Origin: Sipunculus nudus
Taxonomy: Eukaryota > Annelida > Sipuncula > Golfingiida > Sipunculidae
Assembly (NCBI GenBank): GCA_026874595.1
Contig: CM049313.1
Location: 33,383,159-33,447,158, forward strand
Reading direction: 5' to 3'
DNA: 64,000 nt
A model generated the notes under the pieces. The model was not told the DNA's origin. It made no database searches and saw only the letters and a list, made by a program, of their open reading frames with translations. Both the position numbers and the translations under genes were made by a program. Shown piece after piece: positions 1-64,000 of the stretch; position 1 is the first letter of the stretch, and every line of letters begins with the position of its first letter.

Positions 1-1764
1 AGATTCATGAGATAACCTGAACAAAAATGTTAAATTATATGGTTTTTGTATGAACAGACAAAATATGCCTCTGTTTATCTGTATACATTAATAATGAAAG
101 CAATGTTAAAAGTTTACTGTCCACTTTAGAGGTGAAATTGGTTCATCATATCACAAGATCACAGATGTCAGGAAGGAGCAGGTGGCAGCTGGTGTGGTGA
201 TGGCGCCCACTCGGGTTGTAGAATTTCAAAATAATATTGACTTGAGCATATCTTGGTAGATATCAAATAAAATGTGATAAAACAAATATGGCAAAAATGG
301 GGGAGTCAGCACAGTTCCTGGAGAACATGTTAAGTAAAAAAAATTAAATTTGGGAACTGAGAAATTAGAAATTTGTCTTTTTTTTATTCAAGTTGTATAA
401 GATGCTCCAGGTCATTGCAGTTTGTTAATACTCTGCTTGGCTTTTTGTTTGCAAGGGTTTCAAATTTGAGATGTTTGCGAAAAAAGAAATTATCACAAAA
501 ATAAACCCAACCAACCTACACATGTGAACATTCATATTGTACAGCCTCATCAACTGACATCTTATGTAAGTTGTCCCTTCCTGAAGTATGGCAGTTTGAA
601 GATCGATACTTTAAATAATAAATATAGCTTTTTATGTTCCATCAGAGGCTCTAAATCAAATGCTTATCAATAATATCAGACCTTTTATCTACAAATATTG
701 AAGAAAGAATTTCTACTGGTATGGTGTTTCATTGGGTCCTCGTCAGATAATTGTATATATTATGAATATACTGGTTCATTATTGTGTTGTAAAATCGCTA
801 ACATTAAATCCTTTTGAAACACTGAAAAAAGGAAAATCACAAAATCTAACCTCGCTAATATGAAACCAACCACAATATACCAGGGTCAACATTGATGTGG
901 GTTCAGATTGGTAATATAAAACAGAAGACTACAAAGTGATACCACTTGACCTGGTTTATGCCAGGTCCAGATCATGTTTTGTATTGTGATGTTATCATCG
1001 TACTCAAGTACTTAACAAACACATATGTACATAACAAATTTTCATTAATCATACAGATAATGTTCAGTGTCATGCTGTCGGCCCGTGCAGTAGTTAATAG
1101 TGCCTAGTGCTTTTTAAATATGCATTTTAACTTTTCATTGAAGAATGTGTGACTAGCTTGGTGTTGCCTCATTTTGTGTGATACTAAACATGTTCAAATA
1201 AAGGTTTTTGCAAAAAATAAATGTTTTAAAGACTAAATGACTTGTGAACTACATATACATAGGCTGAATTATTCAAAATATAATTGTTTAAAATTTTGTC
1301 AATGAAAAGTACATAAATAAATAAATTTTATAAATAAGGGGAGATTGCATGTATGCAGATTAGGCCTGCACAATGCATATCTGGCAAAACAGATCATTAC
1401 ATATGATATAGTGAATTTTGTTAGTTCTACTTGGTATCCATGAGCAACACAGAGAAAATGTGCATGTTGCTGTGCCAGTGTATGTGTATGAGTTCTGGTA
1501 CAATATATACATAAGGAATCTTATATTAGTGCAGATGTTGAATTTTTAGGTAGTTTGGCTTTTTACTTGATCAGGAAATTAAAGATAATTAATACAATCT
1601 AAATTCACATACAGTAAAAAAACCTTAAACCAGACACCCCCCCCCCCCCTAATCATATTTTTGAATCTATATTCCTTTCAAGATGTTGAGATTAAAATGG
1701 GGTTGACTGTGTTTTCTTCAAGACATCTTACGCTAATTGTTTTAACATTTTTTTTGTTTTTCAG
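1..1764. other. 5' flank or upstream intron, no exon recognised
   Basis: AT-rich sequence with no cysteine-rich coding segment. A 43-codon open stretch at 131-259 is treated as a finding. A 13-C homopolymer lies at 1637-1649, inside a degenerate CAGTAAAA...TGACTGTG fragment of the TA-flanked MITE type. No convincing core promoter or signal-peptide exon was seen. Confidence 0.6.
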
Positions 1765-1879
1765 GCCTGACTGAATCACAAACATGTAACTGTTCGACCG
1801 ACTGTGCAAGCAACTGTCCTGCAGGAGATTATTTTGATGCAGCCACCAGTACTTGTCAGACATGTGATGCTGGCCACTA
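1765..1879 (+). CDS. Exon 1 of the window (phase 1 in, phase 2 out)
   Basis: The acceptor follows a T-rich tract ending tttttcag. The frame opens with the split Gly codon and reads LTESQTCNCSTDC, then SNCPAGDYF and CQTCDAGHY. It contributes about 38 residues with a Cys-rich start that is less regular than later modules. The donor is CTA|GTAAGT, with A rather than G as the last exon base, and splits a Tyr codon that is completed by exon 2 after an 8.5-kb intron. Two of the three frames are stopped within the exon, so the frame is unambiguous. An upstream exon ending in phase 1 is required but was not found in 1-1764. Confidence 0.85.
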
Positions 1880-4800
1880 GTAAGTTACATATTACACTCA
1901 AATGCTTATGTGGAAGAAGTTTCAGCCAATTATTTTTACCCATGTCTGTGTTTATCCGTATATATATTTGATGCTGTATTGAAGATGTGATTAATTTGAT
2001 GATCAGAGTAATATTAGTGAGAAGTGGGATTTGATGTAAAGAAGAGTTTTTTAATTACAGTGATACAGTATAAACTTCTATGTGTTAATTGTCACATTGA
2101 CATTGTATGTTTGTGTCATTGGCAGAGGTATTTGCTTACCATGAGCTCTCTAGTCACAGGTGACATCAGAGCACCATTAAATAAGCTACCAGTGGCCAGT
2201 CCAAAAGGCCCCCCATAACAAAAAGGCAATGAGCATGACTCAAGCATTTAGAATTTTTGGTTCAAGTGTATCAGGCTAGTGGTAAAAACTGTGGCAACTC
2301 ACCCCCCCCCCCCCTTATATTTTGTTATATCCATTGAGTTTGGATGATTACATGATGTACCATACTTCACCTCTGGTACGTTAACCAGATGCAGATGTTT
2401 GCATTATTGGATGTTCAAGTAGATCATTTGTTTGTCAGTTCACTGCTGAATGGTTATTTTATAATTTCATATGCATATTCAGATAAGATAAAGCATAATA
2501 TATAAACTATAGACCGTAAAACCTCAACATAAATACGAGAATTTTGTCTAACTCCATCAGAAATTTTTCCTTTGCATCACCTATGAGTCATCCAATTGTC
2601 TAATGTCCATGTTAATTACAAATAAAATCTAATTTGTAATAATATGAAACATGAATTGATATCTGAGTTAATATAACCTTACTGAAATACTTACTACCTT
2701 AGTTAATGTACTGACATAAGACATATATAACCAAGCAGTTATCAGTTGAAGATATAAAATAATATATATTTCACTATAATATTAATGGCAGAGCTTCAGA
2801 TTATATAAATTTTTCTTTATATAATCGTTACATATATGGTTTTGGTGAAGGACTAAGCATGCCCATGATAAAACACCCTGAGTCAGTCGGGTATTTAGGT
2901 ACACACATTAACACTCCTGAAGTTGCCCGGTGGGGAGCAGTATCAATGAAGTCCGGGTTATTGTTGGGTAAATATCGGTTGATTAGGATCCTGTGGACTG
3001 CCGACTCTATTATGAGTGGGTTGACCATTGATTGATCGCAGCCTTGTTCATATTGGTACACCGCTCGCTCTGTTTGATTGTTACCTTTAGATTGCTGCAA
3101 TTCAGCCTACCACTTTGTTTCTGTGGAGTATTGTAGTGTAGTTTGATACCTGTTGCGACTCATTCCTCGTCTTTCACTGACTACAGCCCATACTACCAAC
3201 ATGGTATATATTGTGTTAGTTTAATCAGTTAAATTTATCTTATATATGTTAAACATTACATATTATATAGAATCATTGCAGAATTCCTTATCTGATCAGA
3301 GTAGATAATGTCTGATGTAAAGTTCCATTCAGCTATTTTGGGTAGTATGCCAACTCTGTTGAATATTAGAAATTTAATTTTTAGGAACAAGACACAAAAT
3401 TACAGTCAATTTTTAGTTATTTTATACAAATATACAATATGTAGTAATGAATAATTATTAAATACAATAATTATCATTTAGTTTTCATGATATTAATCTC
3501 TTTATTCTGGATTCCAAGCAGCTTGGGCTTCTGAGATTTTTGTCTAAATACCAAGCTAGCACATAAAAAAACACAAGATATGTTAATCCATGATTACACT
3601 CATAAGAGGTCAAAATAAAAGTTGTAAAGGATCCTCAGTATTTTGTCATTTTATACCCTTTTAATGATATAAATTTGCTTGCATTCACATCAACCTGATC
3701 AGTTTATATCCGTTACCTAATGTGACATAGATTCCAGTTGAGAAAATGCTGCCCAACCTTGCTTACATTTGATCTCCAAACAAATAGTAAACCCTGTATA
3801 TGATTAATTCTTATGTTTTACAAACACCAAATACAGTAAAACCTCTTATGAACACCAGCAGGATCCATGTTTTTGTCCAAAGAAGAGAGGAGGCTGAGGT
3901 GCCTGTATTAGTAAGATTAATACCTCTTAAGTCCACTGTTCATATGATCACCTAAAGTGTCTGAATTTGAGACTTGTCCATATACATGTAGTACAAAGGT
4001 GCAGAGGTTTCCCTGTATATAATACACACAACAGTCAAGTTGCTTGAATTCTGACTTGAATACTGTATCTCCCATTGAGTGATTGCACCATTAGCTGCCA
4101 TGGGTGTCTGGACTTCCCATGTATAATTAGAACCTTTTGTTTTTGCCTAGCTGTTTAGTATGCAAACCAATACGTGCTTGAAGTGTGTTTTGGGACACTT
4201 ATGATGCAGTGTAAATTCACTGCCATGGACTAATGGATAATTTATGGTAATCTGAAGAATACTAACAGTGAAAAAGAACAAAATAAACAATTCTATGTTT
4301 GTTTTGTTATGTTTATTAATTGGCATCACATGATTTCAGTTATTTTTATTTTTAAATCACCAACCTTGTTCAAATTCAGTAAGTGTTATGGAGGGGTATT
4401 TGTTTTGCACTTGTGTGTTGCTATACTACCTGCCACACATTAAGTCACTATGGCTAGTGGCTTTGATACAATAACAATTTACCTACTTCAGTTGCCAGGC
4501 TGGCTTTAATTTTCATTTCCTGATGTAGCCAATCATGGTATACTCTACTCTTTACATGGTTTATTTTGTAGAAGTGTAGAAGGACCAAATGAGCTGGATG
4601 TGAGAGGGTTAATAATATATGATATTATGGGGGCAACTTTAAATTGGAAAAATAACGAAATTACACAGTTTTGATTTCTCCAAGTAAGATGACCAGTATA
4701 AGATAATGTTCATGGTGGGTCACTAAATATTCTTTCTATAAATATTGTTTCAACACATCTGAAACTGTCAGTTGGAAATCAGTTTTTTACCAATGACAGA

Positions 4801-7800
4801 CTGTTGCTTCTCTTTGTTTTTACAATTACCACATGCTTTACTGTACCGGTGTTATCTTTTATTAGAATATGTTACATGTAACCTTATATATGTAACCTTA
4901 TTACAACCAATTGTCTAGACAGTGTTACTCAGTTAAGCAATATCTTATCTGAGAATTTCATACCATCAGATATGTTTCTTGTATATTATACAGGTAATAC
5001 AATTTTTTAAAAGTTCAAACCCATTTTGCCCGCATATTCCCGACTGTCCTTGACAAATTAGGAAAAATAAAACCCTGGGGCTGGGTTTGCTTGCACTACT
5101 CTGAATAAATATTTACAATTTAAATAAAATAATAATTATGAAATCACATTTATATTATTGGCCAGAGATCACTATATCTAACACAGTGAATTCTGTGTAA
5201 TAAGACCATGTGGGACTGGCCAAAAGTGGTGTTAATTCACAAGTAGTCTTATTAGACAGGATAGTTATAACCAATGTGAACGCTTTCAGTTCACTCAGAA
5301 GTGGTCTTAATAGACAGGTGGCCTTATTAGACAGGTGGTCTTTCAGGCAGGTTCCACTGTATAAGCTTTCCAGAGAACACAGTCTTGCATACTTTCCATA
5401 GCTAAATATTACTGGAGCCAAACAGGGAAGAATGTCTGTTGAAGATCGTGTCACGGAGTAGTGGTGCAACCTTAACAATCTCAGAGAAGTCATTTCTGCA
5501 GTGTTATACAATCCACTGCAGCAAGTTCAGGTTGTGTAAACGCAGGTGTTGTGTAAATCATCTTTGGGTAAGTTTGGCAAAAGCTCTTTGGAAATTTAAT
5601 CATATTGGCCTAACCGTTCAGGGTCTTCGGCTATTCATAAGTGTTTATACCCTGCTATGACGACCGTGTCATGTGTGTGTTTGTCCACTGCACTTGAAAA
5701 TATGTAATAACAATACTAAATGTGGGTCTGCCGGCTGGTGAGGGACCTTCACATAATAGTCTTCTATCAGCTCCGGAGTGCTTCAGCTCCTAAGTAAGCA
5801 GAATTTGCGTCTTAAGTACAGTCCACTGTGTCAGCCAAGTGACCCGGAGTGTGCCCAACACCTGAAGTTAGCGCTGAATTTAGCATTTTCCTGGGTCCCC
5901 TGAATGGTTGTATAAGTTGCCTATCTGGAGAGTAGTGGTTCAGCTGCAGGAGTTGCTGTTACATATGAAACAAATAAACACCCAACAAATAATCATGTGT
6001 GACTGAGTGCATTGTGACTTTATGTAATGCATGTCTTGTACAGATTGTGCAAGGCTTGCATAGTTTTGCTGATACTTTCATAATGCATCAAGAATCTAAT
6101 GCAGACATACAGAGTTTAAAAGCAAATAAAATTTACATATTTAATGAGTATTTTTCCAAGTTTCTCACACCTTATGGACTCAGACATTTTTATCATATAT
6201 TACAGATTGTTTTGTTACCATTTGTATTATTCTGATATGTGTGTTGGCATATTGCACATGATACATAGCATAAACATTGTATGCTGTAAGATAATTAAAA
6301 AATGAATAAATAAATGAATTATACCCCTAGTTTTTGGTAAATTTAATAGGTATAAAACTATAATGTGTGCAGTACATTTATTTAGCACTATTGTATCCTA
6401 TCTGTACAACAGAAATTTCATTATTTTTTCTTTAACATTGTAATTGTGTTAAGATATATCTCCTGTTTCATTCTGTGTAAGATTATTTTTCTCAGATAAA
6501 TACCCCTATTGTAACTACTGATGAGATTTGTTCAAATAGAGAAATGACCTCATGTTTATTCTGTACTGAAGGCTATAACACACCCTTATGTGGATAGAAA
6601 GTGAACATGAGTATATACCTACAGGCAGTGGGCTTGTTCATTTAGACTTGGCACATTGCCAAATCCAAGTATTAAATGGACAAATCTAACCCTCCTTTCT
6701 CTGTGAATCCACTCCATTTTATTATAGGAATGTTGAAATGTTTTATGGAGGAAATTTATTTATGATAACTTTGCACATTTTTTACTGTATTAGTCCACTC
6801 AGAAGTGTGTACTTTGGCCTTAAAGGCTTTGACAAATTAATGTTCAACATTGATTAGTATTGACGTTACATTAGAGACCAAGACTTGGTCATATGAACTT
6901 GATTTAGTGATTTATCACCAGTAAAGGACCCTCTGAGTGCAGAAAAGCAAGAATTGCCATAACTTCTATATGCCAAAAGGCGTCTTCTGTTAATTTTCTG
7001 ATTGCCCAAGCTGGATTATTAATGAATAGATGAAACCCTTTAGCATTGAAAGAATCCATGTATTCTCTCTATTCTTTTGTTATTAATGTAAAAATATTGA
7101 GAATACATGAATGTGACAGATGATAAACTTGATAAACCAAAGAAATTTACCTGATACTTGTCCATGATAACCATAGCTTTGACTTCATATCCAAGTAGGC
7201 ATTTAGATAAGGCTGAATATGACCTACTAGGAGTCATTAAGGCAAAACCATGCTTAGACCTACACTGCAACACTAGTCTATACAATGGTTTTCAAAATCA
7301 TCACCACTTACCAGTACATCCAATAATCTAGGAATTACACTATGAGAGATTTATTCCCACCAAAAAAAGACAAATATGAGTGTTCAAGTCCTATCCAAAT
7401 ATTAAATGCCAATGTTTCATGTCATAATTTTGTAAATTAGCCAATCTTGAAAATTATGACAGACATGTCTAATTGTTGGACAAACATTCAGCAGTCAGGT
7501 CTGGAACTTTATCGGAATATCAGGTTATTAGATACTCTTTTTGTACAAATGGCGCAGTTGACTAAAGAAACAAAAAGTTAACAGTTAATTTGGTTTATTT
7601 TGAATAATTATTATATTGATATTATGGATCCAAGTCAGTTCCCAAAATAATCATCATTTCTTTGTATCAAGCATCATGTCCATACTAAATTTGTTCAGAA
7701 CCAATTCATCAATGTTTAAAGTTATTGTGTATACAGAAAAATAGACCAGCAAGCAAAAGACAGACAAACAGGACATGGGTTCATTAATGTATAACCTTAT

Positions 7801-10800
7801 ATTTTTTACTGTAGGGATAATAGGATACCTGAGCCATGTCCTCATTATTATAATTATGAAAATATCACTTCTGTAGTCCCAGCACCACCTTGTGTTCCTA
7901 TATTAGCTGCCTTTTAATTAAAATGAGAGCCATTTAAACAACTAAATCATTTAAAGTTTGACTGCTAGATGGTGCTGATAAACAAAAGTGGTATTACTGT
8001 AAATAACATGAATCCTTCCTAATTTTCCACATTATGCTTGTTATAGTTGTACAAATTATGTTATACATTGCCTCAAATATTTTCTAAAAATTTTCTATTT
8101 ATGGTTCGTTATGAACCATGCTGGGTTTTACAGGTTCATCAGTTTGCTGAAATATGTTATTAGCCTTCAAAGTTATGCAATTTTTGTACCTTTCTTTATG
8201 GCCCAAACAAGGTTTCTGAATATCACGTGACTCCGGTATACCTTCTTTCATGCTGACCTAAACAGGACAGTTTTTAGCCGTAACTTGGTCTGGAGACAAA
8301 GTTGTTGATCTCGGGTAAATATTTAATCAATATTATGAGAGCAAACAGTAGCTTTGTGTATTTTCCACTTAATTTCCTCTCTTGTTGTGTGCAAACATGC
8401 CTGAAGCGTGTGCTTGTCAATGGTGGCTGTGTTGATTTACGTTCTTGTTTATGTATAAGAGCCTTCTAAAATATTATGAACACCAATGACCACTCCAGTA
8501 TGCACGATACAAATCATGGTTGCCAATCCTGAAACTTTACTAAAATATTATTCTTTTAATTTTCAGTAATTAACAAAAGAAACACATTGTTTGTTGGTTT
8601 TTTACATGCCACTTGGAGTAGTTTTCATCTGATATAGAAGCTCTTTTTTTAGCATGGCACGTTATTGTGCAGTTGTCAATATGATATTGACTGGTCTTCA
8701 TATTTGACTAAAGTTATGACTATTTCTGCTCTCATGGTTACACTGAGAATATTAGTAGTGAAGACATTTGGGTGAGGGTTGGAGAGTTACTTTTCATGGG
8801 CAATGTTCTCTTGGAATATGCTTGGAATTATTATTACCAGAAAACTCATTGAAACCCATGGGAATTTAATATAACATTTGTTTATAATTTGCTAGAAACT
8901 CCTTCAGAATTAGACTGACTCAGTGATCAATAGTTCCACACAAACGTTCCACTTTTGATCCCAATATGCCATTAATTTAATAAAGATGGTCAGTTTACTG
9001 TTATGTATATGGACTATGCCAATAGAGTATCTCATGAAAGGATACATATATATATTAATTTTCACAATAAACAAATATAAAGTATACTAGATGTATGCAG
9101 TAGCCAAGCAATCACTGGAAGCTCACAGGTCCACAGTCGAGTGATAATGGGAAAATGGCTATGGATTGTATGAACTGGGGAAAAAGGTCAAGGTCAAAAA
9201 TATATATTAGTTGCAAATCTGTGACCTAGGACTATCAGTATGTCAACATTACAGTTTATGAAAATCATCAGCTTTAGAGATCTAGCTCAAACAGAAAATG
9301 TCAGAAGAAGGAAAAATAAAGAAAAAATAATTGAAATAGATGATTACCCCCTCCAAATTTGGATTCAGAAATAGTCATCAGCCCCTAGTTTAAACCTCTC
9401 CTTCCAGCAAGGGTGGTGGTGGAGGCTTTGATATAAATATGTATTCAAGGTCTATTTTTCTACCTTGCCTATAGAATAGAAATTCCTTTCATAAAATTTA
9501 TATTCAAGCCATGAATAAAATTTTATTCCTTTCAGCATTTCTTTTAGTGATCATTATGAAATTATGTTTTATTTGGAGCCACCAAACAGCAGGTTATATA
9601 TTTAAACTATTAAAGTAGCATCACATTTATTTTCATCCCATAAATATAGTGTAGTTTAGTTTTGTTCATTTGGCTGAGGAAAGTCATGTATTGGCTGAAG
9701 GTGGCACTTCTTTTCAGATGATACCATATTTAAATGACATTTTTACAAGTGATGTAGACTTGTGTACTTTCTCATGGACTCTAGTTTCAGATTGGAACTC
9801 AAGGGTCCCTGACTCGGACGTGTACTCAGATCAGAGATCAGGACTAGAGAAACAGCCAAGTCCATCTCGAGTTCAGTAAATAAAAAACATAGAAATTGCC
9901 GTCAAGCCTAATGTCCAGATTGAAAAACATACCATAAAGGAAATGTGTTCAGAAAATGATAATAAATTTACGACATAAATATAGCTTAAGATATATGATA
10001 TATACTCAGTCTGTGTATCAGGTTTTAAATGTACTTCAATAATATTAAAAGTAAAAAAAGCATGTTCGAACGAAAAAGAAAATTTTAGAGGTCCTATTTA
10101 AAAATGCTTTTTTGACAAAGGCATTTTTAACTCAGACTCACTCAGTCTAATACTTGAGTTCCAAAAGACATGAACTAGAAGAAGGCAGACTAGAATTCAC
10201 ACTTCAAGGACTTGTACTCATGTGGCCTGGACTCAGACTTGTACTTGGACTTGTACTCTAGTGGCTCTGACTCAGACTCACACTTGGACTCAGACAGTCT
10301 GGACTGGACTACAACACTTAATTATCAGTGGATCCAATGTTTCTTATTTATCCAACAGCTGTCCAGGTGGCACTTCTTCCAGAACAGCATGTCCGGCAGG
10401 AACAGCCAATAACAATCCTGGAAGGTCTGCATCGGGCGACTGCACATCATGCTCAGCCACTCAGATAAGCGCTGCAGGTTCATCAGCATGCGTGGAATGC
10501 CCGGCCGGACACAGTTGTACTAAGCCAAACACAAAGACGTCCTGCGCCAGTGGGACCTACTCTCTAACAGGCGAGATGACATGCACCACCTGTCCGGCTG
10601 GAAAAATCTGTCCAACTACCACCAACGCACCACAGGTGAGGACTAACATGCTAATAATCATCTACACAACGTCCTTGTTCAATTTCAATATTTATTTAAC
10701 TATTCCAGCGTATTACCTGTTCTTGCATAGGTCTTGTAAATTTTCTGAAAGATTGCCCTGCAATACACCTGTTCAGAAGTTATATTAAATTTCTCAGGAT

Positions 10801-11632
10801 TTTGGTGAAAGCATGGTCCCTGACATTTTAGGACCAACAATGGGCGTTCCTGAAGTGTGACCACTGAGGAGTTGACCCACTGTCATTTATACTTAAGAGT
10901 CAGAATCCCTTGTCAGTTATAGATTTAGGATGTGTTGAATATTCACAAATGAAATACAGGAAAATCTCGAAAACATGACCAACTATAGGATTTTGATGGT
11001 CATCTCAGGCTTTTTAGACCAGCAATAATCTTGTGAGACCAGCAGTCATATGCTTGGTGGGGACCAAAATTTGTGGTCATTATAGAGTGGTGGTCATATT
11101 ACTGGGGTGGTCATTTGGGTAAGTTTTAATGTATAAGATTATTACTGCATGTTCAGTTGTGCATTTTGACTTTGTTTCTTTTTTTTCACCTGTGCACCAG
11201 TATTTAATGTAATAATTAAAGATTATATATAGAGGATTATTGTAAAGATTGTTACATATAACTCTTGGCTTCTTATATGTTCAAATTTGCTTATATTCTA
11301 TTTCCAATATTATATGTCTATTATCTGCTGTCCTGTCTAAAAGCAGTGGTATTCTTAGTTACTTGCAGTTCTGCCACTAGAAAATAAAAAAAATAATACT
11401 TTTTTTCAGGCAAGACTACTTTTTAAACTTTCTCAAAGGTTTTAAGTGGTTAATATTTTTTATACTTTTTATCTCAAGTCATCATCTTCAGGTGGTGACT
11501 CGGCTGTTTTCCTGAACCAATAAAGTACACTAAACATGCTTTGTCAATATTTAGTAAGAGTGGCATTTATTTGCAATGATTTTTTTCTGTTTTGCCAGTG
11601 TTTTACAAAATCACTGAATGTATGGAATACTG

Positions 11633-11699
<67 letters not shown>

Positions 11700-14600
11700 A
11701 ACATGATAAGACAACAGTATGTTTGCTATAGAAAGTCAATATTTAAGTTAAATTTTAACTAGAATTCAGCATTCTAAGGATCGCAAACTCCACCATATTT
11801 GCATTCATTTATTTGGCCCCAGTTCATTCATGCATAAATGACTGTACATTTGAGAATATTCCTTGATGACATTCCTGAATCCAGATCATGTGCTGGATCC
11901 ATACCAAAATCTAACTGATTCTTATTGGCCCAATCTTTAAATGCCCTGAAAAGTTAATGAGATTCTGTTTATGATTGCATAAGTTATATTGTGAACAAAC
12001 ACACAAACACAGGCAGTTATTAGGTATGACACCATATAACTCCAACAGGAAATGACTAAATGTAAACACAGAACACCGTAACAACGACAGTTCTTCTCTG
12101 ATATATTTATACAACCAGAAGTAAAAGGCAAACCTGAACCATATGTGGCCTCTTGAGGTTCAACACTGCATGGAAATGGTAATCATTGAATGACAGGGTG
12201 CAACTGGTATGTAGAGAAGAATTCTTAAGTAAATAAACACTAGACATTTTCATTTACAATACCACATGTGTGCCTAGATACCGTAATGGGCCTCACAAAC
12301 CTGAATCATTCTGTTAAAAACTGAAACAGATATAAAGGGGATTTTAGGAGCATTAAGTGTAATTATATTTAATTTCACCACCCAGGGTTTTGTCCACCTG
12401 TTTTTTGGCACTTTCAAGAGAGCATATAGACCTGTGTATTAAAATAAAAAAAAACTGTACTTTGATTTGACGACCTAATATGGCAATAAAAATTTGATTA
12501 ATGAAAACTATGTTTCATTGCTTTGAGGGTGATTTACCAAGACATATAATTACATTTTAAATGTCTACCTGCACAGATAGGCATCCTATTTTAACTTGAT
12601 AATTCTGTTTTTCTAGAGTGTTTACATGATAACATTCAATCAGTATTTTTCTATTAATGTATTTATTGTTGCTTGTGATCAGTGACCATGAATAGTGACC
12701 TTAACATTGGTAAACTGTTGTAAAAAAATTGACTATGTCTAATTGGATTAAATTAATTGAATTCTTACATATTCTGGATTGGTCCATTGTTGTTAATTTC
12801 ATTTTTGACTCATATTTCTTTCTTGCAATATAACTTTTTCTGCTTGAAAAAAGACCCCCCCCCCCCCTTTTCCTTCCAAAAAAAAAGTTAACAGGGTTGT
12901 ACAGTGGAGTAGAGTTTTTGTAAAGCAGAAATATAGTCTACGAACTGGTATCAGATTACCCTAAGTGCATTGTATTTGTGTAAATATAATAAATAAAAAA
13001 AAAAAAATAAATCATGCCCCTTAAGAAGTTTCTTTCCTTATACTTGCTAATTAAATATGTATAAACCAAATTATTAAGAAGAATGAAGCACAAGATATCA
13101 CAAAAAAAAAATTTAACACTGATACAGGAATTCTTAAGTATGGGTCAGTTGGATAAATGGGTTTAAGTCAATGAAAACTGTGTATTAAGACCAACTGTGT
13201 GACATGTGGTCCTATAAGACAGGTTCTATTGTACTTCAATTTTGAGTGTATAATTTTCTTACCAGTCTTCCTTAGGCTCAGTATTACTGAAATTTATTGT
13301 ATGTGAGTTTTTTTTTTTTTGGACAAAGACTGTAGACATGTAGCCCTGCCTGGGCTTCAGTGTATTGATGACTGCTAAAATGCTTCAAATGTAATGTGAT
13401 TCTATGTACCAATAGACGCGACATAACTCAGTTCTAGCTCTTATCACTAAAGCCCTATAAAGTCCGTATGGTGAATCCCTGATATTTGCATATTAGGGCG
13501 TCACAAGGCTCCTGACGATTCCCTCGCATTTGCATAACAGGCCGCCTGGCCTTCTGTGAATGGCATCATTGCTATGAGGAGGCTAAAAGCGTCTCATAGG
13601 CAATAGATAGCTCAACCCGCTTGGTAATATTCGCAATGAAATCATGCATGTTTTCAGAAAGTCCATACATGGACCTTCGTGTCCTGTGATTTATCTCTGC
13701 TGTTGGAACATACGGTCCATGGGCCAAATTTAAGTGCATTGTAGACAATGTCGCATCGATTTTGTACTGTGTATTTGTTAGTGTTCAAGTTACACATGAA
13801 AGTCGTGCCACTGTTAAGCAGCTAACACTCTGAAGATTGCGATTGTTTCAGTCAGCCGGTACATGAATAACAGTTTGACTGCGTTCGTCACGCGTGGACC
13901 TGAATATCTCACGGTGATTGCCTGAGCTGGAGACGCATTTTAAACAGGCCTGCTGTGATAAGCGATGGTCTGAGGCTGAGGGTTATATATAGTGTTTAAA
14001 ATCTTGCCGTACTCAAATAGCCGAGGACCTAGACATATTAAGATGGATAAAATGGGAATATATATATAGCAAGCTGGAAGCCCACACCAGGCGGTTACTG
14101 AATTAACTATGTTGGTTTTGAACAAGATTCTGGGAAAGACCACTATATAATTATTCCTTACGTCACTGGGAAACACCTTAGTTCAGTGAGGTGGTGATGT
14201 GTGGCGCTGACTGTCCAAAAACGGCCCAAGTTTACCAGTTGATGAAATAATAGGGTCAGAGAGTAGTAATAATTTATGTTAGTTGCCGCGTGGTAATAGT
14301 ATACCGGCACTATGTGCAACACAGTGAGAGATGTTTGGTTTCTCTGTCAGACCCATTTCATTGACTGGGCCAGTCTAGAAGACATGTTAAACTGTAGATC
14401 ATAAGCCTGAGACGTAATATGATATTATGATTTAAATATATAGAGACTGATATTAACATGGTGCTTATCACATAAATATATGGCCAACAAATCTTCTTAT
14501 CACCTTATCATCTGCACTGCACCTTAGTCTGGTCATTAGCAGCCCAGACCATGATGGCTTTAAGGATAGCAGTCATATGGTATGTGTCCAGTATGTATGT

Positions 14601-17600
14601 GTGCACTTTGCCCTGGAGTTAGGTGATGCTGCATGTGGTTAATATATATAATATTATATATTATCAAGGTATATTTCATGGTTTAAATGAAGTATAATAT
14701 ATTGTGATGACCTAAATATATCTGTCCTGTTTGAAGTGAAGAAATCTTGCAGGACATGAATAATGATTCATTAAGAGCAGCAAGGAATAGCATTCAATGT
14801 TATACCAGTGACTGCACAAGAAAATTCTAGCACACTTCACACATTTCCAGAGAAGCCTATTAGTATCAAAAAGTACATAGACAAAATTGCAATCCAGGCT
14901 TCAATTAATTATATAGCTGCATGGATACTTTATAAATTTGTCCATGCTCTAAGTTTACAGAATTTACACCAGGTTTTCATCCGATTGAAATGAACCAATC
15001 AGAATTTTTAATCCAGCGATTTACTGTGTAATCTTTACATGCTGAGAACTGAATAAAATTCTATTAGATTCCAGTTATACTTAATTATATGATTTCTTTT
15101 TTTTTTGTAACTTCAGTGTTAACAATGAAATGTATCAAGCAATATACACTGCAACCATGAAAATAATGAACGATCATGATGTGCAGTATCTATTATAATC
15201 ATGATTGCGGGGTTTTATGAATTCCCTGATATAACTCTGCTCAACACTGCTCAATTCATTGTTACATCAGTTTACTTGCTATACTGATAGATAGCCCTTG
15301 CACACAATTCTTGAGCACCAGTGTGTTCCTCTTTGGCTTTATGAACCATATATTTGCACTAGATAACCCAATGTTTAGGCAGAGACAACGATGACTTGGG
15401 CAAGGTTGACCGTATTATAAATACTTGTGTGTGCAGTTAGCTGGTAGTCCCGAGTCCAGTATTCTCGAGTGTCCACCATAGCAGGGCCACATCTTGGTCA
15501 TGGAGGGGTTTCTATTTACTCTGACCAGCTCAGCCCTGATTTATACAAGTGTTATGTATTTGGTCCTATGGCACTAGGTATGTGTGAAACGCTCCCTGAC
15601 TACCCCTAGTTTGCCTGGTAACTCCTATGTGATGTCGGCATTTAATCTCTCGAGTACTGTACCTGGTCTAACATGTATTGACTGTCACACATAAATAGGC
15701 CAGACCTCTTTGTTTTGAGTACAATTTCATAAGATGAATAAATGTACAAAACAACAGATACTTGTAAATTCTGAAGGTCACATGGTAAAGTTAAAGAGTA
15801 CATAGAACAGGTTTGTTGTTCATGTAGAAAGGATGAAGATAAAGTGTAAATTTGTCTTGTGAACGAATACAAATGAATAACAAATACGGATGAACAACAT
15901 ATACATATTCTTTGGTCCAAGTTAAATTGTAAATAAAGTCCACATTAATGTTCACTGTTACATATATACTGTATGTACTAAAATCATATGAGTTCATATA
16001 CATAGCTGATAACATGACCTAAACCTGATGTCAAGTGCAGTTAAAACAACAGACATTTGTTTTGTTATTATCACCATTATTCCTAAGAATTTCCCTGCAC
16101 TTCCTTGTTTAATCTTGTAACCTTTGTTTTTTCTGACTTCTTCATGCTGAGAAACAACCTGTGTCTGACTGCCTTTGATTATATCCTGTCAACAGCATGT
16201 CAAGACATATCTCAGCTTGGTCAAGAATCCTGCAAAACTAATATATGCCAGTTTTGTAATATGTCTAAAGGTGATTTTCCATAAGTGCATTGTCTGTATG
16301 CATAATCTGCATAAATAAGTCAGTAGACTTTTTAACTGGTCCATCCCAATTCATCTATTTATGTAATCTGAATGCCTGTTTAGTATGCATAGTCCATATT
16401 TGCCTTCTGCTGGGAGTGATTTTTCTATGCATACTAATCCTCTTCTCAATTTTAGGTTTAAGCATGGAGTTTTTGATCCACGAATGTAAATGATGTGATT
16501 TGGTTGTTAATCTGTTCATGGGATCAGAGCACTATATTTTGTTGAGATGCTATTCGTGGAGCGTGGTAGCTTAATGGTTAGTGCGCTAGACTTGTGACCA
16601 CAAGGTTATGGGTTTGTGTCCTGATCTGACCGCCATCTGCGCTAAGACTCCTAGCCGAAGTTTTTACCACAAGGATGCGCTCTCTCGACCCAGGAGTGAA
16701 TGGTTACTGGTCATGGCAGGCAGGCAAATGTAGAATAAACATTCCAGCACCTGTAATGGCTGCTTGGGTTGCATGCTCCCCGGGGAGCCAAGAGACCAGG
16801 AAGGCAAAGTGTAAAGTCTGATGAGACTGACATGTTCAGTGATATCAGACTATAAACCCACACCCGTACCTTTTTTTAACATTTATTCATTTGCTTATTG
16901 ATTGTATATATTATTTCAGGACTGCTCGCCAGGTACGCAGCCCAATGGTGGGCAGACAGCGTGTGTTGACTGTGGGACTGGAAACTATCGAGGGTCCGGA
17001 GATGCTTCATGTCTGCAGTGTCCTAAAGGTAACATTGAACATAATGGTGCCATCTACATATTTTTAAACTTTTATAGTTTGTCCAAGTGCCCGTGTCTGC
17101 ATGTTTTTTGGCAATAATTGTTTAAAGAATATTCTTTGAAAATAACTTTCAGCCTGAAATATGTGAGCAGATGTTCCGCCAATTTTTGCATAAAGTAATA
17201 ATATATCAAGTAAAACATTTGCTTCATGATGCTTTTGTGTTGTTTTTGCTGATGGATCTTGGATAGCATCTTTCAAGCACAGCTGAACAGTACATTCCTC
17301 CATAGAAGATTTTCTGTTTCTATGGTTGTGAGAGCTAACCATAAGACATTAGTGAACTCATATGGACGTCATAAAGCCATGCACAAAAGTGTATGAATTT
17401 GCATTGACTGAAGTCATCAGTTGGAATGGAATGTTTATATCTCTGTTTCCAAATGATGAATATATCACAATCATTGTGAACAGTTTTCTCATGTATTAAA
17501 TTATAAAACATTATAAGATAAACATTGCAAGATAAAACATTACTTTTCACTTGGTTAGTCAGCAGAACAGCACCTGCATATTTTGATCCATAAATTTTTA

Positions 17601-20600
17601 TATCATCTACATTATATTAAAAATTATCATGGAAAGTCACATTTTTTGGCTGCAAAAGACCACAAACCACTGTCATTGTCATTACTAAGTAAATATGGTG
17701 CCACATGGTTTAACCTAATGTCCAGACCAAATTTATTCTTTTGCTTTAAGTATTTTTCAGTGTTTTTTCTTGGAAGAAAATAGTAAATTATTTTGTGTTA
17801 TTCAGCCATAGATTGTGAGTGAATGTTCATTTCATATTGGTTCTGGTAGTATTTGATCATTTTAAGTTTTATCAGTGAAAATTCACAAATCATAACAACC
17901 ATATAAAATACAAGTTATTTTGCATGTTTCATGAAAAAATTAAGTAGAAACATTAAAATGTCCAATCTAGACATTATTAGGTATATTTTACAAACAACTA
18001 AAGCTATACACCTACAATTTTATGTTTATTTTATTTTGGTCAGATTTGTCTAAAATTAGGCAATTAGGTCAATAATTGGACTGGGACCAATTAATGGCTG
18101 GTAATTTGAAAGATCTGATATCTTTTATAGTAGCAGTCTTGGAACATACAAGATCTGTTTTTATTAAGTATCAGTCATTTACCTTTTGACTTCCCTGTGA
18201 TGATGGGACCTCTTTTTCAATATTCATGAAGGTTTTATTTTTGTGATAAATCCCCTTTTGCAAATATAGCCAATTTAAAACTGTCACAGACAGAAAGGCA
18301 GCCACTATATATAAACAGAGTAAAAACCCCCTGTGTCTTTTTATTACAGGCAAGTTCTGTCCCAGCGCCACCACTGCTACTCCATCTGATTGCCCTGATG
18401 GTGAGTACCAAAATGTGGCAGGTCAGTCCTCTTGCAGTAACTGCCCAGCAGGAAGTCAGTGTGCAGACAAGACCATCGCCCCAACTCAGTGTCTGGCTGG
18501 ACAGTATGCTGCGGCCAATTCCATCTCATGTACTGCTTGCCCCTCAGGTAAGTCAGCATTTCTTTCATTTAAAAAAATCCATTTCATTCTTGGATTTGTA
18601 TTTTCATACTTCCAGCACATTACAGATGCAGTTTGGTCAAGTTGCTGAGTCATGCTGTCCCAGAAGATTTGGCCATGTTAAACAATAACTCTTTTTTTTT
18701 CAGGAGCTAATAAATAAGAGCATTTTTGTTGCAGATTTGTTGTAGGTGGTTTTATAATTGTTTGGAGTAATGGTAAGATTATTAAGGTTACTCTAGCTTC
18801 TCATTTTATGATGTGTGGCTCTTGATAGTGTTTCTGTTGTATCTCAAATATTTGGTTGTAATATCTCATTGCTGTCTTGCACTGAAACTATATTCACTAG
18901 ATACCTACACACTCAAGTATACCATATTGGTAATACTATTAGAGCATTGATTAATTGTAAACCTCCCAAAAATTGCAGCACAGTATTTGTTATAACATTT
19001 CAATAAGAGCTATTTTTTGTCATCATAGTTTACATGAAACTACACACACACACAAATGTAAACCATTGAAATGAAAACACCAGTTGCGTTGCATAACTAT
19101 CAGACCTACTATGTATAGCTTTAAACCCAAGGTTATTTAGGTTTATAACTTCAACATCAAAGATATTTAATAATATACCAACTGGTTTTTAATATCAGAA
19201 TATAAATATAAGTATTATCATGTAAAACAGATATGACCTTCAATGTTTCTGCCATTAAAAACAAGGCTTTTTGTATTATAACATCAATTTAGAGCCCTCC
19301 TTCATATTAATCTAAAAAGGCACTAAATTTGGAGTACTTTCATGTATAACATAACTGAATGATTATATGATACAAATTATTAATAAGAGTACATGTGCTA
19401 TAATACAAAAAGTCAAAGTTAGGGCAATTCCATTCACTCATTAATGAAACAGGGCAGAGTAGTTTGAACGTGTCATCTTTATGACTGTCTTGTTTGTCTT
19501 TAACAGACAAAGAGAATGAAGTACAACTGTCATGAAATGATTCTTTAAAGTCAAGATGATGAAAACTATGCACCTTTGACAACCCTGCATTTTGATAAAT
19601 AATCTTAAATTCATTGTAGTTATTCCTAACCTTGTTACCATATATGATCATATAACAAAATATCCTAACCTTATTACCATATATGGTCATAATTTTTTAA
19701 TTTTATATCATAAAATTTAAAACAAATCTGGTTATATAACCAATATTCTGAAATAGAACATTTTACCATTTATGATCATAAAACAAAATATTCATTTATG
19801 TCACATGATAGAGGAGTAATTCCGTTTACTGTCACATCTGTTTCAGCGAAGTTATTTAAAGTACAGTTTTAATAAAATTTAGTCCTGCCCTCCCTGCCCT
19901 CTGGATATTTTTGGGAATAGAAACCTATTTGTTTTTTCTTTTATTTGGGAGGGGGGGGGGGGTTCATTCTGTCACACAGCATTTTACTGAATTAACTGTA
20001 ACATTCAGCTTTTGAAAACTAAACTGATTTTGTGTGCATTTTATGTATGTTGCTCTGTAATTTAGTTAGAAGACACTTTGCAGCAAGGACTTTCACAATA
20101 TGCTTTATTTTTGCTTTTATGTAGTAAACTAATTCTAATTTTTATGGCTGCTGTACTGTTGTTGCATCATCATCTTTATTTTGGTCTTGCACAAGCCTAG
20201 AGAGTGGATTTATTCATGTAGGCAGATTTACTAAATATTCTTTTTCAGTTTTACTCCAGTTTTATCTTGCAGATATTTGGCTTGTTTATTGTGTGGATTT
20301 CCTATATATCACATATTTTCTCAAATAGGTGCTTGTTTGACCACTAATATTATTTTTCTTATGTTTCTTCTTAAAATGATTCTTTCTTAATGGCTCTTTG
20401 TCTGTGTAGACTTGCATATTAACACCCATTAATGAATGAATGTGTATTGATATACCAGAAAAGACCACACTGTTTCCAAACCCAACATAATATGTATTAT
20501 ATCACTCAAAACATTGGAATTTGATACAGAATAATATGAAAAGATAAAAGTATAATGATAATGACACTAATAACATTTCTTTGGACAAGATTTTTGTTTG

Positions 20601-23600
20601 GATGAATGGTCATTAAAGAAAATTGCTGGATGGAAACTGCCGTGAGTGGCAACAGTCTTTAGTCATCAGATTGTTTTAACAGTTGTGAAAAAATCTGCAT
20701 TATGACAGGTGCCAGTTGTAAGGGTGGTACCTGGGATTTTACTAAAGGGAATTGACACACAAATAGTGTGGCTTATTTTGCAGAAGTACTGTTTTTGTGT
20801 AGGTGGGGCTACCAGTAACAAATCATTCAGATATTTGCAGATCTTCAGAAATTTTGATTATTTAAATTTCATGACAAGTTTCAGATAAATAACAATATCA
20901 GTACTCAAAAGTATTTGTAATCAGTTATTAGTTTGGATTAATTAATTTTGTCGATAAATAAGTCCAGATAATGAATGCACAACTGTCTTAAACATGACCT
21001 TGATTACCCAGCCATGCTGCTCATACATCATCTCTTAATACTTTTTACTAATACAAGTCCTTGGTCCTAATTATAATAAATATGTAAAGTCATTCCCTGG
21101 TATATGAATACCGACAGTGTGTACATGTTTGTGTGTGTTTCTTTGAGTGTGTAAGTACTAACAGAGTGAGGCTTTGTGTTAGGCACCTACAGTACAACAC
21201 CCAGCGCTAACTGCACCACATGTGGGCCGGGGTATGACTGTACCAACCAAGCGTCCAGCCCTGTGCCGTGTGCAGCAGGGACATACAGTCCTTCTGGAAA
21301 TGATACCTGTGTCACATGTGCCCCAGGTATGATATATTACCTGATTATTATACTGTAGTCATATGCTAAGTCAGGGTTTCTACAGACAGTTCGTTTTGAT
21401 ACATAAATTTTGTCTCCTGCATTCTATTTCATTAATTATTCTAGTTCTGAATATATTCAGGCCATTTTTCTCTCCAATTTGATTTTTTGTTGATAGTTTG
21501 GCATTAAACCGTGTACTGGGCTAATATTTTGATTATGATGATAATGATTTTGATCATTATTATAATTAGAAATGTAAGTCTGCACCAGCTAATTATTAAT
21601 TCAAGTAATATTAAAGAAATACTTGGACTCAGGTGTTCAGTACTGTTTTTCATCACTTAATTTGTAACAGGAGTAATTTATAATCATGCCAGTCAGTACT
21701 GTTTATAAGTGATGTCACTTGTATGACTGGTTTTATGATAATGCTTGTTTGATACTGATGTATAACATTACAGGGTACTACAGCAGATCCACAGCTGACA
21801 GCTGTACTATATGTCCAGCCGGGAAGGACTGCAGCAGCCCAGCAGTAACAGGAGCAGCACCACCTGACTGTCCAGCAGGGACATACAGCCTGGAGGGAGA
21901 CGCTGGCTGCAGAACTTGTGGACAAGGTTTGTCTGTCACAGTTTACAGGGCTAGGGCTCAGATAATTCCCTGAATATTTGAATTGTAACTCATCGAACTC
22001 ATATGTAATCCTATAGAAGAATTTTCCTGGGCACTGTGTCAATGTTATGAATTAATTACTCAGTTTGGGATGATCAGGGGTGTTGATACTATATTGACCA
22101 TTATGATATCATAATGGAATATATTGTGCATCATAATTGTTGACATCATAAATGGTGACCATGGACACATTATGGTGGTATCAGTTATGACATTGTAAGG
22201 GTTACTAAGGTATCTGAGCCCTCATCTGGAAATCAACCCTCAGAATTTCATAAAAACAGCTTTCTTGACCAAGTGGTTTGGGATATTTTATTTCTCAATA
22301 TCTTAATAAATACGAAGATGCTACTAGATATCTGAGCACTGGAAGCAGTTTTCTGTGTCAGTACTTTCACAACTTTATGACTTCTATATATCCCCATGCT
22401 TATTTTGATCCATTCTCTGGAAATAAAGGCTTATGGCTTTATTAGGACCCCGCTTGAAAAGTGGGTGCCCTATAGTAATCGACCTGTCCGTCTGTCTGTC
22501 TATCCGTCCGTCTGTCAGTCCACAAATTCTTTTCCGGATGATAACTCCAGTTAGGATTGACGGATTGAGTTCAAACCTGAAATATGTATTAACCATCAAT
22601 TATGGAAGATCCCTGTCGATTTTGGGGTCCGGAGGTCAAAGGTAAAAAAAATAATTCACACTTTGGTATTAAATTTTAGGTCCCTCTTTCAGCAGGGCAG
22701 AAATCTTAATTGTAACCATAATTGTTTGTTCCACCTTAACAGTAGGACAGGTCCTCATGTCAACAGCAACGAGGCATGATGTATGGTCATAGTCAGCCAA
22801 TTTTCTGTAAGTTATGCGGTAAAAACCAGAACTGAACACCTAGTAAGGTTGCACTCTCTTAGCAAATATGCATGCCAAAGGACACACATTGTTAACACAA
22901 TAACTCGTAAAAAGTATTTCATATAAGGTCCCCAGACTCAAGGCAGTGATGGACCCTTTGATGAACTACATCATGTTTGAAGATGGGTGACCTTGATGGA
23001 TTTTCAAGGTCACAGAGGTGATAATGCTAAAATGATGTTAACCAAATAGCTTGCAAACAATTTGACTAACACTCACTGAACTTGCACCAGTAATGTTTGT
23101 TCTGAGGGCTAGGTCAAGTTCGAAGATGGATGACATTGACAGAGGCCATAATTCTCAAATGATGTTAATGCAATAACCCGCAAAGAATTTGATGAACTAT
23201 CAAATTTGTTTCTGCATAATAACTCCCCTAACATATGATGGATAGGATTCAAACATAAGATGTATCACCCATGGCCTAAGGGAGAAGATTATGGATATTT
23301 GGGCCAGAAGGAAAAAAAAAGTAATACACAGTTTGGTGTTCAGTTGCTGGTGTCTCCTTCAGCAGGCCAGAAATGGGTGAATCTTTTTCGAGTCACTCAT
23401 GTACGGATGCATTACATTTTCACAGCCTATTTTGTACAGACAATTTTAAGATTCCCCAGAAAAGGATACACTGGCCCAACGCACCACAGTGGCTCTCCTT
23501 TAGACCATGTTTGGACAAATCTATCTCTACTTCCAACATCTCAAGGAATTTGGACCTATTATAGTGATCATCAACAAATTTACATTTATGTTCATATGTA

Positions 23601-26600
23601 GTCATTCTACACAACACAGCGCATCTGTAGACCCAAGCCCAAGAACAGCTGAATCTCAGTTCAAGAGAATGACCATTTTAACACTACTAACCAACAGCTG
23701 ACTCTCTCTAAATTAATACTACAAGGTTCCTGTACAGACTCAAGCCTCACATATAATAAGGCCAATTCAACATACAAATACTGGAAAAATATTTGACACA
23801 GCCCAGTCAAGACTTCAACCAAGAATAATTGGCACAGGTAATACAGAAATACAGAAACTAAAAATGCATGCAGTTCTTTTATATCAATGATCATTATTTT
23901 GATAGCTTTGAACATTATCACTTTACCATATCTTTTCTTCCAGTTTATACATGTCAGCTGTTCTTTACAGGATCTTTAATTTTCGAATATCACTCTTTCA
24001 GCCCATGCTACCAAAGTACACCAAATTCGCAGTACTTCAATTTATAATGACTGCATCTTTTGCGGGGCCCTTACTGACCTGTCAGTTTTCTAGTTTTCTT
24101 TAAATTTAAACTAGAGATATTAGTTTATGCAACATATCAGCAACTTGACTCTGATATAAGCATAGTAATTTGGACATGACTGTTCTTGGTTCCAGGTTAT
24201 TACAGCAGTGCTGGGAACGGATCTTGTACCTTGTGTCCAGCTGGGAAGAACTGTACTGATCCCACCAATGGTAACCCGCTGGACTGTCCAGCTGGGACGT
24301 ACAGTCCTCAGGGGTCAGCAGACTGCTACTCCTGTGATCAAGGTATGTATGTACTTTGTATGTTAGATTTGTTTTATATATAGTTTAAATAACAGTAAAG
24401 TTAGGGAAAATATGGCTCATGAACACAATAATTTCTGTTATTTTTATTGATCATAACCATACCATCATTCTATCAGTGCCATGACTGATATAAATGGTGT
24501 TATCAACCTTGTGTAATGTAAAGCTAAGTTGTTTTTTAGCTCAGCTGACTGTAAGTCATCTGAGCTATAGCGATCACTCTTTGTCCGTCGTCCGTCCAGC
24601 CATCCGGCCATCTGTCCGTTAACAAGGCACAAATCGTAACCACTGGACCTGGAATCTTCTTACTTTACATCCAGAGAGGTCCATGAAAAATCTCCTTGGA
24701 AACCTGGAATTAGGTCTCTGTTACCCATATCCTTCGAGCTATGGGGCCCCAAATACCCCCCAGAATAGTGAAAAATTTCATACAAAAACTTCAATAACTC
24801 ATTAACTACATCACTGATAGTCATGATTTTTGGCATACATATTGATCATGAGATGTTTCATCAGTTTCTGCAGACTGGTGGCGCCACCTGTATTTTTCAA
24901 TTTTTTACGAATTTTCTCTATTTTTGAGACCTTTAAAAATGTGAACATCTGTTAACAGGGCACAAATCGTAAAGACTGGACCTAGAATCTTCATTCTTGA
25001 CATTCTTAGAGACCTATGAAAAGTCTCCATGGAAACCAGAAATTAGGTCTCTGTTACCCATATCCTTCGAGCTATGGGGCCCCAAAGTACCCCCCAGAAT
25101 AGTGAAAAATTTCATACAAAAACTTCAATATCTGATTAACTACATCACTGATGGTCATGATTTTTGGCATACATATTGATCATGAGATGTTTCATCAGTT
25201 TCTGCAGACTGGTGGCGCCACCTGTATTTTTCAAATTTTTACAATTTTTTTCTCTATTTTTGAGACCTTTAAGGATGTAGTTATCTGTCAACAGGGTTCA
25301 AATTGTAACAACTGGACCTAGAATCTTCATCCTTGACACACAGGGTGACTAATGAAAAGTCTCCATGGAAACCAGAAATTAGGTCTCTGTTACCCATATC
25401 CTTCGAGGTATGGGGCCTAAAATTACCCCCAAGAATAGTCAAAAATTTCATACAAAAACTTCAATATCTCATTAACTACATCACTGATGGTCATGATTTT
25501 CGACATACATATTGATCATGAGATGTTTCATCAGTTTGTGCAGACTGGTGGCGCCACCTGTATTTTTCAATGTTCACGAATTGTTTTCTCCATTTTTGAG
25601 ACCTTTAAGGATGTAGTTATCTGTCAACAGGGTACAAATCGTAACGACTGGACCTAGAATCTTCGTTCTTGACACACAGGGAGACCCATGATAAGTCTCC
25701 ATGGAAACCTGAAATTTGGTCTCTGTTACCCATATCCTTTGAGCTATGGCACTCCAAAGTACAGCTCAGAATAATGGAAAATTTGATACAAAAGCCAAAG
25801 TATCTGAACAACTAATGCAGAGATAACCATAATTTTTTGCATGGATATTGATCATGGAGTGTTTCATAAGTTTCTGCAGACTGGTGGCACCACCTGTATT
25901 TGTTCGGTTTTTTTACGAAATTTTTCTGTATTTTTGAGACCTTTAAAGATATGAACATCTGTTAACAGGGCACAAATCATAAAAACTGGACGAAGAATCT
26001 TCATTCTTGACACACAGGGAGACCCATGAAAAGTCTTCATGGAAACTTGAAATTAGGTCTCTGTTACCCATATTCTTTAAGCTGTATGGGTCCAAAATAC
26101 CCCCCCCAGAATAATGGAAAATTTGATACAAAAACTGCAGTATTTCAATAACTACAACACTGATGGTCATGATTTTCGGCATACATATTGATCATGAGAT
26201 GTTCCATCAGTTTCTGCAGACTGGGTGTGCCACCTATATTTATTTTTCAAATTTTTATGAATTTTTTTCTTTTTTTTGAGACCTTTAAAGATGTGGTTTT
26301 CTGTCAACAGGGTACAAATCGCAACAACTGGACCTAGAATCTTCATTCTTGTCATGCAAGGAGGCCCATGAAAGGTGCCTGTGGAAACTTGAAATTAGGT
26401 CTCTCTTACCCATATCCTTCAAGCCATAGGACTCCGAAGTATCCCTCAGAATAATGGACAATTTGATACAAAAACTGAAGTATCTGAACAACTAATGCAG
26501 AGATCACCATGATTTTTTGCACGGATATTGACCATTTAGTGTTTTTATTAGTTTCTGCAGACTGGTGGAGCCACCTGTATTTTTGTATCCGCCAAAACGA

Positions 26601-29600
26601 AGTTTTGCAGATACTATGTTTTTGACCAAGTTCCTCCGCCGTGGCGGCGTTCGTTTCCAGAGAGCTCCTCGGAGACTAATGGACCGATTTTTCCCAAACT
26701 TACACCTATTATCGGGTCACATGTGAACTGGTGCATAACCAATTTGCATTGACCTCTGACCTTTCCTCTCTATCCAGTGTCCATTTGTGGGTCTGTTTCC
26801 ACTCATAAACCCTCATATCTCAGGAACCGTTTGACCGATCAGGATATAAAATTGATACAAATGTAGCCCTTGGATTGCTTTATAACATACACAAAAAATG
26901 GTGGCGCCACCTGTAACCATGTTTGCACAGTGTCCATCTGTTCATCTGCCTTGGGTTAAAATCACTCATATCTCTGCAGTGAATTGACTAATTCACCTGA
27001 AATTCGTCATGTGTATACATCCAGGATAGCTTTCTTGATTTTATGACAGGTGGCGCCACCTACGTTCATGTTCACGCTGATGACATCCAAGCTTATATTT
27101 CGGGAACCGTTTGACCGATCAGGAAATAAAATTTATACAAATGTAGCCCTTTGATAGCTCTGTAACATACACAAAAAATGGTGGCGCCACCTGTAACAAT
27201 GTTTGCACAGCGTCTGTCTGTTAGTCTGCCGTGGCCTAAAATTACTCATTTCTCTGTAGTGGTTCGACATAACTGCCTAAAATTTTTGCAGGTTTATACA
27301 TCGTGGACAGCTTTCTTGATTTTATGACAGGTGGCGCCACCTACATTCTAGTTAACGCTGGACACATCCAAGCTCATATCACAGGAACCATTTGACCGAT
27401 TGGGCCAAAATTGTGCATGTGTTTAGATCTCACATAGGTCTTTATCATACACAAAACTGGAGGGGTTACCTGCAAAGATTTTTGCACAGTGTTTGTCTGT
27501 TTGTCTGCCATGGGCAAAAATCGCTCATATACATGTAGTGGTTTGACTTTTCCTAAAATTCTGCAGGTGTATACAACTTGGACAGCTTTCTGGATTTGTG
27601 GTAGGTGGCACAACCTACATACACATTTAGGCTGCAGACATCCATGCTAATATGCAACATACCTCACTATATTTCCCGTTGCCACTCAGTCCATCCCTCA
27701 CTATCCGATTTTGGCAGATACATGTAGTCACTTGTCAGTTACCCGTATTCTAGTTTTAAAAGTTTACACATTTTTCTCTATTTTTGAGATATATAAATAC
27801 AGACTAAATCTTGGCCTGTTGGTTAATCTGTTTGATGCTTCAGTTGAATGGGTATATACTACCATTCTGATGATAAAATTTCCTTTTGCGAATCTCTTCC
27901 CAGTCAGCTGAGCGTCATGACCCATGGGTCACTTGTTTAAAATTTTAACAAATTCTTTTCTCTATTTTTGAGACCTTTAAAGATGTGGTTATTTGTCAAC
28001 AGGGTACAAATTGTAACAACTGGACCTAAAATCTTCATTCTTGTCATGCAAGGAGGCCCATGAAAAGTGTCTATGGAAACCTGAAATTAGGTCTCTGTTA
28101 CCCATATCCTTCAAGCTATAGGACTCCGAAGTATACCTCAGAATAATGGAAAATTTGATACAAAAGCTGAAGTATCTGAACAACTATTCCAGAGACCACC
28201 ATGCTTCTTTGCATGGAAATTGACCATTAAGTGTTTTTATTAGTTTCTGTAAACTGGTGGAGCCACCTATATTTTTTTTAAAGTTTACACATTTTTTCTC
28301 TATTTTTGAGATATATTAATACAAACACAATCTCAGCCTGTTGGTTAATCTGTTTGATGCTTCAGTTGAATGGTTATATACTACCATTCAGATGATAAAA
28401 TTTCCTTTTGCAAATCTCTTCCCAGTCAGCTTAGCTTCATGACCCATGGGTCACTTGTTTCACTCATGCCAGCAATTGAATTTAACACCTAGGATTGTAT
28501 GGTGAGAATCTGGAAGTTATTATATTTTGGACTGGACTGATCATGCTCTTTTAGCATCTATACATAATCCACATTTTTACCAGTAGAGGGCAGAATGATA
28601 TTCATACTGTGATGTACCCACTTGTCTGTGTGAGATGTTTGATACAGGATGTCATACATAATATTGATGTCACATGCAAACAGCTGCATGTTGAAACTCT
28701 ATGTCTCAACTAACTTACAAGTTATGATAATTGTTAATGTCTGAATATAATCAATTTCAGATTCTATTTATTTATATATTTTGTTGTATTTACAATTTTC
28801 AGGCCAGATGAGTGCTGCAGGCAGTGGTAGCTGTACAGACTGTCCAGCTGGTAAAGACTGCACTGATCCAGCCCAGCCAGCGCTGAACCCACCAGACTGT
28901 CCTGCAGGGACCTACAGCCCACTGGGGGGCGCTGGCTGTACCAACTGTGAAGCAGGTTAGGAGGGTCGATATCCTCACCCCCTAGCAGATATTAAAGGAA
29001 CTTGGATTTGCAATAAAAGTATATTATCACATTATATCAGGTATCACATGTTTGATCAGTTGTTTAGACCATGAAATAAATGTGCTGAACTGTTTATAAA
29101 ATGTGTCTGTTCCTTGAATTATTCTCATTTGTTACCCAAATATTCCACTGGATGTCTCCACCAGTGCCAGTTGATTATGGTCATTATCAGATAAGCTTGG
29201 AAACAGAAAACGCTCCTGTATTTCAGTATGGATCTGTTTCAGGGGCAGATATGTTTATGAGGTTTTCTATGTACAGTCAAAAGGTTAGACAGGGAGATAG
29301 ATAAGACACAGTGCAGACTAACCCCACCAACCTGGTGTTTAAAATATCACCACCAGAGGGTGTTAGTGTATTTATTACTTGGTACTGGTTTTTGTCTGGA
29401 CACTGACTCTTTATAATTACACATTGTCCTTTCCTTTATTGTTTAGGTTACATCAGTGACACTCGGAGTCCAAGCTGTACCATATGTCCTGCTGGTAAGG
29501 ACTGTTCTAACCCTGCCCAGCCAGGTCTCAGCCCACCAACATGTCCAGCAGGGACCTTTAGTCCACAAGGTGCTGCAGGATGCTCAAACTGTAATCCAGG

Positions 29601-32600
29601 TGAGATTAACCATTGATAGGTAGGAATAATATTGATAATTGAAAAAATTGATACATTGTGTCATAGAGGAAATTATTTTTAAAAGTCACCTAAATGCATG
29701 GTTTACATCAATAAAAGTAGGACTTATTATATTAGCCAGCTGTATTTAATTGTGAACTGGCTCTAGTGATTGCATAAAAACACCTTTAACAACTCTTAGT
29801 CAAAACCTGTTGACAAATTGAAAACACTTGTGTGTATAGAGGTGGCTGTCAGTACATGTTTAAAGTAAGAATTATATATTTTAATTGGTCTTTAATAAAT
29901 CACACTAGTGACATCTGTTGGTGGTGACCTGCAAAATGTGCAAAATACCAATACACCATAAAAGGTCTATTTCTGGAAGTGATATGAGTAAGATACCATC
30001 TTAATCTGTTAAATGGGTTCCTCACAGAAGATTGTAGTTATGATCCTTTTATGCTTGTTTTCATTGCAGGATACATGAGTTCAGCAGACAGTGACAACTG
30101 TACTGTCTGTCCAGCGGGGAAGGACTGTTCAGACCCAGCCCAGCCTTCACTCAGCCCTCCAGACTGCCCTGCTGGATCATACAGTGCTCAAGGGACTGCT
30201 GGCTGTACTAGCTGTAGTGCTGGTAGGCTAAACTAAAGTAGTAAATGCACAAAGAAATATCAATTTAAAATATTGTTGTATATTTTTCTGTAGTTTCTGT
30301 GAGCTGGCAATATTTCTCATATTTTCCTTCAACCAGTTAATTGAGTAAAATTACTTGCTCACTCTGTATAAATTGCCTGCTCAAGTCTAAATAAAAATTC
30401 ATTGTATCGCCAGACATAGTCTGGAGATACTATGGTTTAGGCACGGTTGCGCCGCTGCCGCCGCAGAGATTTCTCTTGGACACAATAACTCAAAAAATAT
30501 TTCAAGGATCTTTTTCAAACTTGACACATTTATAAATATAGGTGAGAGGACGAAGCCTATTTAAAATGGGGTCATGACCTCAACTAGGAGAGTGACCTTG
30601 ACTTTGAATAGATCCATTTTTGGGGAAAATCACACAAATTCTTAAATATCTCAAGAAATCTTTCATGGATTTATCCAAAAATCAAGTTGGACAAAGATCT
30701 TGGATAGTGATGTCATGTACCGGAAACTGGTGGTGCCACCTAGTATCCTTTTCTTGTTTTTGTGCCGTTTAACACCCCCATCATCGCCACTTGACAGTAC
30801 TTTTAGCATCACAAGTCAAAAACTGATTGACAGATTTCTTTAATATTATGCATGTACATAGGTATGGGTAATGGGATGATGTATATTAAAATTGGGGTCA
30901 TGACCTTTCCTTTGAGAGTGGCTTTGACCTTGAATATTACCATATATGGTGAAAATCACATAAAATCATGAATATCTTAAAAAGGGATGCATGGATTGGT
31001 CAAAAAATCAAGTTGACGGAAGATCTTGGATAGTTTTGTCTTTTGCAGAAGATAGGTGGCGCCACCTGTTGTCCTTTTCTTGTTTTTTGCGCCTTTGAAT
31101 ACCCCATCATTGCCACTTGACAGTATATACTGTGAGCATTATAAGTCAAACAGTAATGGACAGATTTCTTTCCTGTTATGCATGTATATAGATATGGTTT
31201 ATGGAATGAGGTATATTTAATTTTAAATTTAATTTTAAAATTTAATTTAATTTAAATTATTTTTTTTTAAATTTAATTTTTTTTTCAAATGTTGGATATT
31301 TTGGAATGCAGTTTATTGATTTGGGGTCATGACCGTGACTATGAGAGTGACCTTGACCTTGAATATTCCCATATTTGGTGAAAAACAAAATCATGAATAT
31401 CTTAAAAAGGGCCACTTGACAGCACTGTGAGCATTATAAGTCAAAAACTAATGGACAGATTTCTTTTATATTATGCATATACATAGATTTGGAAATGGGA
31501 TGAGATATATTTAAATTTGGGTCCTGACCTTGCATATGAGAGTGGACTTGACTTTAAATATTGCCATATATGGTAAAAATCACCAATAATCATGAAAATC
31601 TCCAGTGAACCTGGGGGATTGCTTCAGCTAGTGGTCTGCACATGGTGTTGCATCATGTTTTGCCCAAACATCAGCAGTTCTGGGCCATGGTCAGATTCTA
31701 TAAATAGATATGATGGTCAGTGATAAATGAATTAGTGCACTGGGTGTACCACAGAGTCACAACTGGATCATTTTCCTTTGAGAGTGGTCTTGACCTTTGG
31801 ACGAAGACTATTTAAAATGGCTCATGAATGTTGCCTATATGGGCCTTGACAGTATTGTCAGCATTATAAAATAAAAATTAAAAAGTTGTTGGAAAGTGTT
31901 GTCATGTGCTGGAAACTAATTGGCAGATATCTTTCATATTATGCATATAGATAGATATGGGTAATGTGATGAGTCATTTGCTGGGAACTGCATGGTGGCA
32001 CCCCCTACTCTATTTTCTTGTTTTTCCACAATTTATGCTATTGATAAGGAACAAATGACAATTTTTATGACAATATAACAATTTATTACAAAGAACAAAA
32101 TATGATGTGAAACAAAATATAACAGATATTATTATTTCATTCTCAGACAATATACCTCACTTACATATTGAGGTGTGTTTATCATCATTAAATATATACT
32201 TCTATTTATACATAACCTTTTACATAACAATTGCCTTCACTTTAAATATTCCTATATTTTGTACAAATGTTTCTCACATTCATTGCTAAAATACAAATAC
32301 ATCACATTATATCAACAAAATACCACAAAACCTCATTTGTCTGGCGATACTATGGCACCAGCGGTGCCAAGAAATGTCTAGTTATTTTTGGTGTGGAATA
32401 GAACATCATAATGTTTGTTAATAATCTACTTCATACTGGCCACTTCTTATCACAGTATGTGAGGTGTAACTATCATGATTATAATTCTCAGTGTAGTTTT
32501 TTCTCTGACAGGTTTCTACAGTGCAGCAAACAGTCCATCCTGTACAGAGTGTCCAGCAGGAAAAGACTGCACCAACCCAGCCCAGACCAGCCCACCAGAC

Positions 32601-35600
32601 TGTGCTGCAGGCACATTTAGTCCCAAAGGAACTGCTGGCTGTACAGCCTGCCCTGCAGGTGGGTGAAATCATGTTACGATATATTCAGCAGCATCAGAAA
32701 CACCAAATATAAGGTTGTGGTTAAGATCTTTTATGGGTACCTCTGTCTTACTTGTATTCCTGTTACAGATACTTGAGGAGTTTTCTTGATGAATAGATTC
32801 AGAGGTCTGTAAACTCTAATATTGACTTCTCTGTATTAAAACAACAACAACAAAAATACAGGTCTTAAAATTGTCTGAAATTTTGAGGTTCATTGTTCAT
32901 TGTACTGTTTGAATCAAATTAGTTATCTAGCCATGGGCGAATCCAGGATTTTGGTAAATTTTAGAATTTACACCAAGTAACTTTTATCCTGGAAAAAGTC
33001 CATAAGTAGCCAGGTCAGGATTGGGTTTAGCCATAAAAATAAGGAAAATACTGCAAGAGAACAATAGTGTCTCATAGTAAAGGGGGTCAAACCACGACCA
33101 TTGCATCCTCCTCAACATCCACCCCTGCCACCTGTCCAGCCTGCTTTAAGCCATTTTAATTGATGGAATAGGTCAGATTTTGATGAACCTGATCATGGCA
33201 CATATATGTTCAATGTTTACTCTTTCCCTCACACAGGCTACTACAGCGCTGCAGGTAATGCTAGCTGTACAGAGTGTCCAGCAGGTAAAGACTGCTCCAG
33301 CGCTGCCCAGCCCACGTTTGATCCCCCTGACTGCGCTGCGGGCACATTCAGCACTAAAGGAACTGCCGGCTGTACTGGATGTTCTTCAGGTAAGTAACCT
33401 CTACTGCTGCCATTTTTTTACCCAAATTTATTTTTTTAGCACAAGAAATGGCACAAGTTATGCAGTGTGCTACTATGTTTGAAATGAAATTTCTGAGAGG
33501 GATCTTTCTATGCCTGTTTTGTTACATCCAAAGTGGTATGAGCAAGGCCTGTCCTCTGTATGTCTTTCTGTTTTCCTCTGGGTGTCAACATAATAAACAT
33601 GCACTATTAAAATATCTCACCCAAAACTTTGTAACCAGCACAATCTACATGTATTTAATGAGGTCAAAGGTCATAGAGGTTCAAGGGGATGTCATTGATA
33701 AGTTACTTGGAATATAATGGATTTTCATGAAACTCAGTATGAATATTCACTACTAAAGTATCTCACCTGATTTCAGTGCTTAGCAAAATTTTTGCTTATT
33801 TAAGGAGGTCAGAGGTCATGAGATGCAAAACTTCCCATACCCCACCCGGCAATGGAACGTGGTGAGAATGTGGTGCGGCCATTAAGTAAGGTTTTGGGAA
33901 TTTTTTACTCCAGTGAAGGGGCCTTCCAGATATTTTACGAACATGGGGTGCGGCCATTAGACGACGTGCGGCGGCAAAACGCGGATCTACGGTATTTCAG
34001 GAGATGAGAGGTCATTGATCTGTGTGGAGGTGCTGTGATAACTCCCCAGATTTTAACGGATTAGGACAGGTGTATTTTTTATGACATGAACTTGTGGTCC
34101 TCTTGCTTCCCTCAAGTACTGACTTCAGTATTCTGTTATTTCAGGTTATTTCAGCATGGCTGGCCAGGGATCATGTACCATCTGTCCAGCCAGTAAAGAC
34201 TGCTCAAACCCAGCAGTACCCAGTGGTGTCCCCCCAGACTGTCCTGATGGTTCCTATAGCAACCAAGGTGACCCAGGATGCACTGCATGTCTTACAGGTA
34301 AATATGGCGGCTGTTCTGTTTTGTAACTGAAACCCCTCAGATTTAAAAATCCTTAACCTACCTACCTGTCCTCTTCATGCCCATGGTGGCATATGAGGCC
34401 ATAAAATCCTAAAAGAGCCCATTAATTTGAAATATAAATATTTAAGAACAAAAAACATTAAAAATAAAGAAAATGGCAAAAAAGTTTTTGAATCATGAAT
34501 TTTGATTGTCTATAATTTTGAGTCACCTTTCAAGAAATTGATGTGAACTCTGCCTCATGAATTTCTTACAGACTCATTCTACAAAACCTCAATAAACCAT
34601 TGAAAACAGATGGTGCCTTAATGTTAAGCATATATAGTGAAAATGTATTATTAAAATGTTCAACTTGCAAGTAAGATGTCAAAATTGTAGTCTAGTTATG
34701 ATGTTGAAAACAGTGATGAATGTAGTTAGAGTTGATGTTTTACATTCTTATTGTTTATTCAGGTTTACAGTGAATTAATTTTATGTACAATTATGTACAT
34801 TTTTATATAGAGAACATTTCAGACAGATCAGCCAAAATATCTATAGGGTCTTAAACAAACAAACCCAGCAAAGTTTTAAATCACGTATCCAATGTTGTAT
34901 TTAGATTCTGAAAAACAAGTCAAGTTCAAAGTTCTTTTAGAGCAGTTGGCAGAGAGTAATTGATATATGGTTCATTATTATTTTCACTTGTTTTTATTTC
35001 CAACAGGTTACTATCGGACTGTCAATGAAACAGCATGCACACCCTGTCCTGGAGGCTATGACTGTACAGATTCTACTGTCCGCCCTGTAATGTGTGCTGC
35101 AGGAACCTACAGCAGAGCTGCTGACATAGCGTGCCGGGCATGTGCACCAGGTAAGCAGATAAGTGTAGAAAACAGTTGTAGATAAGAGAACCTTATAGAG
35201 TCACATGACTAAATTCTTTTTATCAAACCATTAGACATGATAATTTGCCAGTTGATTGTGAATTCCTCTTTTGGTTGAATATATTTAGCTTTTGATTTTG
35301 TATTTTGGTTTACCATATTATTGCCTTGGCCAAGGATTTTGCAGGCAATTTTTTAGGGTCTGTTTTTTGTTTTCTCTTTTTTCATTTGTTAGCAACATTA
35401 TCCAAAAATATTTGATGAAATTTTAAGTATAGCTGGGCAATTACAAGGAATGGTTGATTAAAGTTTTTGGTGATACGGATAACCATGTGGATCCAGGAAT
35501 TTTTTAAAAGAAAATGCTGCATTTCTGACAATGCCATATGATTGGTTGAGCTGCCTTGTTAAGTTTGTTGCTACCATATGGCACTCAGTGTATGAACTCT

Positions 35601-38600
35601 ATAATGTTCAGTGATTGTCCTGCTGTGTTTATCACACAATTCTGATAATTCCATAATCCATATTGAGGTAATGAGCTGTTTGGTGGAGTTCTGTGCTCTC
35701 TGAGTGCTTTTCTAGTTATGATTGATATTGCTATGTAAATTAAGCAAAATCTTATTAATGCAGCAAGTAATGACCAGTGTGTAGCACCTAGCTGATATTG
35801 CCTATGTTGACAACAAGGCTGGCACCTTAACATCCAACTATTATTAGTCTTGTCACAACCTTAAAATACATGGAAACTCATCAGCAAAAATGTTTTCTTA
35901 CATCTTTATCATTAAGTATTCCAAGCCGGCGTTCAAAAAAAGGTCATACCATTCTCAATTTTTACATTGCCACAAGCAGGCCTTGATATTTAAATACCTG
36001 TGATAATGGCCAAAAGTGATGAATAAGATAAAGGTTTAGTGATATTCAGAAATATAAATTTGAATGCAGAGGAATTGTCAAAGGGTGACATATGAGAGGT
36101 ATATCAAAGATTAAGTCAACTTTATTGGAAGTGGCTTATTATATGTGACAGATACTCTTAGGGCATTAGACTTCAGTCAGTTCAATGCAACATGATTTGA
36201 CTGCACCTTGAATTAAAAGACATTGAGTTATTGGACTGAATAATTACATTTATTCTTGTTTTTTTCCCAGGCTTCTTCAGCAGAGAAGGTGCAGCAAACT
36301 GTACAGAATGTCCAGCCGGGAAGAACTGCAGCAGTCCAGCAGTCACTGGCCTCGAGCCTCCAGACTGCGATCCTGGCTCATACAGCAATGCTGGAGATGC
36401 AGCATGTAGCAAGTGTATCGCAGGTACAGAGTTTATGTTTAAATCATCAGCATGAAGGTGATGGTGCCCTTATATATAATAGGCAAAATCAAAAGCAATG
36501 TTTGGGTCATGTGTTATGTTTGATCAAATGCCAGTTGGATGTAGAAATTAAATATGAGCAGAACACGTTTCAATATTCATTTTTGGCTGATCACCAAAAG
36601 ATAGCTGAAAGCACAATTTTTTTCAGCATTCTCTTTTGGCTAATCGCCCCTTTCTCTCAATTTCATGATCATTGTTAAGCTTTTGTGATTCTTTGTTCAG
36701 AGATGCGAATTCTGCTGTGTTTTACAGGATATTGTTTATCCAAGATTAAACATGTGATATGAACACAGGCTGTTCATTCTGATAAGTTCATTTGGTTTGG
36801 TAAAAAATGATTTATCTAAATATTTAAAATATCCTTCTAATGCTTTAAACATGAATTTTTGTGAGAAAATGGGAACAAAAATCATAGAAGCATGATTATT
36901 TCTTCTTTTGCAGGAATTTATTGTACTGAAAAGTGAAATCAATCCTGTTTAAAAGATATTGGTGTTAGCAATTTTTACAGAATTATGGCTTTATTGATTT
37001 CTTAAATATATACATGTAATATTTATTTCTCTGACATGGCATTGATCAAAGGAAATGAACCTCAATCATTGGACACTGTATATACATACAAGCACAACCT
37101 GCATGTGAAATTTTGCATATTCATGATCTAATTTGCATGATGAACTTTCCTCACCCCTCGAGTGGTTTACATGTAACATCAGACCATTTGTATAATAAAG
37201 TAGTTCCCCAGCAGTTCCTTGATTACTATTACCCTCGTTGGCTCGATATGATGCATGATTAATGTTCTGTGATGGTCTCACTCATCTGAAAATCTGGACA
37301 GGAATAAGAACAGGAAAATAAATGATCCCTCAAGGAGACTTGTACCAAAATACATTAATTTATTGTTTGTCTTGTCTACCATACAGGTCTGCCTGTTTAC
37401 AAAATTTCATTAGGTAAAAAAATTAGTCATTTAGATAACAGTGCTCAAAATCTGTTCTAGTTAGACCCTGAAAGTGCATAATTTACTAAAATGAGAAAAA
37501 CCTTGACAAAGTTTCAGCAATAAAAAAAAAGGGAAAGGATGAAAATGGAATGTGAAAAAAAATCAATACTTTTGTGACTTATATTTATTAACTCAGGTTT
37601 CAAAAATGTAAAACAGCATAGCTTGGGGAAAAAAATGTAATTATAATTGGATGTTTATTGCGTTTAGGAAGTGATTTGTCTTGTCTCTTGTGACAGTTCT
37701 TAAGTATCATACCACACGCAATATGAATGAATCAGTGAAAGCATTTTCAAAAGATGCCACAATGATAAACCAGGAAATAAAATCACAAGTCAAGGTCATT
37801 ATGTGTATATTCATTATTTGCTATTATACCATAAATTATTCATTGTTCTCTTCTTATATCTGATGCTTTTGGTTTCCTAAATATTAGAATTCAACAGAAA
37901 AAAAATCAGGTGAAAAGATCTGTGAACAGAACAAATAATTTATGCACACCTGATGAGATTTGTCAAGCTTTCTTTTAAAACTTGAGCTGCAGGATTTGTG
38001 AAGGTGTTCTTGTATGTGGTAATATTTATCCAGTTCAAACCCAGATCTGATATCTTTCATTAACTACAAAGTAGAATGTTCTAGCTTACACTTAAAGTTA
38101 AAACAGTAAAAGTTGCATATAAAGTGTCTGAGTTTAAGTGAACAAATTTGGTTTTCTTTACCATATTCAGATGATTGAGGTCTTACTTTATTGTGATCTG
38201 TAATTCTTCATGTATACACCCTTATTATCCATTAATGTACCAGACCACCTGATTAACATACAATCCATGTTAATTCATATCTAAATCTGACCTGTCAAAT
38301 ACACCTGATTATATATTATAATTTGCACAGTGCATACAAGTCAGTAATAAATGCACATTATAAATTCTACATGTTTATTGATTTGTCTTTACAGGGCTGA
38401 GGTGATGAAGATATTTCAATATATATTTTTATTTTTAATTTATGATTTTGTGTTAAAAATGTTGATTTTGAACTGTTTATTATGGCCAAAGTTAATTTCA
38501 ATGTGTATGTTTCTTGCTTCATGTTTCGGCAATTCCTGTGCATGTTATCCTTAATGTATGTTAATGCATATATTATATTTACAAAAATTATCTTTGTGTC

Positions 38601-41600
38601 ATTTCATGTTTAAAATAAGTTAATATATTATTAATATAAGTAAGTGCTTTTGTATATAATATTTGTATCATAACACATTATAGAACCTGACATTTATATT
38701 TGGCTATGTTTATATGTCATAAATAAAATGGTATGTTTGCTTGTTCATCACAAAGAATATTACATTTATATATTGCTTATGATTTGCATTCAACTAAGGA
38801 CATAAAGATATAGACATATAATGCATGCTTCTTTGGTTTATACTAGAACCTTGAATATTGTTTAGTTCAGTCCACTTAAGGTTAATTGAACTGAAGTGTG
38901 AAATTATTTGAGCAAAATCAAATTTCTCTTTGCTGATCACTTTCACTCTTTTGCTCAATTTTTGCATTGCAAGTGGTTTAAATATCCCCTATAAATTATT
39001 GTCTGGACATCTAACTACCATTATTTATACTATCACAAAGGCTGAAGCTTTTGGCTTGTACAATATTTACCATGGACGCATGTGTATATATGTCTCAAAA
39101 TGTTTTGTCACTAGTTTAATATGTTACCATTTATTCATTCTTCAATGTTTATCTTTTTTATGATGAATTATATTTTACACCTGTGAACTTCTGATATTAA
39201 AATAAAGAAATAAAGTGCTTAACTTACCCATATATTGATAAATATGCCTTTACCTAAGAAAATCCATAAGATAAATGGAATGATTATATAGTGAAACCCT
39301 GATAAGAGGACCAATTATTAGACTGTAAAATAGCAGTGATATACATTTAACCCATTTATGTTTGGAAGGAACCAGAATAAAGTGGTCACCATAGAAGCAG
39401 AGTCATGATATGATGCTGGTCATCAAGCAGGGTTTCATTGTTTATGTATATTTCTTCATCTGTTTTAAATTGGTATAAAAGAGATAGAAACTAAACCTTT
39501 TTTCATCCCTCCATCCCAATATGTAATGACAACCTTTAAAAATATGGAAATGGGATGGTTTTATACAACTTACATGGAAATGGGATGGTTTGAGACCTGC
39601 AACTTGGAAAAGTTTCTTTGGTGGTGTGTTTTGTTTATGGATTACTGACATTTATACTTTTGTTGAAACAGGTTACTACCAGACAGCTGCTGGACAGGCT
39701 GCATGTACACAGTGTACGGCAGGTAAGAATTTTGTTTACTTATAAAACTGCTCTATTCATGTCTGATTTATATTCAGCCAGGGCTATACACAAAGTTTTA
39801 CAGTATCCATTAATGTGAGACAGAAATGATCTATAGATGACTTTACTTCTGTTCAGTATAATGTGGCATGTTTTTTTTGCCAAAGGATCTGCATGATAGA
39901 ATGGATTTTTTAATTGTATTAGATGAAATGTGAGGTAACAGAATTGCAAAATTGTGGGTTTCAACATGTCCAACCCCTTACAAAGGGCAAGGGTTTAACA
40001 ACACCTTTACACTGTTTCTGTGAATAATGAAAATATTGTCAATGTCATTATATCATTTATGTGGATTCCAATGATAAAAGTCCATTTACTATGCCTGAAG
40101 GTCATCTATAATCACCATTACATCCATCTAGGCACTGTCATGAAGGTCATCATCATTGCAACTCATTTCAAAATGTATTAGATGAGAATATTATACATAC
40201 ACATATTTGATAGGTTTATATAGATTTACAAAGATTTATATATATATTAAACTTTTTCAGGTAACAAGTGCCCCAGCAAGACTTCAGCACCCGCAGCATG
40301 TCCAGCTGGGACATACCAAGACCAAGATGGGATGGAAACATGCAAAGCTGTAAGTGTCAACAGAAAACACTGTCACACTGTGACTTAATGTAAAATCTGA
40401 ATACTTTTATATTTTGAAGGATTCTAGTATTATATCTATAGTAATGTTTTAACTTCATGCATAAATAAATCCCATTATTTCTTATGATTTTACAAAAGAA
40501 AAAATGTCCTCTAAAATTTGTATTTGTAGGTTGGTTTATTCATACTGAATTAACGGCGTGATGAACAATTCAGTTAGACGACAGAATATAAATTTTTATG
40601 CCCCCGCCACAAAGTGTCCGGTGCATATAGTTTTCCCCATGTCCGTCCTTCCGTCATTCCGTCATTCCGTCATTCCAAAATCAAACAGTTGTACGGACTT
40701 TTTTTCTCAATGCCTGCAGATATTGGCCTGATTTTTGGTGTGTGGGCAGATATTGACCAGTTACAGATCAAGTTCGCGTTTCGTCCCAGTTGACCTACTT
40801 TTGACCGTTTTACGGCTCCTAAACTTAGAAAATTTCATGAAAAATAGAAATTTTCATGACAAACACACATGTACGGACTATTTCTCGCAATGCCTGCAGA
40901 TATTGGCCTGATTTTTGGTGTGTAGGCAGATAATGACCAGTTACAGATCAAGTTCACGTTTCGTCCCGATTGACCTACTTTTGACTGTTTTACAGCTCCT
41001 TAACTTAGAAAATTTCATGAAAAATAGAAATTTTCATGACAAATACACATGTAAGGACTTTTTTTTGCAATGCCTGCAGATATTGGCCTGATTTTTGGTG
41101 TGTGGGCAGATATTGACCAGTTACAGATCGAGTTCGCGTTTCGTCCCGGTTGACCTACTTTTGACCGTTTTACTGCTCTTGAACATAGAAAATTTCATGA
41201 AAAATATAAATGTTCATGACAAATACACATGTACGGACTTTTTTTTGCAATGCCTGCAGATATTGGCCTGATTTTTGGTGTGTGGGCAGATATTGACCAG
41301 TTACAGATCGAGTTCGCGTTTCGTCCCAGTTGACCTACTTTTGACCGTTTTACTGCTCTTGAACATAGAAAATTTCATGAAAAATATAAATGTTCATGAC
41401 AAATACACATGTACGGACTTTTTTTTGCAATGCCTGCAGATATTGGCCTGATTTTTGGTGTGTGGGCAGATATTGACCAGTTACAGATCGAGTTCGCGTT
41501 TCGTCCCGGTTGACCTACTTTTGACCGTTTTACGGCTCTTGAACATAGAAAATTTCATGAAAAATATAAATGTTCATGACAAATACACATGTACGGACTT

Positions 41601-44600
41601 TTTTTTGCAGTGCCTGCAGATATTGGCCTGATTTTTGGTGTGTGGGCAGATAATGACCAGTTACAGATCGAGTTTGCGTTTTGTCCCAGTTGACCTACTT
41701 TTGTACGTTTTACGGCTCCTAAACTTAGAAAATTTCATGAAAAATAGAAATTTTCATGACAAATACACATGTACAAACTTTTTTTCGCAATGCCTGTAGA
41801 TATTGGCCTGATTTTTGGTGTGTGGGCAGATAATGACTAGTTACAGATCGAGTTCGAGTTTCATCCCAGTTGACCTATTTTTTACCATATGACAGAGATC
41901 CTGAACATAGAAAATTTCATAAAAGACAGAAATTTTTATGAAAAATGCACATGTATGGACTTTTTTTCACAATGCCTGCAGATACTGGCCTGGTTTTTGG
42001 TGTGTTGCTTGATAATGACCAGATCAAGTTTGCATTTTGCCCTTGTTGACCTACTTTTGACCATACGACACCTCCCGAACTTAAAAAAATTTTACAAAAT
42101 TTAACAAATGTTTCTAATTTGCCCCAGGCGAGGGCATTCGTGTCGTTCCGACACATCTAGTTTATTCAACATAATCAACCTCCTTTTTCTGTGGTATCTA
42201 ATCTTAGTCCATCATGCAGAGTCAGCAAAATTATTCTCTGGAGACGTATATAGATACAACATGATGTGCGATGATTGTATATGACATGATGTCAGTTTAT
42301 TACATTGTTCACGATGATCTGCTCTCCCTTCAGTGCCCGGCTGGTTACACAGCTGTAGGAACAGGGAATAACATATGCACGATATGTCCTGCCAATCATC
42401 AGTGCTCCAACTCTGCTGTATCCCCAGTCCCCTGCCCTGCAGGAGAGGTAAGATTTGATGTATGATTAGCTATAGCTATCATTATTTAGGGTTATAAACT
42501 TATGATTTTACATTTAGCCAGTTTTAAAAAAAATCCTTGAAAAATTATGACATAGCTATGTTGTGTAATTTAGATCTAGAGGGTGGTACATTGATTCTGA
42601 GTACCTTAAAAGAAAATGTCTTGTCAGTGCTCAAGTTTTCTATTTAGATATTTTTTGTGGAATAATATGATTAAATTAATTAATTGAATGATTCAATAAA
42701 TAATCTATCAAATAATTAAAACAATTAAAAAATAATTATAATACAAATAAGTCAGTATAATTCGTACAAATCAAACTTCTTATTTATTGTCTTGTTATTG
42801 GCAGTTTTGGTTATTTTGTCACTGAGACTATCTTAATAATTATCAAATGAGTTGAAGTTTTATCCTAAGGAACCTTCAGATGTTTATAATGAGTATTGAG
42901 TTTTGCTTATTTTCCAGAGTTTCATTTGATATTTTCAGACATCCAGTGCAGGAGCAACCAGTTGTGAGAAATGTCCAGTTGGAAAGATCTGTGGTTCTGG
43001 AGGCTCTACTACATGTTCTGTAGGTGTTCATTAATTCACTATGTATAATATGCCTTACTAAGATCTGTGTGTGATTGGGTTAACAAACTAGGATTTAAGA
43101 AAACTGTGGTCGCCTGTTTGTTCAACAAGGTTTCAAATTTGCGATGTTTGCGAAAGAGAATATATCACAAAAATGAAACCATCATGAATAAGAGGACTCT
43201 CATCGAAGGCAATTCTAGACTGATATTATGAATAATAATTGATCCTATACATGTTATCATAACCTAAGATAGTTATCATAAATAATCATCTTTAAATAAT
43301 CTGCCAACCATAAACAGGAATTTCTTCTCATTTGATATTCACTTGGGTCCCTGTCCAATTCTTTTTTTGATTTTAAGAACATATTACTTTATAAAATTCA
43401 TTCATAAAATGATGGATATACTCTGAAAGAGGTTATTTTATGGTGAGATTGCAAAAATTTAACCCTGGCAAAACAGTGAAAAGGTATAAAATCTAAAAAA
43501 TTTCACCTTATATAAATAAGACTACAGACTTTAAAGATAATCATAAATACATTAATAAATAATCTAAGACTGCATAAGTGTAATAAGTTTTCAAAATACA
43601 GTAAACCATCAAAATTAAGACGACCATTGGGACCTTGATAAAGTGGTTGCATGTGCAAAGTGTTTGTTTAAGCAAGGTATGCAGATTGAGCTCGAGTGAA
43701 AAAGAATCAAATCCTGTGAAAATTGATTGAGGGTTTAGGGTGGTTGCTAAACAAAGGAGGTAGTTAAGCAGGAGTTTACTGTACTTTACAAATAAGAGCA
43801 TGGACTTAAGACTAAACAGTATTCCATAAATCAGATTAAGAAATTAAGAAATTCATCCATGGTATAATGAATACACTAGAATTATACTACACAAGGTTGA
43901 AGACATAGCTGTGTGAAAGGGTCTGTAAATAGATTTGGATTTTATAATAATGATAATAATGTTTCAATATGTAGATGGTTTATTTATTAGCATAATTAAA
44001 ATCTATACCAATAATGTTCCAGACTGGTGAATATTCAAACGGGACCCACTGTATACCATGTATGGCTGGATACAAGTGCCCTGCTCCAGACCAGAGCCCC
44101 ATCATCTGTCCAGATGGCTACTACCAGGACGCCACGAGTCAGACGGTCTGCAAAGCTTGTCCTCAAGGGCATGCATGTACTGACAAGACTGGGTCTCCAG
44201 TGCCATGCAGTGGCGGTTTCTTCAGCCCTGGAGGTCAATTTAATTGCACGGTTAGTATATACCTATGATCTGTTGGGGAAAGGTCATTGTTTATTGCTCA
44301 AGATTTCAGACTTCGAAACATAGGTCTCAGGCTAAAATCCCACCAGAAGCCACCCTCATAAATGTTGGTGAAATGGTAACCAGATCTCATAACTTCACTT
44401 ATCTCTTATCAACAGGCTGCAGATGATTACTAGCCCAGTGCTTCCATATTCCTACCAGCAAGTCTCAGACTTCTACACTACCACATAACTTGCTTCTTCC
44501 ACCTGCTCTGGAATCTGTTTCATGAATAATGAACAAGCCTGCCTGTATTCAGGATGATATCACAACTGCCTTTCAGATCTAACAAACCAAATTTAAACAG

Positions 44601-47600
44601 TTTTCACATGCTGTCTGAACAAGAACACATGCACCATATACAGGATAGGCTTAAAGGGCTGCATTTGATTGGACAGATTCTCAGTGCCCTTCTGGTAATG
44701 CTAAACGTATTGCTAAAAATAGCAATAGAATTGTTTCTGGAGCTGCATAGACTAAGTATACATGAGTCATTAGATTGGTTAAATTCCCTTGTCAATTATT
44801 CATGAAATAGATGCCAGAGTGGCTCAATGAAGCAAGGTACATGGTAGCATAGTGGCCAGAGTTGTGCTTTTAGGAAGATGAGTGCTCCAAGAACCTTGAA
44901 TGTAAAAGCCCTAATCATATCTATCTGAAAGCGTCAGTTCAGGTATTGCATCAGGTCTGGTTTGTATCCTAGGTAAACCTGTGGCAACTTTTATATACAG
45001 CAGAACTTGTCGTGAGGGGACACCTGTGGGATATTGCCGAAGTGTCCCTACATTGCAGGTGTCCCTTCATGAGAGGTAGGAACAGATGCGGGTAGTGATA
45101 ATTGGTAAACACCTGGGTTTTCGGGAGTGGTCGGGACATTCAGCTGCTGTCGCCTGCAGGTGCACCCGCAATCATATTTGGATTATTTCACTTGCCAAAT
45201 TGTTCCTGTCAATCAGCATTTTGACGTCTTTTGCAGTTAGAGTTATAATTGTCAAATGCTGTCATAATTATTTTTGTAGCATTGAAATATTGACCAAAGT
45301 TTGCTGGCGCATACCACTCATCCGCTATGTTTATACAACAGAAAAAGACTCGGGTCAACCAATGTTGATGCTCATTGGTCAATTCAGTCATGTGATACGG
45401 AATTCCTGCGATGTACATAAGATATATGAATGAATTTAAATATGTACATTTCACAGCGTGCACGACGTGTCCTGCAGAGCTGCTCAGCTGGTACACTGGC
45501 GCAGTGTAACTGCTGGTCACTGATATATCGGACTTGGGTGTCAGTTCATGACAAGATTTTGGGCCATACATGACTGTCCCTGTCCACGTTTAGCAGGTGT
45601 TCAATCATGACAGGTCAGTTGGGAAATGGGTCGGCATATTGGCTTTGTGTCTGTACATTGAAGATGTCCGCTCATCCCCATGTCCCCTCACAGCAGGTCC
45701 TGCTGTATATAAATTTCACTTTATCCCTGGCTTATAGGTTATATACATTGTAGTCTTGTTATGTGATGTTGTGATTTTTTTTCAGATGTGCCCCCCTGGC
45801 TTTATGAGCGGAACCGGCAGCCATTCTTGTACAGAATGTTTTGCTGGGAGGAGTTGCTTTGATGGAACTTCGTTCACCACCCCGACTAACTGTGCAGCTG
45901 GCACGTACAGCCCACTTGGATCCCTTGTTTGTACCCCCTGTGATCCAGGTAAAAGAATCCTTGTGTTTATTACAAGTTTATCACAAAGACCACTTGTACA
46001 TCCAGATATTCCACATGGGATACAAAGGACTAAGATTATCTCAGACCCTATGTGTTGAATGTAATTTGAAAACAGCTTTTTAAGCAATAGTCTAGTTCAC
46101 CTCAAGTTTATGGTTTTACTCATTACCAAATTCTGAAAGGACATCATCTGAATAATGGTGTTTTAACACAAAGGTTATAGTGTCATTATTTATGTTTCTT
46201 ATTTATGTGTATGTGCATCATTTGAGCAGTGTTTATTTCTCATTTTCAGGGGATGAATTCTCAGTTTTATGCCAGTGTATGTTTTGTATGCCAATGTAAT
46301 GTTTTTACCTTTCCTAATATAATTTTGCTAGAACATTATTCAGGTATTGGGGAAAAAATGATGTCATCAGCACTGCATCAAGTGTTGAATCAGTTGTTTC
46401 ACATTTTACAAGTCGACTCTTAACATCTGATGCTTTACCCAATCAGATACCCAAATAGTAATGCTTCCATATAGACTGAAATTAAAGTACTTTCAGATAT
46501 AAAAATATTGACTTACAACTGCAGGTACATACAGTGGAGTAAGGGCCTCAAAGTGTGAGACCTGTCCTCCGGGAAAGCATTGTAATGATCCAGCAGTGAC
46601 CCCAGTCGACTGTAACACAGGAGAGTACAGCCTGGGTGGAAAGGTAATATCTTATTGGCGGAAAATAAATTCTGTCAATTTGTTGGATTTTCCAAGCTGT
46701 TTTATATTGTGGACTTTCTCCAAAATCATCATTTCCAAAAAAATGTTTTTACTGCACATAGTGTGAACTGGATAATCCATCTTTATTTGAGGTGTATACT
46801 CCACAGTGTACAGTTTACTTACATATATATATATATATAAGGTGGAGACTTGATTATGGTTCTCATGTAGTGGTAATACACTGCAGTCATCTCAGAGCTC
46901 TTTGTACTCTCACTGCTTTATAAAGCAAAATATTTTGGGTTAGACCACTGGTGTGGGCATAGACCAATGAGAGTATGGTATATGCATGGTGCATCTAGTT
47001 CAAATTGTAAACATGGAACACCCAGTCTCATTGGTGGATAACTTTGCCTCTGGCACAGGGCAAGGAATCAGACCAATGAGAGCTGGTGTTCCATTTTGGG
47101 TGGATGTCACTTGTTTAAAATGCTGGATGGGCAAAGAGATACCATGCTCTCATTGGTCTGATTACACTTCTTTGCACAGTGCACTCCATGGTTGAATCTT
47201 GCTTAATACAAAGCTGCCTGAGTAGAGTAAGACTTGTTGAATAGTCAGGACCTTATGTTACAGAAGATTTAAAATACAAATCAACTGTCTGGCTAAACCT
47301 TTCCTGTCTCATGTATGGTCAACAGTCAATAATGTCAGTATGTTATAACAAGAGAATCTGTAAAATTTATTTAAATAATTGCATCTGGCCACAATATAAT
47401 GGCAGCCAAGTAGTTATTTAGGCATTGTAGCATCGTGCTATCAGATCTGTTATGAGCTTGTTACAGATTGTAAGTAAAGTTATTTTTTGGAAGTATAATT
47501 TTGGTAAATGAATGAAATCTGTTACTTTGCATGAAAATACCTTAATGGACACTGATTTTACATTGTTGCAGGGTTTGACATGAAAATTGTTACATGTTAA

Positions 47601-47946
47601 CACAAGAGGAGATAGTTATCCTATTGGACCATGTGCATCAATAAACAAAGTGATAAATCAACCGAGAGGGAAGAAATAATGGTTAACATTACGTTTGTTT
47701 CAGGTCACTGCCTGTACCCAGTGCCCTGCAGGTCACAAGTGTGCCACTAAGACTGCAGCTCCGGTACCATGTGTATCAGGAGAATACGCCACAGTAGGTC
47801 AGACAACGTGCACCACTTGTCCGGCTGGTCAGCAGTGTCTGGACCCGGCTGCGGCTCCGACAAACTGTCCTGCTAACTATTACAGTGCTGCAGTAAGTCA
47901 GTCATTTGAGTGTCAGTCTACATATCTGTCTGTTTGTCTTTCTTTT

Positions 47947-47985
<39 letters not shown>

Positions 47986-50900
47986 TTGTAAGTCTACATA
48001 TCTGTCAGTTCTGCTGTCTACATGTCTGTCCATCTGTCTGTCTGTCATGCATGTCTTTTATTACTTAATTAGACGTAGGAAAGATGTGCTTCTTAGTGAT
48101 TACCATTGTGTTAATATTTATCAGCAAAGTTAAGATGCAAGTTGTATCTTCATTTCTGTGTGGCTGTTTGTTCTTTATGTATAAGTTATTTGTAGGTAAA
48201 ATCATAGGCTCTACAGTTGGATTTCAGTCAAATTTAGTGAAGAGGTGCATCTTTTGACAAATAGCTGTTGATCTTTATGTGGATGCTGTGTTATTTTTTC
48301 CCCTCTTTGTACATCTCTCTGTCAGCAAGGAATTGCCATTTGTACTGACATACAGTGAAGAAAGTTGGTATTATGAAAGAAGTTACAGTAAACATTTAAT
48401 TTTATGTGGTCTTGATTAAATTGGGGTATGAGATTCTACCATTATAATTATATTAAATCTGACTCAGAAGGCCAGAAAAAGTAAACAGATTATTTTCTCA
48501 GGCACTACACTTGTTGATTTTGATCAACCTGCACAAAAAATACTCATTGATATTCAGTAGAAATTTACTGATTTGTAGTTCCTGCTGCTTGGAAATTTCT
48601 TTCAAGAATATAAAATAATGATATTTGGATAAGAATGGCGTGCTTTTACCTATTTAGCTAAACAATTCTGTTGTTATCATGTTGTCCTCCTGATCACATT
48701 AAGATTTTATCAGAAACTTGTAATAAAAGATAAAATAAAAAATTTGCCCTACTCCTTTGACTCCTGAAGAAAATCTTCTCGGGGAAACGAATCTTTAATA
48801 ATATTCCTGTTGCCTCGTACGACCAACATGCTGTTGTGTTTTTCTCAGGGTCAGTCCCAGTGTGTGATTTGTCCAGCCGGCTACGCCTGTCCTGATCCTG
48901 CCACTAAGACCGCCTGTACTGCTGGTTCAGAGTATTCTCTGGCCGGGTCAACAACGTGCACCACTTGTCCTTCAGGCAGAGCATGTCCTTTCCCGAATGT
49001 AGCACCAGTTATCTGCCGGCCAGGACAGACTACTGGAGGGGTGACAGGACAGAGCACATGTACTGAGTGTCCTGCTGGCAGTGCTTGTGCAGACCCCACG
49101 TAAGTATGGATACAGTAAACACCAGCATACTAAATAATATGATAGGAAGCGAGTGCTACTCGAGGGGGTTACCTCCACATTAATATTATAAATAAAGTAT
49201 AGATTTAAGCTACTGTGTGACTAATGTGTATTCCCTGCAGTACAAAGTAGACACAGCGGAGCTTTGCTTATCCGAACACTGTTTATCGAAAAAATATTTT
49301 TATCCAGTTTAAAATATGAGAACCAAAATTTTGATAATTTATCCAAAATCCATACAATAAATAAATTTAAAAAATTTGTTAAAAAATCCAAGCAAATGTA
49401 TCAAGATTGGCAGGCATAATTAATGCAAATTTATTTTCCAGGACCAATAAGCAATAATTGTATCCCCAGACAAAGTCGGGGGATACCATGTTTTCATACC
49501 GGTCCCGCCGCCGCCGCCGCATATGAATCTTGTTGGCGCGATAACCCAAAAAATATTTCACAGAACTTTACCAAACTTGGTATATGTATAGATATGGGTA
49601 AGAGGACGACGCCTATTTAAAATGAGGTCATGACCTTTACTAGGAGAGTGTCCTTGACCTTGAATAGGTCCAATTTTGGGGAAAATCACACAAATTCTTT
49701 AATATCTCAAGAAATCTTGCATGGATTTATCCCAAAATCAAGTTGATGGAAGATCATGGATAGGGTTGTCATGTTCCAGAAACTGGTGGCGCCACCTATT
49801 ATTCTTTACTTGTTTTCGTGCTGTTTAATACCCCCAAAATTGCAACCTTACAGTACTATGAGCATTATAAGTCAAAAACTAATGGACAGATTTCTTTTAT
49901 TTTATGCATATACATAGGTATGGGTTATGGGATGATGTTTATTTAGATTGGGGTCATGACCTTTCCTATGAGAGTGGCTTTGACCTTGAATATTGCCATG
50001 TATGGTGAAAATCACACACCTCTTATGATATCTCCAGTGTTGATAGCCATATGGATTTCAAACATGACTTGTGTATGGCCCACCACTAAAGTAAGAACCC
50101 TATAGGTTCTAGGGTCATGAGGTCAAAGGTCAAGGTCACTGGACTGGCATCTTAAAAGATACTGTGGATGCATTTTAAGCCAAACTTTCATCCCAGGTCT
50201 TCCATCTTCAATATATAGCTCACTTGCCAATAGTGGATGATCCATATAAATTTTGGGGTCACAAGGTCAAAGGTCAAGGCCACAGGAGCTATCTGTCCAA
50301 AAATTAGTTTCTGGATGATAATTCCTTCTTTTATTGATGTATTGATTTCAAACTTGACTTATATATGTCCCACTGAAAAACCAAGACTCCAATTGATTTT
50401 GGGGTCATGAGGTCAAAGGTCAAGGTCACAGGACACATCTTTAAAAAGATTGTGGATGCATTTTCAGCCAAACATTTCATCTCAGACCTTTCATCTTGCG
50501 CATATAGTTCATCTGCCAATAGAAGAAGACCCCTATCAATTTTGAGGTCACAAGGTCAAAGGTGAAGGTCACAGGAGCCATCTGTCCAGAAATTAGTTTC
50601 TTGATGATAATTCCTTCTTTTATGGATGTATGGATTTCAAACTTGACTTGTATTTGACCCATTGGAAAAGCAAGACCTGAATTGATTTTAGGGTCATGAG
50701 GTCAAAGGTCAAGGTCACAGGACACATCTTTAGAAAAGATGTGGATGCATTTACAGCCAAACATTTCATCTCAGATCTTTCATCTTGCACATATAGTTCA
50801 CCTGCCAAGAGAGGAAGAACCCTATCAATTTTGAGGTCACAAGGTCAAAGGTGAAGGTCACAGGAGCCATCTGTCCAAAAATTAGTTTCTGGATGATAAT

Positions 50901-53900
50901 TCCTGTTTTTGTTGATGTATGGATTTCAAACTTGACTTGTATATGTCTCATTGGAAAAGCAAGATCCAAATTGATTTTGGGGTCATGAGGTCAAAGGTCA
51001 AGGTCACAGGACACATCTTTAGAAAGATGTGGATGCATTTTCAGCCAAACATTTCATCTCAGATCTTTCATCTTGCACATATAGTTCACCTGCCAAGAGA
51101 GGAAGACTCCTATCAATTTTGATGTCACAAGGTCAAAGGTGAAGGTCACAGGAGCCATCTGTCCAAAAATTAGTTTCTTGATGATAATTCCTCCTTTTAT
51201 TGATGTATGGATTTCAAACTTGACTTGTATATGTCCCATTGAAAAAGCAAGACTCCAATTGATTTTGGGGTCATGAGGTCAAAGGTCAAGGTCACAGGAA
51301 ATCTCTTTAAAAAGATTGTGGATGCATTTTCAGCCACACATTTCATCTCAGACCTTTCATCTTGCACATATAATTCATCTGCCAAGAGTGGAAGACCTAT
51401 ATCAATTTTGAGGTCCAGGGTCAAAGGTGAAGGTCACAGGAGCCATCTGTCCAAAAATTAGTTTCTGGATGATAATTCCTCCTTTTATTGATGTATAGAT
51501 TTCAAACTTGACTTGTATATGTCCCATTGGTAAAAGCAAGACCCGAATTGATTTTGGGGTCATGAGGTCAAAGGTCAAGGTCACAGGAAATCTCTTTAAA
51601 AAGATTGTGGATGCATTTTCAGCCAAACATTTCATCTCAGATCTTTCATCTTGCACATATAATTCATCTGACTAGAGTGGAAGACCCCTATCAATTTTGA
51701 GGTCAAAGGTGAAGGTCACAGGAGCCATCTGTCCAAAAATTAGTTTCTGGATGATAATTCCTGTTTTTATTGATGTATGGATTTCAAACTTGACTTGTAT
51801 ATGTCCCATTGGAAAAACAAGACCCAAATGGATTTTGGGGTCATGAGGTCAAAGGTCAAGGTCACAGGAAATCTCTCTAAAAAGATTGTGGATGCATTTT
51901 CAGCCAAACATTTCATCTCAGACCTTTCATCTTGCACATATAATTCATCTGCCGAGAGTGGAAGACTCCTATCAATTTTGAGGTCCAGGGTCAAAGGTGA
52001 ATGTCACAGGAGCCATCTGTCCAAAAATTAGTTTCTGGATGATAATTCCTGTTTTTATTGATGTATGGATTTCAAACTTGACTTGTATATGTCCCATTGG
52101 AAAAGCAAGATCCAAATTGATTTTGGGGTCATGAGGTCAAAGGTCAAGGTCACAGGACACATCTTTAGAAAAGATGTGGATGCATTTACAGCCAAACATT
52201 TCATCTCAGATCTTTCATCTTGCACATATAGTTCACCTGCCAAGAGAGGAAGACCCCTATCAATTTTGAGGTCACAAGGTCAAAGGTGAAGGTCACAGGA
52301 GCCATCTGTCCAAAACTTAGTTTCTGGATGATAATTCCTCCTTTTATTGATGTATGGATTTCAAACTTGACTTGTAGATGTCCCATTGGTAAAAGCAAGA
52401 CCCGAATTGATTTGGGGTCATGAGGTCAAAGGTCAAGGTCACAGGAAATCTCTTTAAAAAGATTGTGGATGCATTTTCAGCCAAACATTTCATCTCAGAC
52501 CTTTCATCTTGCACATATAATTCATCTGCCAAGAGTGGAAGACCTATATCAATTTTGAGGTCCAGGGTCAAAGGTGAAGGTCACAGGAGCCATCTGTCCA
52601 AAAATTAGTTTTTGGATGATAATTCCTCCTTTTATTGATGTATGGATTTCAAACTTGACTTGTATATGTCCCATTGGTAAAAGCAAGACCCGAATTGATT
52701 TTGGGGTCATGAGGTCAAAGGTCAAGGTCACAGGAAATCTCTTTAAAAAGATTGTGGATGCATTTTCAGCCAAACATTTCATCTCAGATCTTTCATCTTG
52801 CACATATAATTCATCTGCCTAGAGTGTAAGACCCCTATCAATTTTGAGGTCAAAGGTGAAGGTCACAGGAGCCATCTGTCCAAAAATTAGTTTCTGGATG
52901 ATAATCCCTGTTTTTATTGATGTATGGATTTCAAACTTGACTTGTATATGTCCCATTGGAAAAGCAAGACCCAAATTGATTTTGGGGTCATGAGGTCAAA
53001 GGTCAAGGTCACAGGAAATCTCTCTAAAAAGATTGTGGATGTATTTTCAGCCAAACATTTCATCTCAGACCTTTCATCTTGCACATATAATTCATCTGCT
53101 AAGAGTGGAAGACCCCTATCAATTTTGAGGTCAAAGGTGAAGGTCACAGGAGCCATCTGTCCAAAAATTAGTTTCTGGATGATAATTCCTCCTTTTATTG
53201 ATGTATGGATTTCAAACTTGACTTGTATATGTCCCACTGGTAAAAGCAAGACCCGAATTGATATTGGGGTCATGAGGTCAAATGTCAAGGTCACAGGACA
53301 CATCTTAAAAAAAAAAGATGTGGATGTATTTTTAGCAAAACATTTCATCTCTGATCTTTCATCTTGCACATGTAGTTAACCTGCCAAGAGAGGAAGAACC
53401 CTGTCAATTTTGAGGTCACAAGGTCAAAGGTTAAGGTCACAGGAGCCATCTGTCCAAAAATTACTTTCTGGATGATAATTCCTGCTTTATTGATGTATAG
53501 ATTTCAAACTGGACTTGTATATGTCCCATTGGAAAAGCAAGACCCGAATTGATTTTGGGGTCATGAGGTCAAAGGTCAAGGTCACAGGAAATCTCTTTAA
53601 AAAGATTAAGGTCACAGGACCAACATCTTCAACAAGATTGTGGATTGATAGATGAAAGAAACAATAAATATGCCAAGTGTCAGTATGCTGCTAAAAATGG
53701 GGGCCTATTCTTAAGGGGGGGGGCCTACTATGTCTGGGGATACTCTGGCACCTGCGGTGCCAAGAAATGTCTAGTTTCAGTGTATTTTATATCATTAAAC
53801 TAATGGGTAGCTTAACGAATATTTTTTTTGTCAAGGAATATTTTGGTCTGTCAGTATCTGATTGCATGCAATTTTATAATCACGGTGAATCTGCTAAACT

Positions 53901-56900
53901 GGTTTTAATTTCTATGATCAAAAACTGTGTTTCCTGAACTTTTCAGATAAACGACACTCTACTTCATTATCAATACTGGTATATTACTTGTTCTTGTATA
54001 GTTCACTTAGTTCCTGATGGCATTGTAGTAGCCCCTTCATGAAATAATGTTAAATTTTAACTGGATTTATAGGAAATTATTTTAAATGATCACTCCTTAT
54101 GGCACACTTGGCTTCAATCCTGACAGTTCATGACCAAAAATGGGTATTTAAGAGGAGATGCATGGTAAAGGTCGAGTAGTACCACTGTCTATTATTATAT
54201 AAAAATACAGGAAAATCCCACTAACACAGCCAACCATGGGACTTAAAACAGTGTCAAGTTATAATTATTATTATTGTTATAATAAAAAATAAAAAAAGTA
54301 ATTACAGTGAAACCTCGTTGTGTCGAAGTCGAAGGGACCCTCAGAAAACTTCGACACATCTGAGGTTCGACACAAGCGGGTTTTATTTGGTTATAATTTG
54401 ACTAGAGTTGTCCCGAATATTGAGTCTATAACTTCGAAATAATAATTCGACACAACGAAGTTTTACTGTATTATAATTATCATTATTATATTTTATAATA
54501 TATTTTATGTAGTTGTAGCAGTTGTATTGACAGTGGTAGCAGTAGTGTAGTTGTAGTAGTAGTAGTGGTGTTAGTGGTAGAAGCAGTGATAGTAATTTTA
54601 TATTGTGCTGTCAGGTAGACTTTACGTATAATTAATTATATCTCTTATTATTTTTATTGCAGTGTGGCTGCTGTAGCCTGTGCTGCTGGTTCATACAGCC
54701 TCGCTGGCGCTGCTTCATGCACGCCATGCCCCGGAGGCTACTTCTGTGCCTCTACAACCAGTGTCCCGACCGTGTGTGCTGCTGGAAGCTACGCAGAGGG
54801 TGGCAAATCATCCTGTACCCCCTGTACTGCAGGTTTCGCGTGCCCAAGTCGTGTTAATGGAACCTACGCATACCCTTGTCCAACAGGTAATGTTACACAG
54901 TAATGTGTAATATACCGTAATTTCATACTGTAATGTGTATTACTCATTAATAATATATTCATGTATGTAACTAATGTTACACTGTAATGTGTAAAGCTGA
55001 ATTAAATGCCTTTTTAGTGCATGTGATATTTTACAAACTTCATCAAACATACTTGCAATATTACACTGACCAGTTGGTTTTTGATATTTTCTTGATGCAC
55101 ATTGTACATTTGATACGGTATGTAACATATCATTTGTATTGTGTGAATGTAATGCTGTCATATTACACTGTGTCATACTGTATAAATACATATCATGCCT
55201 AAACAAAATTTGTGATATTACAATATTTTGGAAATTGTATTACATTGTAATCATATCTTTTGTTACTATTTATATGTGATGTATTAAAACTGTGAACTAC
55301 ATATATTGAATAATGCAATGTTATGCAATATGTGTTATTTTTTGTCTAATAAATTAGATAGACAGGATATTTTTATATTTAATTTGACATTTGCTACTAT
55401 TGTATTACAATATTTGTCATATTATATTTAATTTGTTTCTGTTTGTAGGCACCTATGCACCTACAGGCTCTGTGGTGTGCACAGTTTGTCCTCCTGGTTT
55501 CTTCTGTCCTGATGTCACCACGGCAACACAGACTGCCTGCCCTGCTGGCACTTATTCCTTATCCGGCCAAACAGCCTGCACTCCATGTCCCGCGGGATGG
55601 CAATGTCCCGCTGCTGATGGTTCCCAGAATGCCCAGTGTTCACCTGGTTATCATGCATCAGGCAGCCAAACTGCTTGTAATCCATGCCCAGCTGGTCACG
55701 AATGTCCAAGCACAACCTCGGGGGTCGAGATCCCATGCACCGCAGGAACTTACTCGATTGGTCTACAGACTCAGTGTACGGTATGCCCACCAGGAAAAGA
55801 ATGCCCGTCCACCACAGCAGCTACGGAAAACGACTGTGCCGCAGGCTCTTACAGCAAAGGAGGCCAGGCAGCCTGTATACAGTGCCCAGCAGGGTACGCC
55901 TGCCCCACAAGGTTTGCAGATGTTGTCTTGCAGTGCGCGCAGAACACGTACGCTGAAGCTGGATCAGAGGTGTGTACCCCATGTGAAGCAGGGAAGGAGT
56001 GTCCAAACACCAGTCAAGCAGGAACAGCCTGTGCTGCTGGTCATTACAGCCTGGGTCTACAAGCAGCTTGCACACCCTGTCCTATCGGCCATTTCTGTGC
56101 TGACCCAGCAGTGGCACCCCAGCCCTGCCCAGAGGGAGAATTCACAAACAAAACGGCTCAGACATCATGCCAGGCATGTGAACCTGGTTACGCATGTTTA
56201 GAAGGCAGCACTTCGAACCGACCATCCAATAACAAGTGCCCACAAGGTTACTACTGTGCCGACGGTAAAACGAAAACTGAGTGTCCAAAAGGAACGTACG
56301 GAAACATGACGGGAGCAACCACTGAAGCTGAAGGCTGTGCTGACTGTCCACAAGGGTACTATTGCCCCCCAGCTACTGATGGTTATCCTAATCTGAAACT
56401 ACAATGTGCCCGGGGTTATTACTGTCCTACCAAAACAGGGGATTACAAGGATAACCCTTGCCCTGCTGGTAAATACTATCCTGATCGCGGAGCCGTGGCC
56501 CAGACGGAGTGCAAGGATTGTCCAGCAGGTCGTTTCTGCCAGGCTGGGACAGCTGATTATAACTGCAAGGACTGTGCCTGCCCACGTGGCCACTACTGTC
56601 CCAAGGGAATTACTACCCCAACAAAATGCCCTGCTGGAGAATACACAGAAGAAGAGGGCGCCACTGGTGTTGAATTTTGCAAGTCATGTCCCGCTGGTAG
56701 TTATTGTGTGTCGGGTACATCTGGACCAGTTAAGTGTGAACCTGGTACCATGAACCCAATGGTTGGGCGAGGCCTTGCTACAGACTGTGTGGCTTGTCTG
56801 TCAGGCTGGGCATGCACCAAAGCAGGACTGACTGAACCTGATTACCCATGTTCCCCTGGGTACTATTGCCCTGGCGGCAACCACCGCCCAAACCAAACAG

Positions 56901-59900
56901 AATTTGCATGTCCACCAGGCCGTTACACTGACTTCACCAACCTCACCGCTGTCGAGCAATGTACATTGTGTCCACCCACGGTTGCATGTTTAGTCGGCAC
57001 TGGTGGGCAGCAGAAACCACCAGTGGCATGCGCTATGGGCCACTACTGTCCTGTCGGCACAGCAGCACCTAATCAGCATCCTTGTCCTGCTGGAAGCTGG
57101 ACCAACCGCACCAACCTGGCAGATCTGACCGAGTGCTACGCATGTCCAAAAGGATCCTATTGTCTGGAAGGTTCCTCAACCCCTACTGGACTGTGTTTCA
57201 CAGGACACTGGTGTCCAACAGGTATGTGAATTATCAATGGATTCAATATACTGTGGTTGGCTTCATACTTATTGGGTATTTCTAATTTTTAAGTGTATTG
57301 CGAGAGTTCCATTTTCATAATTTCACCATACCATATAGTAAACTACACACAGTATATATACATTATTATATGAATTGTTTAATGTTGGCATAAAAAAAAC
57401 CTTAAACAATAAGGACCCTTAGGGTGTATTAGATGGATTGAAATACTAGTTTATTATAGACATATAATATATAGTCCAAAGTTGCATTGGGTGTATTTTC
57501 ATGAATATTTACATTTCACAAATATTGCAATTTGTTAACATTAAGTGGACTACAGTATTCTTAATAAGGCCACACAAGAAAGTTATTCTTTAACAGTCCA
57601 AATTCAGTAATCCACTTCATGTCAGCTAGGGTAACTTTCCCACTCACAACGAAATGTCTGTCTAGCAGCTCACACATTTGTCTTTTTTTCCTCAGGAACC
57701 CCACTTGGAAATAGCAACCCGTGCCGTGCAGGCTCTTTCAGTAACAACACTGGAAATCACAAATGTCTGTCCAGCGGCTCACACATTTGTCTTTTTTTCC
57801 ACAGGAACCCCACTTGGAAATAGCAACCCGTGCCATGCAGGCTCTTTCAGTTACAACACTGGAAATCACAAATGTCTGTCCAGCGGCTCACACATTTGTC
57901 TTTTTTTCCTCAGGAACCCCACTTGGAAATAGGAACCCGTGCCATGCAGGCTCTTTCAGTAACAACACTGGAAATCACAAATGTCTGTCCAGCGGCTCAC
58001 ACATTTGTCTTTTTTTCCTCAGGAACCCCACTTGGAAATAGCAACCCGTGCCATGCAGGCTCTTTCAGTAACAACACTGGAAATCACAAATGTCTGTCCA
58101 GCGGCTCACACATTTGTCTTTTTTTCCTCAGGAACCCCACTTGGAAATAGCAACCCGTGCCATGCAGGCTCTTTCAGTAACAACACTGGAAATCACAAAT
58201 GTCTGTCCAGCGGCTCACACATTTGTATTTTTTTCCTCAGGAACCCCACTTGGAAATAGCAACCCGTGCCATGCAGGCTCTTTCAGTAACAACACTGGAA
58301 ATCACAAATGTCTGTCCAGCGGCTCACACATTTGTCTTTTTTTCCTCAGGAACCCCACTTGGAAATAGCAACCCGTGCCATGCAGGCTCTTTCAGTAACA
58401 ACACTGGAAATCACAAATGTCTGTCCAGCGGCTCACACATTTGTCTTTTTTTCCACAGGAACCCCACTTGGAAATAGCAACCCGTGCCATGCAGGCTCTT
58501 TCAGTAACAACACTGGAAATCACAAATGTCTGTCTAGCAGCTCACACATTTGTCTTTTTTTCCTCAGGAACCCCACTTGGAAATAGCAACCCGTGCCGTG
58601 CAGGCTCTTTCAGTAACAACACTGGAAATCACAAATGTCTGTCCAGCGGCTCACACATTTGTCTTTTTTTCCACAGGAACCCCACTTGGAAATAGCAACC
58701 CGTGCCATGCAGGCTCTTTCAGTAACAACACTGGAAATCACAAATGTCTGTCCAGCGGCTCACACATTTGTCTTTTTTTCCACAGGAACCCCACTTGGAA
58801 ATAGCAACCCGTGCCATGCAGGCTCTTCCAGTAACAACACTGGAAATCACAAATGGGAACAATGTGAGGACTGTCTGAAAGGTCACTACTGTCCAGCAGG
58901 GTCATCTCTGCCCACTGAGTGCCCAAGGTAAGGTGTTTTTACTGCTGTTCTTTTAGACAGAACTCTTTATGGTCTTTCTAAAATACAGAAGAGTTACCAA
59001 CAAGTCACCAAAAAGAACTGAAGAGTAAATGAAAAGTAATGGAAATTTACCAAAATGTTACTGAAAAGTAATGAAATGTTACTGATAAATTAAGGAAAAA
59101 ACTGAAAAAAGTACCTGAAATTGAATGAAAAGCCAAAATAAAATTGTTTTATCCTAGCATAAAGTTCATAAATATGTGCAAATTTCACTCATAAAAGATC
59201 ACAGAAAGTAGTACAAAAAAGTTTTTGTAAAGCTAATGACTTGTACCAAAATTTTACTTTCTTGTAACATTTTCTTAAAGTTTTGGTACCCTTTGGTAGT
59301 TTTATGGTAGTTTTTCTGTATTTTTCAATGTTTGGCAAGACCCTCTATCAAGGCAAGCATATGTCCTTTCATTCACTGTTAGAATCTCTGTGATAACCTA
59401 CCAGGACCAATCAGATTGGTCATTAACCAAGCAGATGATATTATATTTGTGGTTCCTTATGTAGTTGTGAAATTTGTACCTTCAGGCACCAGAAAAAGAT
59501 ATTAACCTTAGGTGAGTTTGATAAAGCAAGAATATACTTTATGTGTATCATTATGTTTCAGTGGCACATTTAACCGCAACACCAAGGGTGAGAACTTAAC
59601 AGCGTGTGAAGCATGCACAGCTGGTTACTACTGTCCTGGCACAGCCAATGTTGAACCACTGCCATGTGAGAAGGGCAACTACTCTGAATCTGGATGGGCG
59701 ATGTGTAAAACATGTGAACCCGGCCACTACTGTGATTCCAACGCAACAAGCTGGGATCTGATGTGGAACCACAGAATCTGTCCCGCAGGGCTTGAATGTC
59801 CAGCCGGCATGACCAGAGCTCCAGATCTGTATAGTAACCGCTGTCGTAAAGGCCACTACTGTCCACGAGGTGACATCAACCCCTGCCCTGTTCCCTGTCC

Positions 59901-62900
59901 AAACGGAACATACAATGAGCACTATGGTCTTAAACAGGTAGGTCTGCTTCTGGTCACCTCGCACTATAGACATTAGTACATAAGTGATCCCATACCCCAA
60001 AGCCAGGATCTACTGTGTAATTAGGCTCCAGAAAATACCAATTTAAGAATACCTATATGTATCCTCTTGTTATCAGAAAATTAACTCTTTACACTTTCAT
60101 ACAAATTCATTTAGAAGTGCTGAAGAGTTTATTATGTCTAAACTGTGACTATCAAAAAGTTGAATTTCACTGAAACTTTTGGGATAGGTTGGCTTTGATA
60201 CAAGGAAAAGATTGTTTTTAGTGCACGTAGTCTATATCTCAGTTTGTTCATATGACTTCATCTGGTGCTGACATCTGGTGAAGTATTTGGTACTATTCAG
60301 ATCGTGTAAAACAGGTCAGGTTGATCCAGATGAAACTCGTCAGTTTGTGAAGGTGTATGCACCCTTACCACACTCTGGTTATACTTTGGATTCAGAAAAT
60401 TCATGGACTATAATTGTTTGTGTTTTGTCACCAAGAGCTTTTCGAGCAGGGCTTGTCATATACTTTTGAGAGTACTTGTCCATGAATTTTAAGTCGCCTT
60501 TCTAAAATTAGTATTTACAGCCAGCACCCCAAGTGTGTTCAAAATAACTGTGTTGCTTGTTTTATTGCATGTTGGACAATTAAGTGTGTTAATTATATTT
60601 CTCTTTAGTATATGTACAGATAAAAGTATAGGTACTTGAAGAGGCATGACCTGTATGGTTACATTTCTCCAAGAAAGAAATATAGCTAACTGAAGATTAA
60701 TTAAGCTTCAATCCTTTTGGTAAAGGTTTGCATTGGAACCACTTGCCCAGTCAAGCAAGTAGGGACCCACTTTTGGTTGCCCTACAACCATATTCTGGAA
60801 CTTACTTGGCCTAGGCAGGCAGTTAACTGTCAGTGTTGAGCCCTGTCATGTTCTTAATTGTATCCGCCAAAACAGAGTTTTGCGGATACTATGTTTTCAG
60901 CCCACCAGCGCCGCCGCTGCCGCCGCCACCACCGCCGCCACCGCGTAGGTGTCCGTAGAACTCCTCCGTAACCGCTGGGCGGAATTTTACGAAACCCGGG
61001 ATTATGTTTGGGTCACATGTGAACTGCTGTGCCCCGATTTTGTTTTGACCTCTGACCTTTCCTCTGCGCTCTGCATACGTTTGTGCGTCTGTTTCCACAC
61101 ATAAACCCACATATCTCGGGAACCGTTTGACCGATCAGGAAAATTTTTTTGCACAAATGTAGCCCTTTGAGAGCTTTATAACATTCACAAAAAATGGTGG
61201 CGCCACCTGCAACCATGTTTGCACAGTGTCCATCTGTTCGTCCGCCTTGGGTTAAAATCACTCGTATCTCTGCAGTGGTTTGACTAATTCACCTGAAATT
61301 CAGCATGCGTATACATCCCTGACAGCTCTCTTGATTTTATGACAGGTGGCGCCACCTACATTCTAGTTTATGCAGCAGATATCCAAGCTCATATCTTGGG
61401 AACCGTTTGACCGATTGGGCCAAAGTTATGCATGTGTATAGTTCTCACATAGCTCTTTATCATACGCAAAACTGGTGGCGCCACCTGCAACCATTTTTGC
61501 ACAGCGTCCATCTGTTTGTCTGCCAAGGGCAAAAATCACTCATATACATGTAGTGGTTTGACTTATCTGCCTTAAATTTTGCATATGTATACAACTTGGA
61601 CGGCTTTCTGGATTTTGTGGTAGGTGGCGCAACCTACAAACACAATTTGGCTGCAGACATCCATGCTAATATGCAACACTTCACTCTATTTCCCCTTGCC
61701 ACTCAATCCATGCCTCACTTCACCCGTTCCACTCTGATTTAGGCGGATACATGTAGTCGCTTGTCAACTACCCGTATTCTAGTTTTGTTTTACAAGGAGT
61801 TGGTGAAATAGGAAAGCAGTATCCTAACATAAAATGATTTAGGTCTGGGGTCTTGAAATGCTGTAGCAGTTATTGATAATATGGAAAATTAAATGTAATA
61901 TCTTGGTTCATAACTCTGAGTGAATTTATAATTGATATGTCAATAGGAGCAGGTTGGTAAGCTGGCAGTATTATTTGGTTATGAAATTAGAGTTATTCTT
62001 TTTTTTAAGATTTACTGAAAATGATGCTAATTACTCTTTTTTTCACTCTTTGTTTCCCGCAGCACTTTTTTTTTTTTTAATAAAAGAGTTGCAATATTTA
62101 CTATTTCTCTTGTACTGTAACAGTCCAGTAAGTACAAGATGGGGCTTTTTTAAATCTTTGTTTGGCAAATACCAAGCATGTGTCACAACATGTGGAAAAT
62201 GCCCTCATCTTCAGGCCATAGCATGTGAACCATGCATGTTTCTGGCTTTGGGAGTTTTATATATCTATATACATACATACATTCTATATAAAACACATCT
62301 TTCTTCAGTATATTATGCAAAATTTGGAATTATTGCTGATTTTACTCTTTTTCTGCTCTTTTATTTCAAAGAAGGCTACTCGTTTTTTATCAGAGAACTT
62401 ACTCTTTTTTGATTATTTCACTGTGGCAGGTCTGTACTGCTTCTCAGTAAATTTGAGAATCTATATATTTCTGTATTTTTTTAATATTTATGATTTTGTT
62501 TTTGCAGGTATCAGAGTGCCAGGCCTGTAAGGCAGGTTATTACTGCGTTCCTGAAGGACTGGAACAGCCCGCTGGTCCCTGTCCTGGTGGGTATTACTGT
62601 CCTAAGGGGACGGCTGAACCTAACAGCTTCCCATGTCCGATCGGCTTCTACAGAAACGGTTCAGCTAAAGAGAGTTTCCAGGACTGCACTGAGTGTATCT
62701 CAGGATACTACTGTGACGAGGAAGGGTTAGCGCTGCCTAAGGAGTGCCCACAGGGTTATTTCTGTGTGTCTGGCAGCACAATGCCTCAGCCATGTCCGCT
62801 TGGAACATACGGTAACTCTACAGGGCTTAGACGCAGTACCGACTGTACGCCATGCCCTGGTGGTTATTACTGTGATGGCATCGGACGGACTTCACCGACT

Positions 62901-63691
62901 GATGTGTGTGACGCAGGTTTCTACTGTCGTGAAAAAGCTTACACATCAGCACCACCAGATGGCCCCACTGGTGGTGTATGTCCTGTTGGAGGTTACTGCC
63001 CACCTGGTACTGCGTTCCCGGCAGCATGTGACCCAGGAAAGTACAGTGCATCCCCAGGAGCAAAAACTAAATATGATTGTGTGCCGTGTGATCCAGGGTT
63101 CTTCTGCCCAGGGTCAAGCAGCGCTGGAGCTACCAGATTATGTAAGGCTGGATACTACTGCACAGGAGGCTCCAGTGTGCCGACACAGCATGAAACGCAA
63201 CCAGGGCACTACTCACTGGATGGTGCATATAAACAAGAGCCGTGCCCCCGAGGAAAATTCCAGCCGTCTGCGAGATCTTCTGAATGTCTGCTGTGTACAC
63301 AGGGATACTACTGCAATACAACAGGCTCTGTAGATATCACCATCTGTCCGTTCGGTCATATTTGCCCGCTGGGTAGTGAAGTTCCCACGCCTTGTCCAAG
63401 GAGTACATTTTTGAAGCAGGTCGGCCGGTATGAGGAATTTCACTGTGACCCTTGCAAACCAGGTTTTGCTTGTGAATCTGTTGGTCTCCCAGAACCAGTC
63501 ACAAAATGCGCTGCAGGTTACTATTGCACTACGGGCTCTAATATGTCACACCCGGTAGAGCAACCTTTCGGTGACCGCTGCCCGCCAGGATACTACTGTC
63601 CAGAGGGTACAGCTGACTACGCACTGTTCCCTTGCACCAATGGAACATACAGCAACTACACTGGAAACCAAGCTCAAGAAAATTGTACAAG
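1765..63691 (+). CDS. Giant GCC2/GCC3-type cysteine-rich repeat protein, 29 internal exons (partial both ends)
   Basis: Gene model joined from 29 exons listed separately below; exon sum 7336 nt, about 2445 residues, no internal stop. Every exon is bounded by AG and GT and all 28 junction phases match, which makes the chain very unlikely to be accidental. The protein is a long run of modules with spacing C-x2-C-x5-C-x(10-12)-C-x12-C-x2-C, built on CPAGKDC, PPDCPAGTYS and GYYCP motifs. This pattern is typical of the GCC2/GCC3 or ephrin-receptor-like cysteine-rich repeat family, where cysteines pair within each small module; such chains are extracellular. Sequons (N-x-S/T) are frequent from exon 26 onward, supporting passage through the secretory pathway. 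The signal peptide, any catalytic or binding domain and any membrane anchor must lie outside the window, so the biological role cannot be told. It could be an adhesion, mucus-matrix or receptor-like protein; no gene symbol is justified. Confidence 0.9.
3834..4015. mobile_element. TA-flanked MITE, CAGTAAAACCTC type
   Basis: TA precedes CAGTAAAACCTCTTATG and TA follows the inverted end GCAGAGGTTTCCCTG. Length 182 bp, too short to code. The TA duplication and CAG...CTG ends point to a Tc1/mariner-pogo-like non-autonomous element (inference). Confidence 0.6.
5184..5359. mobile_element. Degenerate MITE of the same CAGT type
   Basis: CAGTGAATTCTGTGTAATA at the left end and GGCAGGTTCCACTG at the right, with TA on the right only. 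Internally the phrase TTAATAGACAGGTGG or TTATTAGACAGGTGG is repeated. Old and partial. Confidence 0.45.
10126..10312. repeat. Degenerate GACTCAGACTTGTACT satellite
   Basis: Repeated variants of GGACTCAGACTTGTACTTG run up to about 50 bp before exon 2. A looser stretch of similar wording lies at 9740-9860. It creates a spurious Asp/Ser-rich open frame in one frame and a Trp/Thr-rich one in another. Confidence 0.6.
10359..10635 (+). CDS. Exon 2 (phase 2 in, phase 0 out)
   Basis: The acceptor is tatccaacag. The first base completes Tyr (TA|C), giving HYCPGGTSS across the junction, a perfect continuation of the module begun in exon 1. It has 92 codons with CPAGTANNN, ECPAGHSCTK, CASGTYSLTG and TCPAGKICP motifs, i.e. 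nearly two modules. The donor is CCACAG|GTGAG. An open frame with an ATG upstream (10222) reads into it, but that part is intron made of a degenerate GACTCAGACTTGT repeat. Confidence 0.92.
11635..11694. repeat. (AT)n microsatellite, about 30 units
   Basis: Sixty uninterrupted bases of alternating A and T. Confidence 0.97.
13400..14340. other. GC-richer island in intron 2 with TATA-like and paired octamer motifs
   Basis: Composition is visibly less AT-rich than the flanks. TATAAA at 13456-13461 is followed by two exact ATTTGCAT octamers at 13484-13491 and 13528-13535, inside a diverged direct duplication (GAATCCCTGATATTTGCATA and GATTCCCTCGCATTTGCATA). No open frame is recognisable. It could be a regulatory element, an internal promoter or an old insertion. 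Confidence 0.4.
16556..16865 (+). mobile_element. tRNA-derived SINE
   Basis: The head GTGGTAGCTTAATGGTTAGT matches a pol III A box. About 40 bp on, GGTTATGGGTTTGTGTCC resembles a B box. A non-tRNA body follows, with CAGCACCTGTAATGG and CTCCCCGGGGAG. The cloverleaf 3' half is missing, so this is not a tRNA gene. End boundaries are approximate. Confidence 0.65.
16920..17028 (+). CDS. Exon 3 (phase 0 in, phase 1 out)
   Basis: Acceptor ttatttcag and donor CCTAAAG|GTAACA. It encodes DCSPGTQPNGGQTACVDC and then CLQCPKG, about 36 residues: the last part of one module and the first part of the next. The exit site falls after Cys-x-x-Gly in the middle of a module, as it also does at the exon 16/17 junction. 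A tRNA-derived SINE ends about 55 bp upstream of this acceptor. Confidence 0.92.
17029..18349 (+). other. Intron 3, nothing recognised
   Basis: 1.3 kb between GTAACA and TTACAG. The reverse-strand open frames near 17064-17342 show no recognisable domain and are regarded as chance. Confidence 0.7.
18350..18547 (+). CDS. Exon 4 (phase 1-1), half module plus full module
   Basis: Acceptor tttattacag and donor CCCTCAG|GTAAGT. It encodes about 66 residues: a 17-residue half module (KFCPSATTATPSDCPDG) followed by a full 49-residue module (EYQNVAGQSSC, NCPAGSQC, CLAGQYA, CTACPSG). A strong donor-like GATG|GTGAGT lies at 18400/18401 exactly on the module boundary and in phase 1; use of it would drop one 147-nt module in frame. 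This suggests exon 4 is two ancestral exons fused by intron loss. Confidence 0.93.
18548..21182 (+). other. Intron 4, with short local repeats and a perfect branch point
   Basis: A roughly 42-bp phrase with CCTAACCTTATTACCATATA is repeated at about 19627 and 19668, with a third diverged copy near 19760. A G tract lies at 19951-19962. TACTAAC at 21156-21162 precedes the acceptor. Otherwise unremarkable. Confidence 0.65.
21183..21326 (+). CDS. Exon 5, cassette module exon (phase 1-1, 144 nt)
   Basis: Acceptor tttgtgttag, with a perfect TACTAAC branch-point sequence at 21156-21162. Donor CCCCAG|GTATGA. It encodes GTYSTTPSANC, TTCGPGYDC, CAAGTYSPSG and CVTCAPG: 48 codons, six cysteines. First of eleven successive symmetrical cassette exons. 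Confidence 0.93.
21774..21926 (+). CDS. Exon 6, cassette module exon (phase 1-1, 153 nt)
   Basis: Acceptor aacattacag and donor ACAAG|GTTTGT. It encodes YYSRSTADSCTICPAGKDC, then PPDCPAGTYSLEG and CRTCGQG; 51 codons, six cysteines with spacing 2-5-12-12-2. The intron before it is short (447 bp). Confidence 0.93.
22441..24093 (+). mobile_element. Helentron-like non-autonomous element, family D
   Basis: The left end AGGACCCCGCTTGAAAAG is followed by GTCTGTCTGTC/CCGTCCGTCTG tracts. Near the right end comes the inverted complement GCGGGGCCCT, then the hairpin CTGACCTGTCAG and the terminus TTTTCTAG followed by T. The left flank ends in T. No Rep/helicase coding sequence is present. The interior has a few AAGGTCA-like phrases. 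Left boundary uncertain by a few bases. Confidence 0.6.
24196..24342 (+). CDS. Exon 7, cassette module exon (phase 1-1, 147 nt)
   Basis: Acceptor cttggttccag and donor ATCAAG|GTATGT. It encodes GYYSSAGNGSCTLCPAGKNC, then LDCPAGTYSPQG and CYSCDQG. Two residues shorter than the 153-nt type because the third inter-cysteine loop has 10 instead of 12 residues. It lies between Helentron-like elements D and E. Confidence 0.93.
24590..26584 (+). repeat. 335-bp tandem satellite inside element E (about 6 copies)
   Basis: The phrase AACAGGGCACAAATCGTAA recurs near 24625, 24960, 25295, 25630, 25965 and 26303, and once more near 28000. Each unit ends with CTGGTGGCGCCACCTGTATT or a variant. Copies are clearly diverged. 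Confidence 0.85.
26585..27753 (+). mobile_element. Helentron-like element, family A, copy 1
   Basis: Begins GTATCCGCCAAAAC after a T run and ends GGCAGATACATGTAG, then a weak hairpin and CCCGTATTCTAG before TTTT. It contains GGTGGCGCCACCT phrases repeated internally. It splits a T tract of element E: the uninterrupted version of the site is visible at about 28262 (TATTTTTTTTAAAG). Insertion is therefore T|T without an evident target duplication. Confidence 0.7.
28803..28955 (+). CDS. Exon 8, cassette module exon (phase 1-1, 153 nt)
   Basis: Acceptor acaattttcag and donor GAAGCAG|GTTAGG. It encodes GQMSAAGSGSCTDCPAGKDC, then PPDCPAGTYSPLG and CTNCEAG. It has GQMS where its neighbours have GYYS or GYIS. 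The PAQPxLxPPDC loop places it in the closely related exon 8-12 subgroup. Confidence 0.93.
29447..29599 (+). CDS. Exon 9, cassette module exon (phase 1-1, 153 nt)
   Basis: Acceptor attgtttag and donor AATCCAG|GTGAGA. It encodes GYISDTRSPSCTICPAGKDC, then PPTCPAGTFSPQG and CSNCNPG. Introns on both sides are under 500 bp and carry no clear mobile element, unlike most introns here. Confidence 0.93.
30070..30222 (+). CDS. Exon 10, cassette module exon (phase 1-1, 153 nt)
   Basis: Acceptor ttttcattgcag and donor AGTGCTG|GTAGGC. It encodes GYMSSADSDNCTVCPAGKDC, then PPDCPAGSYSAQG and CTSCSAG. The open frame extends upstream to an ATG in the pyrimidine tract, but that part is intronic. Confidence 0.93.
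30404..32381 (+). mobile_element. Helentron-like element, family B, copy 1
   Basis: Begins GTATCGCCAGACA after T, with a hairpin partner TAGTCTGGAGATAC. The right end has TGTCTGGCGATAC (exact complement of the first arm), the hairpin GGCACCAGCGGTGCC and AAGAAATGTCTAG before T. The interior has three diverged ~310-bp units starting near GCCACTTGACAGTAC, several TGACCTTGAAT motifs and an AT-only stretch at 31217-31286. No transposase. Confidence 0.7.
32512..32658 (+). CDS. Exon 11, cassette module exon (phase 1-1, 147 nt)
   Basis: Acceptor ttctctgacag and donor CCTGCAG|GTGGGT. It encodes GFYSAANSPSCTECPAGKDC, then PPDCAAGTFSPKG and CTACPAG. Helentron-like element B1 ends about 130 bp upstream. 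Confidence 0.93.
32659..33236 (+). other. Intron 11, nothing recognised
   Basis: Standard borders, no repeat or coding signal seen. Confidence 0.7.
33237..33389 (+). CDS. Exon 12, cassette module exon (phase 1-1, 153 nt)
   Basis: Acceptor ccctcacacag and donor TCTTCAG|GTAAGT. It encodes GYYSAAGNASCTECPAGKDC, then PPDCAAGTFSTKG and CTGCSSG. It is closest in wording to exon 11 (TECPAGKDC, CAAGTFS, KGTAGCT), which suggests a recent pairwise exon duplication. Confidence 0.93.
33700..34080. repeat. Fragment of dispersed repeat with GTGCGGCCATTA duplicated
   Basis: GTGCGGCCATTA occurs twice about 75 bp apart, followed by a GC-rich tail with GGCGGCAAAACGCGGATCT. AGGTCAAAGGTCAT and AGGTCAGAGGTCATG upstream recall the AGGTCA phrases of other elements. 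No clear ends. Confidence 0.4.
34145..34297 (+). CDS. Exon 13, cassette module exon (phase 1-1, 153 nt)
   Basis: Acceptor ctgttatttcag and donor CTTACAG|GTAAAT. It encodes GYFSMAGQGSCTICPASKDC, then PPDCPDGSYSNQG and CTACLTG. CPASKDC replaces the usual CPAGKDC. Confidence 0.93.
34298..35006 (+). other. Intron 13, nothing recognised
   Basis: AT-rich, no repeat or open frame of note. Confidence 0.7.
35007..35150 (+). CDS. Exon 14, cassette module exon (phase 1-1, 144 nt)
   Basis: Acceptor atttccaacag and donor GCACCAG|GTAAGC. It encodes GYYRTVNETACTPCPGGYDC, then VMCAAGTYSRAA and CRACAPG. It resembles exon 5 more than its immediate neighbours (same 144-nt length, CxxGYDC). It contains one sequon, NET. 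Confidence 0.93.
35151..36270 (+). other. Intron 14, nothing recognised
   Basis: A slightly less AT-rich patch around 35520-35830 contains a reverse open frame with no recognisable features. Confidence 0.65.
36271..36423 (+). CDS. Exon 15, cassette module exon (phase 1-1, 153 nt)
   Basis: Acceptor gtttttttcccag and donor ATCGCAG|GTACAG. It encodes GFFSREGAANCTECPAGKNC, then PPDCDPGSYSNAG and CSKCIAG. It is the last of the eleven full cassette exons; its SSPAVTG loop recalls exon 6. Confidence 0.93.
36424..39671 (+). other. Intron 15, essentially empty
   Basis: 3.2 kb of AT-rich unique sequence. The only structure noted is a decayed pair of MITE-like ends at about 39289-39440 (TAGTGAAACCCTGATAAGAG and GCAGGGTTTCATTG). 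No exon is needed, since exons 15 and 16 join in phase and in module register. Confidence 0.7.
39672..39722 (+). CDS. Exon 16, 51-nt mini-exon (phase 1-1)
   Basis: Acceptor gttgaaacag and donor ACGGCAG|GTAAGA. It encodes only GYYQTAAGQAACTQCTAG, the first third of a module. The intron after it falls at the CPAG|K position inside the module. Being symmetrical and short, it could be skipped without shifting the frame. Confidence 0.9.
40261..40349 (+). CDS. Exon 17 (phase 1 in, phase 0 out)
   Basis: Acceptor aactttttcag and donor AAAGCT|GTAAGT. It encodes NKCPSKTSAPAACPAGTYQ and then DGMETCKA, completing the module begun in exon 16. From here until exon 26 introns are mostly phase 0. Confidence 0.92.
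40598..42160 (+). mobile_element. Helentron-like element, family C
   Basis: The left end after T5 is ATGCCCCCGCC, followed by CCGTCATTCCGTCATTCC. The right end has GGCGAGGGCAT (10 of 11 complementary to the left end), the hairpin GTGTCGTTCCGACAC and ATCTAG before TTT. The interior is a 180-bp tandem array. No coding capacity. Confidence 0.65.
40690..42110 (+). repeat. 180-bp tandem satellite inside element C (about 8 copies)
   Basis: The phrase CACATGTACGGACTTTTTTT recurs every 180 bp from about 40691 to about 41950. Central copies (41050-41760) are nearly identical; the outer copies are more diverged, a pattern expected from unequal exchange. Confidence 0.95.
42334..42447 (+). CDS. Exon 18 (phase 0-0)
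   Basis: Acceptor tctcccttcag and donor GGAGAG|GTAAGA. It encodes CPAGYTAVGTGNNIC, TICPANHQC and PVPCPAGE; 38 codons. Helentron-like element C ends about 170 bp upstream. Confidence 0.92.
42939..43019 (+). CDS. Exon 19, 81 nt (phase 0-0)
   Basis: Acceptor gatattttcag and donor TGTTCT|GTAGGT. It encodes TSSAGATSCEKCPVGKIC and then GGSTTCS; 27 codons. It is short and frame-neutral, so it could be skipped in frame. Confidence 0.9.
43020..44022 (+). other. Intron 19, with one MITE
   Basis: Apart from the MITE at 43599-43781, nothing was recognised. Confidence 0.65.
43599..43781. mobile_element. TA-flanked MITE, CAGTAAACC type
   Basis: TA-CAGTAAACCATCAAAATTAA at the left and GCAGGAGTTTACTG-TA at the right; 183 bp, non-coding. 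Confidence 0.55.
44023..44250 (+). CDS. Exon 20 (phase 0-0)
   Basis: Acceptor ataatgttccag and donor TGCACG|GTTAGT. 76 codons: TGEYSNGTHCIPC, GYKCPAPDQSPIICPDGYY, CKACPQGHAC and CSGGFFSPGG. The sequon NGT appears near the start. Confidence 0.93.
44998..45705. mobile_element. TA-flanked non-autonomous DNA transposon, 708 bp
   Basis: Left end TA-CAGCAGAACTTGTCGTGA, right end TCACAGCAGGTCCTGCTG-TA, with GGGGACA and TGTCCCC just inside, so the inverted ends extend about 25 bp with few mismatches. It is GC-richer than its surroundings. Open frames of 115 and 120 codons inside overlap on opposite strands and show no transposase motif. It fills much of intron 20. Confidence 0.65.
45786..45948 (+). 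CDS. Exon 21 (phase 0 in, phase 1 out)
   Basis: Acceptor gattttttttcag and donor GATCCAG|GTAAAA. It encodes MCPPGFMSGTGSHSC, TECFAGRSC, CAAGTYSPLG and CTPCDPG. The first Met is an internal residue, not a start, since the reading frame runs in from exon 20. Confidence 0.92.
46525..46643 (+). CDS. Exon 22 (phase 1 in, phase 0 out)
   Basis: Acceptor cttacaactgcag and donor GGAAAG|GTAATA. It encodes GTYSGVRASKCETCPPGKHC and then DCNTGEYSLGGK. The module is completed in exon 23 (VTACTQC). Confidence 0.92.
46961..47159. mobile_element. Nested-palindrome element with four ACCAATGAGAG copies
   Basis: The outer arms are 21 bp and match at 20 of 21 positions (46961-46981 and 47139-47159). A second, inner inverted pair lies at about 47017-47036 and 47071-47091. 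The motif ACCAATGAGAG therefore alternates plus, minus, plus, minus. Probably a foldback-type MITE. Confidence 0.5.
47704..47892 (+). CDS. Exon 23 (phase 0-0)
   Basis: Acceptor gtttgtttcag and donor GCTGCA|GTAAGT. 63 codons: VTACTQCPAGHKC, PVPCVSGEYATVG, TTCPAGQQC and NCPANYYSAA. The donor is followed at about 40 bp by an intronic TGTC microsatellite. Confidence 0.93.
47932..47991 (+). repeat. Imperfect (TGTC)n microsatellite
   Basis: Mostly TCTGTCTGTCTG with TTTG interruptions, about 40 bp after the exon 23 donor. Confidence 0.9.
48849..49099 (+). CDS. Exon 24 (phase 0 in, phase 2 out)
   Basis: Acceptor gtttttctcag and donor CCCCAC|GTAAGT. 83 codons and a split Thr: GQSQCVICPAGYACPDP, CTAGSEYSLAG, TTCPSGRACPFP, ICRPGQTTGG and TECPAGSACADP. 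The split codon AC|T is completed by exon 25 after a 5.6-kb intron holding element B2. Confidence 0.93.
49460..53774 (+). mobile_element. Helentron-like element, family B, copy 2 (expanded)
   Basis: Begins GTATCCCCAGACA after T with partner AAGTCGGGGGATAC, then a CCGCCGCCGCCGCCGC tract. Ends TGTCTGGGGATAC (exact complement of the first arm), hairpin GGCACCTGCGGTGCC and AAGAAATGTCTAG before T. The termini and the first ~500 bp match copy B1; the length difference is caused mainly by a tandem array. Open frames on both strands across 50.3-53.4 kb, up to 151 codons, are satellite translations. Confidence 0.75.
50090..53600 (+). repeat. Tandem satellite of about 285-290 bp in element B2 (about 12 copies)
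   Basis: Each unit carries GAGGTCAAAGGTCAAGGTCA and, about half a unit later, AAGGTCAAAGGTGAAGGTCA, plus the phrase GGATGATAATTCCT. Twelve exact copies of AGGTCAAAGGTCAAGGTCA were counted by eye, the first at 50120. Copies are highly similar. Confidence 0.9.
54305..54468. mobile_element. TA-flanked MITE with 25-bp inverted ends, 164 bp
   Basis: TA-CAGTGAAACCTCGTTGTG at the left and CACAACGAAGTTTTACTG-TA at the right; about 23 of 25 terminal bases pair. It is the best-preserved copy of the CAGTGAAACC family here. ACTTCGACACATCTGAGG-type phrases repeat internally. Confidence 0.75.
54520..54600 (+). repeat. Imperfect (GTA)n/(GTAGTG)n repeat
   Basis: Variants of GTAGTAGTAGTAGTGGTG run just upstream of exon 25. 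Confidence 0.75.
54663..54886 (+). CDS. Exon 25 (phase 2 in, phase 1 out)
   Basis: Acceptor ttttattgcag and donor CCAACAG|GTAATG. It encodes VAAVACAAGSYSLAG, CTPCPGGYFC, VCAAGSYAEGG, CTPCTAGFACP and then PCPTG; sequon NGT. The next exon continues the module with GTYAPTG. Confidence 0.93.
54887..55448 (+). other. Intron 25, nothing recognised
   Basis: AT-rich with many TGTAATG/TATTACACTG phrases (a weak, very degenerate short repeat); the last 58 bp stay open in the exon 26 frame. Confidence 0.6.
55449..57221 (+). CDS. Exon 26, 1773-nt multi-module exon (phase 1-1)
   Basis: Acceptor ttctgtttgtag and donor CCAACAG|GTATGT. About 590 residues in one uninterrupted frame. The first half repeats the short module (CPAGTYSLSGQTACTPCPAG and similar). 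The second half switches to a longer type with GYYCP cores, e.g. CPQGYYCADG, CARGYYCPTK, CPRGHYCPKG, CSPGYYCPGG, CAMGHYCPVG. Six sequons are visible (NTS, NKT, NMT, NQT, NLT, NRT). The open frame continues upstream to an ATG at 55391 with a hydrophobic leader, but those codons are the pyrimidine tract of the intron. Confidence 0.96.
57222..57651 (+). other. Intron 26 proper, before the acceptor array
   Basis: The single-copy part of the intron. Its last bases CACAACGAAATG contain the AAATG at which the 109-bp array begins. Confidence 0.7.
57652..58850 (+). repeat. Exact 11 x 109-bp tandem array of 3' splice sites plus exon 27 start
   Basis: The unit runs from AAATGTCTG through CTCAC (branch-point-like), TTTGTCTTTTTTTCCTCAG, then GAACCCCACTTGGAAATAG to ACTGGAAATCAC. 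Acceptor-adjacent exon starts lie at 57696 + 109n, n = 0 to 10, the last at 58786. The total is 1199 bp, exactly 11 units, with only a handful of substitutions and no indels. The array begins and ends on the shared pentamer AAATG. Each copy holds a branch-like site, pyrimidine tract and AG, so each is a complete 3' splice site. Confidence 0.97.
58786..58927 (+). CDS. Exon 27, using the last of eleven tandem acceptors (phase 1 in, phase 2 out)
   Basis: Acceptor tttttttccacag and donor CCCAAG|GTAAGG. It encodes GTPLGNSNPCHAG, SNNTGNHKWEQCEDC and LKGHYCPAGSSLPTECP. The first 65 bp are present in ten more copies upstream, each behind its own 3' splice site. Only this copy continues past AAATG into GGGAACAATG and the rest of the module. 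Phase 1 entry fits exon 26, and AG|T (Ser) joins it to exon 28, so this acceptor is the productive one. Confidence 0.92.
58986..59318. mobile_element. TA-flanked long-inverted-repeat MITE, 333 bp
   Basis: Left TA-CAGAAGAGTTACCAACAAG, right TACCAAA-type complement ending GGTAGTTTTTCTG-TA; about 20 of 28 end bases pair. The interior repeats AAAAGTAATGRAAATGTTACTG-like phrases in both orientations. It occupies half of intron 27. Confidence 0.45.
59562..59937 (+). CDS. Exon 28 (phase 2 in, phase 0 out)
   Basis: Acceptor ttatgtttcag and donor AAACAG|GTAGGT. 125 codons: GTFNRNTKGENLTAC, CTAGYYCPGT, CEKGNYSESG, CEPGHYCDSN, CPAGLECPAG, CRKGHYCPRG and CPNGTYNE. Sequons NLT, NYS, NAT and NGT. Long GYYCP-type modules as in the second half of exon 26. 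Confidence 0.94.
59938..60859 (+). other. Intron 28, 5' part, nothing recognised
   Basis: Ordinary AT-rich sequence up to the start of element A2. Confidence 0.65.
60860..61782 (+). mobile_element. Helentron-like element, family A, copy 2
   Basis: Begins GTATCCGCCAAAAC after T, with hairpin partner GTTTTGCGGATAC and a GCCGCCGCTGCCGCCGCC tract. The right end has GGCGGATACATGTAGTCGC, hairpin arms GTAGT and ACTAC, and CCCGTATTCTAG before TTTT. Four TGGCGCCACCT-type phrases are spaced through the body. It is shorter than copy A1 because it has fewer internal units. The Gly-rich reverse frame comes from the GCC tract. Confidence 0.7.
61783..62507 (+). other. Intron 28, 3' part, T-rich
   Basis: T-rich runs at 61996-62110 give Phe-rich chance open frames; no coding signal before the exon 29 acceptor. 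Confidence 0.65.
62508..63691 (+). CDS. Exon 29, 1184-nt multi-module exon (phase 0 in, phase 2 out)
   Basis: Acceptor tttgtttttgcag and donor ACAAG|GTGAGA. About 394 residues of GYYC modules: CKAGYYCVPE, CPGGYYCPKGTAEPN, CISGYYCDEE, CPQGYFCVSG, CPGGYYCDGIG, CPVGGYCPPGT, CDPGFFCPGS, CKAGYYCTGG, CTQGYYCNTT, CKPGFACES, CAAGYYCTTG and CPPGYYCPEGT. Sequons include NGS, NST, NTT, NMS, NGT, NYT and NCT. The split codon AG| is left open; the gene continues beyond the window. Confidence 0.96.
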
Positions 63692-64000
63692 GTGAGAAAT
63701 GACATCCTATGATGGCAGACAAGGGTAGAAATTGTTTTTTTTTTAAAGGACAGGTCCATGGTCTGTTCATGCCCCAGTCTATTGAATGAGGATGAAGGTA
63801 TCCATACAATAAGGATGACATATTATAATTAAGCCTTTTGGATTTCAGGTTTTACCAGTATATGCACGAGGTCAGAAATAATCCAGAGGTCATAACCTGT
63901 CATTAAGACATGAGCAAATCTCTGAAGTTCTAACAAGATTTCACTATTAAGTCATTGAGGCACTGGCGGGGTTCCAACAGGATCTTTTACTCCAAAGTCC
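63692..64000 (+). other. Start of intron 29
   Basis: Begins GTGAGA. No exon with matching phase 2 entry was found before the window ends. Confidence 0.6.

Follow-up and report, generated by a model that had tools for sequence, protein, structure and literature searches.

The border between intron 26 and exon 27 of a gene for a large cysteine-rich protein consists of a 109-bp unit repeated head to tail eleven times, each copy carrying a complete 3' splice site. With a probability of roughly 0.82, this array is a minisatellite of the mirage type that is removed as intron, with splicing to the 11th acceptor.

The array lies in a window of 64,000 nucleotides, which is the whole stretch of DNA that was analysed. 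Its plus strand encodes a long series of cysteine-rich repeats. The Pfam family PF07699 (Ephrin_rec_like) was recognised in both exons tested, scoring 29.8 bits (cut-off 23.1) on 55448-57220, and the host gene, from an animal, encodes a large cysteine-rich protein of the Ephrin_rec_like (GCC2/GCC3) type. The exon numbers 26 and 27 are used as labels and follow the count of the original prediction. The features that matter here are listed below, with P0005 denoting the closest relative among the proteins compared.

55449 to 57221, plus strand: exon 26, 1773 nt, cysteine-rich repeats, ending in ...GHWCPT-G in phase 1, with AG before 55449 and CAG/gtatgt at 57222
57222 to 57223, plus strand: GT of the exon 26 donor, CAG/gtatgt, scoring 13.0 with the matrix made from the gene itself (this site is in the matrix)
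57652 to 58850, plus strand: array of 11 x 109 bp units, head-to-tail, each with 44 intronic and 65 exonic bases
57696, plus strand: first exon base after acceptor 1, with acceptors 2-10 following every 109 bases
57805, 57914, 58023, 58132, 58241, 58350, 58459, 58568 and 58677, plus strand: first exon bases after acceptors 2-10
58786 to 58927, plus strand: exon 27 (142 nt) when the 11th acceptor is used, entered in phase 1 and left in phase 2, in frame into exons 28 and 29
58851 to 58855, plus strand: AAATG, five bases found both at the array start and in the exon just behind the array, from a comparison of the array ends
58928 to 58929, plus strand: GT of the exon 27 donor, AAG/gtaagg, score 10.9 (this site is in the matrix)
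59562 to 59937, plus strand: exon 28, 376 nt, 62.8% identical to P0005 over 59554-59940 (tblastn)
62508 to 63692, plus strand: exon 29, coding part, 76.1% identical to P0005 over 62499-63689 (tblastn)

Eleven tandem copies of a 109-bp unit without an indel had been predicted, and a copy-by-copy comparison of 57652-58850 bore this out. Tandem Repeats Finder places the array at 57652-58855 with a period of 109, 11.0 copies, 98% matches and 0% indels. A 24-base probe for the border, allowed up to 3 mismatches, matched eleven times in the window, always within the array and with 0 or 1 mismatch, while the mean in 100 shuffles was 0.00. All eleven units span the border with their 44 intronic and 65 exonic bases, as mirage minisatellites do. 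Three copies (4, 5 and 7) equal the consensus and are thus identical to each other, as are copies 8 and 10; eight of the eleven carry one to three substitutions. The 55 copy pairs differ by a mean of 2.2 bases (2.0%). Divergence is higher in the 44 intronic positions of the unit (3.1%) than in its 65 exonic ones (1.3%), and since variants are so few we read no selection into this gap. Mirages are marked by concerted evolution within the array, with the edge copies set apart; here the inner copies 4, 5 and 7 are alike and copy 11 at one edge carries a private change, yet copy 1 at the other edge equals the inner copy 9. Copies 1 (57652-57760) and 9 (58524-58632) share three variants that are absent from the other nine. 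The private change of copy 11 is a T>C at 58828, unit position 87, in the exonic part; the codon reads Ser in copy 11, would read Phe in copies 1-10, and is Tyr in P0005.

Tandem arrays are often mis-sized, and the true locus might hold one or few copies. Substitutions in eight of eleven copies, in a non-periodic order, argue against simple repetition of one read stretch. Among the published mirages, the one in BflGb6 was called aberrantly assembled in the draft genome (PMC3087553, in the part drawn on here), and two lancelet assemblies disagree at PGBD5, although re-sequencing argued against such an error there (PMC3902484, likewise in part). We consider an assembly error quite unlikely, while the exact copy number of eleven is not secured.

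Border repeats of this kind were not found at the other splice sites checked in the window: for 20 other acceptors and 15 donors, each searched within 3 kb, no copy of the 40 bases surrounding the site exceeded 24/40. Tandem arrays as such are frequent between the exons here, judging from three others in the window. One at 24621-26584 has a period of 336, 5.8 copies and 83% matches, one at 40690-42022 a period of 180, 7.4 copies and 92% matches, and a large one at 50050-53607, upstream of the coding stretch at 54619, a period of 289, 12.4 copies and 91% matches. The unit of this last array contains GGTCAAAGGTCAAGGTCA.

Splice signals were scored with a matrix built from splice sites of this gene picked by eye, 20 acceptors and 15 donors; the array acceptors were kept out of it, as were acceptor 44027, which has no AG, and donor 46639, which has no GT. 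Every copy contains, as originally claimed, the branch-like CTCAC, the pyrimidine tract, the AG and the first 65 exon bases, and the A of CTCAC lies 24 bases before the exon with no AG in between; splice signals are present in 11 of 11 units. The array acceptors score 10.0-11.8, compared with 0.1-14.2 for the 20 authentic ones when each is left out in turn. Values of 11.1-11.8 belong to copies 1, 3-7 and 9 and a value of 10.0 to copies 2, 8, 10 and 11. That the acceptors are nearly identical also proved right, as near the AG they differ only by CCTCAG versus CCACAG (copies 2, 8, 10 and 11) and by one change in the tract of copy 6. Indeed, the exon 26 donor at 57222 faces eleven acceptors in a row, all of them complete and similarly strong. 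Site strength does not favour the last acceptor, because the other ten score equal (3) or higher (7).

Donors inside the array are far weaker. In a scan of 57200-58960 no donor above 3 was found within it, compared with 5.4-13.4 for the 15 authentic donors, each left out in turn. The five GT sites of copy 4 score 0.8, -10.1, -10.1, -5.0 and -7.4. The array therefore multiplies acceptors only, and a unit may lengthen exon 27 or leave with the intron but can hardly be an exon of its own. Apart from the two authentic donors, the same scan shows sites at 57621 (3.3) before the array and at 58864 (4.5) and 58933 (4.3) behind it; the one at 58864 is a weak second donor within exon 27 and counts against the preferred reading. 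A 45-nt microexon running from phase 1 to phase 1 was nevertheless considered for each unit. It would extend for 45 bases to TTTCA/GTAACA, and its length and phases would allow serial inclusion of a block of 15 residues. We rejected it on donor scores, with -7.4 for TTTCA/GTAACA itself and 0.8 for the best GT of the unit, both far below the authentic sites. As the two closest relatives, P0005 and P0121, also have no insertion there, we regard this possibility as barely credible.

The eleven acceptors differ in their consequences for the message. From acceptor 11 (58786), and from this one only, the frame is open through exon 28 and the joined part of exon 29. Splicing to any of acceptors 1-10 leads to a stop 125 nt past the junction (10/10), because 109 is not a multiple of three and a TAG is met on read-through into the next copy. 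Skipping of exon 27 leads to a stop as well. Messages from acceptors 1-10 carry their stop ahead of later junctions and would be expected targets of nonsense-mediated decay. The productive message very likely uses the 11th acceptor, because the exons downstream of the array are 62.8% and 76.1% identical to P0005 and, at this identity, have evidently been kept by selection.

The relatives come from two protein searches, of which the best 120 of 2180 matches (among 7978 candidates) and the best 120 of 1007 matches were used, giving 225 distinct proteins for comparison. Both searches excluded proteins more than 1.75 times as long as the query, so that a giant amphioxus protein could have been missed. 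The closest among the best 120 of 1007 was P0005 (956 aa; longest listed contig 4056 bases), with 72% identity across the full stretch of residues 540-900 in the joined protein. In tblastn it aligns colinearly with the end of exon 26 (63.7%), exon 28 and exon 29. The closest named proteins among these 120, within the same length limit, are from a sea cucumber, Holothuria leucospilota (P0121; 63% over 99%), and an acorn worm, Glandiceps talaboti (P0122; 67% over 61%). Aligned with the peptide read from the 11th acceptor, P0005 has no insertion at the junction and 79% identity over 47 of the 48 exon 27 residues, and P0121 has no insertion and 72% identity over 39 residues. The junction is spanned by 224 of the 225 listed proteins, most of them being further repeats of this type. 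There is no insertion in the exon 27 region of 122/224, while 102/224 have one of 1-50 residues, so our argument from insertions uses only the two closest relatives, P0005 and P0121. Insertions of 15-17 residues in that region, the size of the block considered above, occur in 15 of the 224 aligned proteins, and we assume these to be paralogous repeats aligned out of register. Four proteins (P0001, P0002, P0004 and P0007), compared by eye, terminate 2-41 residues beyond the same GHWCPxG, an ending that an intron at the corresponding place would explain. A pattern search found many other listed proteins that end after a similar motif.

Further searches returned no confirmed counterparts. With exon 26 as query, no match was obtained among solved structures, and no Rfam family reached the gathering score in the whole window. 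The translated array (98 aa, one frame) gave one candidate and no match as a protein query and thus revealed no further record of the array. The exact border pattern and the end of exon 26 gave no match in viral contigs; in prokaryote genome contigs the end of exon 26 gave 16 pattern matches, none of which was confirmed.

Use of the first acceptor would follow a rule of first come, first served. It lies nearest to the donor and is made first, and proximity effects are seen in duplicated-site constructs. Exon 27 would then have 1232 nt, and since exon 26 itself has 1773 nt, such a long exon is not out of keeping with the gene, a point that counts against use of the last acceptor. The protein would end there, which would truncate it ahead of the conserved exons 28 and 29, and we hold this outcome highly improbable. 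In the part of PMC6783452 used here, a designed library in which two tandem acceptors 2-59 nt apart were strengthened showed no preference by order. As the spacing is 109-1090 in the present array, position alone gives no guide.

The ten extra acceptors might also serve a purpose. They could act as decoys in regulated unproductive splicing, with a share of the messages degraded and copy number tuning the output of the gene. Consistent with this idea, all ten are at least as strong as the last acceptor and all lead to the stop 125 nt on. Yet this stop follows from the unit length and the TAG, which makes selection unneeded, and the units are young, being 2.0% apart. In addition, splicing reportedly proceeds undisturbed in the published mirages, as far as the parts of PMC3087553 and PMC3902484 used here go. 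We therefore consider such regulation unlikely. Very unlikely, in our estimate, is a poison-acceptor array of variable copy number, perhaps outside amphioxus, in which each further unit would bring another strong acceptor with a premature stop behind it and the repeat number would set the productive fraction like a rheostat.

For the preferred reading, a mirage-type minisatellite removed up to the 11th acceptor, we envisage the following history. The initial duplication in tandem, with the 5-bp microhomology AAATG as its probable site, would have copied a complete acceptor together with 65 exon bases. AAATG is presumably a fitting microhomology for this step; the bases beside it differ at the two array ends. 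Unequal exchange or slippage, plus conversion, may then have enlarged and homogenised the array. Because copies 1 and 9 share private variants, growth was not simply unit by unit from one end, and we infer that block duplication or conversion probably took part. Everything in the array up to the 11th acceptor would now effectively be intron. In the mature message exon 26 would be joined to the 11th acceptor, giving a short exon 27 of 142 nt that adjoins its own donor and keeps the frame, whereas copies 1-10, if used, would yield early-stop messages expected to be degraded. The array itself, the strength of its sites, its lack of donors, the outcome for the reading frame and the match of the 11th-copy protein to relatives are shown directly, whereas acceptor choice, degradation of misspliced messages, the way in which the array expanded and variation in copy number are what we infer from them.

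The original prediction knew of no array of whole 3' splice sites like this one, a statement that the literature does not support. Border-spanning repeats named mirages have been published in amphioxus, where tandem repeats lie across intron-exon borders of Adh3, the globins BflGb6 and BflGb9, troponin C and PGBD5, with the troponin C case cited in PMC3902484 (PMC3087553, PMC3902484, both as far as consulted). According to the same portion of PMC3087553, the Adh3 and globin mirages do not interfere with regular splicing, though splice signals are present in many of their units; such additional sites might serve as cryptic ones, and a model of intron gain was proposed from them. Mirages are further characterised by lengths that are unstable between alleles or within one animal. 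In the BflGb6 mirage, as in the present array, the duplicated segment runs from the 3' end of an intron into the 5' part of an exon. Unit lengths are similar to the 109 bp found here (150-160 bp, 157 bp, 108 bp and 60 bp, with 10-72 bp in Adh3). Our eleven copies exceed the two to seven reported in those portions for amphioxus, namely 6 and 3 in BflGb6 haplotypes and, in PGBD5, either 2 or 7 copies of a 60-bp unit and either 3 or 6 of a 108-bp unit, according to the assembly (PMC3902484). The gene is a different one, and the present case comes from genomic sequence. The array thus fits the known mirage kind and is an unusually long case. Within the literature searched, which lay mostly outside subscription papers, we noticed no border array outside amphioxus.

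Tandem genomic duplication has also been linked to intron gain. In the AGGT model, as described in the part of PMC3443670 used here, duplication creates extra splice sites, an exonic AGGT segment giving both donor and acceptor of the new intron. Unlike in this model, acceptors alone are copied here, no new intron position arises and the old intron grows. Intron gain by this route calls for a unit that supplies a donor as well as an acceptor, and the best donor of the present unit (0.8) lies below the range of authentic donors (5.4-13.4). NAGNAG and wider tandem acceptors likewise present one donor with several acceptors. NAGNAG acceptors are few and close together. Those in the consulted part of PMC6783452 are 2-59 nt apart, as compared with 11 whole modules of branch site, tract and AG placed 109 bases apart in the present array.

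Eleven near-equal acceptors that face one donor, with the last alone productive, amount to a natural experiment on 3' splice site choice, because site strength is almost constant across them. The rules at stake are nearness, order of synthesis or exon definition. If our preferred reading is true, the intron has grown by 1.09 kb at its 3' end while the protein has hardly changed. If the host is not an amphioxus, mirage repeats would be more widespread than PMC3087553 and PMC3902484 report in the parts drawn on here.
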